From Bacteroides sp. (lineage in GTDB: Bacteria; Bacteroidota; Bacteroidia; Bacteroidales; Muribaculaceae), in the NCBI GenBank assembly GCA_014801865.1, contig JAAVDH010000007.1:106661-164009 (forward strand): DNA of 57,349 nucleotides, given 5' to 3'. The position numbers were made by a program, and so were the translations under genes. The notes under the pieces are model-generated. The model searched no databases. It was not told where the DNA came from and saw nothing but the letters and a program-made list of their open reading frames with translations. This document shows positions 1 to 57,349 of the stretch, in pieces (the stretch's first letter is position 1; every line of letters begins with the position of its first letter).

Positions 1-264
1 GGTCTTAATAGCGCTCTTTCCTTTAAAAGCTTGCTTTTCGATAGTTGTCACCGGGTATTTCTCCCCCTCAAAATCCACCTCATCGGGAATAATAAGATTG
101 ACTACGTCGTCTGTAGCTCTGACTGCCGTAGCATAGCCGGTGCTCCCACTACCGGAGTTCTCGATGCTATATACAACACCATCCAATTTGACCGCCCGCT
201 GCGCTGATACTGTCATACATGTACATAGCGTAAGACTTACTAAGAGAAGGAGAATCTTTTTCAT
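1..264 (-). CDS. BspA-like leucine-rich repeat surface protein, N-terminal part only
   Basis: The gene starts at 264 on the minus strand and is cut by the left window edge, so only 88 residues are visible. It opens with a signal peptide (MKKILLLLVSLTLC, then a likely signal peptidase I site at VSA-Q), followed by the start of a leucine-rich repeat domain with the sequence IPDEVDFEGEKYPVTTIE. The visible part is almost identical to the first 80 residues of the neighbouring complete protein starting at 2393, and the two diverge right after KQAF. The family (BspA / TpLRR repeats) is exported and often surface-attached; the exact role of this copy cannot be told from the N-terminus. Confidence 0.8.
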   Translation of the reverse strand, partial: MKKILLLLVSLTLCTCMTVSAQRAVKLDGVVYSIENSGSGSTGYATAVRATDDVVNLIIPDEVDFEGEKYPVTTIEKQAFKGKSAIKT

Positions 265-333
265 CTTTGTGATAATATCTGGTATACATTAATTAATTTT
301 CAAAATTAGTCTAAACAGCCGAGATGATGATTA
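23..333. repeat. Direct duplicate of 2152-2460 (5' ends of two tandem BspA genes)
   Basis: Positions 23-264 match 2152-2393 without gaps at an offset of 2129, with about nine mismatches by eye. The match continues upstream through the 5' untranslated region and promoter (to 333 and 2460) with small indels. The copies diverge abruptly on the coding side. This points to a recent tandem duplication or to gene conversion confined to the promoter, signal peptide and first repeat. Confidence 0.85.
301..308 (-). promoter_or_regulatory. -7 promoter element of the truncated BspA gene
   Basis: The minus strand reads TAATTTTG, a full match to the Bacteroidota -7 consensus TAnnTTTG, 37 bp before the start codon. 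The same octamer is conserved in the duplicate at 2428-2435. No good TTTG box is seen at the -33 position. Confidence 0.6.
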
Positions 334-464
334 AACAAATTTATTAAGTACCCTACGGGATGTGTCATTGGAGAGCGTTAAATATATTCCTGACACATAC
401 TCATTTAATATTTAATAATGTGTTTCTCAGCTTATAATCGGTGGAGATTATATTATACACTAAT

Positions 465-2393
465 TTATTTCACAGCGATTTTGGTGACTGTCGACCCCTG
501 ACGGCGCAGATAGATGCCCTTCGACAGATTATCGCCATTTACCTTCACACCGCTGAGATTGAAGTACTCCACAGGAGCTTCCTCATCAGTCGCATCCGTA
601 CCTATCTCATCAATTTCCGCGAAGTCCACTCCGACTATCTTGTTGAACATAATCCATGGCATAGTCGTCTGGTAGAGCTCGACCGATTCAGCTGGAACAT
701 ACAGTGTCACTTTACTGTATATCTCATCGTCAAACGAGTCTATTTCAGCCGCAGGAGGAGTAACATTATGCAAAGTCATATCCTTCATATAAGCATCCTT
801 GAAAACATTTGAGCCTATACTTATCAATCCTTCCGGAAATTCAATAGTTCTGAATCTCTTACAACTTCTGAAAGCATTGTCACAGACTGAATACTCATGC
901 CCGTTGGGGATAATCTTTACCTCCTTTAACCATTCGCAATTATAAAACATATTAGTAGGTATACTATCCAAGGAGGCCATGGTAACCTCTCTTACATTAG
1001 AATCCTGAAACGGAGAAGTCTGCTTATGAAGACATTCATGAAATAGTCCCTGTTCCCTTTTGCAAAGGAACTTTAATGCACGCCCGATATACAACCTCTC
1101 TATCTGAGGCCATCCGTCATGACGACACGTGGTGAAATACATAAGAGGATGAACTGAATGTGATGGTACTGCATATGTAACAGATTCTTCTAATCCGACC
1201 ACTATCGTCAAAGGTTCATCACTATCTTCAATAATCATCTCCTCTCCTCGACAGTTGCCAAAACCTAAAGAAGATACACTTTCTGAAACAGTAAAGGACG
1301 AAGGGTAACAGCCCCAGAATGCAAAATCATCAATATATTTTATACTGTTAGGGAGAGTAAGATTCTTAAGTTGTGTGCATCCTGAGAAAGCACTTCCACC
1401 AATTCTTACAACATTGTCATCTAATTCAAGATATGACAACGTACTTCCTGAGAACAAACCCGCAGGTACCGTCTCCCATCCTCCTGAGAAAACTACAGTA
1501 TCAACCTTACACCCACGAAATGCAGATGCGCCAAGGGAATTCAATACCTCACGGTCTAATCTTATAGTATTTCTTATACCGCATCCAATAAAGGCACTCT
1601 CACCAATGACTTCAAGACTCGCGGGAAGACTCAACTTCAGTGAGTCACAATAACTAAACGCACCATTCTCAATCGTTTTCAATGATTTGGGGAGGTTAAT
1701 CTCTAACAAAGAATCACATCCACTAAAAGCATCCTTACCTATTCTTACAAGTGATTGACCTTCAAAATTCACAGATTTCAGAGACTTGACCTTAAGAAAC
1801 ATCTCATCCGGGATAGAAGTATATATATCACCGACTTTAAGGTGCTTTATTCCTGCGTATTTCAATCCTATATTCTTTATCATACGACTCAGATACAGGT
1901 GATTGATAATACAACCTGAAAAGGGTTCCGCAGACTTTTCATTTTCGCTAAGGAGGGCTTCAAGCGGGCTTGACCCTTCCTCAATTATAACCTCGGAAAG
2001 GCCAGTACACTTACCAAAAGCCTTACTCCCTAAAGTTGCCACACTTTCAGGAATAACAACTGACTCCAAGCCCTGACAATTATAAAAGGCTTCTTCTCCT
2101 ATATAATTAACTCCCTTACCGAACTGCACTCTTTTTAAAGAAATTACATCCTTAAAAGCTTGCTTTTCGATAGTCGTCACCGGGTATTTCTCCCCCTCAA
2201 AATCCACCTCATCGGGAATAATAAGATTGACTACGTCGTCTGTAGCTCTGACTGCCGTAGCATAACCGGTGCTCCCACTACCGGAGTTCTCTATGCTATA
2301 TACAACACCATCCACTTTAACTGCTCGCTGAGCTGATACTGTCATACATGTACATAGCGTAAGACTTACTAAGAGAAGGAGAAGCTTTTTCAT
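465..2393 (-). CDS. BspA-type leucine-rich repeat protein, secreted
   Basis: A 642-residue protein with an N-terminal signal peptide (cleavage likely after VSA, residue 21) and an array of TpLRR/LRR_5 repeats through most of its length. Typical units read AFSGCDSLLEINLPKSLKTIE and LKNLTLPNSIKYID. The last 35 residues (YFNLSGVKVNGDNLSKGIYL and a basic-hydrophobic tail) resemble the C-terminal cap found on many Bacteroidota secreted proteins, possibly a type IX-like sorting signal (inference). BspA-family proteins mediate adhesion to host matrix or other bacteria; no ligand can be named here. The gene has its own promoter and lies directly upstream of a near-duplicate. Its coding sequence is more AT-rich than its neighbours, consistent with an accessory surface gene. 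Confidence 0.85.
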   Translation of the reverse strand: MKKLLLLLVSLTLCTCMTVSAQRAVKVDGVVYSIENSGSGSTGYATAVRATDDVVNLIIPDEVDFEGEKYPVTTIEKQAFKDVISLKRVQFGKGVNYIGEEAFYNCQGLESVVIPESVATLGSKAFGKCTGLSEVIIEEGSSPLEALLSENEKSAEPFSGCIINHLYLSRMIKNIGLKYAGIKHLKVGDIYTSIPDEMFLKVKSLKSVNFEGQSLVRIGKDAFSGCDSLLEINLPKSLKTIENGAFSYCDSLKLSLPASLEVIGESAFIGCGIRNTIRLDREVLNSLGASAFRGCKVDTVVFSGGWETVPAGLFSGSTLSYLELDDNVVRIGGSAFSGCTQLKNLTLPNSIKYIDDFAFWGCYPSSFTVSESVSSLGFGNCRGEEMIIEDSDEPLTIVVGLEESVTYAVPSHSVHPLMYFTTCRHDGWPQIERLYIGRALKFLCKREQGLFHECLHKQTSPFQDSNVREVTMASLDSIPTNMFYNCEWLKEVKIIPNGHEYSVCDNAFRSCKRFRTIEFPEGLISIGSNVFKDAYMKDMTLHNVTPPAAEIDSFDDEIYSKVTLYVPAESVELYQTTMPWIMFNKIVGVDFAEIDEIGTDATDEEAPVEYFNLSGVKVNGDNLSKGIYLRRQGSTVTKIAVK

Positions 2394-2427
2394 CTTTGTG
2401 ATAATATCTGGTATATTAATGAATCTT

Positions 2428-2435
2428 CAAAATTA
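2428..2435 (-). promoter_or_regulatory. -7 promoter element of the BspA gene
   Basis: The minus strand reads TAATTTTG, matching TAnnTTTG, 35 bp before the ATG at 2393 and conserved in the upstream duplicate. The -33 box is not recognisable. Confidence 0.6.
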
Positions 2436-2664
2436 GTCCAAGAAACCGAGATGATGATTAAAAGCATCTAATTATTGTATTTTTTTAACATAACTATTTA
2501 AATTACAATTTGGGAGTCAATGAGGGTATATAAAATTTGACTTATACTTCTGTACACTTTGGAGGGAATGCTACCTTGGATAGCATTATAATATATAATT
2601 TTTACGCATCCTCATAGTGCTAAATAAATTTTGACACACTTTCATAATATCAATGGGAAGGGAA

Positions 2665-5490
2665 TCAGTGTTCGGCGGCGAGCCAGTTGGGGCCTTGGCC
2701 GAGGGAGACGTCGAGGGGCACGCGGCCGTGGTAGGCGTTACGCATGCTGTCGACCACGAGGGTGCGCATGGTGTCAAGTTCGTCGGGATAGACATTAAAT
2801 ATCAGTTCGTCGTGAACCTGCATTATCATACGCGAACGGAGGCCTCGACGGAGTATCTCGCGGTGTATTTCTATCATTGCCATTTTGATGATGTCAGCGG
2901 CACTGCCCTGAAGCGGAGCGTTTACGGCATTGCGCTCGGCAAAGCCGCGCACTACGGAGTTGCGCGAGTTGATGTCGGGAAGCATACGTTTACGACCCTT
3001 GATGGTGGTGACATAGCCGTCGCGTCGGGCAGACTCTATGGAGCGGTCAATGTATTCACGAATAGTGGGATAGGAGGCGAAGTAACCGTCAATAAGCATC
3101 TTGGCCTCAGAGCGTGGTATGCCGAGGCGTTCGGAGAGTCCGAAGGCCGATATGCCGTAGATGATGCCGAAGTTGGCGGTCTTGGCGTTGCGGCGCTGAT
3201 TGTCGGTGACGCTCTCAATAGGCTCATGGTAGATACGCGCGGCTGTGCGGCGATGGATATCGTCGCCCGAGAGGAAGGCGTCTATCATATCCTCGTCGCC
3301 CGAGAGATCAGCTATGAGGCGCAGCTCTATCTGCGAATAATCGGCGTCGAGAAGTATGCACCCTTCATCAGCCACAAAGGCGCGACGAATTTCGCGTCCA
3401 TCATCGGTGCGCACAGGAATGTTCTGCAGATTGGGATTGGTGGATGACAGGCGGCCGGTGGCGGTCACGGTCTGGTTATATGACGTATGTATCTTGCCTG
3501 TAGCGGGATTGACGAGTGCAGGGAGAGCGTCAATGTAAGTAGCCAGCAATTTCTTCAGGCCACGTATCTTGAGTATTAGGTCGACGATAGGATAGTCGGG
3601 ACGGTACTTTTCAAGCACTTCCTCGGTGGTGGAGTATGCACCGCGCTTTGTGCGCTTGGCCTTGGGGTCGATCTTCAAGCGCTCAAACAGCACCTCGCCC
3701 ACCTGCATAGGCGAAGCGACGTTGAAATGTCCTCCCGCCAAGGCATAGGCCTCCTCCTCCATGGCACGCAGACGCTCGCCATAGCTGAGTGACAGCTTGT
3801 GAAGTTCGTTTGAGTCAATGCGCACACCGGTATACTCCATATCGCCCAACACACGCGCCACGGGCATCTCTATATCGTGCATCAGCGATGTGAGGCCGCC
3901 CTCTTCAAGCTCGACCACGAAGCGCGCGTGGAGCCGCAGAGCCGTGTCGGCCAATTCACACGAGGCGGTCATGGCCTGCTCGTGGTCAAGGGTGTGCTTC
4001 TTCTTTGTGTCGCAAAGCTGACGGGCCTCCTCAGAGAGGTCGTAGTGGAGATAGCGCGAAGCAAGATTATCGGGGGTATGCTTCATCTCGGGCTCGAGCA
4101 GATAGTGGGCAAGCGCTACATCAAAAGCCGGAGCGTCGAGAGAGATACCCTCACGAAGCGCCACTATATAGTCGCGCTTAATATCGTGGCTCACTATCAG
4201 AGCGTCAGATGCACCGTTGAGCAGTGGCTCTATGACAGCCTTCATCTCCTGACGTGCGGTCTGTGATGATGGCAGATGAACATAGTAAGCCTTGTGAGGT
4301 TCGACCGCCACAGCCATACCTCGCCATATCGCGGTCATGGCATCGGGTCCTACGGCATCCATCCATACGGCCACACTATCATGTTTAGAGGCTTCGGCTA
4401 CCATTTCGGCAACCTCCTGCACAGACTCCAGAAGCACGTAATCGGGAGCTTCGGTGGCAACGTCTGTCTTGGGAGATGACTGGAAGGCTGCTTCCTCGGG
4501 AATGTCAAACAGCGACAGGGGCACCTGAGGGGGAGCCGCTGGGATTTCATCGCGACGATGAACGGTAGCTTTATGGCCCCTACCGTTCCGGCTCTCAGAT
4601 GACGAATCAGCTGAGTCACCCTTAAGGCGGCGTATGAAAGTTCGGAATTCAAGACGGGTATATATCTCTACCAGGCGATCAATGTCGGCCGGCTTACGCT
4701 CGAGGTCGGCAATTGTGACACCCTCCATAGGCACATCGGTGCGTATCGTAGCCAGATATTTGGAGAATCGTATCTGATCGGCATTGGCTTCGACCTTGGT
4801 CTTTAGAGCGCCCTTGAGTTCGGCCGTGCGGTCAAGGAGATTCTCTACAGAACCAAACTCACGGATAAGCTTGGCGGCTGTCTTCTCGCCCACACCGGGA
4901 CAACCGGGTATATGGTCGGAAGCATCACCCTCGAGAGCCAACAGGTCTATCACCTGGCGGGGAGAGTCAATGCCATAGCGCTCACACACCTCCTTGGGAC
5001 CGCGCACTTCAAATCCCTCGCCTCGCAGGGCCGGACGATACATCATCACATGGTCTGTGACGAGCTGGCCGTAATCCTTGTCGGGGGTCATCATATAGGT
5101 GGTATATCCCTCGGCCTCGGCCATGCGTGAGAGGGTGCCTATCACGTCGTCGGCCTCAAATCCGGGCCGCTCGATAACCGCTATGTTCCATGCGCGTATT
5201 ATATCCTTGATATACGGCACTGCCAGTGTGATATCCTCGGGTTGCTTATCGCGTCCGGCCTTGTATTCGGCATACTCCTCGTGGCGGAACGTTGGTCCCG
5301 AGGGGTCAAAACACACCGCAATATGCGATGGATCCTCCTTGCGGAGTATCTCGTCAAGCGTGTTGCAGAATCCGAAGATGGCAGAGGTGTTGAGTCCATC
5401 GGAGGTGATGCGGGGATTGCGCATCAGTGCATAATACGCACGATATATCAGAGCGTATGCATCAAGCAGAAAAAGGCGATTGCCGGACAT
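2665..5490 (-). CDS. polA: DNA polymerase I (5' nuclease + polymerase, 3'-5' exonuclease site degraded)
   Basis: At 941 residues this is the usual length for a three-domain family A polymerase used in Okazaki fragment maturation and repair. The 5' nuclease domain (about 1-290) is intact, with FEADDVIGT, TPDKDYGQL and GDASDHIPGCPGVGEKTA. The polymerase domain is intact, with DADYSQIELR (motif A, D715), the KTANFGIIYG helix (about 769) and HDELIF (motif C, about 892). The middle 3'-5' exonuclease domain (about 345-540) keeps its fold signature, but the metal ligands are lost. The first motif, normally D-x-E, reads W376-M377-D378. The second keeps only the Asp of KRD. The third reads TASCELADTALRLH, without the Tyr and Asp of YxxxD. 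Proofreading is therefore predicted to be absent. It is flanked by a BspA gene and a divergent isoprenoid gene. Confidence 0.95.
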   Translation of the reverse strand: MSGNRLFLLDAYALIYRAYYALMRNPRITSDGLNTSAIFGFCNTLDEILRKEDPSHIAVCFDPSGPTFRHEEYAEYKAGRDKQPEDITLAVPYIKDIIRAWNIAVIERPGFEADDVIGTLSRMAEAEGYTTYMMTPDKDYGQLVTDHVMMYRPALRGEGFEVRGPKEVCERYGIDSPRQVIDLLALEGDASDHIPGCPGVGEKTAAKLIREFGSVENLLDRTAELKGALKTKVEANADQIRFSKYLATIRTDVPMEGVTIADLERKPADIDRLVEIYTRLEFRTFIRRLKGDSADSSSESRNGRGHKATVHRRDEIPAAPPQVPLSLFDIPEEAAFQSSPKTDVATEAPDYVLLESVQEVAEMVAEASKHDSVAVWMDAVGPDAMTAIWRGMAVAVEPHKAYYVHLPSSQTARQEMKAVIEPLLNGASDALIVSHDIKRDYIVALREGISLDAPAFDVALAHYLLEPEMKHTPDNLASRYLHYDLSEEARQLCDTKKKHTLDHEQAMTASCELADTALRLHARFVVELEEGGLTSLMHDIEMPVARVLGDMEYTGVRIDSNELHKLSLSYGERLRAMEEEAYALAGGHFNVASPMQVGEVLFERLKIDPKAKRTKRGAYSTTEEVLEKYRPDYPIVDLILKIRGLKKLLATYIDALPALVNPATGKIHTSYNQTVTATGRLSSTNPNLQNIPVRTDDGREIRRAFVADEGCILLDADYSQIELRLIADLSGDEDMIDAFLSGDDIHRRTAARIYHEPIESVTDNQRRNAKTANFGIIYGISAFGLSERLGIPRSEAKMLIDGYFASYPTIREYIDRSIESARRDGYVTTIKGRKRMLPDINSRNSVVRGFAERNAVNAPLQGSAADIIKMAMIEIHREILRRGLRSRMIMQVHDELIFNVYPDELDTMRTLVVDSMRNAYHGRVPLDVSLGQGPNWLAAEH

Positions 5491-5726
5491 TAGGGTATAT
5501 CGGGTGAAATACGGGTGAAATACGGATACCAGTTGGTTAAGTTAACATGCTTTTAAGTAAAGCAGACGTAAAAGTAGTAATAATCTCCCATACATTCCCT
5601 ATCGTCACGCATCAATGCCCCGCCTTCGGAAGCTAAAAATATGCTTCCGATAAAGATTCAGATGTCGAAAACAGGCTTTTTCACGGCTTTTTCGAGGTTT
5701 AATGACAGGTTATGAGAATGATTTTG

Positions 5727-5734
5727 TACTTTTG
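5727..5734 (+). promoter_or_regulatory. -7 promoter element of the polyprenyl synthase gene
   Basis: TACTTTTG matches the TAnnTTTG consensus, 22 bp before the ATG at 5757. It lies inside the longer open frame that begins at 5712, which argues against that upstream start. The -33 region is weak. Confidence 0.6.
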
Positions 5735-5756
5735 CACAGCAATTGTTACCCATCAG

Positions 5757-6746
5757 ATGACAACTCTCGAAGAGATACAGCTCACCATATCATCAGAACT
5801 TGCCGATCTAAATCACTGCATATCGGGCGCGCTTAAGTCTGACAACGCCCTGATGCAGACCATCATAGATGGCTATCTAAAGTCACATGGCAAGCAGATA
5901 CGCCCCATAATGGTGATTCTCACCGCCAAGCTTTTCGGAACTGTGACCCCCGAGGTGATCTCGGCAGCCGCAGCGGTAGAAATGCTTCACAATGCCTCGC
6001 TCATTCACGATGATGTGATAGACGAGACCAAACTGCGTCGCGGCCGTCCTACGATCAACAGCATCTGGGACAACCACATAGCTGTACTTATCGGTGACTT
6101 CTTCGTGAGCAATTCACTCAGTCAGGCGATACTCACAGGCGACATACGTATAGTCAAGTCCGTGGCCAACCTCGGTACGCTCCTCTCCGTAGGCGAAATG
6201 GACCAGATATACAACGCACGTCAGCACCAGCTCAATGAGGAGGCTTACTTCCACATCATCAATCACAAGACGGCCTCGCTATTCGTGGCCTGCGTAGAGA
6301 TGGGAGGATATGCCGCAAACGCCCCCGAAAAAGCCATAGCCCACATGCGCAAGTATGCCGAGTTGCTCGGACTCTGCTTTCAAATCAAGGATGATATCTT
6401 TGACTATTATGCCGACACACGCATAGGAAAGCCTACCGGCAACGATTTGCGCGAAGGTAAAGTGACTCTGCCACTGCTCTACGCCTTGTCGCGCACCGAG
6501 CTTCCCGACCACGACGATATGACCGCTCTGGTAGCTACCGAGGAACTCTCGACAGAACAGATCGACACTCTGATAGAATTTGCGAAACGCAACGGAGGCA
6601 TAGACTACGCCTACTCGACAATGGCATCTCTGAGCGCCAAAGCCATGGATGCCCTTAAGGATCTCGCCGCTGAATATGACGTAGATCCCCAGGCCTACCG
6701 CGCGTTGACCGACATCATGTCATTCATCATCACACGCAACAAGTAA
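5757..6746 (+). CDS. Long-chain all-E polyprenyl diphosphate synthase
   Basis: A 329-residue trans-isoprenyl diphosphate synthase that extends farnesyl diphosphate with isopentenyl units, probably to supply the menaquinone side chain. The two Asp-rich motifs are intact: DDVID at D85-D89 and DDIFD at D212-D216. The residue five positions before the first motif is a small Ala (NASLIHDD), as in IspB-type enzymes, so a long product is expected; the exact chain length cannot be read from sequence. An open frame extends to 5712, but the ATG at 5757 is preferred because a promoter -7 box lies between the two. It is transcribed away from polA and converges with the NlpC/P60 gene. Confidence 0.9.
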   Translation: MTTLEEIQLTISSELADLNHCISGALKSDNALMQTIIDGYLKSHGKQIRPIMVILTAKLFGTVTPEVISAAAAVEMLHNASLIHDDVIDETKLRRGRPTINSIWDNHIAVLIGDFFVSNSLSQAILTGDIRIVKSVANLGTLLSVGEMDQIYNARQHQLNEEAYFHIINHKTASLFVACVEMGGYAANAPEKAIAHMRKYAELLGLCFQIKDDIFDYYADTRIGKPTGNDLREGKVTLPLLYALSRTELPDHDDMTALVATEELSTEQIDTLIEFAKRNGGIDYAYSTMASLSAKAMDALKDLAAEYDVDPQAYRALTDIMSFIITRNK

Positions 6747-6775
6747 CCCCTCCCCCATTAATAACACCCCCATCT

Positions 6776-6804
6776 GATATCCGTGTCCTAAGGGCGCGGA
6801 TATC
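6776..6804 (+). terminator. Hairpin downstream of the polyprenyl synthase gene
   Basis: GATATCCG at 6776 pairs with CGGATATC at 6797, and the stem continues with two G-U pairs to about 13 bp around a 3-nt TAA loop. There is no uninterrupted T-run after it, so it may act as a terminator or as a 3' stabilising hairpin. Confidence 0.5.
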
Positions 6805-6838
6805 ACTGTATCTCTATTGTATCTCTACGGATGTATAC

Positions 6839-6870
6839 AAAAAAAGCAGCCGATGACACTGCACCGGCTG
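6839..6870 (-). terminator. Rho-independent terminator of the NlpC/P60 gene
   Basis: On the minus strand CAGCCG and CGGCTG form a 6-bp stem with a 12-nt loop, followed by C and seven T (6845-6839). It lies about 80 bp past the stop codon of the minus-strand peptidase gene. Confidence 0.75.
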
Positions 6871-6917
6871 TAAATATAAAAATGAACAGAAATATGAGTC
6901 TTAGAGGGAGATGGTTT

Positions 6918-6947
6918 TAAGAGTCTGTTTTTACTTTTAAACCAATT
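6918..6947. repeat. Diverged copy of the AAACATACTCTTA palindromic repeat family
   Basis: TAAGAGTCTGTTTTTAC followed by TTTTAAACCAATT resembles the reverse complement of the 29-nt repeat at 11377-11405 and 41136-41164, with a substitution and small indels. It lies between the terminator and stop codon of the NlpC/P60 gene. Confidence 0.5.
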
Positions 6948-6952
6948 AATAT

Positions 6953-7606
6953 TTAGAGTGAGGCCTGAATCTTCATGTCTTCGGCACCGATGATGCGCTT
7001 GGCACCTACGAAGTGGCGGCTGTAGTAACCTCCGTCGGGGAAACGGTCGTAGGTAATACCCTTGCTTGACGAAGCGTGGATAAATTTGCAGGCATTGGTT
7101 TCGGGGTCAACCGATACCACCATGGCCACATGGCCTATACGGCCTTTGCCGCTGCGGGCACTGCTGAAGAAGAGGAGATCGCCGGGACGCACATCAGCCA
7201 GGTCTATTTCCTCACCCTGAGTGTACTGTGCGCGGCTATCGCGATTGAGAGCGATACCGAAGTTAGCGAATATGTGGCTTGTGAAACCTGAGCAGTCAAA
7301 ACCGTTTTTGCTCGAACCACCCGCACGATATCGTGTGCCAAGAAACTTTGCTGCGTAGTCAGTAAGCTGGGCTGCAAGATTGATATGCACCTGCGAGCGA
7401 ACCTTAACGGGCACTACCTTGGCAAAGGGTGAGTTCTCGCGAGCCTCCTCATAAGCCTTCTCTGCAAAAGACATCGGGTGCTGGTCACGCGATTCTTTAT
7501 TTGCTGTAGCGTTGTGGTCGGCGGGGAGAGACTTCTGTGCGGGAGAAGTAGAGATGCCGAGGGCTATCAGTATGATGGAGGCTATAAGTCGGTAGATGGT
7601 ATTCAT
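6953..7606 (-). CDS. NlpC/P60 family cell-wall endopeptidase (C40), secreted
   Basis: A 217-residue protein with a signal peptide (residues 1-23, ending SPA-Q), a linker of about 55 residues and a C-terminal NlpC/P60 domain. The catalytic Cys is C105 in FDCSGF, the general base H159 in GHVAMV and the third polar residue H177 in FIHASS. The family hydrolyses the D-Glu-diaminopimelate bond in peptidoglycan stem peptides, so it likely acts in the periplasm during wall turnover. It is monocistronic, with its own strong promoter, a 5' untranslated region of about 90 nt containing a hairpin, and its own terminator. Confidence 0.9.
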   Translation of the reverse strand: MNTIYRLIASIILIALGISTSPAQKSLPADHNATANKESRDQHPMSFAEKAYEEARENSPFAKVVPVKVRSQVHINLAAQLTDYAAKFLGTRYRAGGSSKNGFDCSGFTSHIFANFGIALNRDSRAQYTQGEEIDLADVRPGDLLFFSSARSGKGRIGHVAMVVSVDPETNACKFIHASSSKGITYDRFPDGGYYSRHFVGAKRIIGAEDMKIQASL

Positions 7607-7639
7607 TGCAAGTCAGTCGAAGTAGTTTTTTAAGCATCT

Positions 7640-7657
7640 CAACCCGTAGCCGGGTTG
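7640..7657 (-). promoter_or_regulatory. 5' UTR hairpin of the NlpC/P60 gene
   Basis: CAACCCG and CGGGTTG form a 7-bp stem around a 4-nt loop, 34 bp upstream of the start codon and inside the predicted leader. No T-run follows, so it is more likely a leader structure than a terminator. No known riboswitch class is recognised. Confidence 0.4.
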
Positions 7658-7703
7658 AAGACTGTAACAGACATTTTCGGGATGTCCATCGGTTTATCTG
7701 ATG

Positions 7704-7735
7704 CAAAGTTACTCATTATTAGCACTTTCGCCAAA
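7704..7735 (-). promoter_or_regulatory. Consensus promoter of the NlpC/P60 gene
   Basis: On the minus strand TTTG (7735-7732) is followed after exactly 20 bp by TAACTTTG (7711-7704). Both boxes match the Bacteroidota housekeeping consensus fully, so this is one of the strongest predicted promoters in the window. Confidence 0.8.
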
Positions 7736-8034
7736 GCACACAATCTCCGAGAATGTGCATTATGTTAAATTAGCCGGTGACAGTCATGTTACATACTTTT
7801 CTATATCACTGATTACCACGTAGTTGTATTTGTTAAAAGTCGCACCCTCAAATTTACAACAATTAACCTTACTTAACAATACCACATCTTTCCTTCAACT
7901 ACGGTTCATACTTTTTTTCACTCTCTACCGAGGATTACGGAGAATATTGACTAACTTTACACAGACCAACTGACTTCACGACCTGTATAACTCAGACAAT
8001 TATCCTCATACCAATCAATTCACCGATACGAATC
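7736..8034. other. Divergent intergenic region, AT-rich
   Basis: The 428 bases between the peptidase and the GH16 gene contain the peptidase promoter and leader on the left. The right part is AT-rich with no ORF and no RNA gene that I recognise. Possible -7 boxes for the GH16 gene are TAACTTTA at 7952-7959 and TACTTTTT near 7909; each has one mismatch and no convincing -33 box. Confidence 0.4.
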
Positions 8035-8859
8035 ATGAAAAGACTTGCACTCCTTATGGCTCTCTGCTTCGCTGCACCATCAGCAATACAGGCACAAGAT
8101 TCAACCTCAGCATGCAATAACGCTCCCATATCATATGAAGGATGGACACTTGACTGGTCAGATGACTTCAACGGTTCAGTCCCCAATCCCGATATATGGG
8201 TGCGTACCGAGCGTGGCACTGCCGACTGGGCCAAGACACAGTCAAACGATCCCCGAGTGGTAACTATGCGCGACGGTATGCTCGTGCTCCGCGGTATAGT
8301 CAACGACAATTTTGAAGCGGATCCCTCGCCATATCTATGCGGCGGCGTCACCACCAAACGCACCAAGGGGTTTGCACCCGGACGAATGGAGGTCAGAGCA
8401 CGCTTTCAGAGCGCCAAAGGTGCATGGCCCGCTATATGGATGCTCCCCTTTGAGCTCACTCCCGAAAACAGCTGGCCCAACGGTGGAGAGATTGACCTTA
8501 TGGAACACCTCAATCACGACACCATAGTGTACCAGACCGTACACTCACCCTATACATACGTTGACGGTCACACAGATAACCCCGTGGCATCGGTTCACCC
8601 GTCATTTGACCCTACGGCATTCAATGTATATGGTGTCGACGTATATCCCGACAGCATCGTGTTTCATCTCAACGGTATTCCTACCAATGTATATCCCCGT
8701 ATACCCGGCTTAAAGGGTCAGTATCCCTACTATCAGCCCATGTATCTTCTTCTCGACATGCAGCTCGAAGGCAACTGGGTAGGTAAAGCCGACCCCTCGG
8801 AACTACCGGTAGAGATGGAAATAGACTGGGTACGCCACTACATTCCCGCAGAGAACTAA
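8035..8859 (+). CDS. Glycoside hydrolase family 16 (beta-glucanase/laminarinase-like), secreted
   Basis: A 274-residue protein with a signal peptide (MKRLALLMALCFAAPSAIQA, about 21 residues) and a single GH16 jelly-roll domain. The active-site strand reads GEIDLMEH, with E152 as nucleophile, D154 as helper and E157 as acid/base. GH16 enzymes retain configuration and cut beta-1,3/1,4-glucans or galactans; the ExDxxE form suits the bacterial laminarinase/lichenase branch, but the substrate is not decided by sequence alone. There is no SusC/SusD pair or other carbohydrate gene nearby, so it is not part of a typical polysaccharide utilisation locus. It is followed by a strong hairpin. Confidence 0.9.
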   Translation: MKRLALLMALCFAAPSAIQAQDSTSACNNAPISYEGWTLDWSDDFNGSVPNPDIWVRTERGTADWAKTQSNDPRVVTMRDGMLVLRGIVNDNFEADPSPYLCGGVTTKRTKGFAPGRMEVRARFQSAKGAWPAIWMLPFELTPENSWPNGGEIDLMEHLNHDTIVYQTVHSPYTYVDGHTDNPVASVHPSFDPTAFNVYGVDVYPDSIVFHLNGIPTNVYPRIPGLKGQYPYYQPMYLLLDMQLEGNWVGKADPSELPVEMEIDWVRHYIPAEN

Positions 8860-8921
8860 TTACGAACTAATCATGAATCAATCACGAATTGACCGATAAT
8901 AAACTACGGATTGATATAACG

Positions 8922-8961
8922 ACCGGAGGCTGCTCCCAAAGCATAGGGGGCAGCCTCCGGT
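8922..8961. terminator. Bidirectional terminator between the GH16 gene and rng
   Basis: A 16-bp stem (ACCGGAGGCTGCTCCC with its complement at 8946-8961, one G-U pair) encloses an 8-nt loop. It lies between two convergent genes. Flanking T-runs are short, but the stem is the most stable in this part of the window. Confidence 0.7.
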
Positions 8962-8991
8962 GTATTATAGGGTAATGAGGGAGCAGACGGG

Positions 8992-10614
8992 CTATTCCTC
9001 TCGATTTCGATTCTTGGTTTTGTTTTTATTTTTGGTAGCCGAAGAGCCTGTATCTTTTTCTTCCTTGAGGTCTATCTCATTTCCTTCGGCATCTACCACT
9101 TTATACTGTAGATAGGCAAGGCTCTGGTCAGGCATTATCCGGAACTTGCGTCCGAGCTCCATACGCCAGCGGCGATAGAGCGACAAGAGGCCTTTCTTGA
9201 TATAGGCGTCGACGAAGGGATGGACGTACATGATGAATCCCGACTGTTGAAGCTCAGTGACAAGATATTCGAGCTTTTCACGCAGGGTATCGGTAAAGAG
9301 CAGCGACGGCTGCACATGACCTGTACCGAAACATGAGGGACACTCCTCTGTAGTAACTATGTCGAGCACCGGACGCACGCGCTGGCGCGTTATCTGCATG
9401 AGTCCGAATTTACTCAGTGGCAGTATATTGTGGCGCGCACGGTCGTTGGCCATGACTTCGCGCATGTGCTCGTAGAGCTTCTGTCGGTGTTCCGACTTGT
9501 TCATGTCTATGAAGTCAATGACTATGATACCGCCCATATCACGCAGGCGTAGCTGGCGGGCTATCTCGTCGGCGGCGCGCATGTTGACTTCCAGGGCATT
9601 GGTCTCCTGATCGGATGAAGCCTTTGATCGGTTGCCCGAGTTTACGTCGATGACGTGGAGCGCTTCGGTATGCTCGATAATAAGATAGGCACCTGAGCGG
9701 AATGACACTGTCTTGCCAAACGATGACTTGATCTGTTTGGTGATGTTGAAGTGGTCAAATATCGGCTCTTTCTTATCGAAGAGCTTCACTATGTCCTTAC
9801 GGTCGGGGGCTATGAGACTCACGTATTTGAGTATCTGCTCATAGACCTCGCTGTCATTGACGTGGATACTCTCGAACGACGGACTGAACACGTCGCGGAG
9901 CATGCCTACGATGCGGCTCTCTTCTTCAAACACCAGCGCCGGGGCTTCACTTTTCTGAGCTTTGGTCAAGGCGGTTTCCCAGCATTGCAGCAGGGTCTTC
10001 ATCTCGTGGTTGAGTTCTGCCACGCGCTTGCCTTCGGCCGAAGTGCGTATAATCACGCCGAAGTTCTTGGGACGTATGGAGTCGATGAGCTGGCGCAGTC
10101 TTACCTTTTCTTCGGTCGACTTTATCTTCTGCGATATGGATATTTTGTCGCTGAAGGGTATGAGCACCATGTAACGTCCCGTCAGGGTCAGCTCAGTAGT
10201 GAGGCGCGGTCCTTTGGTGGAGATGGGTTCCTTGACTATCTGCACCAGTAGTTCCTGGCCTGGTTTAAGCAGGTCGGCTATGGAGCCGTGTTTGTCTATG
10301 TCAGGCTTGATCTTGAGCTTCGACAGCTGGGGCACACGTTTGCGGTCGTCAAGCAGCTCGGTGACAAATGAGGAGTAGGTAGAGTAATGTGGGCCAAGAT
10401 CGAGGTAATGGAGGAAAGCGTCTTTTTCGTAGCCTACGTTGACAAAGGCGGCATTGAGGCCCGGCATCAGCTTCTTGACCTTTGCCAGGTAGATGTCGCC
10501 TACGGCGTAGGATATGTCACGCGACTCTTTCTGAAGGGAAACAAGCCGCGAGTCTTCCAGCAGGGCTATTGAGACTTCGCTCTGCTGCACATCTACAATA
10601 AGTTCGCTTCGCAT
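8992..10614 (-). CDS. rng: Ribonuclease E/G family endoribonuclease
   Basis: A 540-residue RNase G-type enzyme that processes rRNA ends and decays mRNA in the cytoplasm. The N-terminal S1-like RNA-binding domain spans about residues 35-125 (VGDIYLAKVKKLMPGLNAAF). The DNase I-like catalytic core carries the two Mg-binding aspartates in VIDVNSG (D323) and VIDFIDM (D367). The zinc-link motif CPSCFGTG follows at about 425. It lacks the long acidic scaffold tail of gamma-proteobacterial RNase E; the C-terminus is a short Lys/Asn-rich tail. It lies downstream of the HU and COX24-like genes on the same strand, but a terminator hairpin separates them. Confidence 0.93.
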   Translation of the reverse strand: MRSELIVDVQQSEVSIALLEDSRLVSLQKESRDISYAVGDIYLAKVKKLMPGLNAAFVNVGYEKDAFLHYLDLGPHYSTYSSFVTELLDDRKRVPQLSKLKIKPDIDKHGSIADLLKPGQELLVQIVKEPISTKGPRLTTELTLTGRYMVLIPFSDKISISQKIKSTEEKVRLRQLIDSIRPKNFGVIIRTSAEGKRVAELNHEMKTLLQCWETALTKAQKSEAPALVFEEESRIVGMLRDVFSPSFESIHVNDSEVYEQILKYVSLIAPDRKDIVKLFDKKEPIFDHFNITKQIKSSFGKTVSFRSGAYLIIEHTEALHVIDVNSGNRSKASSDQETNALEVNMRAADEIARQLRLRDMGGIIVIDFIDMNKSEHRQKLYEHMREVMANDRARHNILPLSKFGLMQITRQRVRPVLDIVTTEECPSCFGTGHVQPSLLFTDTLREKLEYLVTELQQSGFIMYVHPFVDAYIKKGLLSLYRRWRMELGRKFRIMPDQSLAYLQYKVVDAEGNEIDLKEEKDTGSSATKNKNKTKNRNREE

Positions 10615-10658
10615 TATCTAAGTCTAAGAGTATAAGAAAGTAAGTGGGGCAGCTACTG

Positions 10659-10688
10659 AATGAAAAGAAGCCCCGCACCGGCGGGGCT
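10659..10688 (-). terminator. Rho-independent terminator after the COX24-like gene
   Basis: AGCCCCGC and GCGGGGCT form a perfect 8-bp stem with a 4-nt loop (10669-10688), followed on the minus strand by TCTTTTCATT. It lies 29 bp past the small ribosomal protein gene and 45 bp before rng, so rng probably has its own or read-through expression. Confidence 0.75.
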
Positions 10689-10716
10689 GTCAGATCGCGC
10701 AGAGGTGCTGTGACAC

Positions 10717-10806
10717 TTACTTCTTCTTATGACGATTTTTTCTAAGGCGTTTTTTGCGCTTGTGAGTTGCCATCTTGTGGCCTTTTCTTTTCTTTCCGCT
10801 GGGCAT
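10717..10806 (-). CDS. 29-residue COX24/AURKAIP1-type (DUF1713) small basic ribosomal protein
   Basis: The minus strand encodes MPSGKKRKGHKMATHKRKKR plus nine further residues (LRKNRHKKK), then TAA. More than half the residues are Lys, Arg or His. The sequence matches the tiny COX24/AURKAIP1 family, whose mitochondrial relative is a small-subunit ribosomal protein (mS38), and such genes are typical of Bacteroidota between HU and RNase G. Its role as a ribosome component is inferred from the family. The frame is shorter than most gene finders accept. A second possible start is Met12, but the first ATG keeps the conserved MPSGKK start. Confidence 0.85.
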   Translation of the reverse strand: MPSGKKRKGHKMATHKRKKRLRKNRHKKK

Positions 10807-10878
10807 TGTAAGCAGATTTTATGGGTTATTAATTAGAGGTTGACTGTCAATGTATTGGGGTAAATATCGCCGCAAGGC

Positions 10879-11151
10879 TTACTTCACCTCTTCCATGAAC
10901 ACTTTCGCGGGCTTGAATGCGGGAATCTTGTGTTCGGGGATGATGATAGTAGTGTTCTTGGAGATATTGCGGGCGGTCTTTTCGCTACGGGTCTTAACGA
11001 TAAAGCTACCGAAGCCACGGAGATATACGTTCTCGCCATGAGCCAGAGAGTCCTTCACAACTTCCATGAACTTTTCGATTGTTTCAAGAACATTGGCCTT
11101 ATCAATGCCGGTAGTCTTGGAGATTTCGTTAACGATGTCGGCTTTTGTCAT
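10879..11151 (-). CDS. HU-family DNA-binding protein
   Basis: A 90-residue HU/IHF fold: the helical dimerisation half (MTKADIVNEISKTTGI to about 45), the GFGSF turn and the beta-arm region ending IPAFKPAKVF. It bends and compacts DNA as a dimer in the nucleoid. Length and motifs are canonical, with nothing truncated. It heads a short minus-strand group with the COX24-like gene 72 bp downstream. HU and IHF subunits cannot be told apart confidently by eye. Confidence 0.93.
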   Translation of the reverse strand: MTKADIVNEISKTTGIDKANVLETIEKFMEVVKDSLAHGENVYLRGFGSFIVKTRSEKTARNISKNTTIIIPEHKIPAFKPAKVFMEEVK

Positions 11152-11237
11152 TGCTGATGAGTTTAATATATTCTATATAATCTTATGATATGCAGTATTT
11201 TAGCACATCCGCATAGCGGCTGCGGATTTTGCAAGTG

Positions 11238-11245
11238 CAAATATC
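11238..11245 (-). promoter_or_regulatory. Probable -7 element of the HU gene
   Basis: The minus strand reads GATATTTG, one mismatch from TAnnTTTG, 86 bp before the HU start. A TTG-containing stretch lies upstream, but spacing is not ideal. Confidence 0.4.
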
Positions 11246-11376
11246 GGACTTTTTTTTGGATTAGCTACAAGCTAACCGCCACTTTTTTCATTTAATACTC
11301 ACTTTTGCACCATTTTACGTCGGTCGACAATACTTCGGCCCGTCCCCTTTACCTGCCCATTCAATGCTTTTAAGTG

Positions 11377-11405
11377 AATTTGGTTTAAAAGTAAACATAC
11401 TCTTA
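11377..11405. repeat. 29-bp dispersed repeat (copy A)
   Basis: AATTTGGTTTAAAAGTAAAC followed by ATACTCTTA is identical over 29 nt to 41136-41164. It lies 3 bp past the stop codon of the HAD phosphatase gene, in the gap before the HU promoter. Related, less exact copies are at 6918, 40964, 41170 and 51920. Confidence 0.85.
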
Positions 11406-11408
11406 AAC

Positions 11409-12161
11409 TTAATCCATCCTCCCCGCGAAGAGCTCTTCAACCTCACTGAGATGTCGCACCACAGTGGCGCCACACCCTCCGGACAGTTCCACAGCCTTAG
11501 TGCCCGAGGGATCAAAAAGCACTCCGCTCCATCCGGCAGCTATAGCACCGCCGATGTCAGCCACCGGATTGTCGCCCACCATGGCATGAAGTGAGGGATT
11601 TTCCTCGCCGACCTTACGCATGGCGTAGGCGAAGATACGTCCATCTGGCTTGGGCACACCTATATCATCGGACAGCACCACACAGTCTACCATATCGGTT
11701 AATCCTGCCGAGGCCATCTTGCGGTGTTGCACATCGGCAAATCCATTGCTAAGCACACCTATATTATACCCTCTTGAGCGCAGAGTCCGCAGCAGTTCAT
11801 GAGCGCCCACCACGACATGCTTCTCCTGAGCAAGCAAATCAAGATAATACGTATCATAGCGGAGAGACATCTCCATGGCTTCATCGTCAGGATAGCCTGC
11901 ACGTGTAAGAGGCTCAAGGAAACGGCGCAGACGCAGTTCCTCTACCGTGATACGCCCCGCACCATATTCCTTCCACAGGGGACGGTTGACGCTCTCATAC
12001 ATCTCTATCCAGGTGTCACTGTCGGCGAACCGCCGACTCAGCCCCTCCGTCTCATAAAGTCGCACGAGAGCCGCACGGGAGTTGGCCTTAAAGTCTATCA
12101 GCGTATCATCAAGATCAACCCACACCCACTTCACATGGGTCAATTTCCGGTTTTCCACCAT
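11409..12161 (-). CDS. HAD-superfamily phosphatase, YjjG-like
   Basis: A 250-residue HAD hydrolase, probably a nucleotide or sugar phosphatase of the cytosol. Motif I is DLDDT (D16 nucleophile, D18 acid/base), motif II is VLSNG, motif III the Lys of VPKPDGRIF and motif IV MVGDNPVADI. The cap domain lies between motifs I and II. The frame is open to an ATG at 12191, which would overlap the upstream gene by 19 bp. I prefer the ATG at 12161 because it starts 11 bp past the stop of the transporter gene and 15 residues before motif I, the family norm. The substrate is not predictable. Confidence 0.85.
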   Translation of the reverse strand: MVENRKLTHVKWVWVDLDDTLIDFKANSRAALVRLYETEGLSRRFADSDTWIEMYESVNRPLWKEYGAGRITVEELRLRRFLEPLTRAGYPDDEAMEMSLRYDTYYLDLLAQEKHVVVGAHELLRTLRSRGYNIGVLSNGFADVQHRKMASAGLTDMVDCVVLSDDIGVPKPDGRIFAYAMRKVGEENPSLHAMVGDNPVADIGGAIAAGWSGVLFDPSGTKAVELSGGCGATVVRHLSEVEELFAGRMD

Positions 12162-12172
12162 ATTAATATAAA

Positions 12173-12871
12173 TTAGCGTAGTTTCCACCACTTGTAGGAC
12201 AGGCTTTCATCATCGGTCACATCGCCGCCTTCGATGCGGCGCAACCTGTTGACGGCCCTAAGAGTCACCGGCAGAATTATTATCTCATAGGCGGTCTTGA
12301 GCAAAGCCTGGGTAATCATCAGCTTCACTATCAGACCCCAGGGAAGAACGCCCGCAAATGCGAGAGGGAAAAACACCAGTGAGTCGACGCCCTCACCCCA
12401 GAGGGTGCTTACGATAGCTCTCACAGAAAACGAGCGGGAACTGTGGCGGCTCTCAGGGTCAGACTTGCGTTTGAGCACACTCATCACATAGGCATTGACC
12501 ATGGAACCGCAAATGAAGGCTGCGAAACTGGCACAGAATATACGGGGCACAGCACCGAATACCAGGCCCATAGCCTCCTGACCGGTCCATTCTTCAGCTC
12601 CGGGAAGCCAAAGCCCCACCTGCAACAGCAGCGTGACCAGAAGATTCATGGCAAACCCAAGCCATATGACAAGACGTGCGCGGGCAAAACCATATATCTC
12701 TACAATACAGTCACTTATAATATACGACAATGGAAATACCACCATACCGGCAGTGATAGTGATGACACCCAGGTCGACTACTTTTATTTCCATAAGATTT
12801 GACACTATCAAACACACGCAGAACAGCAGGGTAAGAACGAGAAATGTCAAAGAAAAACGCGAATTATCCAT
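12173..12871 (-). CDS. Queuosine precursor transporter (YhhQ/DUF165 family)
   Basis: A 232-residue inner-membrane protein with about six hydrophobic segments and the family's conserved polar stretches (SYIISDCIVEIYGFARAR and STLWGEGVDSLVFFPLAF). YhhQ proteins import the queuosine precursors preQ0/preQ1 or related bases for tRNA modification. No que genes lie nearby. It is probably co-transcribed with the HAD phosphatase 11 bp downstream. Confidence 0.85.
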   Translation of the reverse strand: MDNSRFSLTFLVLTLLFCVCLIVSNLMEIKVVDLGVITITAGMVVFPLSYIISDCIVEIYGFARARLVIWLGFAMNLLVTLLLQVGLWLPGAEEWTGQEAMGLVFGAVPRIFCASFAAFICGSMVNAYVMSVLKRKSDPESRHSSRSFSVRAIVSTLWGEGVDSLVFFPLAFAGVLPWGLIVKLMITQALLKTAYEIIILPVTLRAVNRLRRIEGGDVTDDESLSYKWWKLR

Positions 12872-13058
12872 TTACTTTTTAATAATACTTAAGTTGGCGA
12901 GATAACCCCTCCCCAACAGGATGGAGCCTTATCCCGCACTGTCATAACGTGTGCCCGCACAGGAATATTTTATTCACGTGCGACAGAGCAGACCGTGAGA
13001 CAGATGACAATGAGGTAACTATTTAACATTGAGGCTGGGATAATTAAGATTTTTTATG
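12872..13058. other. Intergenic region upstream of the nuo-atp operon
   Basis: The gene-free stretch runs to 13213. Its left part (12872-13058) shows no ORF, RNA gene or repeat that I can support. The right part holds the operon promoter and a leader hairpin, listed separately. The transporter gene on the left is divergent and must also have its promoter here, but I see no clear match. Confidence 0.5.
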
Positions 13059-13066
13059 TACATTTG
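13059..13066 (+). promoter_or_regulatory. -7 promoter element of the nuo-atp operon
   Basis: TACATTTG matches TAnnTTTG exactly; the transcript should start around 13071-13073. The sequence 20 bp upstream is a poor -33 box, so an activator may contribute. It is the only clear promoter seen in front of the 17-kb gene block. Confidence 0.65.
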
Positions 13067-13073
13067 CACTCAA

Positions 13074-13114
13074 AATGCGGACCGGACAGCCAAACACTGT
13101 CTGTGGCCCGCATT
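13074..13114 (+). promoter_or_regulatory. 5'-terminal leader hairpin of the nuo-atp mRNA
   Basis: AATGCGG (13074-13080) pairs with CCGCATT (13108-13114). Inside, CGGACAG (13083-13089) pairs with CTGTCTG (13097-13103) with one G-U pair, around a 7-nt loop. It would fold at the very 5' end of the transcript, about 100 nt before nuoA. Such 5' hairpins commonly protect mRNA from end-dependent decay; that role is inferred. Confidence 0.5.
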
Positions 13115-13213
13115 GTGTGGTGATGTACCATGAGGAGCTACCGTATGACACGGTCACTTCATACAGGGAGTTACCCGAACTTAAGTTGCAAATATAAAAC
13201 GGCAATTAACTAT

Positions 13214-13588
13214 ATGATTATGACATCATTAGCGATTCAAAACTCCACGCTTGCCATCGTGGCTGCGCTCACAGGCATCTGCCTTGTAGCGCTTGCACTT
13301 TGGCTGGCCGGGCTCATTTCTCCCCGGTCATTCAACCCCCAGAAGGGCGAGGCTTACGAATGCGGTATTCCTACTCGTGGCCGCAGTATGACTCAGTTTA
13401 AGGTTGGCTATTATCTGTTTGCCATCCTCTTCCTGATGTTCGACGTAGAATGTGTGTTCCTCTTCCCCTGGGCCGTGAGAGTTAAAGAACTGGGAGGCGC
13501 CGGCCTTCTCAGTATAGCTATTTTCTTTTGCATCTTAGTGCTGGGTCTCATCTATGCCTGGCGGAAAGGAGCCCTCGAATGGAAGTAA
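13214..13588 (+). CDS. nuoA: NADH-quinone oxidoreductase subunit A
   Basis: A 124-residue membrane subunit of complex I with three transmembrane segments and the conserved loop GEAYECGIPTRGRSMTQFKVGYY at the quinone-site interface. An in-frame ATG exists at 13130, but those 28 extra residues are polar and unlike NuoA; ATG 13214 gives the normal length. A second ATG at 13220 is also possible. It is the first gene of the nuo-atp block. Its last 10 bases overlap nuoB, which suggests translational coupling. Confidence 0.93.
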   Translation: MIMTSLAIQNSTLAIVAALTGICLVALALWLAGLISPRSFNPQKGEAYECGIPTRGRSMTQFKVGYYLFAILFLMFDVECVFLFPWAVRVKELGGAGLLSIAIFFCILVLGLIYAWRKGALEWK

Positions 13589-14181
13589 CAACAAAGAGCA
13601 TGCCCTATGAGGCGTGGAAAGACAACGAATACATTGAAAAGCTCGTAAAGGAGCTTCAGGATAACGGCACCAACGTAGTGGTAGGGTCGCTTGACAAGCT
13701 TATCAACTGGGGACGCTCAAACTCTATCTGGCCCCTGACCTTTGCCACCAGCTGCTGCGGCATCGAATTCGTTAGCCTCGGCGCCGCCCGTTTCGACATG
13801 GCCCGTTTCGGATGGGAAGTAGCGCGCTCGTCGCCCCGTCAGGCCGACTTCATCATGGTGGCCGGTACCATCGTACACCGCATGGCTCCCGTGTTGCGCC
13901 GACTCTACGACCAGCTTGCCGAGCCTAAATATGTGATAGCCTGCGGAGCCTGCGCTGTCAGCGGAGGTCCCTTCAAGAAGTCTTACCACGTAGTGATGGG
14001 ATGCGATCAGATTATCCCCGTCGACGTATATCTTCCCGGCTGTCCTCCCCGCCCCGAAGCCATGATATACTCCATCATGCAGCTCTCGCGCAAGATGAAA
14101 GTAGAACGCTTCTTCGGAGTGGTCAACCGCAAGGAAAAGCAAGAGGATTTTCTTAAAGCACATCCCATAAGCGAGTGCTAA
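13579..14181 (+). CDS. nuoB: NADH-quinone oxidoreductase subunit B
   Basis: A 200-residue peripheral-arm subunit that carries iron-sulfur cluster N2, the last electron carrier before quinone. The four ligands are C59 and C60 (TSCCGIE), C125 (GACAVSGG) and C155 (GCPPRPE), the same pattern and spacing as in characterised NuoB proteins. The start at 13579 lies inside the end of nuoA; longer in-frame starts would only add residues read from the nuoA sequence in another frame. An 89-bp gap with no feature separates it from nuoCD. Confidence 0.95.
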   Translation: MEVTTKSMPYEAWKDNEYIEKLVKELQDNGTNVVVGSLDKLINWGRSNSIWPLTFATSCCGIEFVSLGAARFDMARFGWEVARSSPRQADFIMVAGTIVHRMAPVLRRLYDQLAEPKYVIACGACAVSGGPFKKSYHVVMGCDQIIPVDVYLPGCPPRPEAMIYSIMQLSRKMKVERFFGVVNRKEKQEDFLKAHPISEC

Positions 14182-14270
14182 GAAGAACGGAATCCGGCTC
14201 TTACCTATCTACACTGACTTGAGACTAACCAACGCATTACCACCTTTCCCCCATATACGCCTCACATCAC

Positions 14271-15899
14271 ATGGCTGACATCAAGGAAAAAATATCACGG
14301 CTCTTTCCCGAAGCCACTTTTGAAGATGGTGAAACCCTGCTGGTGACCATCCCCGATGCCAAGTGGCACGAAATGGCCAAAACCCTCCGTGACGATGAAG
14401 ACCTGAAGTTTGACTTCCTGGTAACCATCGTCGGCATGGATTGGGTAGAAACCCTCGGAGCGATATATTATCTCACCTCCACCACTCATAACACCCACAT
14501 ATCCGTGAAGGTGACCACCACCGACCGCGTAAACCCCATGCTCCACTCTGTGGCCGACCTCTGGGCCATAGCCACAATCTTCGAGCGCGAGGTATACGAC
14601 TTCTTCGGCATCATCTTCATCAATAACCCCGATATGCGTCGTCTGTTCCTGAGCATCGACTGGAAGGGATTCCCCCTGCGCAAGGATTATGACGCTTCAC
14701 CCGAGACCAATCCCGTTCCTACCGATAATGAACGTCAGAGCGACTTCACTGATACTTATGTGGAACTTCCCGACGGCAAAATCGAGAAACGTCAGGAACG
14801 TGTCTTCCAGGAAGATGACTTTGTAGTCAACATCGGACCTCAGCACCCCGCCACTCACGGTGTGCTCCGTTTCCGCACCGCAGTCGACGGTGAGACCATC
14901 AAGAAGATTGACGTCTACATGGGCTACATCCACCGTGGTATCGAGAAAATATGCGAGCAGCTCACATATCCCCAGACGCTCCACTTCATGGACCGTATGG
15001 ACTATTTCTCGGCTCACCCCTATCACCACTGCCTGTGCATGACCATCGAGCAGGCCGCCGGCATAGAAATCAGCCGCCGCGCTCAAGTCATCCGTGTGCT
15101 TATGGACGAGCTCTCACGCATAGCCTCACACTGCCTCTTCATCGGCACCTACTGCATGGACCTTGGTGCCACCACCATGCTCTTCTACACTCTGCGTGTA
15201 CGCGAGCAGATACTTGACATCATGGAGCGCACCTGCGGTGCCCGCATGACATTCAACTACGAGTGCATCGGCGGCGTAATGCAGGACCTCGACGTAAACT
15301 TCGTCAAGGACGTGAAGGAGCTCCTTGCAGTGCTCCCCGCAAACATCAAGGAATACAACAAGATCTTCACCGGCAACGTCATAGCCAAGAACCGTCTGGA
15401 AGGTGTAGGCGTACTCTCAAACGAAGATGCCCGCTCATGGTCGATAACGGGCCCCTCAGGCCGTGCCTCAGGCTGGGCATGCGATGTGCGTAAGACCGAT
15501 CCCTACAGCATCTACGGCGAACTCGATTTTAAGGAAATCATACGCCACGAAGGTGACTCCATGGCCCGCTTCAAGGTGCGCATGGAGGAGATGGAGCAGA
15601 GCGCCCATATCATCGAGCAGCTCATCGATAATATCCCCGAAGGAGAAATCTGTGTAAAGGTGCCCAAAGTGCTCAAGCTGCCTAAGGGTCACTGGTTCCG
15701 CACCGTCGAAGGCTGTCGCGGCACATTTGGCGTATACCTCGAGAGCGACGGCACTGTCAATCCCTACCGTCTGAAACTCGTACCCCCGTGTCTGCCTCTG
15801 GCTGCTGTGGTTGACCACATCACCCGTGGAGAAAAAATCGCCGACCTCATCACCATCGGAGGCTCGATGGACTACATCGTGCCTGACATGGACCGATAA
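14271..15899 (+). CDS. nuoCD: Fused NADH-quinone oxidoreductase subunits C and D
   Basis: A 542-residue fusion. The NuoC part (about 1-150) includes the FEREVYDFFGI motif. The NuoD part (about 165-542) begins DDFVVNIGPQHPATHGVLRF, with the quinone-pocket His in HPATHG, and ends MDYIVPDMDR. NuoD forms much of the quinone-binding cavity next to cluster N2. NuoCD fusions are known in several bacterial groups, including Bacteroidota with an 11-subunit complex. All signature stretches are intact. The next gene, nuoH, follows after 75 bp. Confidence 0.95.
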   Translation: MADIKEKISRLFPEATFEDGETLLVTIPDAKWHEMAKTLRDDEDLKFDFLVTIVGMDWVETLGAIYYLTSTTHNTHISVKVTTTDRVNPMLHSVADLWAIATIFEREVYDFFGIIFINNPDMRRLFLSIDWKGFPLRKDYDASPETNPVPTDNERQSDFTDTYVELPDGKIEKRQERVFQEDDFVVNIGPQHPATHGVLRFRTAVDGETIKKIDVYMGYIHRGIEKICEQLTYPQTLHFMDRMDYFSAHPYHHCLCMTIEQAAGIEISRRAQVIRVLMDELSRIASHCLFIGTYCMDLGATTMLFYTLRVREQILDIMERTCGARMTFNYECIGGVMQDLDVNFVKDVKELLAVLPANIKEYNKIFTGNVIAKNRLEGVGVLSNEDARSWSITGPSGRASGWACDVRKTDPYSIYGELDFKEIIRHEGDSMARFKVRMEEMEQSAHIIEQLIDNIPEGEICVKVPKVLKLPKGHWFRTVEGCRGTFGVYLESDGTVNPYRLKLVPPCLPLAAVVDHITRGEKIADLITIGGSMDYIVPDMDR

Positions 15900-15974
15900 G
15901 ACTCTCTTAACCGCTCTCCTACTAAGTAAGCAAAGCCAATCATTCAACATCACTTCAGCTAAAGCAACACAATC

Positions 15975-17051
15975 ATGTTTGATTTCTCAGCAGTGACCAC
16001 CTGGATTCACGATTTTCTGAGTTCGTTTCTGCCCGGATGGCTCACAGTCACCGCAGAGTGTGTACTCATCGGTGTGTGCCTGCTTCTGGCCTATACCGTA
16101 CTGGCCCTCTTCTACATCTACTACGAGCGTAAGGTGTGTGCCTTCTTCCAGTGTCGTATCGGTCCTAACCGCGTAGGCCCTCTCGGTCTGCTCCAGAGCG
16201 TGGCCGACGCCATAAAGATGCTCATCAAGGAGCTTATCTCACTCAACCACATCGACAAATTCTTATTTGCCCTGGCACCCTATCTGGTGATCCTTGCCTC
16301 CATGCTCGCCTTTGCCGTACTACCCTGGGGTAATGGCTTGCAGATCATTGACTTCAATATTGGCATCTTCTTCCTGATAGCCGTATCGTCAATCGGAGTG
16401 CTCGGCATACTTCTCGCCGGATGGTCGTCAAACAACAAGTTTACACTCATCGGCGCTCTTCGTTCAGGCGCACAGATGGTCAGCTACGAGCTTTCGATAG
16501 GTCTGTCAGTGCTCACCATGGTATGTTTCGCCGGCACAATGTCGGTAGGCGGCATTGTGGAAGCACAGCGTGACCTGTGGTTTATCGTGTCAGGCCACAT
16601 TCCTGCCATCATAGCCTTCATCATCTACCTCATAGCAGGTACGGCGGAGACCAACCGTGGCCCGTTTGACCTTCCCGAGGCAGAAAGTGAGCTTACTGCC
16701 GGTTACCACACCGAGTACTCAGGTATCCACTTCGGCTTCTTCTATCTGGCCGAGTACCTCAACCTCTTCATCGTGTCGGGTGTTGCCACCCTGCTCTTCT
16801 TCGGCGGATGGATGCCCCTCCATATCCCCGGTTGGGAAGGCTTCAACACCATCATGGACTACATACCTTCGGTACTTTGGTTCATCGGTAAGGCTATCGC
16901 CATCTCATTCATCATAATATGGTTTAAGTGGACATTCCCCCGTCTGCGAATTGACCAGATGCTGGCACTGGAGTGGAAATACCTGCTCCCCATCAATCTC
17001 TGCAATCTCGTGCTGATGGTGCTCATCATCGTATACGGCATTCATCTTTAA
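15975..17051 (+). CDS. nuoH: NADH-quinone oxidoreductase subunit H
   Basis: A 358-residue inner-membrane subunit with about eight transmembrane segments that connects the quinone cavity to the proton-pumping arm. Conserved cytosolic loops are present: [19 protein letters not shown] and [20 protein letters not shown], the latter with the acidic residues of the quinone channel. In most genomes nuoI follows directly. Here an 82-bp gap leads into atpD, and nuoI comes seven kilobases later. Confidence 0.95.
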
Positions 17052-17094
17052 ACCATCACCCGCTCTCTTCTCGCTTCTCAGACATCTGACTTAA

Positions 17095-18639
<1,545 letters not shown>

Positions 18640-18717
18640 AAGCCTATCCCCTCATCCCGAGGTATTATTATCCTCCACTCCAATCTCATCAAACACTCAC
18701 CACGATAAATATACATC

Positions 18718-18954
18718 ATGACACTAAAAGTGATTTCGGCCGAGGACATACTCTTTGAGGGTCAGGTAAGTTCCGTGACACTTCCCGGCGCTGCCGGAGC
18801 GTTCACAGTGCTCGCCAACCACGCCTCACTGATTTCTACACTCACCCCGGGCTCTATAGTCTACACCGCCGACGGCGGTCAGAAGGGCGAGATACCTCTT
18901 CAGGGAGGTATCGTGGATGTTGACAGCAACATAGTGTCGGTATGCATATACTAA
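18718..18954 (+). CDS. atpC: F1Fo ATP synthase subunit epsilon, beta-sandwich domain only
   Basis: A 78-residue protein that matches only the N-terminal beta-sandwich of epsilon (MTLKVISAEDILFEG to DVDSNIVSVCIY). The C-terminal pair of helices that inhibits ATP hydrolysis in longer epsilon subunits (usual total 130-140 residues) is absent, and the next gene starts 20 bp later, so it is not a frameshift product. Short epsilon forms occur in Bacteroidota. The rotor-stator contact role should be kept, but not the epsilon brake. Confidence 0.9.
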   Translation: MTLKVISAEDILFEGQVSSVTLPGAAGAFTVLANHASLISTLTPGSIVYTADGGQKGEIPLQGGIVDVDSNIVSVCIY

Positions 18955-18974
18955 TCCCCGAAGCAACCACTTCA

Positions 18975-20120
18975 ATGAAGAAATCCATCCTAAACCGACT
19001 CATCGGACTGCTCGTGGCCATCCTCATGGCTCCGACAGCCTTTGCAGCCGTTTCAGAACAGGCTGAGGAGACCAAAGACTCCGGCCTGGGCTTTGACACC
19101 AAAGAGGTGATCTTCGAGCATCTTGGCGACAGATATGGCTGGGAAGTGCCCTTCAATCACCACAAGAGCATCCCTCTGCCCATCATAGTGTTTGCCTCCG
19201 ACGGCATGCACTGCTTCTCATCGGAGCGTGTGGCCCACGGACATGAATATGACGACAACGGCACTATCTTCCGCATAGCACCCAAGGGTAGCAAATATGC
19301 AGGTAAGGTAGTGGAAATAAAAGATGGCGAAGAGATCCGCCCCTTTGACATCTCGATAACCAAAAACGTATGTGCCATATTCATCACTATGATACTGGTG
19401 ATATGGAGCATACTCGCCGTGGCCCGCTGGCACAAACAGGGTACCAACAAAGCTCCCCGCGGCTATGTGGGAGCCATGGAATCGCTCATTACATTTATCT
19501 ACGACAGTGTAATCAAACCTACTCTCAAGGAGCAGGCTCCGAGATTCGCCCCGTATCTCCTTACAGTGTTCTTCTTCATTCTGTTCATGAACCTGCTGGG
19601 ACTCATCGTAGTCTTCCCCGGTGGAGCCAATCTGACAGGTAATATAGCCGTGACTCTGGTGCTGGCGATATTTACATTCCTCTTCACGAACATCACCCGA
19701 AGCAAGCATTACTGGAAGGAAATCTTCTGGCCCGATGTACCCTGGTGGCTCAAGGTGCCCATACCTATCATGCCGGTCATTGAGCTGTTCAGCGCCCTGA
19801 CCAAACCTGCAGCGCTTACCATACGTCTGTTCGCAAACATGATGGGTGGCCACATTATCGTTATAGTGCTCACACTGCTGATATTCATCTTCGCCACGAT
19901 GGGCACAGCCGTAGTTACCGGCACCGCCATAGTATCAGTAGCCTTCTCAGTGTTCATGCTCGTACTTGACTGTCTTGTGAGTCTCATTCAGGCCTATGTG
20001 TTTACGATGCTCTCGACCATCTTCATAGCTACAGGTCATGAAAAAGGTCATCACGAAGCTCACGATACCCACGCTGATCACGACAACTCAGCCCAACAGG
20101 CACAGACAGCTCACGCATAA
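18975..20120 (+). CDS. atpB: F1Fo ATP synthase subunit a, with N-terminal extension
   Basis: A 381-residue stator subunit that forms the proton half-channels. The essential Arg is R284 in LTIRLFANMMGGH. The N-terminus has a signal-peptide-like segment (MKKSILNRLIGLLVAILMAP) and an extra polar domain of about 110 residues before the first channel helix, long compared with the usual 250-270 residues but seen in Bacteroidota. The C-terminus is a His-rich tail (HEKGHHEAHDTHADHD). The frame is open to an ATG at 18942, which would overlap atpC; ATG 18975 places the signal peptide at the N-terminus and is preferred. No atpI-like gene lies between atpC and atpB. Confidence 0.93.
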   Translation: MKKSILNRLIGLLVAILMAPTAFAAVSEQAEETKDSGLGFDTKEVIFEHLGDRYGWEVPFNHHKSIPLPIIVFASDGMHCFSSERVAHGHEYDDNGTIFRIAPKGSKYAGKVVEIKDGEEIRPFDISITKNVCAIFITMILVIWSILAVARWHKQGTNKAPRGYVGAMESLITFIYDSVIKPTLKEQAPRFAPYLLTVFFFILFMNLLGLIVVFPGGANLTGNIAVTLVLAIFTFLFTNITRSKHYWKEIFWPDVPWWLKVPIPIMPVIELFSALTKPAALTIRLFANMMGGHIIVIVLTLLIFIFATMGTAVVTGTAIVSVAFSVFMLVLDCLVSLIQAYVFTMLSTIFIATGHEKGHHEAHDTHADHDNSAQQAQTAHA

Positions 20121-20204
20121 CGACTCTACTACTCTTCTCATCCAATAACAATTACGAAAAAACAAAATCAAATAATAAACTAAATCTCTAAAACCCCGAC
20201 TATT

Positions 20205-20450
20205 ATGTTAGCAATGATTTTAGCAGCAATCGAAGGTCTTCTTGGTATTGGCGCATGCTTCGGCGCAAGTTTTGCCGCAATCGGCGCAGGCCTCGGTATT
20301 GGCAAAATTGGTGGTGCAGCCATGGAAGCTATTGCCCGTCAGCCCGAAGCCGCAGGTGACATCCGAAGCAACATGATCGTGATTGCCGCCCTTATAGAGG
20401 GTGTGGCACTCTTCGCTGTTGTTGTCTGCCTTCTTGCACTTTTCGTTTAA
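20205..20450 (+). CDS. atpE: F1Fo ATP synthase subunit c
   Basis: An 81-residue hairpin of two glycine/alanine-rich helices joined by the ARQPEA polar loop; it forms the rotor ring. The ion-carrying carboxylate is E65 in ALIEGVALF. The residues that make sodium-binding rings are not present: the Gln of helix 1 is replaced by Ile (GAGLGIGKI), and the residue after the Glu is Gly rather than Ser. Proton specificity is therefore expected. An 84-bp AT-rich gap precedes it, which may help its higher translation. Confidence 0.96.
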   Translation: MLAMILAAIEGLLGIGACFGASFAAIGAGLGIGKIGGAAMEAIARQPEAAGDIRSNMIVIAALIEGVALFAVVVCLLALFV

Positions 20451-20558
20451 TCACTGCAGTACACGCCGATCTGTCGGCCAAGCCCTATGGCGCAGCCGAC
20501 AGACGGTACGGTAAACATACCTGCTAAGTCCATACAAAAAATCCATAAACACCCGTAA

Positions 20559-21065
20559 ATGGAATTATTCACACCCGACACCGGCTTGATGATCTGGATG
20601 TTCATTGCATTCATCATCCTCTTCTTTATCCTTTGGAAGTGGGGATGGCCTGCAATCATTCAGGGAGTAAACAGCCGTGCCGACCTCATAGACAAGGGTG
20701 TCGAATACGCTCAGAATGCTAAAGAGCAGCTCGACAACGCCCGCGCCGAGGCCGACAAATATATAGCCGACGCCCGTCGCCAACAGGCCGACATGCTGCG
20801 CGAAGCCGACAAGATGAAGAGTCAGATCATCGAAGAGGCACGTAACGCCGCTCAGCAGGAAGCCCAGAAGGTAATGGACGCAGCCAAGGTGTCAATAGAG
20901 CAGGAGCGTAAGCAGGCCGAACTTCAGTTCCGTAACGAAGTGAGCGCATTCGCCCTGGACATTGCCACCAAGGTGGTGCGTAACCAGATGAAAGATCAGA
21001 AAGCACAGGCTCAGCTCGTCAACACTCTGCTCGACGACATGGAGAAACAGAACTCAAAGAACTAA
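20559..21065 (+). CDS. atpF: F1Fo ATP synthase subunit b
   Basis: A 168-residue peripheral stalk subunit: one N-terminal membrane helix (GLMIWMFIAFIILFFILWKW) followed by a long charged coiled coil rich in Ala, Glu, Gln and Lys. Only one b-type gene is present, so the stalk should be a homodimer. It follows atpE after 108 bp and precedes atpH, the normal order. Confidence 0.94.
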   Translation: MELFTPDTGLMIWMFIAFIILFFILWKWGWPAIIQGVNSRADLIDKGVEYAQNAKEQLDNARAEADKYIADARRQQADMLREADKMKSQIIEEARNAAQQEAQKVMDAAKVSIEQERKQAELQFRNEVSAFALDIATKVVRNQMKDQKAQAQLVNTLLDDMEKQNSKN

Positions 21066-21107
21066 CCCTCCACGCAACCCTCCCACAATTCAAACGCGAC
21101 AAACCCT

Positions 21108-21653
21108 ATGAACGAAGGCCTCATACCTCGACGCTATGCAAAGGCGCTCTATAAATTCGCTCTCGAAAAAGGCGAAGATAAGAAGGTGTACCAGCTCATG
21201 ACTACACTGGCGCAAACCTTCGCACAGACACCCTCTCTGCAGAACGCCGTGGCCAATCCCTTTGTGAGCACTGAAGACAAAACCTCGTTGCTCATAACCG
21301 CCGCGGGAGCTGAAAACGGTGACGAGATATTCACCGCCTTCATCAAACTGCTTGAAGAGAACCGCCGAATAGACATGGCTCAGAATATAGCCGTGGACTA
21401 CGCCGCCCTCTACCGCAAGGAAAACAATATACACAGAGTGACGGTCACATCCGCCGCTCCGCTTGATCCTGCCGAAGAGGAGCGACTGCGTAAACTCATT
21501 ACCGCCCACCTCAACGGAGGCACAATGGAGTACTACTCGGCTGTCAATCCCGACCTCATAGGCGGCTTTACCGTCAACATCGACAATGAGATGCTTGACG
21601 CTTCAATAGCCAATGAGCTCAAGCAGCTGCGTCTGAATCTCATAAGCCACTGA
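21108..21653 (+). CDS. atpH: F1Fo ATP synthase subunit delta
   Basis: A 181-residue subunit that links the b stalk to the top of the alpha/beta hexamer (OSCP homologue). It has the N-terminal helical domain (LIPRRYAKALYKFALEKG) and the C-terminal region with DLIGGFTVNIDNEMLDASI, both typical. Length is normal. The 124-bp gap before atpA holds nothing recognisable. Confidence 0.93.
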   Translation: MNEGLIPRRYAKALYKFALEKGEDKKVYQLMTTLAQTFAQTPSLQNAVANPFVSTEDKTSLLITAAGAENGDEIFTAFIKLLEENRRIDMAQNIAVDYAALYRKENNIHRVTVTSAAPLDPAEEERLRKLITAHLNGGTMEYYSAVNPDLIGGFTVNIDNEMLDASIANELKQLRLNLISH

Positions 21654-21777
21654 TAAGTTAACCGAGCATCTCCTCTTTCCGGCTCAGCATTACGAAGTCA
21701 TATAGGCTATACATAACACAATCCCTCTCTCTCCAATATCACTCATCCCATTACGACCTCTCAAATTCTCACTATAA

Positions 21778-23355
21778 ATGATTAATCCCAGCGAGATTTC
21801 GGAAGTATTAAAACAACAGCTCGAAAACGTCAACTCCAAGGTGTCGTTTGCCGAGACCGGTACCGTGCTTGAAGTCGGTGACGGAGTGGCACACGTATAC
21901 GGCCTGGACAATGTGCGGGCCAACGAGCTCGTCGAGTTTGAGAACGGCGTCAAAGGCGTGGCCCTCAACCTCGAGGAGAGCAACGTAGGCGTCATTCTGC
22001 TCAACGATGTTGACAAGGTGACCGAAAACATGTCAGTAAGACGCACCGGCGAGATTGCCTCTATCCCCGTAGGAGAAGGACTCCTGGGACGAGTAATCAA
22101 CGTACTGGGCGAACCAATCGACGGCAAAGGCCCCATCAGCGGCGAACTCATACGTCTGCCCCTAGAGCGTAAGGCTCCCGGCGTTATCTTCCGCCAGCCC
22201 GTTAAGCAGCCCCTGCAGACCGGTCTTAAGGCCGTTGACTCCATGGTGCCCATCGGCCGCGGCCAGCGTGAGCTCATCATCGGCGACCGCCAGATAGGTA
22301 AGACCGCCATCGCCATCGACACCATCATCAACCAGCGCAAGGAATTCGAGGCCGGAAAGCCCGTATACTGCATCTATGTGGCCATCGGACAGAAGGCTTC
22401 ATCAGTAGCCGCCATCGTAGAGACCCTCCGCCAGCACGGCGCACTTGACTATACCGTAGTAGTCAGCGCCACCGCTTCTGATTCAGCCTCAATGCGCTAC
22501 TATGCTCCCTTTGCCGGCGTAGCCATCGGCGAATATTTCCGCGATTCAGGCCGCGACGCTCTCATCGTCTATGATGACCTGTCGAAGCAGGCCGTAGCCT
22601 ACCGTGAGATTTCGCTTATCCTCAAGCGCCCCTCAGGGCGTGAGGCATATCCCGGCGATATCTTCTATCTCCACTCACGTCTGCTCGAGCGCGCCGCCAA
22701 GATTATTGACAATCAGGAGGTGGCCGAGAAGATGAATGACCTCCCCGAGGCTCTGCGCCCGATGGTAAAGGGTGGTGGTTCACTCACAGCCCTCCCCATC
22801 ATCGAAACTCAGGCCGGCGACGTTTCGGCATACATTCCCACCAACGTGATTTCTATCACCGACGGACAGATCTTCCTCGAAAGCGCCCTCTTCAACCGCG
22901 GCATTCGTCCTGCGATTAACGTAGGTATTTCAGTGTCACGTGTGGGTGGTAATGCACAGATCAAGTCCATGAAGAAGGTGGCCGGCACACTGAAGATTGA
23001 CCAGGCTCAGTTCCGTGAGCTCGAATCATTCACCAAGTTCGGTGGCGATATCGACCCCGTGACCGCCCGCGTAATCGACAAGGGCCGTAAGAACGAGCGC
23101 CTGCTCATTCAGCCCCAGTACCGCCCCATGGCAGTAGAAGACGAAGTAGCCGTAATCTTCTGCGGCACCAAGGGTCTGCTCCAGAACGTGCCCCTCGACA
23201 AGGTGGCCGAGTTTGAGCACCTCTTCCTCCAGCTTCTCCACGCCAAACATCAGGACGACGTACTCGAACCCATCCGTCAGGGTCAGCTCACCGACGACGT
23301 GACCAAGAAACTCACCGACGCCGCAGCTGAGATAGCAACCCGCTATCAATCTTAA
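21778..23355 (+). CDS. atpA: F1Fo ATP synthase subunit alpha
   Basis: The 525-residue non-catalytic nucleotide-binding F1 subunit. The Walker A loop is GDRQIGKT (residues 169-176). The Arg finger region [19 protein letters not shown] and the [20 protein letters not shown] segment are canonical. The C-terminal helical domain is complete. A stem-loop lies in the 154-bp gap before atpG. Confidence 0.96.
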
Positions 23356-23399
23356 ATTAAGAAAAAGCTCCATCAAACCCTAACTCCATACGCAGCGAC

Positions 23400-23431
23400 C
23401 GGGGCGTACTCCAATAAAACAGAGCGCCCCG
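23400..23431 (+). other. Intra-operon stem-loop between atpA and atpG
   Basis: CGGGGCG (23400-23406) pairs with CGCCCCG (23425-23431) around an 18-nt loop. There is no following T-run, so it is not a good terminator. It could set relative mRNA stability of the upstream and downstream cistrons, or be a processing site (inference). Confidence 0.45.
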
Positions 23432-23509
23432 ACGCAGCGAAGGATGGTGAAGGATAAGGCGCGATAACCCCATACTTAACCAACGCAGCTACAGACACAA
23501 CCATAACAA

Positions 23510-24391
23510 ATGGCAACACTACGCGAACTCAAAGGCCGAATCGGCTCCGTGGCATCGTCAGAAAAAATCACCGGCGCCATGAAGATGATATCCTCGGCCA
23601 AGATGCACAAGGCAGAGACAGGCCTGAAACGCCTTCTTCCCTTCCGCACCCAGGTGGAGTCCATCATCGGCAATCTACTGTCAGCCGATGCCGAATTCAC
23701 CTCGCCCCTGACTCAGGAGCGCGACGTGAAGCGACTGGGCATTGTGGTGTTCGGATCTGACGACGGTCTCTGTGGCGCCTACAACGTCAACATCTTCAAA
23801 CAACTGTTGGCCCACATCGCCGACTTCCGCAAGGAACTCGGCTCAGAGGTGGAAATCACCCTCATACCTGTAGGTTCAAAGATAGCCAAGGCCGCCGGCA
23901 AGCTCCGCGACGCCAATATAAAGGTGGACACCATAGACAATGTCGACTCAAAGACTACCGGCGACGGAGTGAAGTTCTTCACGGACACACTCACCGCCCG
24001 ATTCCTCGACGGCACATACGACCGTATCGACTATCTCTACATGAACTTCCAGAGCGTGTCGCGTCAGCGTCTCCGTCTTGAGCAACTTCTGCCAGTAGTT
24101 CAGTCGACCTTTGCCGACAACGGAGTAAAGGAGTCATGCCGCCCCTACATCTTCGAGCCTGACCCGGCTACGATATTCAACTCCGTACTCCCCATGTTCC
24201 TTCTGGCGGTGATGCAGGAAGTGTTTACCGAAAACCGCGCATCGGAACAGGCGGCGAGAGTCATGGCAATGCAGAGCGCCAATGACAACGCCAAGAAACT
24301 CCTCGAACAACTTCAACTCGAATTCAACAAGCTGCGTCAGCAGAGCATCACAACTGAGCTGCTCGACATACTGGGCGGTCAGGTGCGATGA
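23510..24391 (+). CDS. atpG: F1Fo ATP synthase subunit gamma
   Basis: The 293-residue central shaft of F1. The N-terminal coiled-coil strand (ATLRELKGRIGSVASSEKITGAMK) and the C-terminal strand (ARVMAMQSANDNAKKLLEQL to SITTELLDILGG) are the conserved antiparallel coiled coil; the Rossmann-like middle domain is in place (GSDDGLCGAYN). It is the last atp gene, followed after 92 bp by nuoI. Confidence 0.95.
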   Translation: MATLRELKGRIGSVASSEKITGAMKMISSAKMHKAETGLKRLLPFRTQVESIIGNLLSADAEFTSPLTQERDVKRLGIVVFGSDDGLCGAYNVNIFKQLLAHIADFRKELGSEVEITLIPVGSKIAKAAGKLRDANIKVDTIDNVDSKTTGDGVKFFTDTLTARFLDGTYDRIDYLYMNFQSVSRQRLRLEQLLPVVQSTFADNGVKESCRPYIFEPDPATIFNSVLPMFLLAVMQEVFTENRASEQAARVMAMQSANDNAKKLLEQLQLEFNKLRQQSITTELLDILGGQVR

Positions 24392-24483
24392 CCTCCACTC
24401 ACCTCTCTCTCTGCGACACCAGCTTTCGATATACTCTCGCATAATAAATAACAACAATAACTATAATCACTTAACACATTTCT

Positions 24484-25119
24484 ATGGGTAGTGTAAAAGA
24501 TTATTTTTCGTCATTAGGGAGCGGCCTTGTAAGCCTCATCAAGGGCATGCAGGTGACCGGTAAGGAATTTGTCACCCCTAAGATTACCGAAAGATATCCG
24601 GAGGACCGCGACCACATGCACGTGTCCCCGCGCTTCCGCGCCATACTTCGCCTGAAGTATGATGCAGAAGGCAACCACAAGTGCATTGCCTGCGGCATCT
24701 GCGAACGCAACTGTCCCAACGGCACCATCTCACTCACCACTAAGATGGTGGATACCGCCGACGGCAAGAAAAAGCGCAAACTTGACAAATACTCCTACGA
24801 CCTGGGCAGTTGCACGTTCTGTCAGCTGTGTGTGTCGTCATGTCCGCAGGACGCACTGGAGTTCAACAATGACTTCGAGCAGGCTGTCTTCACCCGCGAA
24901 AAGCTCGTGAAGAAGCTCAACTATCTGCCTGAAAAGGAAGAGCCGGCACCATCGCCCGAGGAGCTGGCACGCATCCAGGCTGAACGTGAAGCCAAGATAG
25001 CTGCCGCAAAGGCTGCCGCCGAGGCTAAGAAAGCCGCAGCAGCTCAGGCCAAGGCTATTGACCAAGCCGAGGAAAAAGCCGGTGAAAAACCCGCCGAAGA
25101 CCTCCCCAACGCTGAATAA
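24484..25119 (+). CDS. nuoI: NADH-quinone oxidoreductase subunit I (two 4Fe-4S clusters)
   Basis: A 211-residue ferredoxin-like subunit with two CxxCxxCxxxC motifs: CIACGICERNCP (first cluster half) and CTFCQLCVSSCP. It passes electrons towards NuoB. With no NuoEFG in the window, it is likely where an unknown electron input subunit or a reduced ferredoxin docks, as proposed for 11-subunit complexes. The last 50 residues are an Ala/Lys/Glu-rich charged tail not found in short NuoI proteins. It resumes the nuo genes after the atp insertion. Confidence 0.94.
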   Translation: MGSVKDYFSSLGSGLVSLIKGMQVTGKEFVTPKITERYPEDRDHMHVSPRFRAILRLKYDAEGNHKCIACGICERNCPNGTISLTTKMVDTADGKKKRKLDKYSYDLGSCTFCQLCVSSCPQDALEFNNDFEQAVFTREKLVKKLNYLPEKEEPAPSPEELARIQAEREAKIAAAKAAAEAKKAAAAQAKAIDQAEEKAGEKPAEDLPNAE

Positions 25120-25150
25120 TAAATAATCACTTACGACCCATAAAATTGCA

Positions 25151-25666
25151 ATGGAAACAGTAGGAAGTTTCATCATGTACCTGATAATCGCTCTGTCGAT
25201 TGTCGTATTCTCGGTACTGACTGTCACCACGCGCAAGATTCTTCGCGCAGCCACCTACCTGCTTTTCACCCTATTTGCAACAGCAGCCCTTTACTTCAAG
25301 CTCGACTACGAATTTCTGGGCGCGGTGCAGATTGCGGTGTATGCCGGCGGCATCGTGGTGCTCTTCGTGTTTGCCATACTCCTTACGTCGCATCCCGGTG
25401 ACAACAGCGAGCAACTGGCATCCAAAAAACGTATTTTAGGCCTTCTGGGAGGTCTGCTCACATTCATCGTAGCGGGCTACGCTCTCGTAAGCCGCTGCGC
25501 CAACGTGTGCACTACCCTCCCCGCCATGTCCAACCCCGACATGCACACCCTCGGTGAGCAGCTCATGGGCACCGGCGAAGCGCAGTATCTGCTCCCCTTC
25601 GAGGCCATCAGTGTGTTGTTACTCGCATGTATAATCGGCGGCGTTGTCGTGGCCCGCAAAAGATAA
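25151..25666 (+). CDS. nuoJ: NADH-quinone oxidoreductase subunit J
   Basis: A 171-residue membrane subunit with five hydrophobic helices. The conserved third helix (FLGAVQIAVYAGGIVVLFVFAILL) contains the pi-bulge region involved in coupling. The gap to nuoI is 31 bp and to nuoK 9 bp, so they are tightly coupled. Confidence 0.93.
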   Translation: METVGSFIMYLIIALSIVVFSVLTVTTRKILRAATYLLFTLFATAALYFKLDYEFLGAVQIAVYAGGIVVLFVFAILLTSHPGDNSEQLASKKRILGLLGGLLTFIVAGYALVSRCANVCTTLPAMSNPDMHTLGEQLMGTGEAQYLLPFEAISVLLLACIIGGVVVARKR

Positions 25667-25675
25667 TCTACAGTT

Positions 25676-25987
25676 ATGGAAATATCTATCATCTGGTATC
25701 TGGTGCCCGCCCTGGTAATGTTCTGCTGCGGAGTCTACGGATTCATCACACGCAAGAACATGATAGCTATGCTCATCTCGCTCGAGCTCATGCTTAATGC
25801 CGTGGATATCAACTTCGTGGTATTCAACCGCTACCTATTCCCCCATCAGCTTGAGGGCATGTTCTTCACATTGTTTGCCATCGCCATTGCCGCAGCAGAA
25901 ACTGCCGTTGCAATCGCCATCATCATCAATGTGTTCCGTGCAGCCAAGAATATTGATGTCACTGATCTCACTAAAATGAAATTTTAA
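25676..25987 (+). CDS. nuoK: NADH-quinone oxidoreductase subunit K
   Basis: A 103-residue subunit with three membrane helices. The conserved buried glutamates lie in MLISLELMLNAVDINF and AIAAAETAVAIAI, which form part of the proton relay in the membrane arm. Length is normal for the family. Confidence 0.94.
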   Translation: MEISIIWYLVPALVMFCCGVYGFITRKNMIAMLISLELMLNAVDINFVVFNRYLFPHQLEGMFFTLFAIAIAAAETAVAIAIIINVFRAAKNIDVTDLTKMKF

Positions 25988-25993
25988 ACTGCC

Positions 25994-27940
25994 ATGGACA
26001 TAACAATACCTCTGTTGATTCTGGCCATCCCCCTGTTCATGTTCCTTCTGCTGGGCATCGCAGGGTGCAAGATGTCCCATAAGCTTGCGGGCGTCCTTGG
26101 CGTCTGCGGGCTCGGCACAGTGCTGTGCCTGTCATACTACACAGCCTTCACTTACTTCTTCGGCGGCAATCCCGACTTCATCAACGAACTTGGTGAACGT
26201 CTGCAATACACCGTCTTCAACGTAACCTGGCTGCAGTTTACCGAACATCTGGTCATAAAGCTCGGATTCCTTCTTGACCCCATCTCGGCCATGATGCTTG
26301 TGGTTATCACCACTATTTCATTCCTGGTTCACCTCTACTCACTTGAGTATATGGAGGGTGAGAAGGGCTTCCAGCGTTACTACGCTTTCCTGTCGCTCTT
26401 CACCTTCTCGATGCTCGGACTGGTAGTGGCTACCAACATTTTCCAGATGTATATCTTCTGGGAGCTCGTAGGTGCCTCATCATTCCTGCTCATCGGATTC
26501 TACTATCAGCGTCCCTCGGCTGTGAGCGCCTCTAAGAAGGCATTCATCGTCACCCGCTTCGCTGACCTCGGATTCCTGCTGGGTATCCTCGTACTGTCGT
26601 TCTACACTCAGACATTCGACTTCGTGGAACTGACCTCCAACCCCTCTGCCGTACTGGCCTCAACAGCCGGTGCTACCTTCATGGGTGCCTCAGTGCTCAC
26701 CTGGGCTCTGGTGCTCATCTACATCGGCGGTATGGGTAAGTCAGCCATGATGCCCCTCCACATCTGGCTCCCCGATGCCATGGAAGGCCCGACTCCCGTA
26801 TCGGCTCTTATCCACGCCGCTACCATGGTTGTGGCCGGGGTATACCTCGTGGCACGTCTCTTCAGCGTATACCAGCTTGAATACTCAGCCGTGATGTTCA
26901 TCACCGTAGTAGGTGCCGTCACAGCATTCTATGCAGCTGCCGTAGCCTGCACACAGATAGATATCAAGCGCGTGCTCGCCTTCTCAACTATCTCTCAGAT
27001 TGCCTTCATGATGGTAGGTCTCGGTGTGGCAGGTCTGTCATTCCACGCTACTCACGACATTCACTATGCCGGACTCGGTTACATGGCCTCCATGTTCCAC
27101 CTCTTTACCCACGCCCTCTTCAAGGCTCTGCTCTTCATGGGCGCCGGCGCACTGATTCACGCCGTACACTCCAATGACTACACCGCCATGGGTGGCCTGC
27201 GCAAGTACATGCCCATCACCAACATCACCTTCCTCATAGGCTGTCTGGCCATTGCGGGCATACCTCCCTTCTCAGGCTTCTTCTCAAAGGACGAGATACT
27301 CACCGCCTGCTACGACCTTCACTGGTTCTGGGGTGTATGGATGAGCATGGTAGCCGGTCTCACCGCCTTCTACATGTTCCGTCTCTACTTCCTCATCTTC
27401 TACTGGGACGAACCCCACTATCACCACAAACCTCATGATTGCGGATGGGAAATGTCATTCCCCCTGGTATTCCTTGCCGCCGTATCATGCGTGGCCGGAT
27501 TCATCCCCTTCGGAGAACTAGTGACATACAACCGTCTCCCCTATCACATCCATCTTGACTGGACTGTGGCCGGAGTAAGTATCGCCATAGCTGTCATCGC
27601 CATTCTCTTCGCTGCCAAGCTTTATATGCGCAAGAACGACGTTCCCGAGCGTATGGCCCATTCATGCTACTGGCTTTGGAAAGCGGCTCACCGTCGCTTC
27701 TACTGGGACGAGATTTATCTCTTCATCACCCATAAGATTATCTTCGGCTGCATTTGTCGCCCCATCGCATGGTTTGACCGCCACGTTATCGACGGCTCAA
27801 TGGACGGTCTGGCCTACGTGGCCAACAAGGCTTCCTACGCCATCCGTGGACTTCAGAGCGGCAACATACAGATGTATGTATGGTGGTATCTGCTGGGTGC
27901 CCTCCTGCTGGGTGCCGTCACCGGCATCTGTATGATGTAA
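25994..27940 (+). CDS. nuoL: NADH-quinone oxidoreductase subunit L (antiporter-like)
   Basis: The 648-residue distal proton-pumping subunit with about 16 membrane helices. Conserved segments include FWELVGASSFLLIGFYY, the GKSAMMPLHIWLPDAMEGPTPVSALIHAATMV channel and the long amphipathic C-terminal region. The gap to nuoK is 6 bp. All charged residues expected in the broken helices are visible in the conserved stretches. Confidence 0.95.
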   Translation: MDITIPLLILAIPLFMFLLLGIAGCKMSHKLAGVLGVCGLGTVLCLSYYTAFTYFFGGNPDFINELGERLQYTVFNVTWLQFTEHLVIKLGFLLDPISAMMLVVITTISFLVHLYSLEYMEGEKGFQRYYAFLSLFTFSMLGLVVATNIFQMYIFWELVGASSFLLIGFYYQRPSAVSASKKAFIVTRFADLGFLLGILVLSFYTQTFDFVELTSNPSAVLASTAGATFMGASVLTWALVLIYIGGMGKSAMMPLHIWLPDAMEGPTPVSALIHAATMVVAGVYLVARLFSVYQLEYSAVMFITVVGAVTAFYAAAVACTQIDIKRVLAFSTISQIAFMMVGLGVAGLSFHATHDIHYAGLGYMASMFHLFTHALFKALLFMGAGALIHAVHSNDYTAMGGLRKYMPITNITFLIGCLAIAGIPPFSGFFSKDEILTACYDLHWFWGVWMSMVAGLTAFYMFRLYFLIFYWDEPHYHHKPHDCGWEMSFPLVFLAAVSCVAGFIPFGELVTYNRLPYHIHLDWTVAGVSIAIAVIAILFAAKLYMRKNDVPERMAHSCYWLWKAAHRRFYWDEIYLFITHKIIFGCICRPIAWFDRHVIDGSMDGLAYVANKASYAIRGLQSGNIQMYVWWYLLGALLLGAVTGICMM

Positions 27941-27990
27941 GCTTATTCACTCCAAGTAGCCAAAATCACACATTTCACAGTAATTTCACT

Positions 27991-29499
27991 ATGTTCTCCA
28001 ATATATTAATCTATTTCGTGGTGATACCCGTGCTGATGCTCGGGGGCCTCGCCATCTGTCGCAACATACGACAGATCCGCGCCGTGGCCGTCACCGGATC
28101 GCTGGCGCTGCTGGCGCTGTCCATCTACCTTCTGGTCGACTATCTGGCACAGCGCGCCGCAGGTGCTACAGCGCCCATGCTCTACTGCGACTCATGGAGC
28201 TGGTTCACTCCGCTGCACATCAACCTCGCTGTCGGTGTCGACGGCATATCAGTGGCCATGCTCGTGCTCTCGGCCATCATACTCCTGACCGGCTCTTTCG
28301 CCTCATGGAAGATTGAGCCCTGCCCCAAGGACTTCTTCCTCTGGCTGGTGCTCCTTTCCACCGGAGTATTCGGATTCTTTATCTCGATTGACCTCTTCAC
28401 AATGTTCATGTTCTATGAGGTGGCTCTCATCCCGATGTATCTTCTCATCGGTATCTGGGGCTCGGGCAACAAGAACTACTCAGCCATGAAGCTCACTCTG
28501 ATGCTCATGGGTGGTTCAGCCTTCCTGATGCTCGGTCTCATAGGCATCTACTACCACTCTGCTTCAAACCCCGCCGACCTCACCTGGAACATCCTTGAGA
28601 TAGCCCGGAACGGAGCCATAGAAAAGGGCTGGCAGTACTTCCTTTTCCCCCTCACCTTTGTGGGATTCGGAGTACTGGGTGCCATGTTCCCCTTCCACAC
28701 ATGGAGCCCCGACGGTCACGCTTCAGCCCCCACAGCTGTATCGATGCTTCACGCCGGCGTACTCATGAAGCTCGGTGGCTACGGCTGCTTCCGTGTAGCC
28801 ATCTACCTGATGCCCGAAGCCGCCCATGACCTTGCCTGGATATTCCTTATCCTCACCGGTGTATCGGTAGTCTACGGAGCCTTCTCAGCCTGCGTACAGA
28901 ACGACCTCAAGTATATCAACGCTTACTCTTCAGTGAGCCACTGCGGTCTGGTACTCTTCGCTATCCTCATGCTCAACACCACCGCAATGACCGGTGCCAT
29001 CATGCAGATGCTCTCACACGGTCTGATGACAGCCCTCTTCTTCGCCCTCATCGGTATGATTTACGGACGTACTCACACCCGTGACATCCGTCTCATGGGT
29101 GGCCTTATGAAGATTATGCCTTTCCTGGCCGTATGCTACGTTATAGCCGGCATGGCCTCTTTAGGTCTGCCCGGTCTCAGCGGCTTCGTGGCCGAGATGA
29201 CCATCTTCGTAGGTTCGTTTGAGCACACCGACTTCTTCCACCGTGCGTTCACCGTGGCCGCCTGCTGCTCTATCGTAATCACCGCAGTATACATTCTGCG
29301 CGTGGTAGGCAAGCTGCTCTTCGGTCCCGTCTACGACGAACACCATCTGAGCCTCACCGACGCCACATGGTGGGAACGCACCTCAACAGTGACCCTTATC
29401 ATCTGTGTGGCCGCCATCGGTTGCTTCCCCAACTTCTTCAGCGACCTGATTAAGTTTACCTTCACCAAGGATATCTTCGCAGTGATAGGAATGAATTAA
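27991..29499 (+). CDS. nuoM: NADH-quinone oxidoreductase subunit M (antiporter-like)
   Basis: A 502-residue membrane subunit with about 14 helices. The Glu of MFYEVALIPMYLLIG and the Lys-containing channel MFPFHTWSPDGHASAPTAVS are intact. An open frame reaches back to 27880 inside nuoL, but those 37 residues are polar and unlike NuoM; ATG 27991 gives a proper first membrane helix (FSNILIYFVVIPVLML). Confidence 0.94.
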   Translation: MFSNILIYFVVIPVLMLGGLAICRNIRQIRAVAVTGSLALLALSIYLLVDYLAQRAAGATAPMLYCDSWSWFTPLHINLAVGVDGISVAMLVLSAIILLTGSFASWKIEPCPKDFFLWLVLLSTGVFGFFISIDLFTMFMFYEVALIPMYLLIGIWGSGNKNYSAMKLTLMLMGGSAFLMLGLIGIYYHSASNPADLTWNILEIARNGAIEKGWQYFLFPLTFVGFGVLGAMFPFHTWSPDGHASAPTAVSMLHAGVLMKLGGYGCFRVAIYLMPEAAHDLAWIFLILTGVSVVYGAFSACVQNDLKYINAYSSVSHCGLVLFAILMLNTTAMTGAIMQMLSHGLMTALFFALIGMIYGRTHTRDIRLMGGLMKIMPFLAVCYVIAGMASLGLPGLSGFVAEMTIFVGSFEHTDFFHRAFTVAACCSIVITAVYILRVVGKLLFGPVYDEHHLSLTDATWWERTSTVTLIICVAAIGCFPNFFSDLIKFTFTKDIFAVIGMN

Positions 29500-29520
29500 C
29501 GGATAATACGATCAACGAAA

Positions 29521-30969
29521 ATGGACTACTCTCAGTTTTTAGCTATGAAGCAGGAAATCGGTCTTCTGATCGTGTTTGTCCTGGTCTTCCTCTATGACAC
29601 ATTCATGCCCCGCAAAGCGCAGGGAGCCATCGGAGGTGTTTCCGTAGTACTCTTCGGACTCTTCACCGCCGCATCATTCCTGTGTGGATGCACCAAGGAG
29701 GTCACCGAAGCCTTCTCAGGCATGTACTACACTGACGGCGCCGTATGTGCTATCAAGAACATACTCAATATCGGCGTATTCATCGTGCTCATACAGTCAA
29801 TCAAGTGGGCCGACAGCGATATGCAGATTATGCGTCGCGGCGAGTTCTACGAACTTCTGCTCCTTACCCTCTTTGGCATGTATCTCATGATTTCAGGCCG
29901 TCACTTCCTGCTCTTCGTCATCGGTCTTGAGACCGCCTCACTGCCCCTCGCAGCCATGGTGGCTTTCGACAAACACCGTTATGAGAGCCACGAAGCAGCC
30001 GTGAAATACATCCTCACAGCCGTATTCTCATCAGCCGTGTTCCTCATGGGTATCAGCTACGTGTATGGTCTCACCGGCTCGCTCTATTTCTCACAGATAG
30101 CCCGCGCCATCGCCTTTGAAGGCGGTGCGTCAGTAATGCTCATCGTAGCTCTGGCCTTCGTTATCGCCGGCATAGGCTTCAAGCTCTCGCTTGTACCTTT
30201 CCACCTCTGGACTGCCGACGTATATCAGGGTGCTCCCACCAACGTGACCTCTTATCTGTCGGTTATATCCAAGGGTGCAGCAGCCTTCGCATTCCTCGCA
30301 GTGCTTTGGCAGGCTTTTGGTCAGGTATATGCTCAGGCCTGGGAATGGATGCTCTACGCACTCATCATTCTCACCATCACCGTGGGCAACCTCTTCGCCA
30401 TGCGTCAGCGCAACATGAAGCGCTTCCTTGCCTTCTCATCTGTATCACAGGCCGGCTACATCATGCTTGGTATCATCGCCTTCAACGGCATGGGTGCCGC
30501 TGCCCTGATGTACTACATCCTCGTATACATCTTCTCCAACCTCGCCGCCTTCGGCGTGATAGGAGCTATCGAGAATGCCTGCGGCAAGGTACACATGGAG
30601 GATTATAACGGTCTCTACCGCACAAATCCCCGCCTGGCATTCACCATGATGCTCGCCATGTTCTCACTGGCCGGTATCCCCCCGTTTGCAGGATTCTTCT
30701 CGAAGTTCTTCATCTTCACCTCAGCCATCAACCAAGGTTCGGTTGCCATCTACGTGCTCGTGCTCATAGCTCTGATCAACACCATCATATCACTCTACTA
30801 CTATCTGCTGGTGGTGAAGGCTATGTTCATATCTACCGAACAGGGCGACGTGCCCACCTTCAAGAGCGCTTGCACCGAACGCATCGGCCTCTGGATTTGT
30901 GTTGCCGGTATCATCGGCCTCGGTATCGTAAGCTACTTCTACAACTCACTGCTTACGCTCAATCCCTAA
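29521..30969 (+). CDS. nuoN: NADH-quinone oxidoreductase subunit N (antiporter-like)
   Basis: A 482-residue, 14-helix proton-pumping subunit and the last gene of the block. Conserved features are IGLETASLPLAAMVAF, FKLSLVPFHLWTADVYQGAP and SLAGIPPFAGFFSKFFIF. It begins 21 bp after nuoM and is followed by a strong terminator within 27 bp. Confidence 0.95.
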   Translation: MDYSQFLAMKQEIGLLIVFVLVFLYDTFMPRKAQGAIGGVSVVLFGLFTAASFLCGCTKEVTEAFSGMYYTDGAVCAIKNILNIGVFIVLIQSIKWADSDMQIMRRGEFYELLLLTLFGMYLMISGRHFLLFVIGLETASLPLAAMVAFDKHRYESHEAAVKYILTAVFSSAVFLMGISYVYGLTGSLYFSQIARAIAFEGGASVMLIVALAFVIAGIGFKLSLVPFHLWTADVYQGAPTNVTSYLSVISKGAAAFAFLAVLWQAFGQVYAQAWEWMLYALIILTITVGNLFAMRQRNMKRFLAFSSVSQAGYIMLGIIAFNGMGAAALMYYILVYIFSNLAAFGVIGAIENACGKVHMEDYNGLYRTNPRLAFTMMLAMFSLAGIPPFAGFFSKFFIFTSAINQGSVAIYVLVLIALINTIISLYYYLLVVKAMFISTEQGDVPTFKSACTERIGLWICVAGIIGLGIVSYFYNSLLTLNP

Positions 30970-30995
30970 GTACCCATAACACTTCCCATACTCCA

Positions 30996-31030
30996 CGGAG
31001 CTGTGTCAATTGACACAGCTCCGTTTTTTT
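30996..31030 (+). terminator. Rho-independent terminator of the nuo-atp operon
   Basis: A perfect 28-nt palindrome (12-bp stem CGGAGCTGTGTC, AATT loop) followed by seven T (31024-31030). It is the clearest intrinsic terminator in the window. Its T-run also sits at the -33 position of the next promoter. Confidence 0.92.
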
Positions 31031-31047
31031 CACTACATTTTTTTCAC

Positions 31048-31055
31048 TACATTTG
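31048..31055 (+). promoter_or_regulatory. -7 promoter element of the thymidine kinase gene
   Basis: TACATTTG matches TAnnTTTG, 19 bp before the ATG at 31075. The sequence 20 bp upstream is TTTT, part of the preceding terminator. The expected leader is only about 12-15 nt. Confidence 0.65.
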
Positions 31056-31074
31056 CAGAGATAACCTGACACTT

Positions 31075-31719
31075 ATGTATCGAAAAGGAAAACTATATTT
31101 CCGCTATGGGACTATGGGGTCGGCAAAGACCGCCATGCTGCTCACCCAGGCGTATAACTTCGAGGAACGAGGCATGAAATACATCTGTATGAAGCCCGTC
31201 ATAGATACCCGCGAGAAGGATAATGTGATACGCTCACGCATAGGCATCGAGCGACGTTGCAGCTGGATATATCCCGACACTGATATCTACTCCCTGGCCG
31301 CCAGTATGTTTGAGGAGCAGAAAGCCGTCACCGACTGGTTTCTTATAGACGAGGCACAATTCCTCACCGCTACTCAAGTTGACCAACTGGCACGCATAGT
31401 CGACGATTTCGGCTCGAACATCATCTGCTACGGACTGCGCACCGACTTCCAGAGCCGGCTCTTCGAGGGCTCACGACGACTCTTTGAGATAGCCGACACT
31501 ATCGACGAAGTGAAATCAACCTGCCACTGTGGCCGCAAGACCATAATAAATGCCCGTATAGGGAGCGACGGCGATTTCGTAAACGAAGGCGAACAGGTGG
31601 AAATAGGTGGCAACGACCGATACATAGCCGTGTGTCGCAAATGCTGGCGCAACAAACATATCGAGCAGGCCGAACGTTATACTCTTCCGTTTCCCGAACT
31701 GAAACGTACCCACGAGTAA
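31075..31719 (+). CDS. tdk: Thymidine kinase (type II)
   Basis: A 214-residue enzyme that phosphorylates thymidine for dTTP salvage. The P-loop reads GTMGSAKT near residue 12, the Walker B motif DEAQF, and the C-terminal zinc site uses Cys residues in CHCGRK and CRKCW. The lasso region VEIGGNDRYIAVCRKCW is typical. The P-loop has Ala where most relatives have Gly (SGKT/SGKS), a variation found in part of the family to my knowledge. An open frame reaches 31003, but it crosses the terminator and promoter, so ATG 31075 is the start. Confidence 0.88.
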   Translation: MYRKGKLYFRYGTMGSAKTAMLLTQAYNFEERGMKYICMKPVIDTREKDNVIRSRIGIERRCSWIYPDTDIYSLAASMFEEQKAVTDWFLIDEAQFLTATQVDQLARIVDDFGSNIICYGLRTDFQSRLFEGSRRLFEIADTIDEVKSTCHCGRKTIINARIGSDGDFVNEGEQVEIGGNDRYIAVCRKCWRNKHIEQAERYTLPFPELKRTHE

Positions 31720-31783
31720 CATACTGACACTACAGTCGCGCCTACCGTCAACTCATATCCAAGAAAAATCACTCCCACTACCC

Positions 31784-32578
31784 ATGTCACTCACAAAGAA
31801 AGCACTCTTATGGCTCACAAGCATTATCATAGCCCTCGGCATAGCGATAAACGCCCGTGCCGTGAGCCTTCCTGATGAGCAGCTTCACTATAAAGTGACC
31901 TACAAATGGGGACTGATACATAAGCAGGCCGGTACAGCCACACTGTCACTGCGCAACACCCGTAGCGGCTATAAGGCCACTCTCACCGCCAAGTCCGACC
32001 CCTGGGCCGACCGTATATACCGTCTGCGCGATACCCTCCACTCTACCATGAGCCATCACGACATGTTGCCCATGCGCTACGAGCGTATCGCTCACGAAAA
32101 AGGAAGCTACGCACGAGACATCGTGGAGTTTAGCCGTAAAGGCAACCTCTTTACAGGCCATGCCACGCGCTATCGCCGGGGCTCCGACACCGACTCTCCA
32201 CTTAAGCAAGCCGCCACTACGCTCGAAGCCGAGGGACCTACGGTAGACCTCCTGAGTTCATTCTACTATCTGCGCACTATCGACTTCACCCACATGAAGG
32301 CCGGTGATAAGCTTACCCTCAATATTTTTTCCGGCAAGCGCAAAGAACTTCTGCACATTACATACAAGGGGCAGGACGATGTGAAACTCGATGACATTGC
32401 CTACCCCGCCTATCATCTGGAGTTCACCTTCACCTCCGATGGCAAGAAGAAGACATCGGGAAATATCAATGCCTGGATATCAGCCAACAATCTACGCATA
32501 CCCCTCAAGCTCGAAGGCTCGCTCCCGGTAGGTAAGGTACAGTGCTTTTATCTGCCACAATCATCACCCAGACCATGA
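31784..32578 (+). CDS. DUF3108 domain protein, exported
   Basis: A 264-residue protein with a signal peptide (residues 1-27, ending ARA-V) and a DUF3108 domain (LHYKVTYKWGLIHKQAGTATL, then DPWADRIYRLRDTLHS). The family is periplasmic or outer-membrane associated and its function is unknown. Its TGA overlaps the ATG of the nucleotidase gene (ATGA at 32575), so the two proteins are probably made together. Confidence 0.85.
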   Translation: MSLTKKALLWLTSIIIALGIAINARAVSLPDEQLHYKVTYKWGLIHKQAGTATLSLRNTRSGYKATLTAKSDPWADRIYRLRDTLHSTMSHHDMLPMRYERIAHEKGSYARDIVEFSRKGNLFTGHATRYRRGSDTDSPLKQAATTLEAEGPTVDLLSSFYYLRTIDFTHMKAGDKLTLNIFSGKRKELLHITYKGQDDVKLDDIAYPAYHLEFTFTSDGKKKTSGNINAWISANNLRIPLKLEGSLPVGKVQCFYLPQSSPRP

Positions 32579-34374
32579 ACATATTTACCAACCGACTACT
32601 ATCACTCACAATACCCCTTACTCTCATGTCCGCCAATCCTATTCCGGCCAAAGCCGACACAGACCAGAATACCGACACTATGCGGCGTGAGACCATACGC
32701 ATCATAGAGACCACCGATGTGCACGGCAATCTCTTTCCTCACAACTTCATTACCCGCGAAGCGTGGGGGGGCTCACTGGCTCGCGTGGCCACCTACGTTG
32801 ACTCCGTACGTGCCAAGGTAGGTGACGACCATGTGATACTCCTTGACAACGGCGACCTGCTTCAGGGACAGCCCACTGTATACTACTACAACTTCATTGA
32901 CACCCTCTCGCCCCACGTTGCCACCGAGGCGCTGCGCTATATGCGCTACGACGCACTCACTCCCGGCAACCACGACATTGAGACCGGTCACAACGTCTAC
33001 GACCGTTTCTTTGCCTCGGCACCCGCACCGGTCCTCGGCGCAAATATAATCGACACCTCTACGGGACAACCCTACCTCCTACCCTATACCATCCTCGAAC
33101 GCGCCGGACTGAAAGTAGCCGTCGTAGGCATGATAACACCCGCCATACCCGCATGGCTCCCTGAAAACATCTGGAGCGGACTACGGTTTGACGATATGAC
33201 GGCCACAGCCTCAGCACTTATTCCCGAGATAAGAAGCAAACATAACCCCGACATCGTGGTGGGGCTCTTCCATTCCGGTCATGACGACAGTAAATCTACC
33301 GACCGATGGATTGAAAACGCCTCTGCGAAGGTGGCCCGTGAGGTCGACGGCTTCGATGTGGTGTTCATGGGTCACGACCACCGTCGCTACGACTCCATAC
33401 TGCTCAACGACGCGGGCAGCAAGGTGATAGTGCTTAACCCAGCTAACAATGCCAATGCCGTAGCCGACGTGACTATCGAAGTGCTCACAGACGGCATCAC
33501 CGCACGCCCGCTCTCAGTCAACGGCACCATAGCCGATGTATCGCACCTCGCACCCTCGAAGGACTACATGGCCCGCTTTGCCGAAGAGTTTGACACCATA
33601 AGCCGCTTCACCTCCGAGGAGATAGGTGTGTCTGACGGCGAATTCACCACCCGCGATGCGTTCTTCGGCCCCTCAGCCTTCATGACCCTCCTTCATCGTC
33701 TGCAACTTGACATTACCGGAGCCGATATATCTCTCGCCGCTCCCCTGTCATTCGACGCCTCCATAGCCGCAGGTCCGGTAAGAATGAGCGATATGTTTAC
33801 CCTCTACAAGTACGAAAACATGCTCTACACCATGGCCATGACCGGCGAAGAACTCAAGAACTATCTCGAGATGGCCTACGACCTGTGGATCAATACTCTT
33901 AACGGCACTCCCGGCGAACACCTGCTCAAATTCGCATCGTCCGACCCCACCCCCGCCGACAATTATCTTGCCAACCCCTCGTATAACTTCGACTCAGCCG
34001 CCGGCATCAACTACACCGTCGACGTAACACGTCCTGCAGGCAACCGCGTCACCATAACCCGTCTCAGCGACGGACGCCCATTCGACCCGCAAGCCACATA
34101 TTCCGTAGCCGTCAACTCCTACCGGGGTAACGGCGGAGGTGAACTGATGACCCGCGGTGCAGGCATAAATCACGACATGCTCACTTCGCGCATACTCAAC
34201 TCTACTGACAAGGATCTGCGATACTATCTCATAGAGCGTCTGCGCACCATAGGACATATCACTCCCGTCACTGACAACAACTGGAGCTTCATCCCCGCCG
34301 ACATAGTAGCACCGGCCGCCAAAACCGACCGAACGATACTCTTCTCGCCCGAAAGCTCTAAAAATCAAAAATAA
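32575..34374 (+). CDS. Periplasmic 5'-nucleotidase / 2',3'-cyclic phosphodiesterase family
   Basis: A 599-residue two-domain enzyme of the UshA/CpdB type that dephosphorylates nucleotides in the periplasm. A signal peptide covers residues 1-27 (ending IPAKA). The metallophosphatase domain has TTDVHGN, DNGDLLQG, GNHDIE, FHSGHDD and GHDHR. The C-terminal substrate-binding domain (about 340-570) contains YKYENMLYTMAMTGEELK and NSYRGNGGG. The ATG at 32575 overlaps the stop of the DUF3108 gene; the open frame back to 32542 has no better start. It is followed by a hairpin. Confidence 0.92.
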   Translation: MNIFTNRLLSLTIPLTLMSANPIPAKADTDQNTDTMRRETIRIIETTDVHGNLFPHNFITREAWGGSLARVATYVDSVRAKVGDDHVILLDNGDLLQGQPTVYYYNFIDTLSPHVATEALRYMRYDALTPGNHDIETGHNVYDRFFASAPAPVLGANIIDTSTGQPYLLPYTILERAGLKVAVVGMITPAIPAWLPENIWSGLRFDDMTATASALIPEIRSKHNPDIVVGLFHSGHDDSKSTDRWIENASAKVAREVDGFDVVFMGHDHRRYDSILLNDAGSKVIVLNPANNANAVADVTIEVLTDGITARPLSVNGTIADVSHLAPSKDYMARFAEEFDTISRFTSEEIGVSDGEFTTRDAFFGPSAFMTLLHRLQLDITGADISLAAPLSFDASIAAGPVRMSDMFTLYKYENMLYTMAMTGEELKNYLEMAYDLWINTLNGTPGEHLLKFASSDPTPADNYLANPSYNFDSAAGINYTVDVTRPAGNRVTITRLSDGRPFDPQATYSVAVNSYRGNGGGELMTRGAGINHDMLTSRILNSTDKDLRYYLIERLRTIGHITPVTDNNWSFIPADIVAPAAKTDRTILFSPESSKNQK

Positions 34375-34382
34375 TTCCAAAA

Positions 34383-34420
34383 AATCGGGTAGTGGCTCAA
34401 TAACACACCCGATTATTTTG
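34383..34420 (+). terminator. Terminator after the nucleotidase gene
   Basis: AATCGGGT (34383-34390) pairs with ACCCGATT (34407-34414) around a 16-nt loop and is followed by ATTTTG. The T-tract is short. It ends exactly where the promoter of the next gene begins. Confidence 0.65.
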
Positions 34421-34448
34421 TTATAGTCAGATAAAGAATATAATTTTG
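34417..34448 (+). promoter_or_regulatory. Consensus promoter of the pseudouridine synthase gene
   Basis: TTTG (34417-34420), exactly 20 bp, then TAATTTTG (34441-34448): both boxes match the Bacteroidota consensus fully. The leader would be about 100 nt, AT-rich, with no recognised element. Confidence 0.82.
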
Positions 34449-34553
34449 CATATCATTACCAAAACAGAGATATCTATTACCTCATGCCGCGAGGCAAGCG
34501 TAAAAATCTATTTTTAACATTTAACTGACATTTTTCTACCAGACTGCAACTCT

Positions 34554-36134
34554 ATGGACAGCAACGAAAAGAAAAGTAAAAGGCCCAGAATCGGAGAGAT
34601 GAGAACTAATCTGCCCGAGGCTTCTTCAACTGACTCACAGACTTCACGCCACGAGGATTTAGCTGCATCCGGTGCGCCCGAACGTTCATATAACACGGGT
34701 GATTACCAGTCATATCAGCGTCCCCGCAATACATACTCACAGCCCCGTCAGGGCGGTTATCAGCCTCGCCAGGGTGGCTATCAACCCCGTTACAATCAAG
34801 GAGGATATAACCAGGGCGGCTATCAGCCTCGCTATAACCAGCCCCGTCCGCAAAGCGCGCCCACCGAGGGTAGCGAGCAGACCGAAGGCGCAACAGACGC
34901 TACCAATACCCAGCAGCATGAAGGCTACCAGCCCCGCTACAACCGTCCTCAGGGTGGATATCAGCCCCGTCAGAACGGCTACAATCAGGGTGGATACAAT
35001 CCTCAGCGTCGTAACACCGGCGGATATAACAACAATCGTCCCCAGAGCGGATACAATCCTCAGGGCGGATACAACAACAATCGTCCCCAGGGTGGATACA
35101 ACAACAACCGTCCCCAGGGCGGATACAACAACAACCGTCCTCAGGGCGGATACAACAACAACCGTCCTCAGGGTGGATACAACAACAACCGGCCCCAGGG
35201 CGGATACAACAACAACCGTCCCCAGGGTGGATACAACAACAACCGTCCTCAGGGTGGATATAACAACCGTCCCGGCGGATACAACAATCGTCCCGGCGGT
35301 ATGCAGCGCCAGCCTAACAAGCAGCGCCAGAACCAGTATGGAATGCCTCAGGGTGGCAAAAGCTTTACCCCGCGTCCCAAACGTATCGAATACGAGACTC
35401 CCATACCCGCTCCCGACGAACAGATCCGTCTCAACAAGTTCATGGCCAACGCAGGCATCTGCTCACGCCGCGAAGCCGACGAATTTATCCAGAAGGGCCT
35501 CGTAAAGGTCAACGGTGAGACCGTGACCGAACTCGGCACCAAGATAACCCACAGCGACACCGTGGAATACAACGGCAAGGTCGTTACCCTCGAGAGCAAG
35601 TGCTATATCCTGCTCAACAAACCCAAAGACTGCGTGACCACCAGCGATGACCCCAACGGACGTACCACAGTGCTTGACCTCGTAAAGGGTGCCTGTGAAG
35701 AACGCATCTATCCCGTAGGACGTCTTGACCGCAATACCACCGGTGTGCTCCTGCTCACCAACGACGGTGACCTCGCCTCAAAACTCACTCACCCCAAGTA
35801 CGTGAAGAAGAAAATCTACCACGTATGGTGCGACAAGGATATCACCGAGGACGATATGCAGCGTATCGCCGACGGTATAGAGCTTGACGACGGTCCCATC
35901 CACGCCGACGCGATAAGCTATGCCACCGAGACCGACCGCAATCAGGCCGGCATAGAGATTCACTCAGGACGCAACCGTATCGTGCGCCGTATCTTCGAGA
36001 GCCTCGGATATCACGTGACCAAACTTGACCGCGTATACTTCGCCGGACTCACCAAGAAGAATCTGCCTAGAGGCCGCTGGCGTTATCTCACTCAGGATGA
36101 AGTCAACTATCTCAAGATGGGTTCATTCGAGTAA
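34554..36134 (+). CDS. RluB/RsuA-family rRNA pseudouridine synthase with long repetitive N-terminal tail
   Basis: A 526-residue protein. Residues from about 290 form a normal RluB-type enzyme: an S4 RNA-binding domain ([20 protein letters not shown]) and the catalytic domain with [11 protein letters not shown] (D392 nucleophile) and [15 protein letters not shown]. It isomerises a uridine of 23S or 16S rRNA. The first 285 residues are low-complexity and rich in Gly, Tyr, Asn, Gln, Arg and Pro, with degenerate GGYQPR units and then seven exact GGYNNNRPQ units in a row. Such tails are predicted to be disordered and may bind RNA or phase-separate (inference). It is followed by asnS after 50 bp. 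Confidence 0.92.
35061..35249 (+). repeat. 27-bp coding tandem repeat, seven units
   Basis: Seven consecutive units of CAG-GGN-GGA-TAC-AAC-AAC followed by AAY-CGN-CCN encode QGGYNNNRP. Units differ at only a few third positions. Degenerate related units extend on both sides (from about 34740 to 35300). The number of units is likely to vary by slippage, always in frame because the unit is a multiple of three. Confidence 0.92.
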
Positions 36135-36184
36135 TCACTCACTCTTTAAGTATAAACCACTCTACACACCATCAACATATATCA

Positions 36185-37576
36185 ATGAAGCGTACTAAAA
36201 TCGTTGATCTCTTCCGCACACCCGAACTGGTGGGTAAGGAAGTGAGCGTAATGGGATGGGTGCGCACCCGCCGAGGCAACAAACACGTACAGTTCGTGGC
36301 CCTCAACGACGGTAGCACCATCAAGAACGTTCAGATTGTCTTCGACCTTGAAAAATTCAGCGACGAGCAGCTCAAACCCGTGACTACCGGATCAAGTATC
36401 CATGTCACCGGTCTACTCGTAGAGTCGATGGGCAAAGGCCAGTCAGTGGAGATTCAGGCTCAGACCCTCGAAGTGTTCGGCACAGCCGATCCCGATACCT
36501 ATCCTCTGCAGAAGAAGGGTCATACCCTCGAATTTCTGCGTGAGAAGGCCCACCTGCGTCCCCGAACCAACACCTTCGGTGCAGTGCTCCGCATACGTAG
36601 CGCTCTGGCCTTCGCCATACATAAGTTCTTCCAGGAGAAGGGATTCTTCTACCTCCATACACCCCTGATTACAGCCAGCGACTGCGAAGGTGCAGGAGCT
36701 ATGTTTCAGGTAACTACTCTTAACCTCAACGACCTGCCCCGTACCGAAGATGGCAGCGTGGACTACTCAGCTGACTTCTTCGGCAAATCTACGGCACTCA
36801 CCGTGTCGGGTCAGCTCGAAGGTGAATTAGGAGCCACTGCGCTCGGAGCCATCTATACATTCGGCCCCACATTCCGCGCCGAAAACTCCAATACTCCCCG
36901 CCACCTGGCTGAGTTCTGGATGATAGAGCCCGAGATGGCCTTCTATGACATCACCGACAATATGGATCTGGCCGAAGAGTTCGTAAAATACTGCATACGA
37001 TACGCCCTCGACCACTGTCGCGACGATATCGAATTCCTTCAGCAGATGTACGACCCCGACCTCATCTCACGCCTCAAAGGTGTGTTGGCCGAGGACTTCG
37101 TACGCCTTTCATACACCGACGGTGTGAAGATTCTCGAAGAGAGCGGCCACAAGTTTGAATTCCCGGTATACTGGGGTGCCGACCTCCAGAGCGAACATGA
37201 GCGCTACCTCGTGGAACACCACTTCAAGCGCCCCGTAATCCTCACCGACTATCCCAAGGATATCAAGGCATTCTACATGAAGCAGAATGAAGACGGCAAG
37301 ACTGTACGCGCCATGGACGTACTCTTCCCCAAAATCGGTGAAATAATCGGCGGTTCAGAGCGCGAGGCCGACTTTGACAAGCTCAACACCCGTATCGAAG
37401 AGCTTGACATACCCATGAAGGATATGTGGTGGTATCTTGACACACGCCGCTTCGGTTCAGTACCTCACTCAGGTTTCGGCCTCGGATTCGAGCGTCTGGT
37501 GCTCTTCGTGACCGGTATGACCAACATCCGCGACGTCATACCTTTCCCCCGCACCCCCAACAACGCCGAGTTCTAA
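36185..37576 (+). CDS. asnS: Asparaginyl-tRNA synthetase
   Basis: A 463-residue class II aminoacyl-tRNA synthetase. The N-terminal OB-fold anticodon-binding domain covers about 15-105 ([21 protein letters not shown]). The catalytic domain has motif 2 ([21 protein letters not shown]) and motif 3 ([10 protein letters not shown]). Asn specificity follows from overall resemblance to AsnRS rather than AspRS, notably the insertion after the QLEGE segment. It probably forms a transcription unit with the upstream pseudouridine synthase. Confidence 0.92.
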
Positions 37577-37613
37577 AACAGATTTTTCCAAGATTTTCCC
37601 CTCATAACAAAGA

Positions 37614-38810
37614 ATGGCAAAAGTTATCATCATAGGCGCAGGAGGCGTGGGTACTGTAGTGGCCCACAAGTGCGCCCAGAATCCTGAGGTTTTCACCGAA
37701 ATCGTGATTGCCTCACGCACTCTCAGCAAGTGTCAGGCACTCGTCGACACCCTCGGCCGCCCCAACATCACCGCCGACAGCGTTGATGCCGACAGTGTGC
37801 CTCAGCTCGTGGAGCTCTTCCGCCGCCACAAGCCCGACATGGTAATCAACGTGGCTCTTCCCTATCAGGATCTCACCATCATGGATGCCTGTCTCGAATG
37901 TGGAGTCAACTACCTTGACACCGCCAACTACGAGCCCAAGGATGTAGCACACTTTGAATACTCATGGCAGTGGGCCTACAAGAAGCGCTTTGAGGATGCC
38001 GGACTGACAGCCATCCTCGGCTGCGGATTTGATCCCGGAGTATCAGGCGTGTTCACAGCCTACGCCGCCAAGCACTACTTCAGCGACATGGAGTATCTTG
38101 ACATCGTGGACTGCAATGCCGGCAACCATGGCAAAGCCTTCGCCACAAACTTCAACCCCGAAATCAACATTCGCGAAATCACCCAGAACGGTCGCTACTA
38201 TCAGGATGGCGAATGGGTGGTGACCGGTCCTCTGGAAATCCACAAGGAGCTTACCTACCCCAATATCGGTCCCCGCGACTCATATCTCCTCTATCACGAA
38301 GAGCTTGAGAGCCTTGTGAAGAATTTCCCCTCCATCAAGCGTGCACGCTTCTGGATGACATTCGGTCAGGAATACCTCACACACCTCCGCGTGATACAGG
38401 ATATAGGTATGGCCCGCATTGACGAGATTGACTACAACGGCACCAAGATTGTGCCCCTGCAGTTCCTCAAGGCCGTGCTTCCCAATCCTCAGGACCTCGG
38501 TGAAAACTATACCGGCGAAACCTCCATCGGTTGTCGTATCTCAGGCCGCGACAAAGAGGGCAAGCACCTCACCTACTACATTTATAACAACTGCTCACAC
38601 CACGAAGCCTACCTTGAGACCGGTATGCAGGCCGTGAGCTACACCACCGGTGTTCCTGCCATGATAGGTGCCATGATGTTCCTTACCGGCAAATGGCAGC
38701 GTCCCGGCGTATGGAATGTAGAGGAGTTTGATCCCGATCCCTTCATGGAGCAGCTCAACAAGCAGGGTCTCCCCTGGCATGAGGTGTTCAATCTTGACCT
38801 CGAAGTCTAA
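37614..38810 (+). CDS. Carboxynorspermidine/carboxyspermidine dehydrogenase (saccharopine dehydrogenase family)
   Basis: A 398-residue NADPH-dependent enzyme that reductively joins aspartate semialdehyde to putrescine or diaminopropane in the alternative polyamine pathway used by Bacteroides and Vibrio. The N-terminal Rossmann fold starts VIIIGAGGVGTVVAHKCAQN; the middle shows GCGFDPGVSGVFTAYAA and the C-terminus TGVPAMIGAMMFLTGKW. The partner decarboxylase gene (nspC-like) is not in the window. It follows asnS after 37 bp and ends in a hairpin. Confidence 0.88.
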   Translation: MAKVIIIGAGGVGTVVAHKCAQNPEVFTEIVIASRTLSKCQALVDTLGRPNITADSVDADSVPQLVELFRRHKPDMVINVALPYQDLTIMDACLECGVNYLDTANYEPKDVAHFEYSWQWAYKKRFEDAGLTAILGCGFDPGVSGVFTAYAAKHYFSDMEYLDIVDCNAGNHGKAFATNFNPEINIREITQNGRYYQDGEWVVTGPLEIHKELTYPNIGPRDSYLLYHEELESLVKNFPSIKRARFWMTFGQEYLTHLRVIQDIGMARIDEIDYNGTKIVPLQFLKAVLPNPQDLGENYTGETSIGCRISGRDKEGKHLTYYIYNNCSHHEAYLETGMQAVSYTTGVPAMIGAMMFLTGKWQRPGVWNVEEFDPDPFMEQLNKQGLPWHEVFNLDLEV

Positions 38811-38846
38811 TCTGACTCCATCCTCACCACAGACATTGACATATAG

Positions 38847-38883
38847 CGCACCCGGTAACGTCATCACGACGCCTCCGGGTGCG
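38847..38883 (+). terminator. Terminator after the carboxynorspermidine dehydrogenase gene
   Basis: CGCACCCGG (38847-38855) pairs with CCGGGTGCG (38875-38883), a 9-bp GC-rich stem with a 19-nt loop. It is followed by TCAGTTTA, a weak T-tract. Confidence 0.6.
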
Positions 38884-38932
38884 TCAGTTTAGCCCGTATT
38901 AATAATACTTTATCTATCCCCCTCCCGTACCC

Positions 38933-40957
38933 ATGACCTCCCCGGAACTGATTAAGGACCAAATCGAAAGCCTGCGCCGCGAACTTGAGCGCCACAACCA
39001 CAGTTATTACGTGCTCAACGCTCCCACCATCTCCGATCGCGAATTTGACGAGATGATGGCCACCCTGTCACGCCTCGAAGCCGAGCATCCGGAGTTTGAC
39101 GACCCGCTGTCGCCTACACACCGTGTGGGCAGCGACCTCACCAAGGGTTTTGAGCAGGTGCCCCATATCTACCCGATGCTCTCGTTGGCCAACACTTATT
39201 CAATAGAGGAGGTCGACGACTATGTGCGACGCTGCCGCGACGGACTCATGGGCGAGGAAATCACCTTCGTGGGTGAGATGAAGTTTGACGGCACATCCAT
39301 ATCACTCATCTACGAGGGTGGACGACTGGTGCGCGCCGTAACCCGAGGCGACGGTGAGAAGGGCGATGTAGTCACCGAAAACGTCAAAACCATCCCCGGC
39401 ATACCACTGCGACTCCACGGTACCGGTTGGCCCGACCGATTCGAGATACGCGGAGAGATAGTGATGCCCTGGAAGTCATTCGACCGTCTCAACGCCGAAC
39501 GTGAGGAGCAGGGCGAGCCGCTGTTCGCCAATCCCCGCAACGCCGCCTCAGGCACACTTAAGATGCAGAATCCTGCCGAAGTATCCCGTCGCGGCCTTGA
39601 TGCATACTTCTACTATCTTCTTGGTGAGAACCTGCCCGCCGATACACATTACGACAATATGCTTGAGGCACGCAAATGGGGATTCAAGGTATCCGACGTC
39701 ATGACCCGCCTCCACACTCTCGACGAAGTCAACGACTTCATCAACCATTGGGACCACGCCCGCAGCGAGTTGCCCGTGGCCACAGACGGACTTGTCTTTA
39801 AGATCGACTCTCTGCGTCAGCAGCTCAACCTTGGCTTCACATCCAAGACTCCCCGATGGGCCATAGCCTACAAGTTTCAGGCCGAAAGGGCGTTGACCAA
39901 GCTGGAATTCGTATCGTTCGAAGTAGGACGTTCCGGCATAATCACCCCCGTGGCCAATCTTGACCCCGTGCTCCTGTCTGGCACTATCGTAAAGCGTGCA
40001 TCTCTCCATAACGAAGATATCATACGACAGCTCGACATACACGAACACGACATGGTTTATGTGGAGAAAGGTGGCGAAATCATACCAAAAATCACAGGCG
40101 TTGACACCGCCGCACGACAAGCCGACAGCCAACCCGTGAAGTTCGTAAGTGTCTGTCCGGCCTGTAATACTCCTCTGGTGCGTGTCGAAGGCGAGGCAGC
40201 ATGGGTATGCCCCAACAAGTACGGTTGTCCCCCGCAGATTACAGGTCGTGTGGAGCACTTCGTCGGACGCCGCATGATGGACATTGACGGTATCGGCGAG
40301 GAAATCTGCGAAGTACTGTTCGCCACAGGACTGGTACGCGACATAGCTGATATCTACACTCTCACCCGCGAGAAACTCATGACACTCGAGCGCTTCGGAG
40401 AGCGCAGCGCCGACCGCATAATGGAGGGAATAGCACGCAGCCTCACTGTACCATTCGAGAGAGTACTCTACGCACTGTCCATACCCTACGTGGGCGAAAC
40501 CGTAGCGAAGAAGCTTGCACGCGCCACAGGCAGCCTGGACCGCCTTATGGAGATGACCGAAGAGCAGCTTACAGCCATTGATGACATAGGCCCCGCGATA
40601 GCCCGCAGCATAAGAGAATACTTTGACTCGCCTGTCAACCGCGACATAATAGCGCGCCTCAGAGAAGCCGGAGTGCAGATGGAAGTCTCAGCGACACGCG
40701 CCGCCGAAACCACTAACCGTCTCAACGGAGCTTCGATAGTAATATCCGGCACATTCGTCCACCACTCCCGCGACCAATATAAAGAGCTGATAGAACTCAA
40801 CGGCGGCAAAAGCGTAGGCTCCATCTCCAAAAAGACCGACTACGTACTGGCAGGAGCCAATATGGGTCCGGCCAAACTCGAGAAAGCCTCTAAACTCGGT
40901 ATACCAATCATTGACGAAGACCAGTTCCTAGCCATGATCGGTGATAGCGCCGAATGA
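38933..40957 (+). CDS. ligA: NAD-dependent DNA ligase
   Basis: A 674-residue ligase that seals nicks in replication and repair. The Ia and adenylation domains come first, with the catalytic K117 in [10 protein letters not shown]. The OB fold, the four-Cys zinc finger (CPAC near 405 and CPNKYGC), the helix-hairpin-helix region and a C-terminal BRCT domain (about 595-670, [19 protein letters not shown]) follow. All domains are complete. The 3' end abuts a MITE-like element. Confidence 0.95.
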
Positions 40958-40963
40958 AATATT

Positions 40964-41127
40964 CTTAGAGTATGTTTACTTTTAAATGATTTTATCACAA
41001 ATGAAGATTTTGGCGGGATTTTCCAAAGTTAAAGAGGGAGCGATGCGGGCATCGTGACCGATGAAAACTTTGGGAAAGCACCCAAAAGATTCTTTGTGAT
41101 GAAATCAAAAATTATTCATACTCTTAA
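40964..41127. mobile_element. MITE-like imperfect palindrome, about 165 bp, non-coding
   Basis: The two halves are imperfect inverted repeats over their full length. Shared blocks in order from each end are AGAGTATG, GATTT-ATCACAAA, TTTTGG, TTTCC-AAAGTT and a central hairpin CGATGC-GG-GCATCG (41041-41054). There is no ORF. Its ends carry the same AGAGTATG sequence as the dispersed repeats elsewhere in the window. It begins 7 bp past the ligA stop codon. No clear target-site duplication is visible. Alternative: a long 3' RNA structure rather than a mobile element. Confidence 0.6.
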
Positions 41128-41135
41128 GTGATGTA

Positions 41136-41184
41136 AATTTGGTTTAAAAGTAAACATACTCTTAGAGAGTGTTTACTTTTAAAC
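41136..41184. repeat. 29-bp dispersed repeat (copy B) within a 43-bp palindrome
   Basis: 41136-41164 is identical to 11377-11405. It is followed by its own inverted copy, so GTTTAAAAGTAAACA (41142) faces TGTTTACTTTTAAAC (41170) around a TCTTAGAGA centre. It lies directly after the MITE-like element and before the promoter of the methyltransferase gene. Confidence 0.8.
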
Positions 41185-41250
41185 AGTTTCTTAAACCCTC
41201 TGTTAAGGTTGTTTAGCACCCTTGATAGAGAGCGTTTCAGGTGAAATGCC

Positions 41251-41258
41251 TAATTTTG
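41251..41258 (+). promoter_or_regulatory. -7 promoter element of the RsmI-like methyltransferase gene
   Basis: TAATTTTG matches TAnnTTTG, 11 bp before the ATG at 41270, so the mRNA would have a leader of only a few bases. The -33 box is not clear. If this promoter is not used, an in-frame ATG at 41246 could be the start. Confidence 0.5.
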
Positions 41259-41269
41259 TGAATATATAT

Positions 41270-42016
41270 ATGACCGTGCCACAACAACCATCCACCATCC
41301 CTGACGGCGAGCGCCAACCGCCCTGCCTGTATCTTATGCCCGTGCCTCTGAGCGACGGTGATCTCCACGAAGTGATTCCCGAGCGCAACATCGAGATAGC
41401 ACGCGGCATACGCTACTTCATAGTGGAAAACCTGCGTACGGCACGCCGCTGGCTAAAACGTATGGCGCGCGACATTGACATTGATGCCGCCACCTTCTAC
41501 GTACTTGACGAGCATACGCGCCCCGAAGATGTGGAAGCCATGCTCAATCCTCTTGCCGAGGGCCACGACATGGCCGTAATGTCCGAGGCCGGATGCCCTG
41601 CTGTGGCCGACCCCGGAGCCGATGCTGTGGCTGTAGCTCAGCGACGCGGCTACAAGGTAGTGCCCCTCGTAGGACCGTCGAGCATCCTTATGGCTCTTAT
41701 GGCCTCGGGATTCAACGGTCAGTCATTCACCTTTGCGGGATATCTGCCTATTGACCCCGTCAAGCGTAAAAAGTGTCTGCGCGATATGGAGCACCGTGTG
41801 CGACACGAACGTCAGACACAGATATTCATCGAGACCCCCTACCGCAACAATCGCCTCATAGAGCAGCTATGCCAGACCCTTCCCGGTGACCTTCGCCTCT
41901 GTGTGGCCTCAGATGTGACAGGGCCGGGAGAGAATATCATCACACGTCCTCTACGACTGTGGTCACGTACCAAGTACGACTACGCCAAAGTGCCTACCAT
42001 ATTCCTGCTCGGATAA
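41270..42016 (+). CDS. RsmI-like SAM-dependent methyltransferase (tetrapyrrole methylase fold)
   Basis: A 248-residue protein of the tetrapyrrole (corrin/porphyrin) methylase fold, close to RsmI, which 2'-O-methylates 16S rRNA. Visible motifs are SEAGCPAVADPGADAVAVAQ, VPLVGPSSILMALMASGFNG and IFIETPYRNNRL. It is shorter than RsmI (about 280 residues) and is the Bacteroidota side branch, so the precise RNA target is uncertain. Start choice: ATG 41270 lies just past a promoter box; upstream in-frame ATGs at 41222 and 41246 are less likely. Confidence 0.82.
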   Translation: MTVPQQPSTIPDGERQPPCLYLMPVPLSDGDLHEVIPERNIEIARGIRYFIVENLRTARRWLKRMARDIDIDAATFYVLDEHTRPEDVEAMLNPLAEGHDMAVMSEAGCPAVADPGADAVAVAQRRGYKVVPLVGPSSILMALMASGFNGQSFTFAGYLPIDPVKRKKCLRDMEHRVRHERQTQIFIETPYRNNRLIEQLCQTLPGDLRLCVASDVTGPGENIITRPLRLWSRTKYDYAKVPTIFLLG

Positions 42017-42087
42017 CAGTCATATATATCAACACCTCATCTCTTCAAGCATCCAACACTTAGTTAAAAGATAAAAGACACTAACCC

Positions 42088-43173
42088 ATGGCTCGCAAAC
42101 TGCGCATACACATTGATCCCGCCCAACCCGGACTCTTCGATGAGATAGAGCCTGCACTGCGGCATAAGGATCCGCTCACACAGGAGCCTCCCGTGCCCGA
42201 TGTAGGCATAGCCGACTTCGTTGTGCGCGCGCGTGCCAAAAACAACGATAAAGAGCGTGCCCGCGCCAAAGAAACGGTGAAGGCCGCCGACGCCCTCATG
42301 CCCATAGACCGAAGCGCCCTTCATCAACCCGACACCATTTGCTTCATAAGCTTCGGCAGCGGCAGTTCGGGCAACTGCTCGTACATAGGCGACAAATCGG
42401 GCGGAATCCTCATCGACGCAGGGATAGACCTCAAGACCATAACACAGCGACTTGAAGCCAACGGCCTGAGCCTCGATAAGGTAAAGGGTATATGCCTGAC
42501 CCACGACCACAGTGACCACGTGAGATTCATCTACGCCATAGCGCGTCAGAAACCCGGCATACCCGTATACTGTACCCCAAAGACTTTCAACGGCATCATG
42601 CGTCGTCACAGTGTGTCGCGCCGGCTGAAGGACTATCACCACCCCATCTACAAAGAATTTCCCTTCAATATAGGCAACTTTGAAATCACCGCCTTTGACG
42701 TGAGCCACGACGGCACCGACAACTGCGGATACTTCATATCTCACGGTGACCGTTCCATAGCCATAGCTACCGACCTGGGATGCATCACTCCCCGCGTAGA
42801 CTACTATATGCGACGGGCCAACCACATCGTGATAGAAGCCAACTACGACTCCGCCATGCTTGACGTGGGTCCCTATCCCGCCTATCTCAAGAGCCGCATT
42901 CGCGCCGACTACGGCCACATGGACAACGTAGCTACGGCACGCTTCCTCACCGACATCGTCACCCCCTCCCTACAGTCGGTATTTCTATGCCACCTTAGTC
43001 AAGACAACAATACCCCCGAGACGGCCTTTAACACCGTAGCCTCAATGCTTGAGGCCGCCGGAGTGACACCTATCGGTGACGGCTCAGGCTCACTTGAATC
43101 CGAGTTGGCACCGTTGCAACTCGCCGTACTGCCACGCTACGAACCTTCGCGCCTCTACATATTCCGCAAATAA
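42088..43173 (+). CDS. MBL-fold metallohydrolase (YycJ/WalJ-like) with N-terminal extension
   Basis: A 361-residue protein. The metallo-beta-lactamase domain begins at about residue 87 (FISFGSGSSGNCSYIGDKSG) and has the metal-binding LTHDHSDHV motif, the DVSHDGTDNCGY segment and YGHMDNVATARF. The family includes putative nucleases or phosphodiesterases; the role here is not established. The first 85 residues are an extra charged segment, and residues 12-16 read QPGLF, resembling the Qxx-L-F pentapeptide by which proteins bind the replication sliding clamp. The next gene starts 17 bp later. Confidence 0.85.
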   Translation: MARKLRIHIDPAQPGLFDEIEPALRHKDPLTQEPPVPDVGIADFVVRARAKNNDKERARAKETVKAADALMPIDRSALHQPDTICFISFGSGSSGNCSYIGDKSGGILIDAGIDLKTITQRLEANGLSLDKVKGICLTHDHSDHVRFIYAIARQKPGIPVYCTPKTFNGIMRRHSVSRRLKDYHHPIYKEFPFNIGNFEITAFDVSHDGTDNCGYFISHGDRSIAIATDLGCITPRVDYYMRRANHIVIEANYDSAMLDVGPYPAYLKSRIRADYGHMDNVATARFLTDIVTPSLQSVFLCHLSQDNNTPETAFNTVASMLEAAGVTPIGDGSGSLESELAPLQLAVLPRYEPSRLYIFRK

Positions 43174-43189
43174 GTACAACCACGCAGCC

Positions 43190-43996
43190 ATGACAACCAT
43201 AAGCCCTGACATAGCCGCTCTGCTCGAACAGGAAGCCCGACGAATCAACAACCCCGACTTCATAGCTGAAGACCCGGTGCAGTTTCCCCGCCGCTTCGAG
43301 AAATTGCAGGACATAGAGATTGCCGCCCTTCTCAGCTCCACAATAGCCTGGGGGCGACGCAGTATGATATGCCGCGACGCCGACCGTATGCTCGCTCTCA
43401 TGGGTCACGACCCCTACCGTTACGTCATGGAGCAGGGCTATGAAGACCTGCCCGACTGCAACATCCACCGCACCTTCTTTGCCGCTGACCTGCGCCACTA
43501 TCTGCGAGGACTTCACCGAATATACACCCGCTACGGCTCTCTGCAGGAATTTGCGCGCCACCACAATATAGCTCACGCCGAAGCCCCGGCATGGGCGCTC
43601 GCCGAAGCTATCAACGGTGCTCTGAGCGAAGCCAACGATGGCGTGAGCGATTCGCGCTGCCTGCCCCTCAACCTCCGCACTACAGCCCTCAAACGCCTCA
43701 ATATGGCTCTGCGATGGCTTGTGCGCAATGACGGAATAGTTGACCTCGGAATATGGGACGTAATATCCCCCGCGCAACTCTACATACCGCTGGACGTACA
43801 CGTAGGCAATACAGCCCGCTCACTCGGACTCGTCACCCGCAAGGCCAACGACCGACGTACCGCCACAGAGCTTACCGAGGCAATGCGCACCCTCAACCCC
43901 GATGATCCGGCGCTCTACGACTACGCTCTGTTCGGCATCGGAGTCACTGCCCGCGACATCATAGCTGACAATGGAGAACTGATAATTGAGAACTGA
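43190..43996 (+). CDS. TIGR02757 family protein
   Basis: A 268-residue protein that matches the conserved Bacteroidota/Epsilonproteobacteria family TIGR02757, whose function is unknown. Typical stretches are IAALLSSTIAWGRRSMICRD, LNMALRWLVRNDGIVDLGIW and LDVHVGNTARSLGL; the fold is likely all-helical. The frame is open to 43076 inside the MBL gene, but ATG 43190 gives the conserved start (MTTISPDIAALL). It is likely co-transcribed with the MBL gene. Confidence 0.82.
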   Translation: MTTISPDIAALLEQEARRINNPDFIAEDPVQFPRRFEKLQDIEIAALLSSTIAWGRRSMICRDADRMLALMGHDPYRYVMEQGYEDLPDCNIHRTFFAADLRHYLRGLHRIYTRYGSLQEFARHHNIAHAEAPAWALAEAINGALSEANDGVSDSRCLPLNLRTTALKRLNMALRWLVRNDGIVDLGIWDVISPAQLYIPLDVHVGNTARSLGLVTRKANDRRTATELTEAMRTLNPDDPALYDYALFGIGVTARDIIADNGELIIEN

Positions 43997-44037
43997 TAAA
44001 AATGAAAACTCATAACATTGATTTAATCTGACTCATT

Positions 44038-44430
44038 ATGACATCACGTATAATCTCACTCCTGATACTGATAGTGTCATTTGTGGCTCCCGTAAGCACT
44101 TCAGCCGCCAAACCTCAGCCCGCAATAGAGATGGCCTCCACATACCACGACTTCGGCACTATCAAAGCCTCCGGCGGACCCGTAACCGCCAGATATGAAC
44201 TGACAAATACCGGTTCGTCACCGCTGGTCATCATCAACGTGACCAACGGAGGATGCGGCTGCACCACCCCCGAATACCCCAAACAGCCCGTTGCACCGGG
44301 CAAAAGCGCCACTATCACCATCACCTTCGACCCCACAGGCCGACGCGGTGAATTCAACCGCGAAGTTAAAGTCAAGACCAACGCCGGCAAGCGTCTCTCA
44401 CTCCGTTTCAGCGGTGTAGTTGTACCCTAA
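44038..44430 (+). CDS. DUF1573 domain protein, exported (short)
   Basis: A 130-residue protein with a signal peptide (about 1-23) and one DUF1573 domain, an Ig-like fold: TYHDFGTIKASGGPVTARYE, the Cys-rich GGCGCTTPEYP turn and FDPTGRRGEFNREVKVKTNA. The function is unknown; such proteins are abundant in Bacteroidota periplasm or on the surface. It sits 33 bp before a longer protein of the same family. Confidence 0.85.
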   Translation: MTSRIISLLILIVSFVAPVSTSAAKPQPAIEMASTYHDFGTIKASGGPVTARYELTNTGSSPLVIINVTNGGCGCTTPEYPKQPVAPGKSATITITFDPTGRRGEFNREVKVKTNAGKRLSLRFSGVVVP

Positions 44431-44463
44431 TCCTCCTTACATCACTTACTTATATCATCCCCT

Positions 44464-45558
44464 ATGACCACCTCCCGTTCTCTCAGCCTTATAGCGGCAC
44501 TCATGCTATGGCTCGGCGCATCAGCCGGAGCTAATGCCCGCTGGACATCGCTCAACCATAACTTCGGTGCATTCAGCGAAGACCTCGGCATGGTAGATTG
44601 TGTGTTTACCGCCATAAACACAGGCAACGAACCCCTACAGGTACTCAGTGCGAGAGCCAACTGCGGATGTACCGTACCCGAATACGACCGTCAGCCCATA
44701 GCACCCGGCGATACTCTCCATCTGCGCGTCACCTACAACCCTACAGGCCGTCCAGGACGTTTTGACAAGAAGATTTATGTCTATACCAATACCGACGACG
44801 ATAAATACGTACTCACCATACGCGGCACCGTCATGGGCTCGCAGAACACCATCAAGAGCCGCTATCCCGTGCCCGTAGAAGGGATGAGCATCAACACCAC
44901 CCTTCTGGCCATGGGCGAGAAAATCAAGGGACGATCCGCATCATCATCGCTACGATGTTATAACACCACCGACTCAGCCCTGGTGCCTGTAGTCGAAAAC
45001 GTCCCCGCCTACATGAAAGCCGAAGTACGTCCTCCTATGGTGCGCCCCGGTGAACAATTCGTCATATCCCTCACCACATATACCGACAAATGTCCGGAAT
45101 ACGGCATCGTCACCGACACGATCCTCGTCAAGGCCGACGCCGCAAGCGACGTATCCGTACCCGTAACCACCATCATCACTATCAAGGAGGCCTTCACCGA
45201 CCTTACCCCCGAAGAGCAGGCAAAGGCACCGCGGGCAGCCCTATCGACCGAGATGATTGACTTCGGCCGCGTAAGCCGCAAGGCAGGCGAACTGCGCCAG
45301 TCATTTACCGTCACCAACTCCGGAGGCGAAGCACCTCTGCTCATACGCCGTATCTATACACCCGCAAAGGGCGTGAGAGTCATACAGCCCAAGAAGTTCA
45401 AGCCTATCCCCAAAGGTAAATCAGAGTCATTCGAGGTAGTCTTCGACCCCTCTCAGATAGAGCCGGGAGAAGTGCTCAACGCACGTACCACCGTGATAAC
45501 CAACGACCCTGTCAATCCCTCCCAGATTATACGCCTTATCGCTGAGCCTATTGACTGA
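44464..45558 (+). CDS. DUF1573 domain protein, exported (multi-domain)
   Basis: A 364-residue protein with a signal peptide (about 1-25). A first DUF1573 domain at about 28-128 has ANCGCTVPEYDRQPIAPGDT, closely like its short neighbour. A middle Ig-like region of about 130-255 follows. A second DUF1573-like domain covers about 258-362 (STEMIDFGRVSRKAGELRQS and FDPSQIEPGEVLNARTTVIT). It probably arose by domain duplication from the same ancestor as the upstream gene. The function is unknown. Confidence 0.85.
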   Translation: MTTSRSLSLIAALMLWLGASAGANARWTSLNHNFGAFSEDLGMVDCVFTAINTGNEPLQVLSARANCGCTVPEYDRQPIAPGDTLHLRVTYNPTGRPGRFDKKIYVYTNTDDDKYVLTIRGTVMGSQNTIKSRYPVPVEGMSINTTLLAMGEKIKGRSASSSLRCYNTTDSALVPVVENVPAYMKAEVRPPMVRPGEQFVISLTTYTDKCPEYGIVTDTILVKADAASDVSVPVTTIITIKEAFTDLTPEEQAKAPRAALSTEMIDFGRVSRKAGELRQSFTVTNSGGEAPLLIRRIYTPAKGVRVIQPKKFKPIPKGKSESFEVVFDPSQIEPGEVLNARTTVITNDPVNPSQIIRLIAEPID

Positions 45559-45627
45559 ACGCCCCCGATAAAGCCTCGCGATAAGAGCCTCCCATATATA
45601 TACATATCAACCTTACCTCCCACCACC

Positions 45628-46716
45628 ATGCAGCATATAGAAAATGATCCCGCCTATAGCGGACTCACCGTCAACTCAGGTGTGGCACAGCCTCCCGTAG
45701 TCAACCCCTATCTCAAACCGCGTCGTCGCAAACCCCTCCCCTCGGCCTCAGAAATGGTCGAAGGCATACTCAAAGGTGATGTCACCACCCTCAGCCGTGC
45801 CGTCACCCTTGTCGAAAGTCTTTCACCCGCACATCAGGCCGTAGCCCAGGAAATCATCGAGAAGTGCCTTCCCTATTCAGGCAATTCACGCCGCATAGGT
45901 ATCACAGGTGTGCCCGGTGCAGGTAAAAGCACCTCCATTGACGTATTCGGACTCCATGTGCTCAATAAAGGTGGCAAACTCGCCGTACTGGCCATTGACC
46001 CCTCGAGCGAGCGCACCAAAGGCAGTATTCTCGGCGACAAGACACGCATGGAGAAACTCTCTACACATCCCGGAGCATTCATACGCCCAAGCCCCTCGGC
46101 CGGTTCGCTCGGAGGTGTGGCACGCAAGACCCGCGAGACCATAGTACTCTGCGAGGCCGCCGGATATGACAATATATTTGTAGAGACCGTAGGTGTAGGT
46201 CAGAGCGAGACTGCCGTACACTCCATGGTCGACTTCTTCCTGCTCATACAGCTTGCCGGCACAGGCGACGAACTGCAGGGTATCAAACGCGGCATAATGG
46301 AGATGGCCGACGGTATAGTCATAAACAAAGCCGACGGTGACAATATAGACCGTGCCCGACTGGCTCAGGCGCAGTTCCGCAGCGCACTCCATCTCTTCCC
46401 CACCCCCGAGTCAGGCTGGAGTCCCGAAGTGCTCACCTATTCAGGCTATTATGAATTGGGCATACCCGAAGTGTGGGACATGATAGACCGCTACTTTGAT
46501 TTCGTCAAAGCCAACGGATTTTTCGACCGCAAACGCGCCGGACAAGCCCGCTACTGGATGTACGAGACCATTGACGAACAGCTACGCAACAACTTCTACC
46601 GTAACCCTCAGGTAGAGCAGCGCCTCGCCTCCCTCGAGCAACAGGTACTATCCAACACCCGCTCCTCCTTCACCGCCGCCCGCGACATACTCGACTTCTA
46701 CGCCTCCCTCCGCTAA
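45628..46716 (+). CDS. meaB: Methylmalonyl-CoA mutase-associated GTPase MeaB
   Basis: A 362-residue G3E P-loop GTPase that protects and reloads adenosylcobalamin in methylmalonyl-CoA mutase. The Walker A motif is GVPGAGKS (from residue 94); DPSSERTKGSILGDKTRM and FVETVGVGQSE are the family signatures, and the guanine-specificity motif is NKAD. The mutase genes (mutA/mutB) are not in the window. Bacteroidales use this pathway in the succinate-propionate route. It ends before a bidirectional hairpin. Confidence 0.93.
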   Translation: MQHIENDPAYSGLTVNSGVAQPPVVNPYLKPRRRKPLPSASEMVEGILKGDVTTLSRAVTLVESLSPAHQAVAQEIIEKCLPYSGNSRRIGITGVPGAGKSTSIDVFGLHVLNKGGKLAVLAIDPSSERTKGSILGDKTRMEKLSTHPGAFIRPSPSAGSLGGVARKTRETIVLCEAAGYDNIFVETVGVGQSETAVHSMVDFFLLIQLAGTGDELQGIKRGIMEMADGIVINKADGDNIDRARLAQAQFRSALHLFPTPESGWSPEVLTYSGYYELGIPEVWDMIDRYFDFVKANGFFDRKRAGQARYWMYETIDEQLRNNFYRNPQVEQRLASLEQQVLSNTRSSFTAARDILDFYASLR

Positions 46717-46840
46717 GCCCCAATAAATTCCCCCTACCACAATACATAGAAGAGGCCTTTTATCATGTTAATAATTCAGCCATATTCTATAGCCACGCGG
46801 AAGAGCCTCCGGTAGGAGAGAAATTCTTAAATAACACAGC

Positions 46841-46883
46841 ACAATTAACCCTGACCGCAAACACTGTGATCAGGGTTAATTGT
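46841..46883. terminator. Bidirectional terminator between meaB and the export operon
   Basis: ACAATTAACCCTGA (46841-46854) pairs perfectly with TCAGGGTTAATTGT (46870-46883), a 14-bp stem with a 15-nt loop. It lies between convergent genes, 10 bp past the stop of the minus-strand permease gene, and its A/T-rich stem base supplies short T-runs in both directions. Confidence 0.7.
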
Positions 46884-46892
46884 TATGATGTG

Positions 46893-48104
46893 TCATTCTT
46901 GGGGGAATGACATATCCTTTTTAGGTCCGTTCTTGATGCGGGTGATGATGACGGCTGTGAGAGTGTAGGTGGCACTGAGCACCCACAGCATGGTGTAGGG
47001 AAAGGATTCCTCGGCAAGTGTGGCTCCGTTGGAGTTGATGCGCACAAACGCTTCGACACCCCACGTGGCGGGCACACAGTCGCCAACCAGTCTCCAGAAC
47101 TCAGGCATAGCGTAGCGGGGCCATGTAATACCCGACAGGAAGAGAAATACCACGGAGGTAAACACAACTACCAGCAGCGATGTCTCACGCTCGGTAACCA
47201 GACTGCCGAGAGTAATGCCGAGCATTGACGAGGCTATCAGCAACGGAAGTGCCAGAGCTGCCACATGCCAGGGATTGCACACGTGCGGTAGTGAGAACAT
47301 TATGGGTACTATATGGAGCATATACAGCAACAGAGGTGCATATATGGTCACATAACACAGCGTCTTGCCCATGACCGTACATAGCGGCCCGGCAGGTATA
47401 GCCATCGGGTCATAGCCGCTATTGCGGCGCCTGCGTTCCGATGCGCCACCCGACAACATGGTCACACCCAATATCATACTCTGCTGAAGAATGAGTATAA
47501 GTATGGCGGGGATGATAAAGGAGGCAAAACCTTGAGTGACATCGCCCATTATCTCTGCCTCGGAGCTTACCATGGGGGCCGAACTCGTGGCTGTCTCGCC
47601 TATCAGTCCGAGAGCATCTATCTTCTCCATCTGTATCTTGGCTCCGTAGGCTATCTGCACATTGGTAAGTGAGAACAGATATGTGCGATAGCGCAGCAAT
47701 AGTCCCATATCGCTGTAAAAGGGTACTACCGACTGCTCACCATTGCCCAGTTTCTTGGCAAAGTCAGAAGGGATATACATCACGGCGTAGACATCCTTTT
47801 CGGCCATGGCACGACGCGCCGCCTGCATGTCGGGGACATAGTTCCACACCTTGATGCCGTCTGTAGCGTCAATCATACGCACGAACTCACGACTTTGAGC
47901 CGTGCGACTGTCGTCAACTACCGCCACAGGCAGGTCGCGCAATATCTCAGGATTGTATATCAGCGTGTACACCACCGGGTAGAGCGTGGGCAACGCAAGG
48001 AAAAACAGTAGCACCCCGGCATCGGAGAACACAAGGTTGAATTCCCTGCGCCACACCTTGAAGAGGGTTACAAACCATGTAGCTATGTCGCGAAATATCT
48101 TCAT
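46893..48104 (-). CDS. ABC-2 type permease (second permease of an export operon)
   Basis: A 403-residue inner-membrane protein of the ABC-2/YhhJ-YbhR type: one N-terminal helix (VLLFFLALPTLYPVVYTLIY), a large periplasmic domain of about 130 residues and five C-terminal helices. It is the last gene of the operon; its ATG overlaps the TGA of the preceding permease by one base (TGATG at 48102-48106), so the two are probably co-translated partners. No ATP-binding subunit is encoded nearby. Confidence 0.88.
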   Translation of the reverse strand: MKIFRDIATWFVTLFKVWRREFNLVFSDAGVLLFFLALPTLYPVVYTLIYNPEILRDLPVAVVDDSRTAQSREFVRMIDATDGIKVWNYVPDMQAARRAMAEKDVYAVMYIPSDFAKKLGNGEQSVVPFYSDMGLLLRYRTYLFSLTNVQIAYGAKIQMEKIDALGLIGETATSSAPMVSSEAEIMGDVTQGFASFIIPAILILILQQSMILGVTMLSGGASERRRRNSGYDPMAIPAGPLCTVMGKTLCYVTIYAPLLLYMLHIVPIMFSLPHVCNPWHVAALALPLLIASSMLGITLGSLVTERETSLLVVVFTSVVFLFLSGITWPRYAMPEFWRLVGDCVPATWGVEAFVRINSNGATLAEESFPYTMLWVLSATYTLTAVIITRIKNGPKKDMSFPQE

Positions 48105-49276
48105 CAGGGAACGTATATGGGGTTAATATAGCGCTTGCGCAGACGACCTATACGCAACGCCACCATAGCTACAAGCGGGAACAAAAGCAGCCACACATAG
48201 TAGAGGCGCGAATAGTAAAGATCTATACCGTTAAGAGCCTGGTCTATATAAATCAGGAAATACCATCGTATAGGCAGCAGGTAGGCGAATATACCTATCG
48301 AGCCGTACATGTGGTCGACGGGGAAAGAGAAGCCGGCCACAGAGAATGAAAGTATACCGATGAGCGAGCAGAGTGACAGTGACAGGCGCAGATTGGGTAC
48401 CACACTACACATCACCACGGCAAACGACTGACAGCCGATCACAAGCAGAAGCATAGCCAGAAGCATATGCCACAGCGGGCAGTTGAGCGGAAAATGCTCG
48501 AAACCGAACAGATAGGCCTGCATAAAGAACCCTACCACGGTAAACAGCAATGTCTGCGGGGCAAGCTTACCGAAGAGTGCCACATAGATATTACCACCCG
48601 CCACACGCATAGCCTCGACGGATGTGCCGCGCTTAATCTCCTCGCACACGGAGAAGCAGGTGACGAGCAAGACCATCAGGGCCAACAGGCATGGCAGAAA
48701 TGAATTGCCAAGATATATCGTGTAGTTTGTCCAGGGATTGCCCAACGGATGAGTATAATAAGTCACCGGACTGATAAGCGCCATGGCCTGACCCGGAGTG
48801 GCTCCGAGGCTGGTAAGAGTAGTCTGCACCAGTCCGGCTGTAGTGGTCACGGCCGTAGTCTTGAAGCCCTTGAACGAGAGTGTGCCGGGCACAAACACAG
48901 TCATATTGGAGTAGTACGTCAGTGTCGGATCCTTACCGGCCATAGCATCGCTCTGAAAACTTTCGGGTATGAGGAAGAACCCGAAGGTCTCCCCGCTCTG
49001 CACACGTCTGAGCGCGTCATGATAGGAGAGATCCTTGTATTGGATATCTATCAGTTCGCTTGCGCCGAGATTGCGTGTTACGGTACGTGACAACTGACTG
49101 TGGTCAAGATCCACCACCGATACAGGTACCTTCAGCGGCAACCCCTCATTCATCAGGTCGATGAAGTAGAAGCTGAACAGCAGCGGCACTATAAGTATGG
49201 CGGTAAGATACATCCTGCGGGAGGCGAGCTGACGCCATCCGCGACACAGCGATCTTATGAGTGGATTTGATGCCAA
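48104..49276 (-). CDS. ABC-2 type permease (first permease of an export operon)
   Basis: A 390-residue ABC-2 family inner-membrane protein with the same topology as its partner: one N-terminal helix (MYLTAILIVPLLFSFYFI), a periplasmic domain and five to six C-terminal helices. With the HlyD-type adaptor 36 bp upstream and TolC further up, it matches the layout of tripartite YbhGSR-like exporters, whose substrates include drugs, cations or lipids. The substrate here is unknown. Confidence 0.88.
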   Translation of the reverse strand: MASNPLIRSLCRGWRQLASRRMYLTAILIVPLLFSFYFIDLMNEGLPLKVPVSVVDLDHSQLSRTVTRNLGASELIDIQYKDLSYHDALRRVQSGETFGFFLIPESFQSDAMAGKDPTLTYYSNMTVFVPGTLSFKGFKTTAVTTTAGLVQTTLTSLGATPGQAMALISPVTYYTHPLGNPWTNYTIYLGNSFLPCLLALMVLLVTCFSVCEEIKRGTSVEAMRVAGGNIYVALFGKLAPQTLLFTVVGFFMQAYLFGFEHFPLNCPLWHMLLAMLLLVIGCQSFAVVMCSVVPNLRLSLSLCSLIGILSFSVAGFSFPVDHMYGSIGIFAYLLPIRWYFLIYIDQALNGIDLYYSRLYYVWLLLFPLVAMVALRIGRLRKRYINPIYVP

Positions 49277-49312
49277 AACTTTTTCGGATATATGAGTGTG
49301 AAGTGTAGGATA

Positions 49313-50314
49313 TTACGGACGATAGATGATGCTCATACCCGGTCGTAGGTCGGGCTGATTCTCTACGGGACGGGCCTTAATCTGGAAGGTACGTGAATCC
49401 CAGTCGCCGGTCGACTTGGTGGCATGCCATGTAGCATAGCTTCCGAGGTCGCGCACATAGTATATCTTTACATTTATATCCTTCTTACCCAGACCCGGTA
49501 CCATTACGGATATCTCGTCACCGAGTTTAAGATCTTTGAGCAGATCCTCACGCACGTTAAAGGTCACCCACTTGTCGCTCACCTTGAGCAGACTCATGAT
49601 AGGCGCGCCAAGCGACACCAGTTCGCCGGGTTCGGGGTATATCTGATCTATCTGTCCGTCGCAGGGAGCCGTAAGATATTGGTCTTCAAGAAGACTCTCC
49701 ACCTCGGCCACTCCTCCGCGGGCAACATTGACCATAGCCTGTGCGCTACGCTTGTCCTCGCTCTGTGCTCCCTGAAGCGCCATGTCGAGCTGACTCTGCG
49801 CGGCACCTTCACCGGCCACGGCGGCATCATAGGCAGCCTTGGCCTCATCGCGTTTCTGCTCCGAGATAACACCCTGCTTGTACAGCGCCTCCATGCGGTC
49901 GTAGGTCTTCTGAGCTATCACGCGCGCGGCGTTGGCCTGAGCCACAAGCTGACGGGCCGTTTGTATTATCTGCGAGCGGGTGCCGGCGTCAATCTTCTGA
50001 TTTTGAGCGGCAGCCGCTGTTTCCATCGCTTCGGCCTGCATAAGGCGGGCCTCAGCGAGCGAAGAATGGATATGTACCAGAGTATCACCGGCCTTTACCA
50101 TATCACCCTCCTGTACATAAAACTCGGCGACACGGCCCGGCAGCTTGCCGGAGATACGTACAGAGGTAGCATCAGCCTGCCCCTCGATTATTTCTGCGGG
50201 CTGGCGCAACAGACAGAAGCCAACTATAGCCAACACTATCACTACTATAGTTATGCCCAGGAGGCCTGCCATAAGAGCGCGTGACTCTCTTTTTTCTGCA
50301 TTTTTAGTTTCCAT
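49313..50314 (-). CDS. HlyD/EmrA-type membrane fusion protein
   Basis: A 333-residue periplasmic adaptor with one N-terminal membrane anchor (about 14-36), a lipoyl half-motif (ISGKLPGRVAEFYVQEGDMVKAGDTL), a coiled-coil hairpin of about 100 residues (80-185) and a second lipoyl half plus beta-barrel (APCDGQIDQIYPEPGELVSLGAPI). It bridges the inner-membrane permeases to the TolC-like channel. It belongs to the four-gene minus-strand operon; the 54-bp gap upstream contains a dispersed repeat copy. Confidence 0.9.
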   Translation of the reverse strand: METKNAEKRESRALMAGLLGITIVVIVLAIVGFCLLRQPAEIIEGQADATSVRISGKLPGRVAEFYVQEGDMVKAGDTLVHIHSSLAEARLMQAEAMETAAAAQNQKIDAGTRSQIIQTARQLVAQANAARVIAQKTYDRMEALYKQGVISEQKRDEAKAAYDAAVAGEGAAQSQLDMALQGAQSEDKRSAQAMVNVARGGVAEVESLLEDQYLTAPCDGQIDQIYPEPGELVSLGAPIMSLLKVSDKWVTFNVREDLLKDLKLGDEISVMVPGLGKKDINVKIYYVRDLGSYATWHATKSTGDWDSRTFQIKARPVENQPDLRPGMSIIYRP

Positions 50315-50354
50315 ATATGAATGGGGAATATCGTGATTATTATGATCTTAGAGA

Positions 50355-50378
50355 GTAAGTCGTAAAAATTATTTTATA
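50355..50378. repeat. TAAGTCGTAAAAATTATT repeat (copy 1)
   Basis: 24 nt identical to 53629-53652 and sharing 21 nt with 51902-51922. It overlaps the stop codon of the TolC gene (50369) and lies in the gap before hlyD. Confidence 0.85.
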
Positions 50379-51874
50379 GCCAATGTACCAAGCACCTTCG
50401 AGAGGTATACATCACATAGATGCACGTCAATCTGAGCGTCAATCTTCTCGGAGTTGGCCTTAAGCCAGGCAGTCTGTGCAGCCATTACATTGTCAGTGGT
50501 CATCACACCTTCGCGGAATCCGAGGGTAGCCTGACGAAGATTCTCGTCAGCCTTTTCTATATTGGCAAGGGTCATATTATAGGTTCTTACAGCCTCCTGA
50601 GCCTTAAAGGCCGACTGTTTTACCTGAAGATCCACCATTTCTTTGGCATCTTCCAGTTCGAGAGCCGCGATGCGCGACTGAGCTTTGGCCGCCTTCAGCT
50701 TGTGGTAACTGCCGCCGCCGACATTCCATAGCGGGATAGTCACCATGGCACCCACTGAAAAGCCTCCGTTGAAGCGCTTCTTGAATCCATCGAAGATATT
50801 GGGGTTGGAGAAGGAATATGCACCTACGAGCGCCACATTAGGAAGCATCTCGGATAGCGCCACCTTTTCCTTCTGACGATAGATATTAACACCATTTTCA
50901 AGAGCACGGAGATCGCTGCGGCGTGCATATACTTTCTCCATATCATAGTTGATGGCTATCTCTGAGCTTAGGTTCAGTTGCTCGGAATCCTCATCTTCCA
51001 GAGGGAAAGTAGCGTCAACGGGAAGCCCGCACACCTGGGCCAAAGCCATGCGTGAGAGCACAAGACCGTTATCTACCTTCACGAGATCGACCTGAGCTTG
51101 ATTGAGTTTGACATCTACCGTAAGAAGGTCACTGCGTGTGGCCACACCCTGTTTCACCATAGCCTCAACGTTGGAGCGGAGAGTATCGAGCAGAGCTACA
51201 TAACTCACAGCCAGTTTATACTTGGCCTTCAGCGACACCACCTGCCAATAGGCTCCGTCAACGGCATATACCACATTCTCGGCCTCATTGTTATGCATAT
51301 CCTTTGCTATATTCTCGGCATAGTGGGTAATCTTATTCATGGCTACTATCTTGCCTCCCATATAGATGGGCTGAGTCAGGGTCACAGCGCCGAAGAACAC
51401 ATTGTGTATGTCATAAGTAAGTGCCTCCTTGGGGAGATAGGCCACCTGCTCAGGTATATACTGGCCGTTGGGACCCTTGACGGGTTCGCCTGTGATGGGA
51501 TTTTTTACGAGACTGAACTCATAGCTCTGGGTCTTGAGATCAAACGACTTGACAGGAAGATATTGGTCGGAGTCAAACATCGATAACTCCTTCTGATTGT
51601 ACATATATCCTCCGGCAAAGTCTATATTAGGCAGATAGGCTGCGAAGGCCTCCTTCTTTTGCTCGCGTGCCATTACTATCCCTTCGGCCTTCATACGCAG
51701 TTTCTTGTTGTTGGCAAGGGCCATGGCACGACATGAGTCAAGGCCCACCGGGGCACCCGCCACGGCAACACCTGCTGGAATATCGTTTGACAGGTCGCTC
51801 TGAGCCATAGCCGGGGGAACACAGACCGCTGTAGCCATAGCGACAATACCTGAAAGTATAGCGAATATACGCAT
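50369..51874 (-). CDS. TolC-family outer membrane efflux protein
   Basis: A 501-residue outer-membrane channel protein with a signal peptide (about 1-24, ending AMA-Q) and two OEP repeats, each with a long coiled-coil hairpin (about 55-270 and 300-495). It is the first gene of the export operon TolC-HlyD-permease-permease. The upstream region carries two kinds of dispersed repeat rather than a clear consensus promoter; TAATTTTT on the minus strand within the repeat is a one-mismatch -7 box. Confidence 0.9.
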   Translation of the reverse strand: MRIFAILSGIVAMATAVCVPPAMAQSDLSNDIPAGVAVAGAPVGLDSCRAMALANNKKLRMKAEGIVMAREQKKEAFAAYLPNIDFAGGYMYNQKELSMFDSDQYLPVKSFDLKTQSYEFSLVKNPITGEPVKGPNGQYIPEQVAYLPKEALTYDIHNVFFGAVTLTQPIYMGGKIVAMNKITHYAENIAKDMHNNEAENVVYAVDGAYWQVVSLKAKYKLAVSYVALLDTLRSNVEAMVKQGVATRSDLLTVDVKLNQAQVDLVKVDNGLVLSRMALAQVCGLPVDATFPLEDEDSEQLNLSSEIAINYDMEKVYARRSDLRALENGVNIYRQKEKVALSEMLPNVALVGAYSFSNPNIFDGFKKRFNGGFSVGAMVTIPLWNVGGGSYHKLKAAKAQSRIAALELEDAKEMVDLQVKQSAFKAQEAVRTYNMTLANIEKADENLRQATLGFREGVMTTDNVMAAQTAWLKANSEKIDAQIDVHLCDVYLSKVLGTLAIK

Positions 51875-51901
51875 TATTTTTACTTGTTATGGTTACTTAA
51901 T

Positions 51902-51922
51902 TAAGTCGTAAAAATTATTTTA
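51902..51922. repeat. TAAGTCGTAAAAATTATT repeat (copy 2)
   Basis: 21 nt identical to the copies at 50356 and 53630, located 28 bp upstream of the TolC start codon. It runs directly into a palindromic repeat of the AGAGT family. Confidence 0.85.
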
Positions 51923-51957
51923 GAGAGTGTTTGGATTTGAAAGGAAACATACTCTTA
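51920..51957. repeat. Palindromic AGAGT-family repeat upstream of the TolC gene
   Basis: TTAGAGAGTGTTTGG faces GGAAACATACTCTTA as imperfect inverted arms. The right arm shares AAACATACTCTTA with the 29-nt repeat at 11377 and 41136. The region 51875-52072 otherwise holds only a short hairpin (CCGAAC/GTTCGG at 52035-52056) just past the manC stop. Confidence 0.7.
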
Positions 51958-52072
51958 GTTAAAACGTGACAGTAGATATACTTGACCACAGCCCTCTCAT
52001 ACCTATGGAGACGGACTGTATATAATAGATACCTCCGAACGGCCACAAAAGTTCGGCGGCAAGTAAAATACT

Positions 52073-53227
52073 CTATACAAATTTGCCATTAAAGCGTGAC
52101 TCCACATCACTGACTATCTGACGTATGCTCTGCTCTGCGGTAATGGGACATATCATCAGTACATCGCCGGTGTCGGCCACGATATATCCGTGGAGCCCGC
52201 TTGCCACCACAAGTTTCCTGTCGCGCACAGCAAAGATATTACCTGTAGAGTCGTAGGTGAGCACATTGCAGTTCTGAGTCACATTCGAGTCGCGGTTTTT
52301 GGGTGAATTGTCATACACCGAACCCCACGTGCCAAGGTCACTCCAACCGAATTCCACCCTCTCGACACATACGTTGTCAGCCTTCTGCATTACACCGTAG
52401 TCGATAGATATACGCGGGCACAACCCGAAGTGAGCGTTGATAAAGTCATTCTCGCGGGGAGTACCGAAGCAATCGGCTCCAAGGTCAAGTTCAGCCGCTA
52501 AGTCAGGTAGCCAGCGCGCTATCGCCTCCTTGATGACCGACGCCTTCCACAGAAATATTCCTGCATTCCACAGAAACTCTCCGCTGTCAACAAACACTCG
52601 TGCCAACTCCAGATCAGGTTTTTCGGTAAAGGTTTTCACCCTGCTGACGTCAGAAGTCACGGGAGACCCTACCTGTATATAACCATAGCCGGTGTCAGGG
52701 CGGGTAGGATTCACACCTAAGGTAAGCAGGGCATCATGCTCTTCTATGAATTCAAATCCTCTCAGTACTTCAGCCTCGAACAATCGTTCACGGGTTATGA
52801 AGTGATCGCTCGGAGTCACTATCATGGTAGCTTCAGGATCTTTGGCCGCAAGATGATAGGCCGCCCAGGCTATACAGGGAGCCGTGTTGCGACGGTCAGG
52901 TTCAAGTAATATCTGCGAAGGATCCAGTTCGGGAAGTTGCTCCTTGACCAGATCAGCATATCGCGCATTGGTCACCACAAGCATATTCTCCATAGGTATG
53001 AGCGGAAGCAGACGGTCAACTGTCATTTGTAGCAACGTGCGCCCCGTACCCAATATATCTATAAACTGCTTTGGCATATCAGTGCGACTATAGGGCCAGA
53101 AACGGGTACCTATACCCCCGCACATCACCACGCAATACCGGTGCTTATTATCCGGTCGGTTATCATTGATCTTCTCCGCGCCGTGGGGAAGACCTGCCAT
53201 ATCTTGTATACTATTAAGGTCTGTCAT
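52073..53227 (-). CDS. manC: Mannose-1-phosphate guanylyltransferase
   Basis: A 384-residue nucleotidyltransferase that makes GDP-mannose for glycans and capsule. The signature is CGGIGTRFWPYSRTDMPKQF near residue 36, with PSDHFI and FTEKPDLELA further on and VEFGWSDLGTWGSV near the end. It is the single-domain form with no isomerase domain. About 30 polar residues precede the core; a Met at position 10 is an alternative start. It is divergent from panB across a 427-bp gap. Confidence 0.92.
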   Translation of the reverse strand: MTDLNSIQDMAGLPHGAEKINDNRPDNKHRYCVVMCGGIGTRFWPYSRTDMPKQFIDILGTGRTLLQMTVDRLLPLIPMENMLVVTNARYADLVKEQLPELDPSQILLEPDRRNTAPCIAWAAYHLAAKDPEATMIVTPSDHFITRERLFEAEVLRGFEFIEEHDALLTLGVNPTRPDTGYGYIQVGSPVTSDVSRVKTFTEKPDLELARVFVDSGEFLWNAGIFLWKASVIKEAIARWLPDLAAELDLGADCFGTPRENDFINAHFGLCPRISIDYGVMQKADNVCVERVEFGWSDLGTWGSVYDNSPKNRDSNVTQNCNVLTYDSTGNIFAVRDRKLVVASGLHGYIVADTGDVLMICPITAEQSIRQIVSDVESRFNGKFV

Positions 53228-53564
53228 AATAAGAATCGGTCAGGAAGGAATTCACTTCACCCCTGTAGCTAATCATTAAAGTGTCCGGCTAAGTTAATGA
53301 TTTATTTTGACATCACCCATACACCCCCTACCCGAAACACCTCCCGATTAACCAATATCGACCAATATACGCCCCTATAGACCAATTCCTGATAAGCCGG
53401 AGGTACTACTGAGACTGTCAGGAGGAACAGTGTTAAGAAAATCCTCAACTGTTTCATAATATTTATAAACGCATGTTATTTATCCGGGTATTATAGTACG
53501 TAATTAGCATATTTCGCAGTCGAAAAATCATGTTTCTACCGATTATCATTAGCGTACCGCAATG
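53228..53564. other. Divergent intergenic region between manC and panB
   Basis: The 427-bp gap ends with the panB promoter and a repeat copy (listed separately). The rest has no ORF, RNA gene or terminator that I can support. On the minus strand TAACTTAG near 53300 is a one-mismatch -7 candidate for manC. Confidence 0.45.
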
Positions 53565-53596
53565 TTTGGACGTTTGGGAAAAGGTTTGTAACTTTG
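53565..53596 (+). promoter_or_regulatory. Consensus promoter of panB
   Basis: TTTG (53565-53568), exactly 20 bp, then TAACTTTG (53589-53596). Both boxes match the Bacteroidota consensus. The leader of about 53 nt contains a full dispersed repeat copy just before the start codon. Confidence 0.82.
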
Positions 53597-53628
53597 CCGG
53601 CCATTATATCAGAAATTCAGAGTTTTAA

Positions 53629-53652
53629 GTAAGTCGTAAAAATTATTTTATA
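53629..53652. repeat. TAAGTCGTAAAAATTATT repeat (copy 3), in the panB leader
   Basis: 24 nt identical to 50355-50378. It ends two bases before the ATG of panB, so in this place it occupies the ribosome-binding region and supplies an A/U-rich translation start. Confidence 0.85.
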
Positions 53653-53654
53653 CT

Positions 53655-54476
53655 ATGTCAACTTATACAGCTACTGACAAGAGCAAGGTGACAACCCGCA
53701 CACTTGCTGAGATGAAGGCCCGCGGCGAGAAAATCGCCTGCATCACCGCTTACGATTATACTATTGCATCACTGGTTGATGCCGCCGGCATAGATTTCAT
53801 ACTTGTCGGTGACTCGGCAGCGAACGTTATGCTGGGTCACTCTACCACCATACCTATTACTCTCGACGAGATGATTGTGTATGCCAAGGGAGTTGTGCGT
53901 GGTGCCAAACGTGCTTTTGTAGTAGTAGATATGCCTTTCGGCACAGTTACCGCCGATGTCAACACGTCGCTTAAGAACGCTATCCGCGTCATACAGCAGT
54001 CAGGCGGTGAGGCCGTGAAGATAGAGGGGGGCAGCGAGATAGCTCCCGCTATTGAAGCCATTCTCGCTGCAGGTATTCCCGTTGTAGGCCACCTGGGTCT
54101 CACTCCGCAGTCAGTAAACGTGTTTGGCGGATATGCCGTTCGCGCTAAGGAAGAAGAGGAGGCAGCCCGCCTCATAGCCGACGCCAAGATGCTTGATTCA
54201 CTCGGATGTTGCGCAATTGTGCTTGAGAAAGTTCCCTCAGCCCTTGCCGCAGAAGTGGCCCGCTCAGTCAAGGCTCCCATTATAGGTATAGGTGCAGGAA
54301 ACGGTGTGGACGGACAGATACTTGTTGTCCAGGATATGTTAGGTATGAACCGTGGCTTCAAGCCGAAATTCCTCCGCCACTATGGTAATCTGGGCGATCT
54401 TATCGAGCAGTCTGTCAACTCTTATGTAGGAGATGTAAAGACTGTTGACTTCCCCTCGGCTACCGAGTGCTATTAA
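53655..54476 (+). CDS. panB: 3-methyl-2-oxobutanoate hydroxymethyltransferase (ketopantoate synthase)
   Basis: A 273-residue TIM-barrel enzyme, the first step of pantothenate synthesis, transferring a hydroxymethyl group from methylene-tetrahydrofolate. The signature stretches are ITAYDYTIASLVDAAGIDFI, LVGDSAANVMLGH, VVVDMPFGT, KIEGG and GHLGLTPQSVNVFGGY. Length and motifs are normal. It is monocistronic by context: its own promoter and a downstream hairpin. Confidence 0.95.
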   Translation: MSTYTATDKSKVTTRTLAEMKARGEKIACITAYDYTIASLVDAAGIDFILVGDSAANVMLGHSTTIPITLDEMIVYAKGVVRGAKRAFVVVDMPFGTVTADVNTSLKNAIRVIQQSGGEAVKIEGGSEIAPAIEAILAAGIPVVGHLGLTPQSVNVFGGYAVRAKEEEEAARLIADAKMLDSLGCCAIVLEKVPSALAAEVARSVKAPIIGIGAGNGVDGQILVVQDMLGMNRGFKPKFLRHYGNLGDLIEQSVNSYVGDVKTVDFPSATECY

Positions 54477-54486
54477 TATTCAATTT

Positions 54487-54514
54487 AGGATACGGCACCA
54501 AACTGCCGTATCCT
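54487..54514 (+). terminator. Hairpin after panB
   Basis: AGGATACGGCA pairs with TGCCGTATCCT (11 bp, 6-nt loop), 11 bp past the stop codon. The downstream T-content is low, so termination may be partial. Confidence 0.6.
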
Positions 54515-54575
54515 ACCAATTATCTATCAATAATTTGCGAGTAAGTTCTATAACAAAACGTAATATATTCGTTTG

Positions 54576-54611
54576 TTTTTCTTACTCATCTGCTATTTTT
54601 CTTACTCATCT
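54576..54611. repeat. 16-bp direct repeat upstream of the MATE gene
   Basis: TTTTTCTTACTCATCT occurs at 54576-54591 and again at 54596-54611, a 20-bp period (about two helical turns), 20 bp before the MATE start codon. It could be a regulator binding site; no known motif is recognised. Confidence 0.6.
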
Positions 54612-54630
54612 ACTTTAAGGCGATATCAAG

Positions 54631-55965
54631 TTGAAAGATTTGTCAACCTACTCACGTATAATACGGTTGGGTATACCCATACTTATCGGGCAGGTGGGAA
54701 TGATAATCGTAGGCTTTGCCGACACTAAGATGGTAGGGCTATACGCCACTGACGCACTTGCCTCGGCCTCGTTTGTCAATAATGTATTCAATGTACCCAT
54801 ACTCGGGTGTCTTGGATTTACCTTTGGCCTGACTCCGCTTATAGGCTCACTATTCTCACAGAAACGTATTACTGACTGCGGCGGTATGGTCAAGGCCGGA
54901 CTCGTAGTCAATCTCTTCTTCGCCTTGCTGGCCACACTGCTGATGTCAGGGGTCTATTTCGCCCTTCCCTATCTCGGTCAGCCTGAAGAACTGTTGCCTC
55001 TCATACGCCCGTATTACATCATTGCCGCCCTTGGGGTGATACCCGTCACGGTGTTCAACGTATTTGCCCAATGGGCCTACGCCATCAACCGTACCAGGCT
55101 ACCGATGTGGATTATACTCTTCTCCAACGTATTGAATATCTTCGGCAACTGGCTGCTTATATACGGCAATTGGGGTCTGCCCGAACTGGGGCTTACCGGT
55201 GCGGGCATATCCACCCTCGTGGCGCGTGTGGTCTGCCCCTTGATTATAATCACCATCTTCTTCCTCAAACATGACTACAGGGAGTATGCCGAGGGTTTCC
55301 GCGGCGTAGCTCTGCGCGGGGTGAATCTCCGCAGGGTATTCACCACCTCATGGCCCGTATCGCTGCAGATGATATGCGAGACATGTGCGTTCTCGCTCAC
55401 AGCCGTTATGGCAGGCTGGATAAGCGCCTTCTCTCTTGCTGCCCTCCAGATAATCCTTATTGTCGGCACCCTCGGATTCTGTATCTATTATTCTATGGCT
55501 GCTGCCGTATCAGTGCTGGTGGCCAACGCTAACGGTCTGGGCAATGTAGATGAGATGCGCCGCGTATCATTCTGCGGCTACCGCATCATACTGATGTTCG
55601 CCACTTGCTCGTCAACACTCTTTGCCCTCTGGGGCAGTGCGCTTATGCACCAGTTTTCCGACGACCCTCAAGTTCTGGCCATAGCATCCACACTGATAGT
55701 GCCTCTGGTGCTCTACCAATACGCCGATGCTACTCAGATATGCTTCGCCAATGCCCTCAGAGGCACCGGACAGGTGATGCCCATGCTATGGATTGCGGTC
55801 ATAAGCTATCTCATCATAGGCCTACCGTCGACCTACTTCATAGCCTTTACCCTCGACATGTCTACCTACGGCATAGTGCTTTCCTGGTCGGTGAGTCTGG
55901 TAGTGGCCGCAGTGCTCTACTACCGGTCGTTTATCCGCGCCACTAAAGCGGTGGCCGCCAAATAG
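54631..55965 (+). CDS. MATE-family efflux transporter
   Basis: A 444-residue inner-membrane protein with 12 predicted helices in two halves, matching the MATE/DinF group (RLGIPILIGQVGMIIVGFAD at the start). These antiporters export cationic drugs or metabolites using a proton or sodium gradient; the substrate is unknown. The start is TTG at 54631: an in-frame stop lies 12 bp upstream with no ATG between, and the next ATG would remove the first membrane helix. Confidence 0.88.
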   Translation: MKDLSTYSRIIRLGIPILIGQVGMIIVGFADTKMVGLYATDALASASFVNNVFNVPILGCLGFTFGLTPLIGSLFSQKRITDCGGMVKAGLVVNLFFALLATLLMSGVYFALPYLGQPEELLPLIRPYYIIAALGVIPVTVFNVFAQWAYAINRTRLPMWIILFSNVLNIFGNWLLIYGNWGLPELGLTGAGISTLVARVVCPLIIITIFFLKHDYREYAEGFRGVALRGVNLRRVFTTSWPVSLQMICETCAFSLTAVMAGWISAFSLAALQIILIVGTLGFCIYYSMAAAVSVLVANANGLGNVDEMRRVSFCGYRIILMFATCSSTLFALWGSALMHQFSDDPQVLAIASTLIVPLVLYQYADATQICFANALRGTGQVMPMLWIAVISYLIIGLPSTYFIAFTLDMSTYGIVLSWSVSLVVAAVLYYRSFIRATKAVAAK

Positions 55966-56008
55966 CGACAACCGTCAGGGTAACTGATATAGTAACTGAT
56001 TTTTTTCG

Positions 56009-56016
56009 TATATTTG
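56009..56016 (+). promoter_or_regulatory. -7 promoter element of argS
   Basis: TATATTTG matches TAnnTTTG, 55 bp before the ATG at 56071. The sequence TTTGCAGAGATT that begins in this box recurs at 56041-56052, so the leader contains a short direct repeat. The -33 region is weak. Confidence 0.6.
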
Positions 56017-56070
56017 CAGAGATTCGCGACAGAATCATATTTTGCAGAGATTACTAACAAGATATTAAGT

Positions 56071-57159
56071 ATGTCAATAGATAAGATTATAGCCGAAGCC
56101 GTAGCACGCGCTGTAAAGGAGCTTTACGGCATAGAAGCCGACGCACAGAGCGTACAGGTAACCACCACCAAGAAAGAATTTGAGGGCAACCTCACTGTAG
56201 TAGTGTTCCCCTGGGTGAAGGCTGCCCGCAAGTCGCCCGAGGCCGTAGGCACCGAAATAGGCCAATGGCTTGTAGATAACGAGCCCGCCGTAGACCGCTT
56301 CAATGTCATCAAGGGATTTCTCAATCTTGTCATCGAGCCATCATTCTGGTCATCGGTACTCCGCCACATAGAAAACACCCCCGACTTCGGCATCAAACCC
56401 GTCACCGAGGATTCACCCTTAGTGATGGTGGAATATTCATCGCCCAATACCAACAAACCTCTCCACCTCGGACACGTGCGCAACAATCTGCTGGGCTACA
56501 GCCTCTCGCGCATACTCGCCGCATGTGGCAACCGTGTGGTGAAGACCAATATCGTCAACGACCGAGGCATACATATATGCAAATCCATGCTCGCTTGGAA
56601 GAAGTGGGGCGAGGGTGCCACACCCGCCTCATCCGGCAAAAAGGGTGACCACCTCATCGGCGACTTCTACGTGCTCTTCGACAAGCACTACAAAGCGCAG
56701 GTCAAGGAACTCATGGCCAAGGGTATGAGCGAGGACGAAGCCAAGGATGCCGCTCCCCTCATGCAGGAAGCCCGCGCAATGCTCCGCGCTTGGGAGGCCA
56801 AAGACCCCGAGGTACGTGCTCTGTGGGAAATGATGAACTCATGGGTATACGAAGGCTTCGATGCCACCTACAAGCGTATGGGCGTAGACTTCGATAAAAT
56901 CTACTACGAGAGCCAGACCTACCTCGAAGGTAAGGAGAAGGTGCTCGAGGGCCTCGAGAAGGGTATGATGTACCGTAAGGAAGACGGTTCAGTATGGGCA
57001 GACCTCACCCCCGACGGCCTTGACCACAAACTTCTCCTCCGCTCTGACGGCACATCGGTATACATGACTCAGGACATAGGCACCGCCAAACTCCGCTTTC
57101 AGGACTATCCCATCGACAAGATGATCTACGTCGTAGGCAACGAGCAGAACTATCAATGA
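56071..57159 (+). CDS. argS: Arginyl-tRNA synthetase, N-terminal part, frameshifted by a 35-bp duplication
   Basis: The start at 56071 ([20 protein letters not shown]) gives the usual N-terminal additional domain, then the class I core with [17 protein letters not shown], the HIGH-type motif. An open frame reaches 56014 but crosses the promoter. The frame ends after 362 residues, just behind YVVGNEQNY, because the 35 bases 57121-57155 are repeated at 57156-57190. Deleting one copy restores [14 protein letters not shown], the expected ArgRS sequence, so this is a broken or split gene rather than a natural end. A normal enzyme is about 590-600 residues. The 35-bp duplication may be an assembly artefact. 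Confidence 0.9.
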
Positions 57160-57190
57160 TCTACGTCGTAGGCAACGAGCAGAACTATCA
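57121..57190 (+). repeat. Perfect 35-bp tandem duplication inside argS
   Basis: The unit beginning ATGATCTACGTCGTAGGC and ending GCAGAACTATCA occurs twice back to back with no mismatch. As 35 is not divisible by three, it shifts the frame. The junction creates the overlap ATGA at 57156-57159, where the new stop of the first frame meets an ATG of the second. Confidence 0.95.
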
Positions 57191-57349
57191 CTTCCAGGTA
57201 CTGGCCCTGCTGCTTGACCGTCTGGGATTCAAGTGGGGCAAGGATCTTGTACACTTCTCATACGGCATGGTAGAGCTCCCCGAAGGCAAGATGAAGAGCC
57301 GCGAGGGCACTGTGGTGGATGCCGACGACCTCATGGACGAAATGGTATC
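57156..57349 (+). CDS. argS: Arginyl-tRNA synthetase, C-terminal part (runs off the window)
   Basis: From the ATG at 57156 an open frame reads [20 protein letters not shown] and continues with the KMKSREGT motif (KMSKS-type ATP-binding loop) to the window edge. It is the natural continuation of the N-terminal part, displaced by the duplication. As it stands it could be translated from the ATGA overlap as a separate polypeptide; whether this happens is unknown. Confidence 0.8.

Follow-up and report, generated by a model that had tools for sequence, protein, structure and literature searches.

In the 57,349-nt stretch of Muribaculaceae DNA analysed here (the window), the genes for all eight subunits of an F-type ATP synthase lie inside the gene cluster for respiratory complex I, between nuoH and nuoI, and we consider it probable that the whole block forms one polycistronic respiratory operon, created by a single cassette insertion and transcribed from the promoter upstream of nuoA. 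The arrangement itself has been known since 2016: according to the accessible parts of Ormerod et al. 2016 (PMC4936053), integration of atp genes into the complex I locus was reported for S24-7 / 'Ca. Homeothermaceae' (Muribaculaceae), together with a complex I of 11 out of 14 subunits that has no NuoEFG. New in this study are the wider range of families, a likely single origin, the promoter footprint, and the observation that complex I is always kept where it encloses the ATP synthase.

Based on open reading frames (ORFs) and profile matches, 18 genes follow each other on the + strand in the order nuoA-B-CD-H, atpD-C-B-E-F-H-A-G, nuoI-J-K-L-M-N. The block is preceded by a Bacteroides-type -7 promoter box, TACATTTG (13059..13066, + strand; consensus TAnnTTTG), and starts with nuoA (13220..13588; NCBIfam NuoA models to 2.3e-28), nuoB (13579..14181; PRK14816, 2e-108), a nuoCD fusion (14271..15899; NuoC and NuoD models) and nuoH (15975..17051; NuoH models to 1.7e-103), the final complex I gene ahead of the insert. 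The insert consists of atpD (F1 beta, 17134..18639; TIGR01039, 6.8e-232), atpC (F1 epsilon, 18718..18954; TIGR01216, 3.5e-17), atpB (F0 a, 18942..20120; TIGR01131, 3.9e-36), atpE (F0 c, 20205..20450; TIGR01260, 6.1e-18), atpF (F0 b, 20559..21065; TIGR01144, 1.4e-26), atpH (F1 delta, 21108..21653; TIGR01145, 1e-31), atpA (F1 alpha, 21778..23355; TIGR00962, 4.1e-226) and atpG (F1 gamma, 23510..24391; TIGR01146, 3.3e-71). Complex I restarts with nuoI (24484..25119; TIGR01971, 2.2e-30) and continues with nuoJ (25151..25666; NuoJ models to 3.9e-23), nuoK (25676..25987; NuoK models to 2.3e-30), nuoL (25994..27940; TIGR01974, 3.5e-166), nuoM (27991..29499; TIGR01972, 2.6e-121, matching from ORF residue 46) and nuoN (29521..30969; TIGR01770, 1.3e-107). 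The raw ORF starts of nuoA, nuoB and nuoM (13130, 13528 and 27880) look too early, and the likely starts given above were taken by comparing translations, in the case of nuoA with those of relatives. Downstream of nuoN, a hairpin at 30995-31024 (13 pairs, 8 of them G-C, loop of 4) is followed by TTTTTT and makes up an intrinsic terminator (30995..31030, + strand).

The gene order on one strand, the promoter box in front, the strong terminator behind and the upper limit of about 154 bp for internal gaps, all claimed in an earlier note on this DNA, were thus recovered, the largest gap being the 154 bp between atpA and atpG. Its description of a clean break exactly between nuoH and nuoI agrees with the absence of repeats ≥ 14 bp in 16900-24700, both junctions included (exact seed of 11), and of additional + strand ORFs ≥ 150 aa interrupting the block; on the same grounds, a mobile-element scar was rejected. 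The leader and the junctions gave no Rfam match at the gathering threshold (12700-31500 scanned).

Within the cassette, the epsilon subunit is short (78 aa) and stays below the TIGR01216 cut-off (62.6 bits vs. 67.25), as only positions 2-76 of the 130 in the model, i.e., the N-terminal part, are covered. In the alignment, the Gln and Ser of the sodium c-ring 1yce, which we take to be sodium-binding residues, are replaced by Ile and Gly in the c subunit, and a proton-type rather than a sodium-type ring is expected for atpE. Besides atpA and atpD, the draft genome (71% complete) holds one third match to the alpha/beta family; it carries a Rho RNA-binding domain, and a second ATP synthase was rejected on this basis. 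The complex I genes (nuoA, B, CD, H, I, J, K, L, M, N) follow each other in that relative order and encode an 11-subunit enzyme, their contiguity being broken by the eight atp genes between nuoH and nuoI. Genes for NuoE, NuoF and NuoG are absent from the block, where every gene was assigned to another subunit, an absence that the earlier note had not mentioned. A NuoF search in the window's own genome (the same 71% complete draft) gave no match, and among 12 genomes of the same genus it gave a partial match of 27-41 bits in five and none in seven, while full-length matches do occur in other families.

As the window derives from a draft of 46 contigs and 71% completeness, misassembly or a chimeric bin could in principle have produced the nested order. 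Both nuoH and atpG were present in 137/137 Muribaculaceae genomes (136 with ≥ 95% completeness plus the window's own), and in 126 of these they were located on the same contig and strand at the spacing of the nest (5813-6847 bp apart). The remaining 11 genomes had the genes on two contigs, and there the nuoH-atpD junction could be read in 11 and the atpG-nuoI junction in 10. The nest also occurs in single-contig genomes (e.g., G275, G385, and G397), and the same order in independent assemblies refutes misassembly, whose probability we regard as negligible. Among the nuoH loci retrieved by contig search, 79 of 80 run on into atpD (the 80th, L083, stops within nuoH), and 57 of the 80 extend to atpG, 56 of which go on into nuoI (the 57th, L061, has no further gene). 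The nested loci include those of Duncaniella muris (L041) and Paramuribaculum intestinale (L018). The nuoH-nuoI interval, for which the earlier note had suggested a survey across Bacteroidales, showed the nested order in Muribaculaceae and in 20/20 genomes from six additional families (f19, f102, f57, f25, f64, and f83; 14 read gene by gene, six judged by spacing), and nuoH directly before nuoI in 53/53 outgroup genomes having nuoH (NuoH match at E ≤ 1e-100; two batches, 16 + 37).

The separate atpDCBEFHAG locus, read in six outgroup genomes from families f99, f27, f56 and f9, has a gene order identical to that of the nested cassette, but lies away from or merely near nuo in the genomes read, never inside it. 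The split between nested and not nested families received a support of 1.0 in the Nuo protein tree (21 vs. 15 rows) and of 0.983 in the Atp protein tree (22 vs. 7 rows). Since both trees part the nested from the other families, the simplest history, and a likely one, is that a complete atp cassette was inserted a single time at the origin of the nested clade. In an ancestor common to at least seven Bacteroidales families, the atpDCBEFHAG cassette would have made a single move into the short nuoH-nuoI gap of a headless complex I operon coding for 11 subunits, co-directional with transcription. Family f99 is placed differently by the two trees, as it adjoins the nested clade in the Atp tree and joins f21, f56 and f9 in the Nuo tree. 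Its genomes with both genes carry them on the same contig in 9/18 cases, 17.6 kb to 4.1 Mb apart and never nested; because of the conflict between the trees, we claim no stepwise history in which proximity preceded nesting.

Promoter scanning covered the E. coli-type sigma-70 promoter and the TAnnTTTG box, which is the Bacteroides -7 consensus in the accessible parts of the literature (PMC7366714, PMC12632263). The box was found within 300 nt of nuoA in 71/71 usable Muribaculaceae loci (15.1 expected), within 300 nt of atpD in 1/82 (9.0 expected) and within 150 nt of nuoI in 0/61 (1.4 expected). These motif counts are best read as pointing to a single transcript that would start at the nuoA promoter, in line with what the earlier note had proposed, although an excess of boxes inside coding sequence, within 300 nt of nuoI (8/60 loci, 3.1 expected) and within 250 nt of nuoL (14/59 loci, 4.8 expected), makes weak internal promoters possible in some species. 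The promoter argument applies to Muribaculaceae, since enrichment of the box at nuoA was not clear in the remaining six families (4/13 vs. 2.4 expected; 7/13 in a longer stretch) and the atpD box was present in 3/13 loci (2.0 expected). The -33 box was not clear among the aligned Muribaculaceae promoters, and the sigma-70 scan was uninformative (16 sites vs. 16.8 expected). Terminator-like hairpins were absent from the junctions of Muribaculaceae loci (82 for nuoH-atpD, 61 for atpG-nuoI), a silence that is weaker evidence than it looks because the strict scan picks the site after nuoN in just 6/15 nested loci reaching far enough.

Contiguous genes could still be expressed separately if an internal promoter, at the 3' end of nuoH, in a junction or at the end of atpG, set its own level for atp or the distal nuo genes, in which case nesting would be mostly positional. 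ATP synthase is usually required in quantity, and the above-chance boxes near nuoI and nuoL also speak for such a split. So does the weak expression of the B. fragilis nuo operon in rich medium, described in the accessible parts of PMC7002350. The scarcity of boxes at atpD and the short junction gaps (medians of 44 bp for nuoH-atpD and 45 bp for atpG-nuoI, minima of 21 and 14 bp) point in the opposite direction, and we consider split expression unlikely. Under the single-operon reading, the ATP synthase would since the insertion depend for its transcription chiefly on the promoter ahead of nuoA, the transcription unit would close at the terminator after nuoN, and one message would yield the subunits of both a proton pump and a proton-driven ATP synthase, presumably in balanced amounts and with the proton as common coupling ion.

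Nesting may have been kept by linkage, with or without co-expression, as a valuable ATP synthase placed inside a dispensable headless complex I operon would make the deletion of nuo costly. NuoH was present in 157/157 nested genomes (137 Muribaculaceae + 20), whereas outside the nested families it was detected (E ≤ 1e-100) in only 53/123 AtpG-bearing genomes (24/43 + 29/80; two genomes with partial nuoH genes, G077 and G305, are omitted from this count). In f99, where the loci are separate, 19/37 AtpG-bearing genomes were without NuoH, and the sole S24-7 genome judged to be without complex I (H5) also was without ATP synthase, according to the accessible parts of PMC4936053. However, the nested families are one clade, which brings this contrast close to one evolutionary event and makes its Fisher value an unfair test, and f99 genomes without nuo have a different AtpG type (29-33% vs. 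38-49% identity), so that nuo loss there may have other reasons. We regard retention by linkage as a real possibility, if short of probable; it is compatible with the single-operon reading and not exclusive of it. A combination of the two is slightly more tentative: nesting may act as both evolutionary lock and expression coupler, the only detected ATP synthase depending on the promoter of the headless complex I and an often-lost complex I becoming practically unlosable across at least seven families.

Muribaculaceae are major gut bacteria. Should a single promoter govern the amounts of both complexes, any condition silencing nuo would silence the ATP synthase too, and the puzzling headless complex I could no longer be treated as optional in this family. 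Clades with nested and separate loci offer a natural comparison for the role of the headless complex I, which also bears on whether operon nesting guards genes from loss. The idea in the earlier note that a single transcript ties the level of the proton pump to that of its consumer is plausible, but the pump in question is a headless complex I, for whose relative in B. fragilis NADH:quinone activity was not seen, as stated in the accessible parts of PMC7002350. If lock and coupler both apply, the headless complex I would be expressed and form a proton circuit with the ATP synthase, unlike in B. fragilis.

The locus analysed here fits the one reported for Muribaculaceae by Ormerod et al. 2016, in which atp genes likewise lie inside the complex I locus. 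The accessible text of that paper (PMC4936053) gives neither the gene order nor the junctions, and treats neither the promoter nor the origin nor other families; these are provided here. Bacteroides fragilis 638R has the same 11-subunit headless form of complex I, and according to the accessible parts of PMC7002350, deletion of nuo neither caused a loss of NADH:quinone activity nor impaired mouse colonisation. Its nuo genes bear ten consecutive locus tags (BF638R_0841-0850), a numbering that would leave no room for atp genes inside and that agrees with the separate nuo and atp loci which the earlier note had assumed for Bacteroides; in the window, by contrast, the atp genes are nested within nuo.

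All genes of the block in the window could be assigned, and on the + strand they run nuoA, nuoB, nuoCD, nuoH, atpD, atpC, atpB, atpE, atpF, atpH, atpA and atpG, followed by the distal nuo part (nuoI, nuoJ, nuoK, nuoL, nuoM and nuoN), which bears out the nuo-atp-nuo order on one strand proposed in an earlier note. The gap limit of about 154 bp, the promoter box in front and the strong terminator behind were likewise recovered: the longest gap within the block measured 154 bp, a Bacteroides -7 box (TACATTTG, 13059-13066, + strand) precedes it and a strong terminator lies 3' of nuoN. As nuoE, nuoF and nuoG are absent from the block, complex I is of the headless, 11-subunit (10-gene) form; a NuoF search of the genome itself, a 71% complete draft, gave no match, and partial NuoF matches (27-41 bits) were present in 5 of 12 genomes of the same genus. 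The translated NuoI (24484-25119) carries an Ala/Lys/Glu-rich C-terminal tail of ~60 residues beyond its two 4Fe-4S motifs, and the matches in several relatives end ahead of this tail. AtpC (epsilon, 18718-18954) has only 78 aa and lacks the usual C-terminal helices, since the family model was matched in its N-terminal part only. The raw ORF of a thymidine kinase (31003-31719) opens within the nuo terminator, its likely true start being the ATG at 31075.

Because the window belongs to an incomplete draft, misassembly needed testing. Among the 80 nearest nuoH loci (records labelled Muribaculaceae, Duncaniella, Paramuribaculum etc., or with broader or doubtful labels), nuoH was followed by atpD in 79, while the 80th stops within nuoH; atpG was reached in 57, with nuoI next in 56 of these and no gene of the nuo/atp set after atpG in the other (locus L061). 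In a census of 137 Muribaculaceae genomes (136 of at least 95% completeness and the window's own), NuoH and AtpG were both present in every genome, on one contig and strand in 126 (spacing 5813-6847 bp, median 6039) and on separate contigs in 11. Reading the junctions of these 11 placed nuoH beside atpD in all and atpG beside nuoI in 10, the exception being a genome (G353) whose contig stops 165 bp past atpG. The order that the earlier note would have abandoned had relatives lacked it is thus present throughout the census, by spacing or by junctions, and the same arrangement in relatives rules out an assembly artefact as the source of the nest. In another of these 11 (G339; loci L132, L150 and L151), the operon is broken inside atpF across two contigs, both extending beyond the break, with atpF pieces that overlap by ~18 codons, which may reflect a rearrangement or an error in the contigs.

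A wider survey started from 294 Bacteroidales genomes sampled from different families, at least 85% complete except the window's own, of which 256 had AtpG at E <= 1e-10; NuoH was tested in 147 of these 256 and in 4 same-genus genomes. The nest was found in 20/20 tested genomes of six further families (f19, f102, f57, f25, f64 and f83), established from the individual genes in 14 and from spacing in 6. Outside the nested families, nuoH led directly to nuoI in all 53 genomes with NuoH at E <= 1e-100, with gaps of -16 to 79 bp in the first 16 of them, and six separate atp loci read in families f99, f27, f56 and f9 had the same D-C-B-E-F-H-A-G order as the nested cassette. FastTree trees of concatenated Nuo (36 rows) and Atp (29 rows) proteins both split nested from not nested genomes (support 1.0 and 0.983, respectively). 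A deeper origin of the nest followed by loss is an alternative history; the simplest one would be a single insertion of the whole atp cassette. The two systems are also clustered, more loosely, in a genome of family f93 (G195; L148:10388-17641 and L149), where the atp and nuo operons stand in tandem, separated by ~6 kb that hold NrfD-like, 4Fe-4S and ferritin genes.

TAnnTTTG is a documented Bacteroides -7 consensus, according to passages of two papers (PMC7366714, PMC12632263). Its occurrence was counted in usable Muribaculaceae loci at distances from the likely starts, with expectations from dinucleotide shuffles. Within 300 nt upstream, the box was found in 71/71 loci for nuoA (15.1 expected), 1/82 for atpD (9.0 expected) and 8/60 for nuoI (3.1 expected). 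Narrowing the distance to 150 nt left 55/77, 1/82 and 0/61, respectively. A box within 250 nt of nuoL in 14/59 loci (4.8 expected) counts against a single-promoter footprint; boxes near nuoI and nuoL sit within coding sequence. The junction gaps, with medians of 44 and 45 bp and minima of 21 and 14 bp, are no longer than other operon gaps, and a strict hairpin scan detected no terminator-like hairpin at nuoH-atpD or atpG-nuoI, the same scan detecting a site 3' of nuoN in just 6 of the 15 nested loci extending that far. In the six other families the nuoA box was not clearly enriched (4/13, 2.4 expected; 7/13 in a longer stretch), and with so few loci the footprint argument is limited to Muribaculaceae. 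The best reading of these sequence features is that the nuo-atp-nuo block would form a single transcript.

NuoH was kept in 157/157 nested genomes, whereas only 53 of the 123 tested AtpG-bearing genomes outside the nested families (24/43 plus 29/80) had a match at E <= 1e-100, two genomes (G077 and G305) having partial NuoH genes. This contrast suggests that nesting protects complex I against loss, but a Fisher test of it overstates the evidence, since the nested families are one clade. In f99, which has separate loci, NuoH occurred in 18/40 genomes and AtpG in 37/40. There, AtpG was 38-49% identical to the window's in genomes with nuo, and a different AtpG (29-33% identity) was carried by the 19 AtpG-bearing genomes that lack nuo; ATP synthase type tracks complex I presence in this family even with separate loci.

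Aligned to the sodium ring 1yce, the c subunit shows Ile and Gly where the ring carries Gln and Ser, its sodium-site residues. The ATP synthase is likely proton-coupled, so that the pump and the synthase would share one ion. The draft genome (71% complete) yielded no further ATP synthase, the third alpha/beta-family match being a Rho factor.

The homologous complex of B. fragilis is reported to lack NADH:quinone activity, its deletion to cause no colonisation defect and its operon to be poorly expressed in rich medium (PMC7002350); for Prevotella, it has been considered that a comparable headless complex might work together with NQR and the ATP synthase (PMC6560451). Among open-licence papers, assessed by their listings and by passages of those cited here, no other report of the nest was found than that of Ormerod et al. 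2016, which places the F-type ATP synthase of Muribaculaceae inside the complex I locus and describes one genome as lacking both complexes (PMC4936053). The core observation is therefore already known, and the present analysis adds the range, the likely single origin and the regulatory anatomy of the nest.
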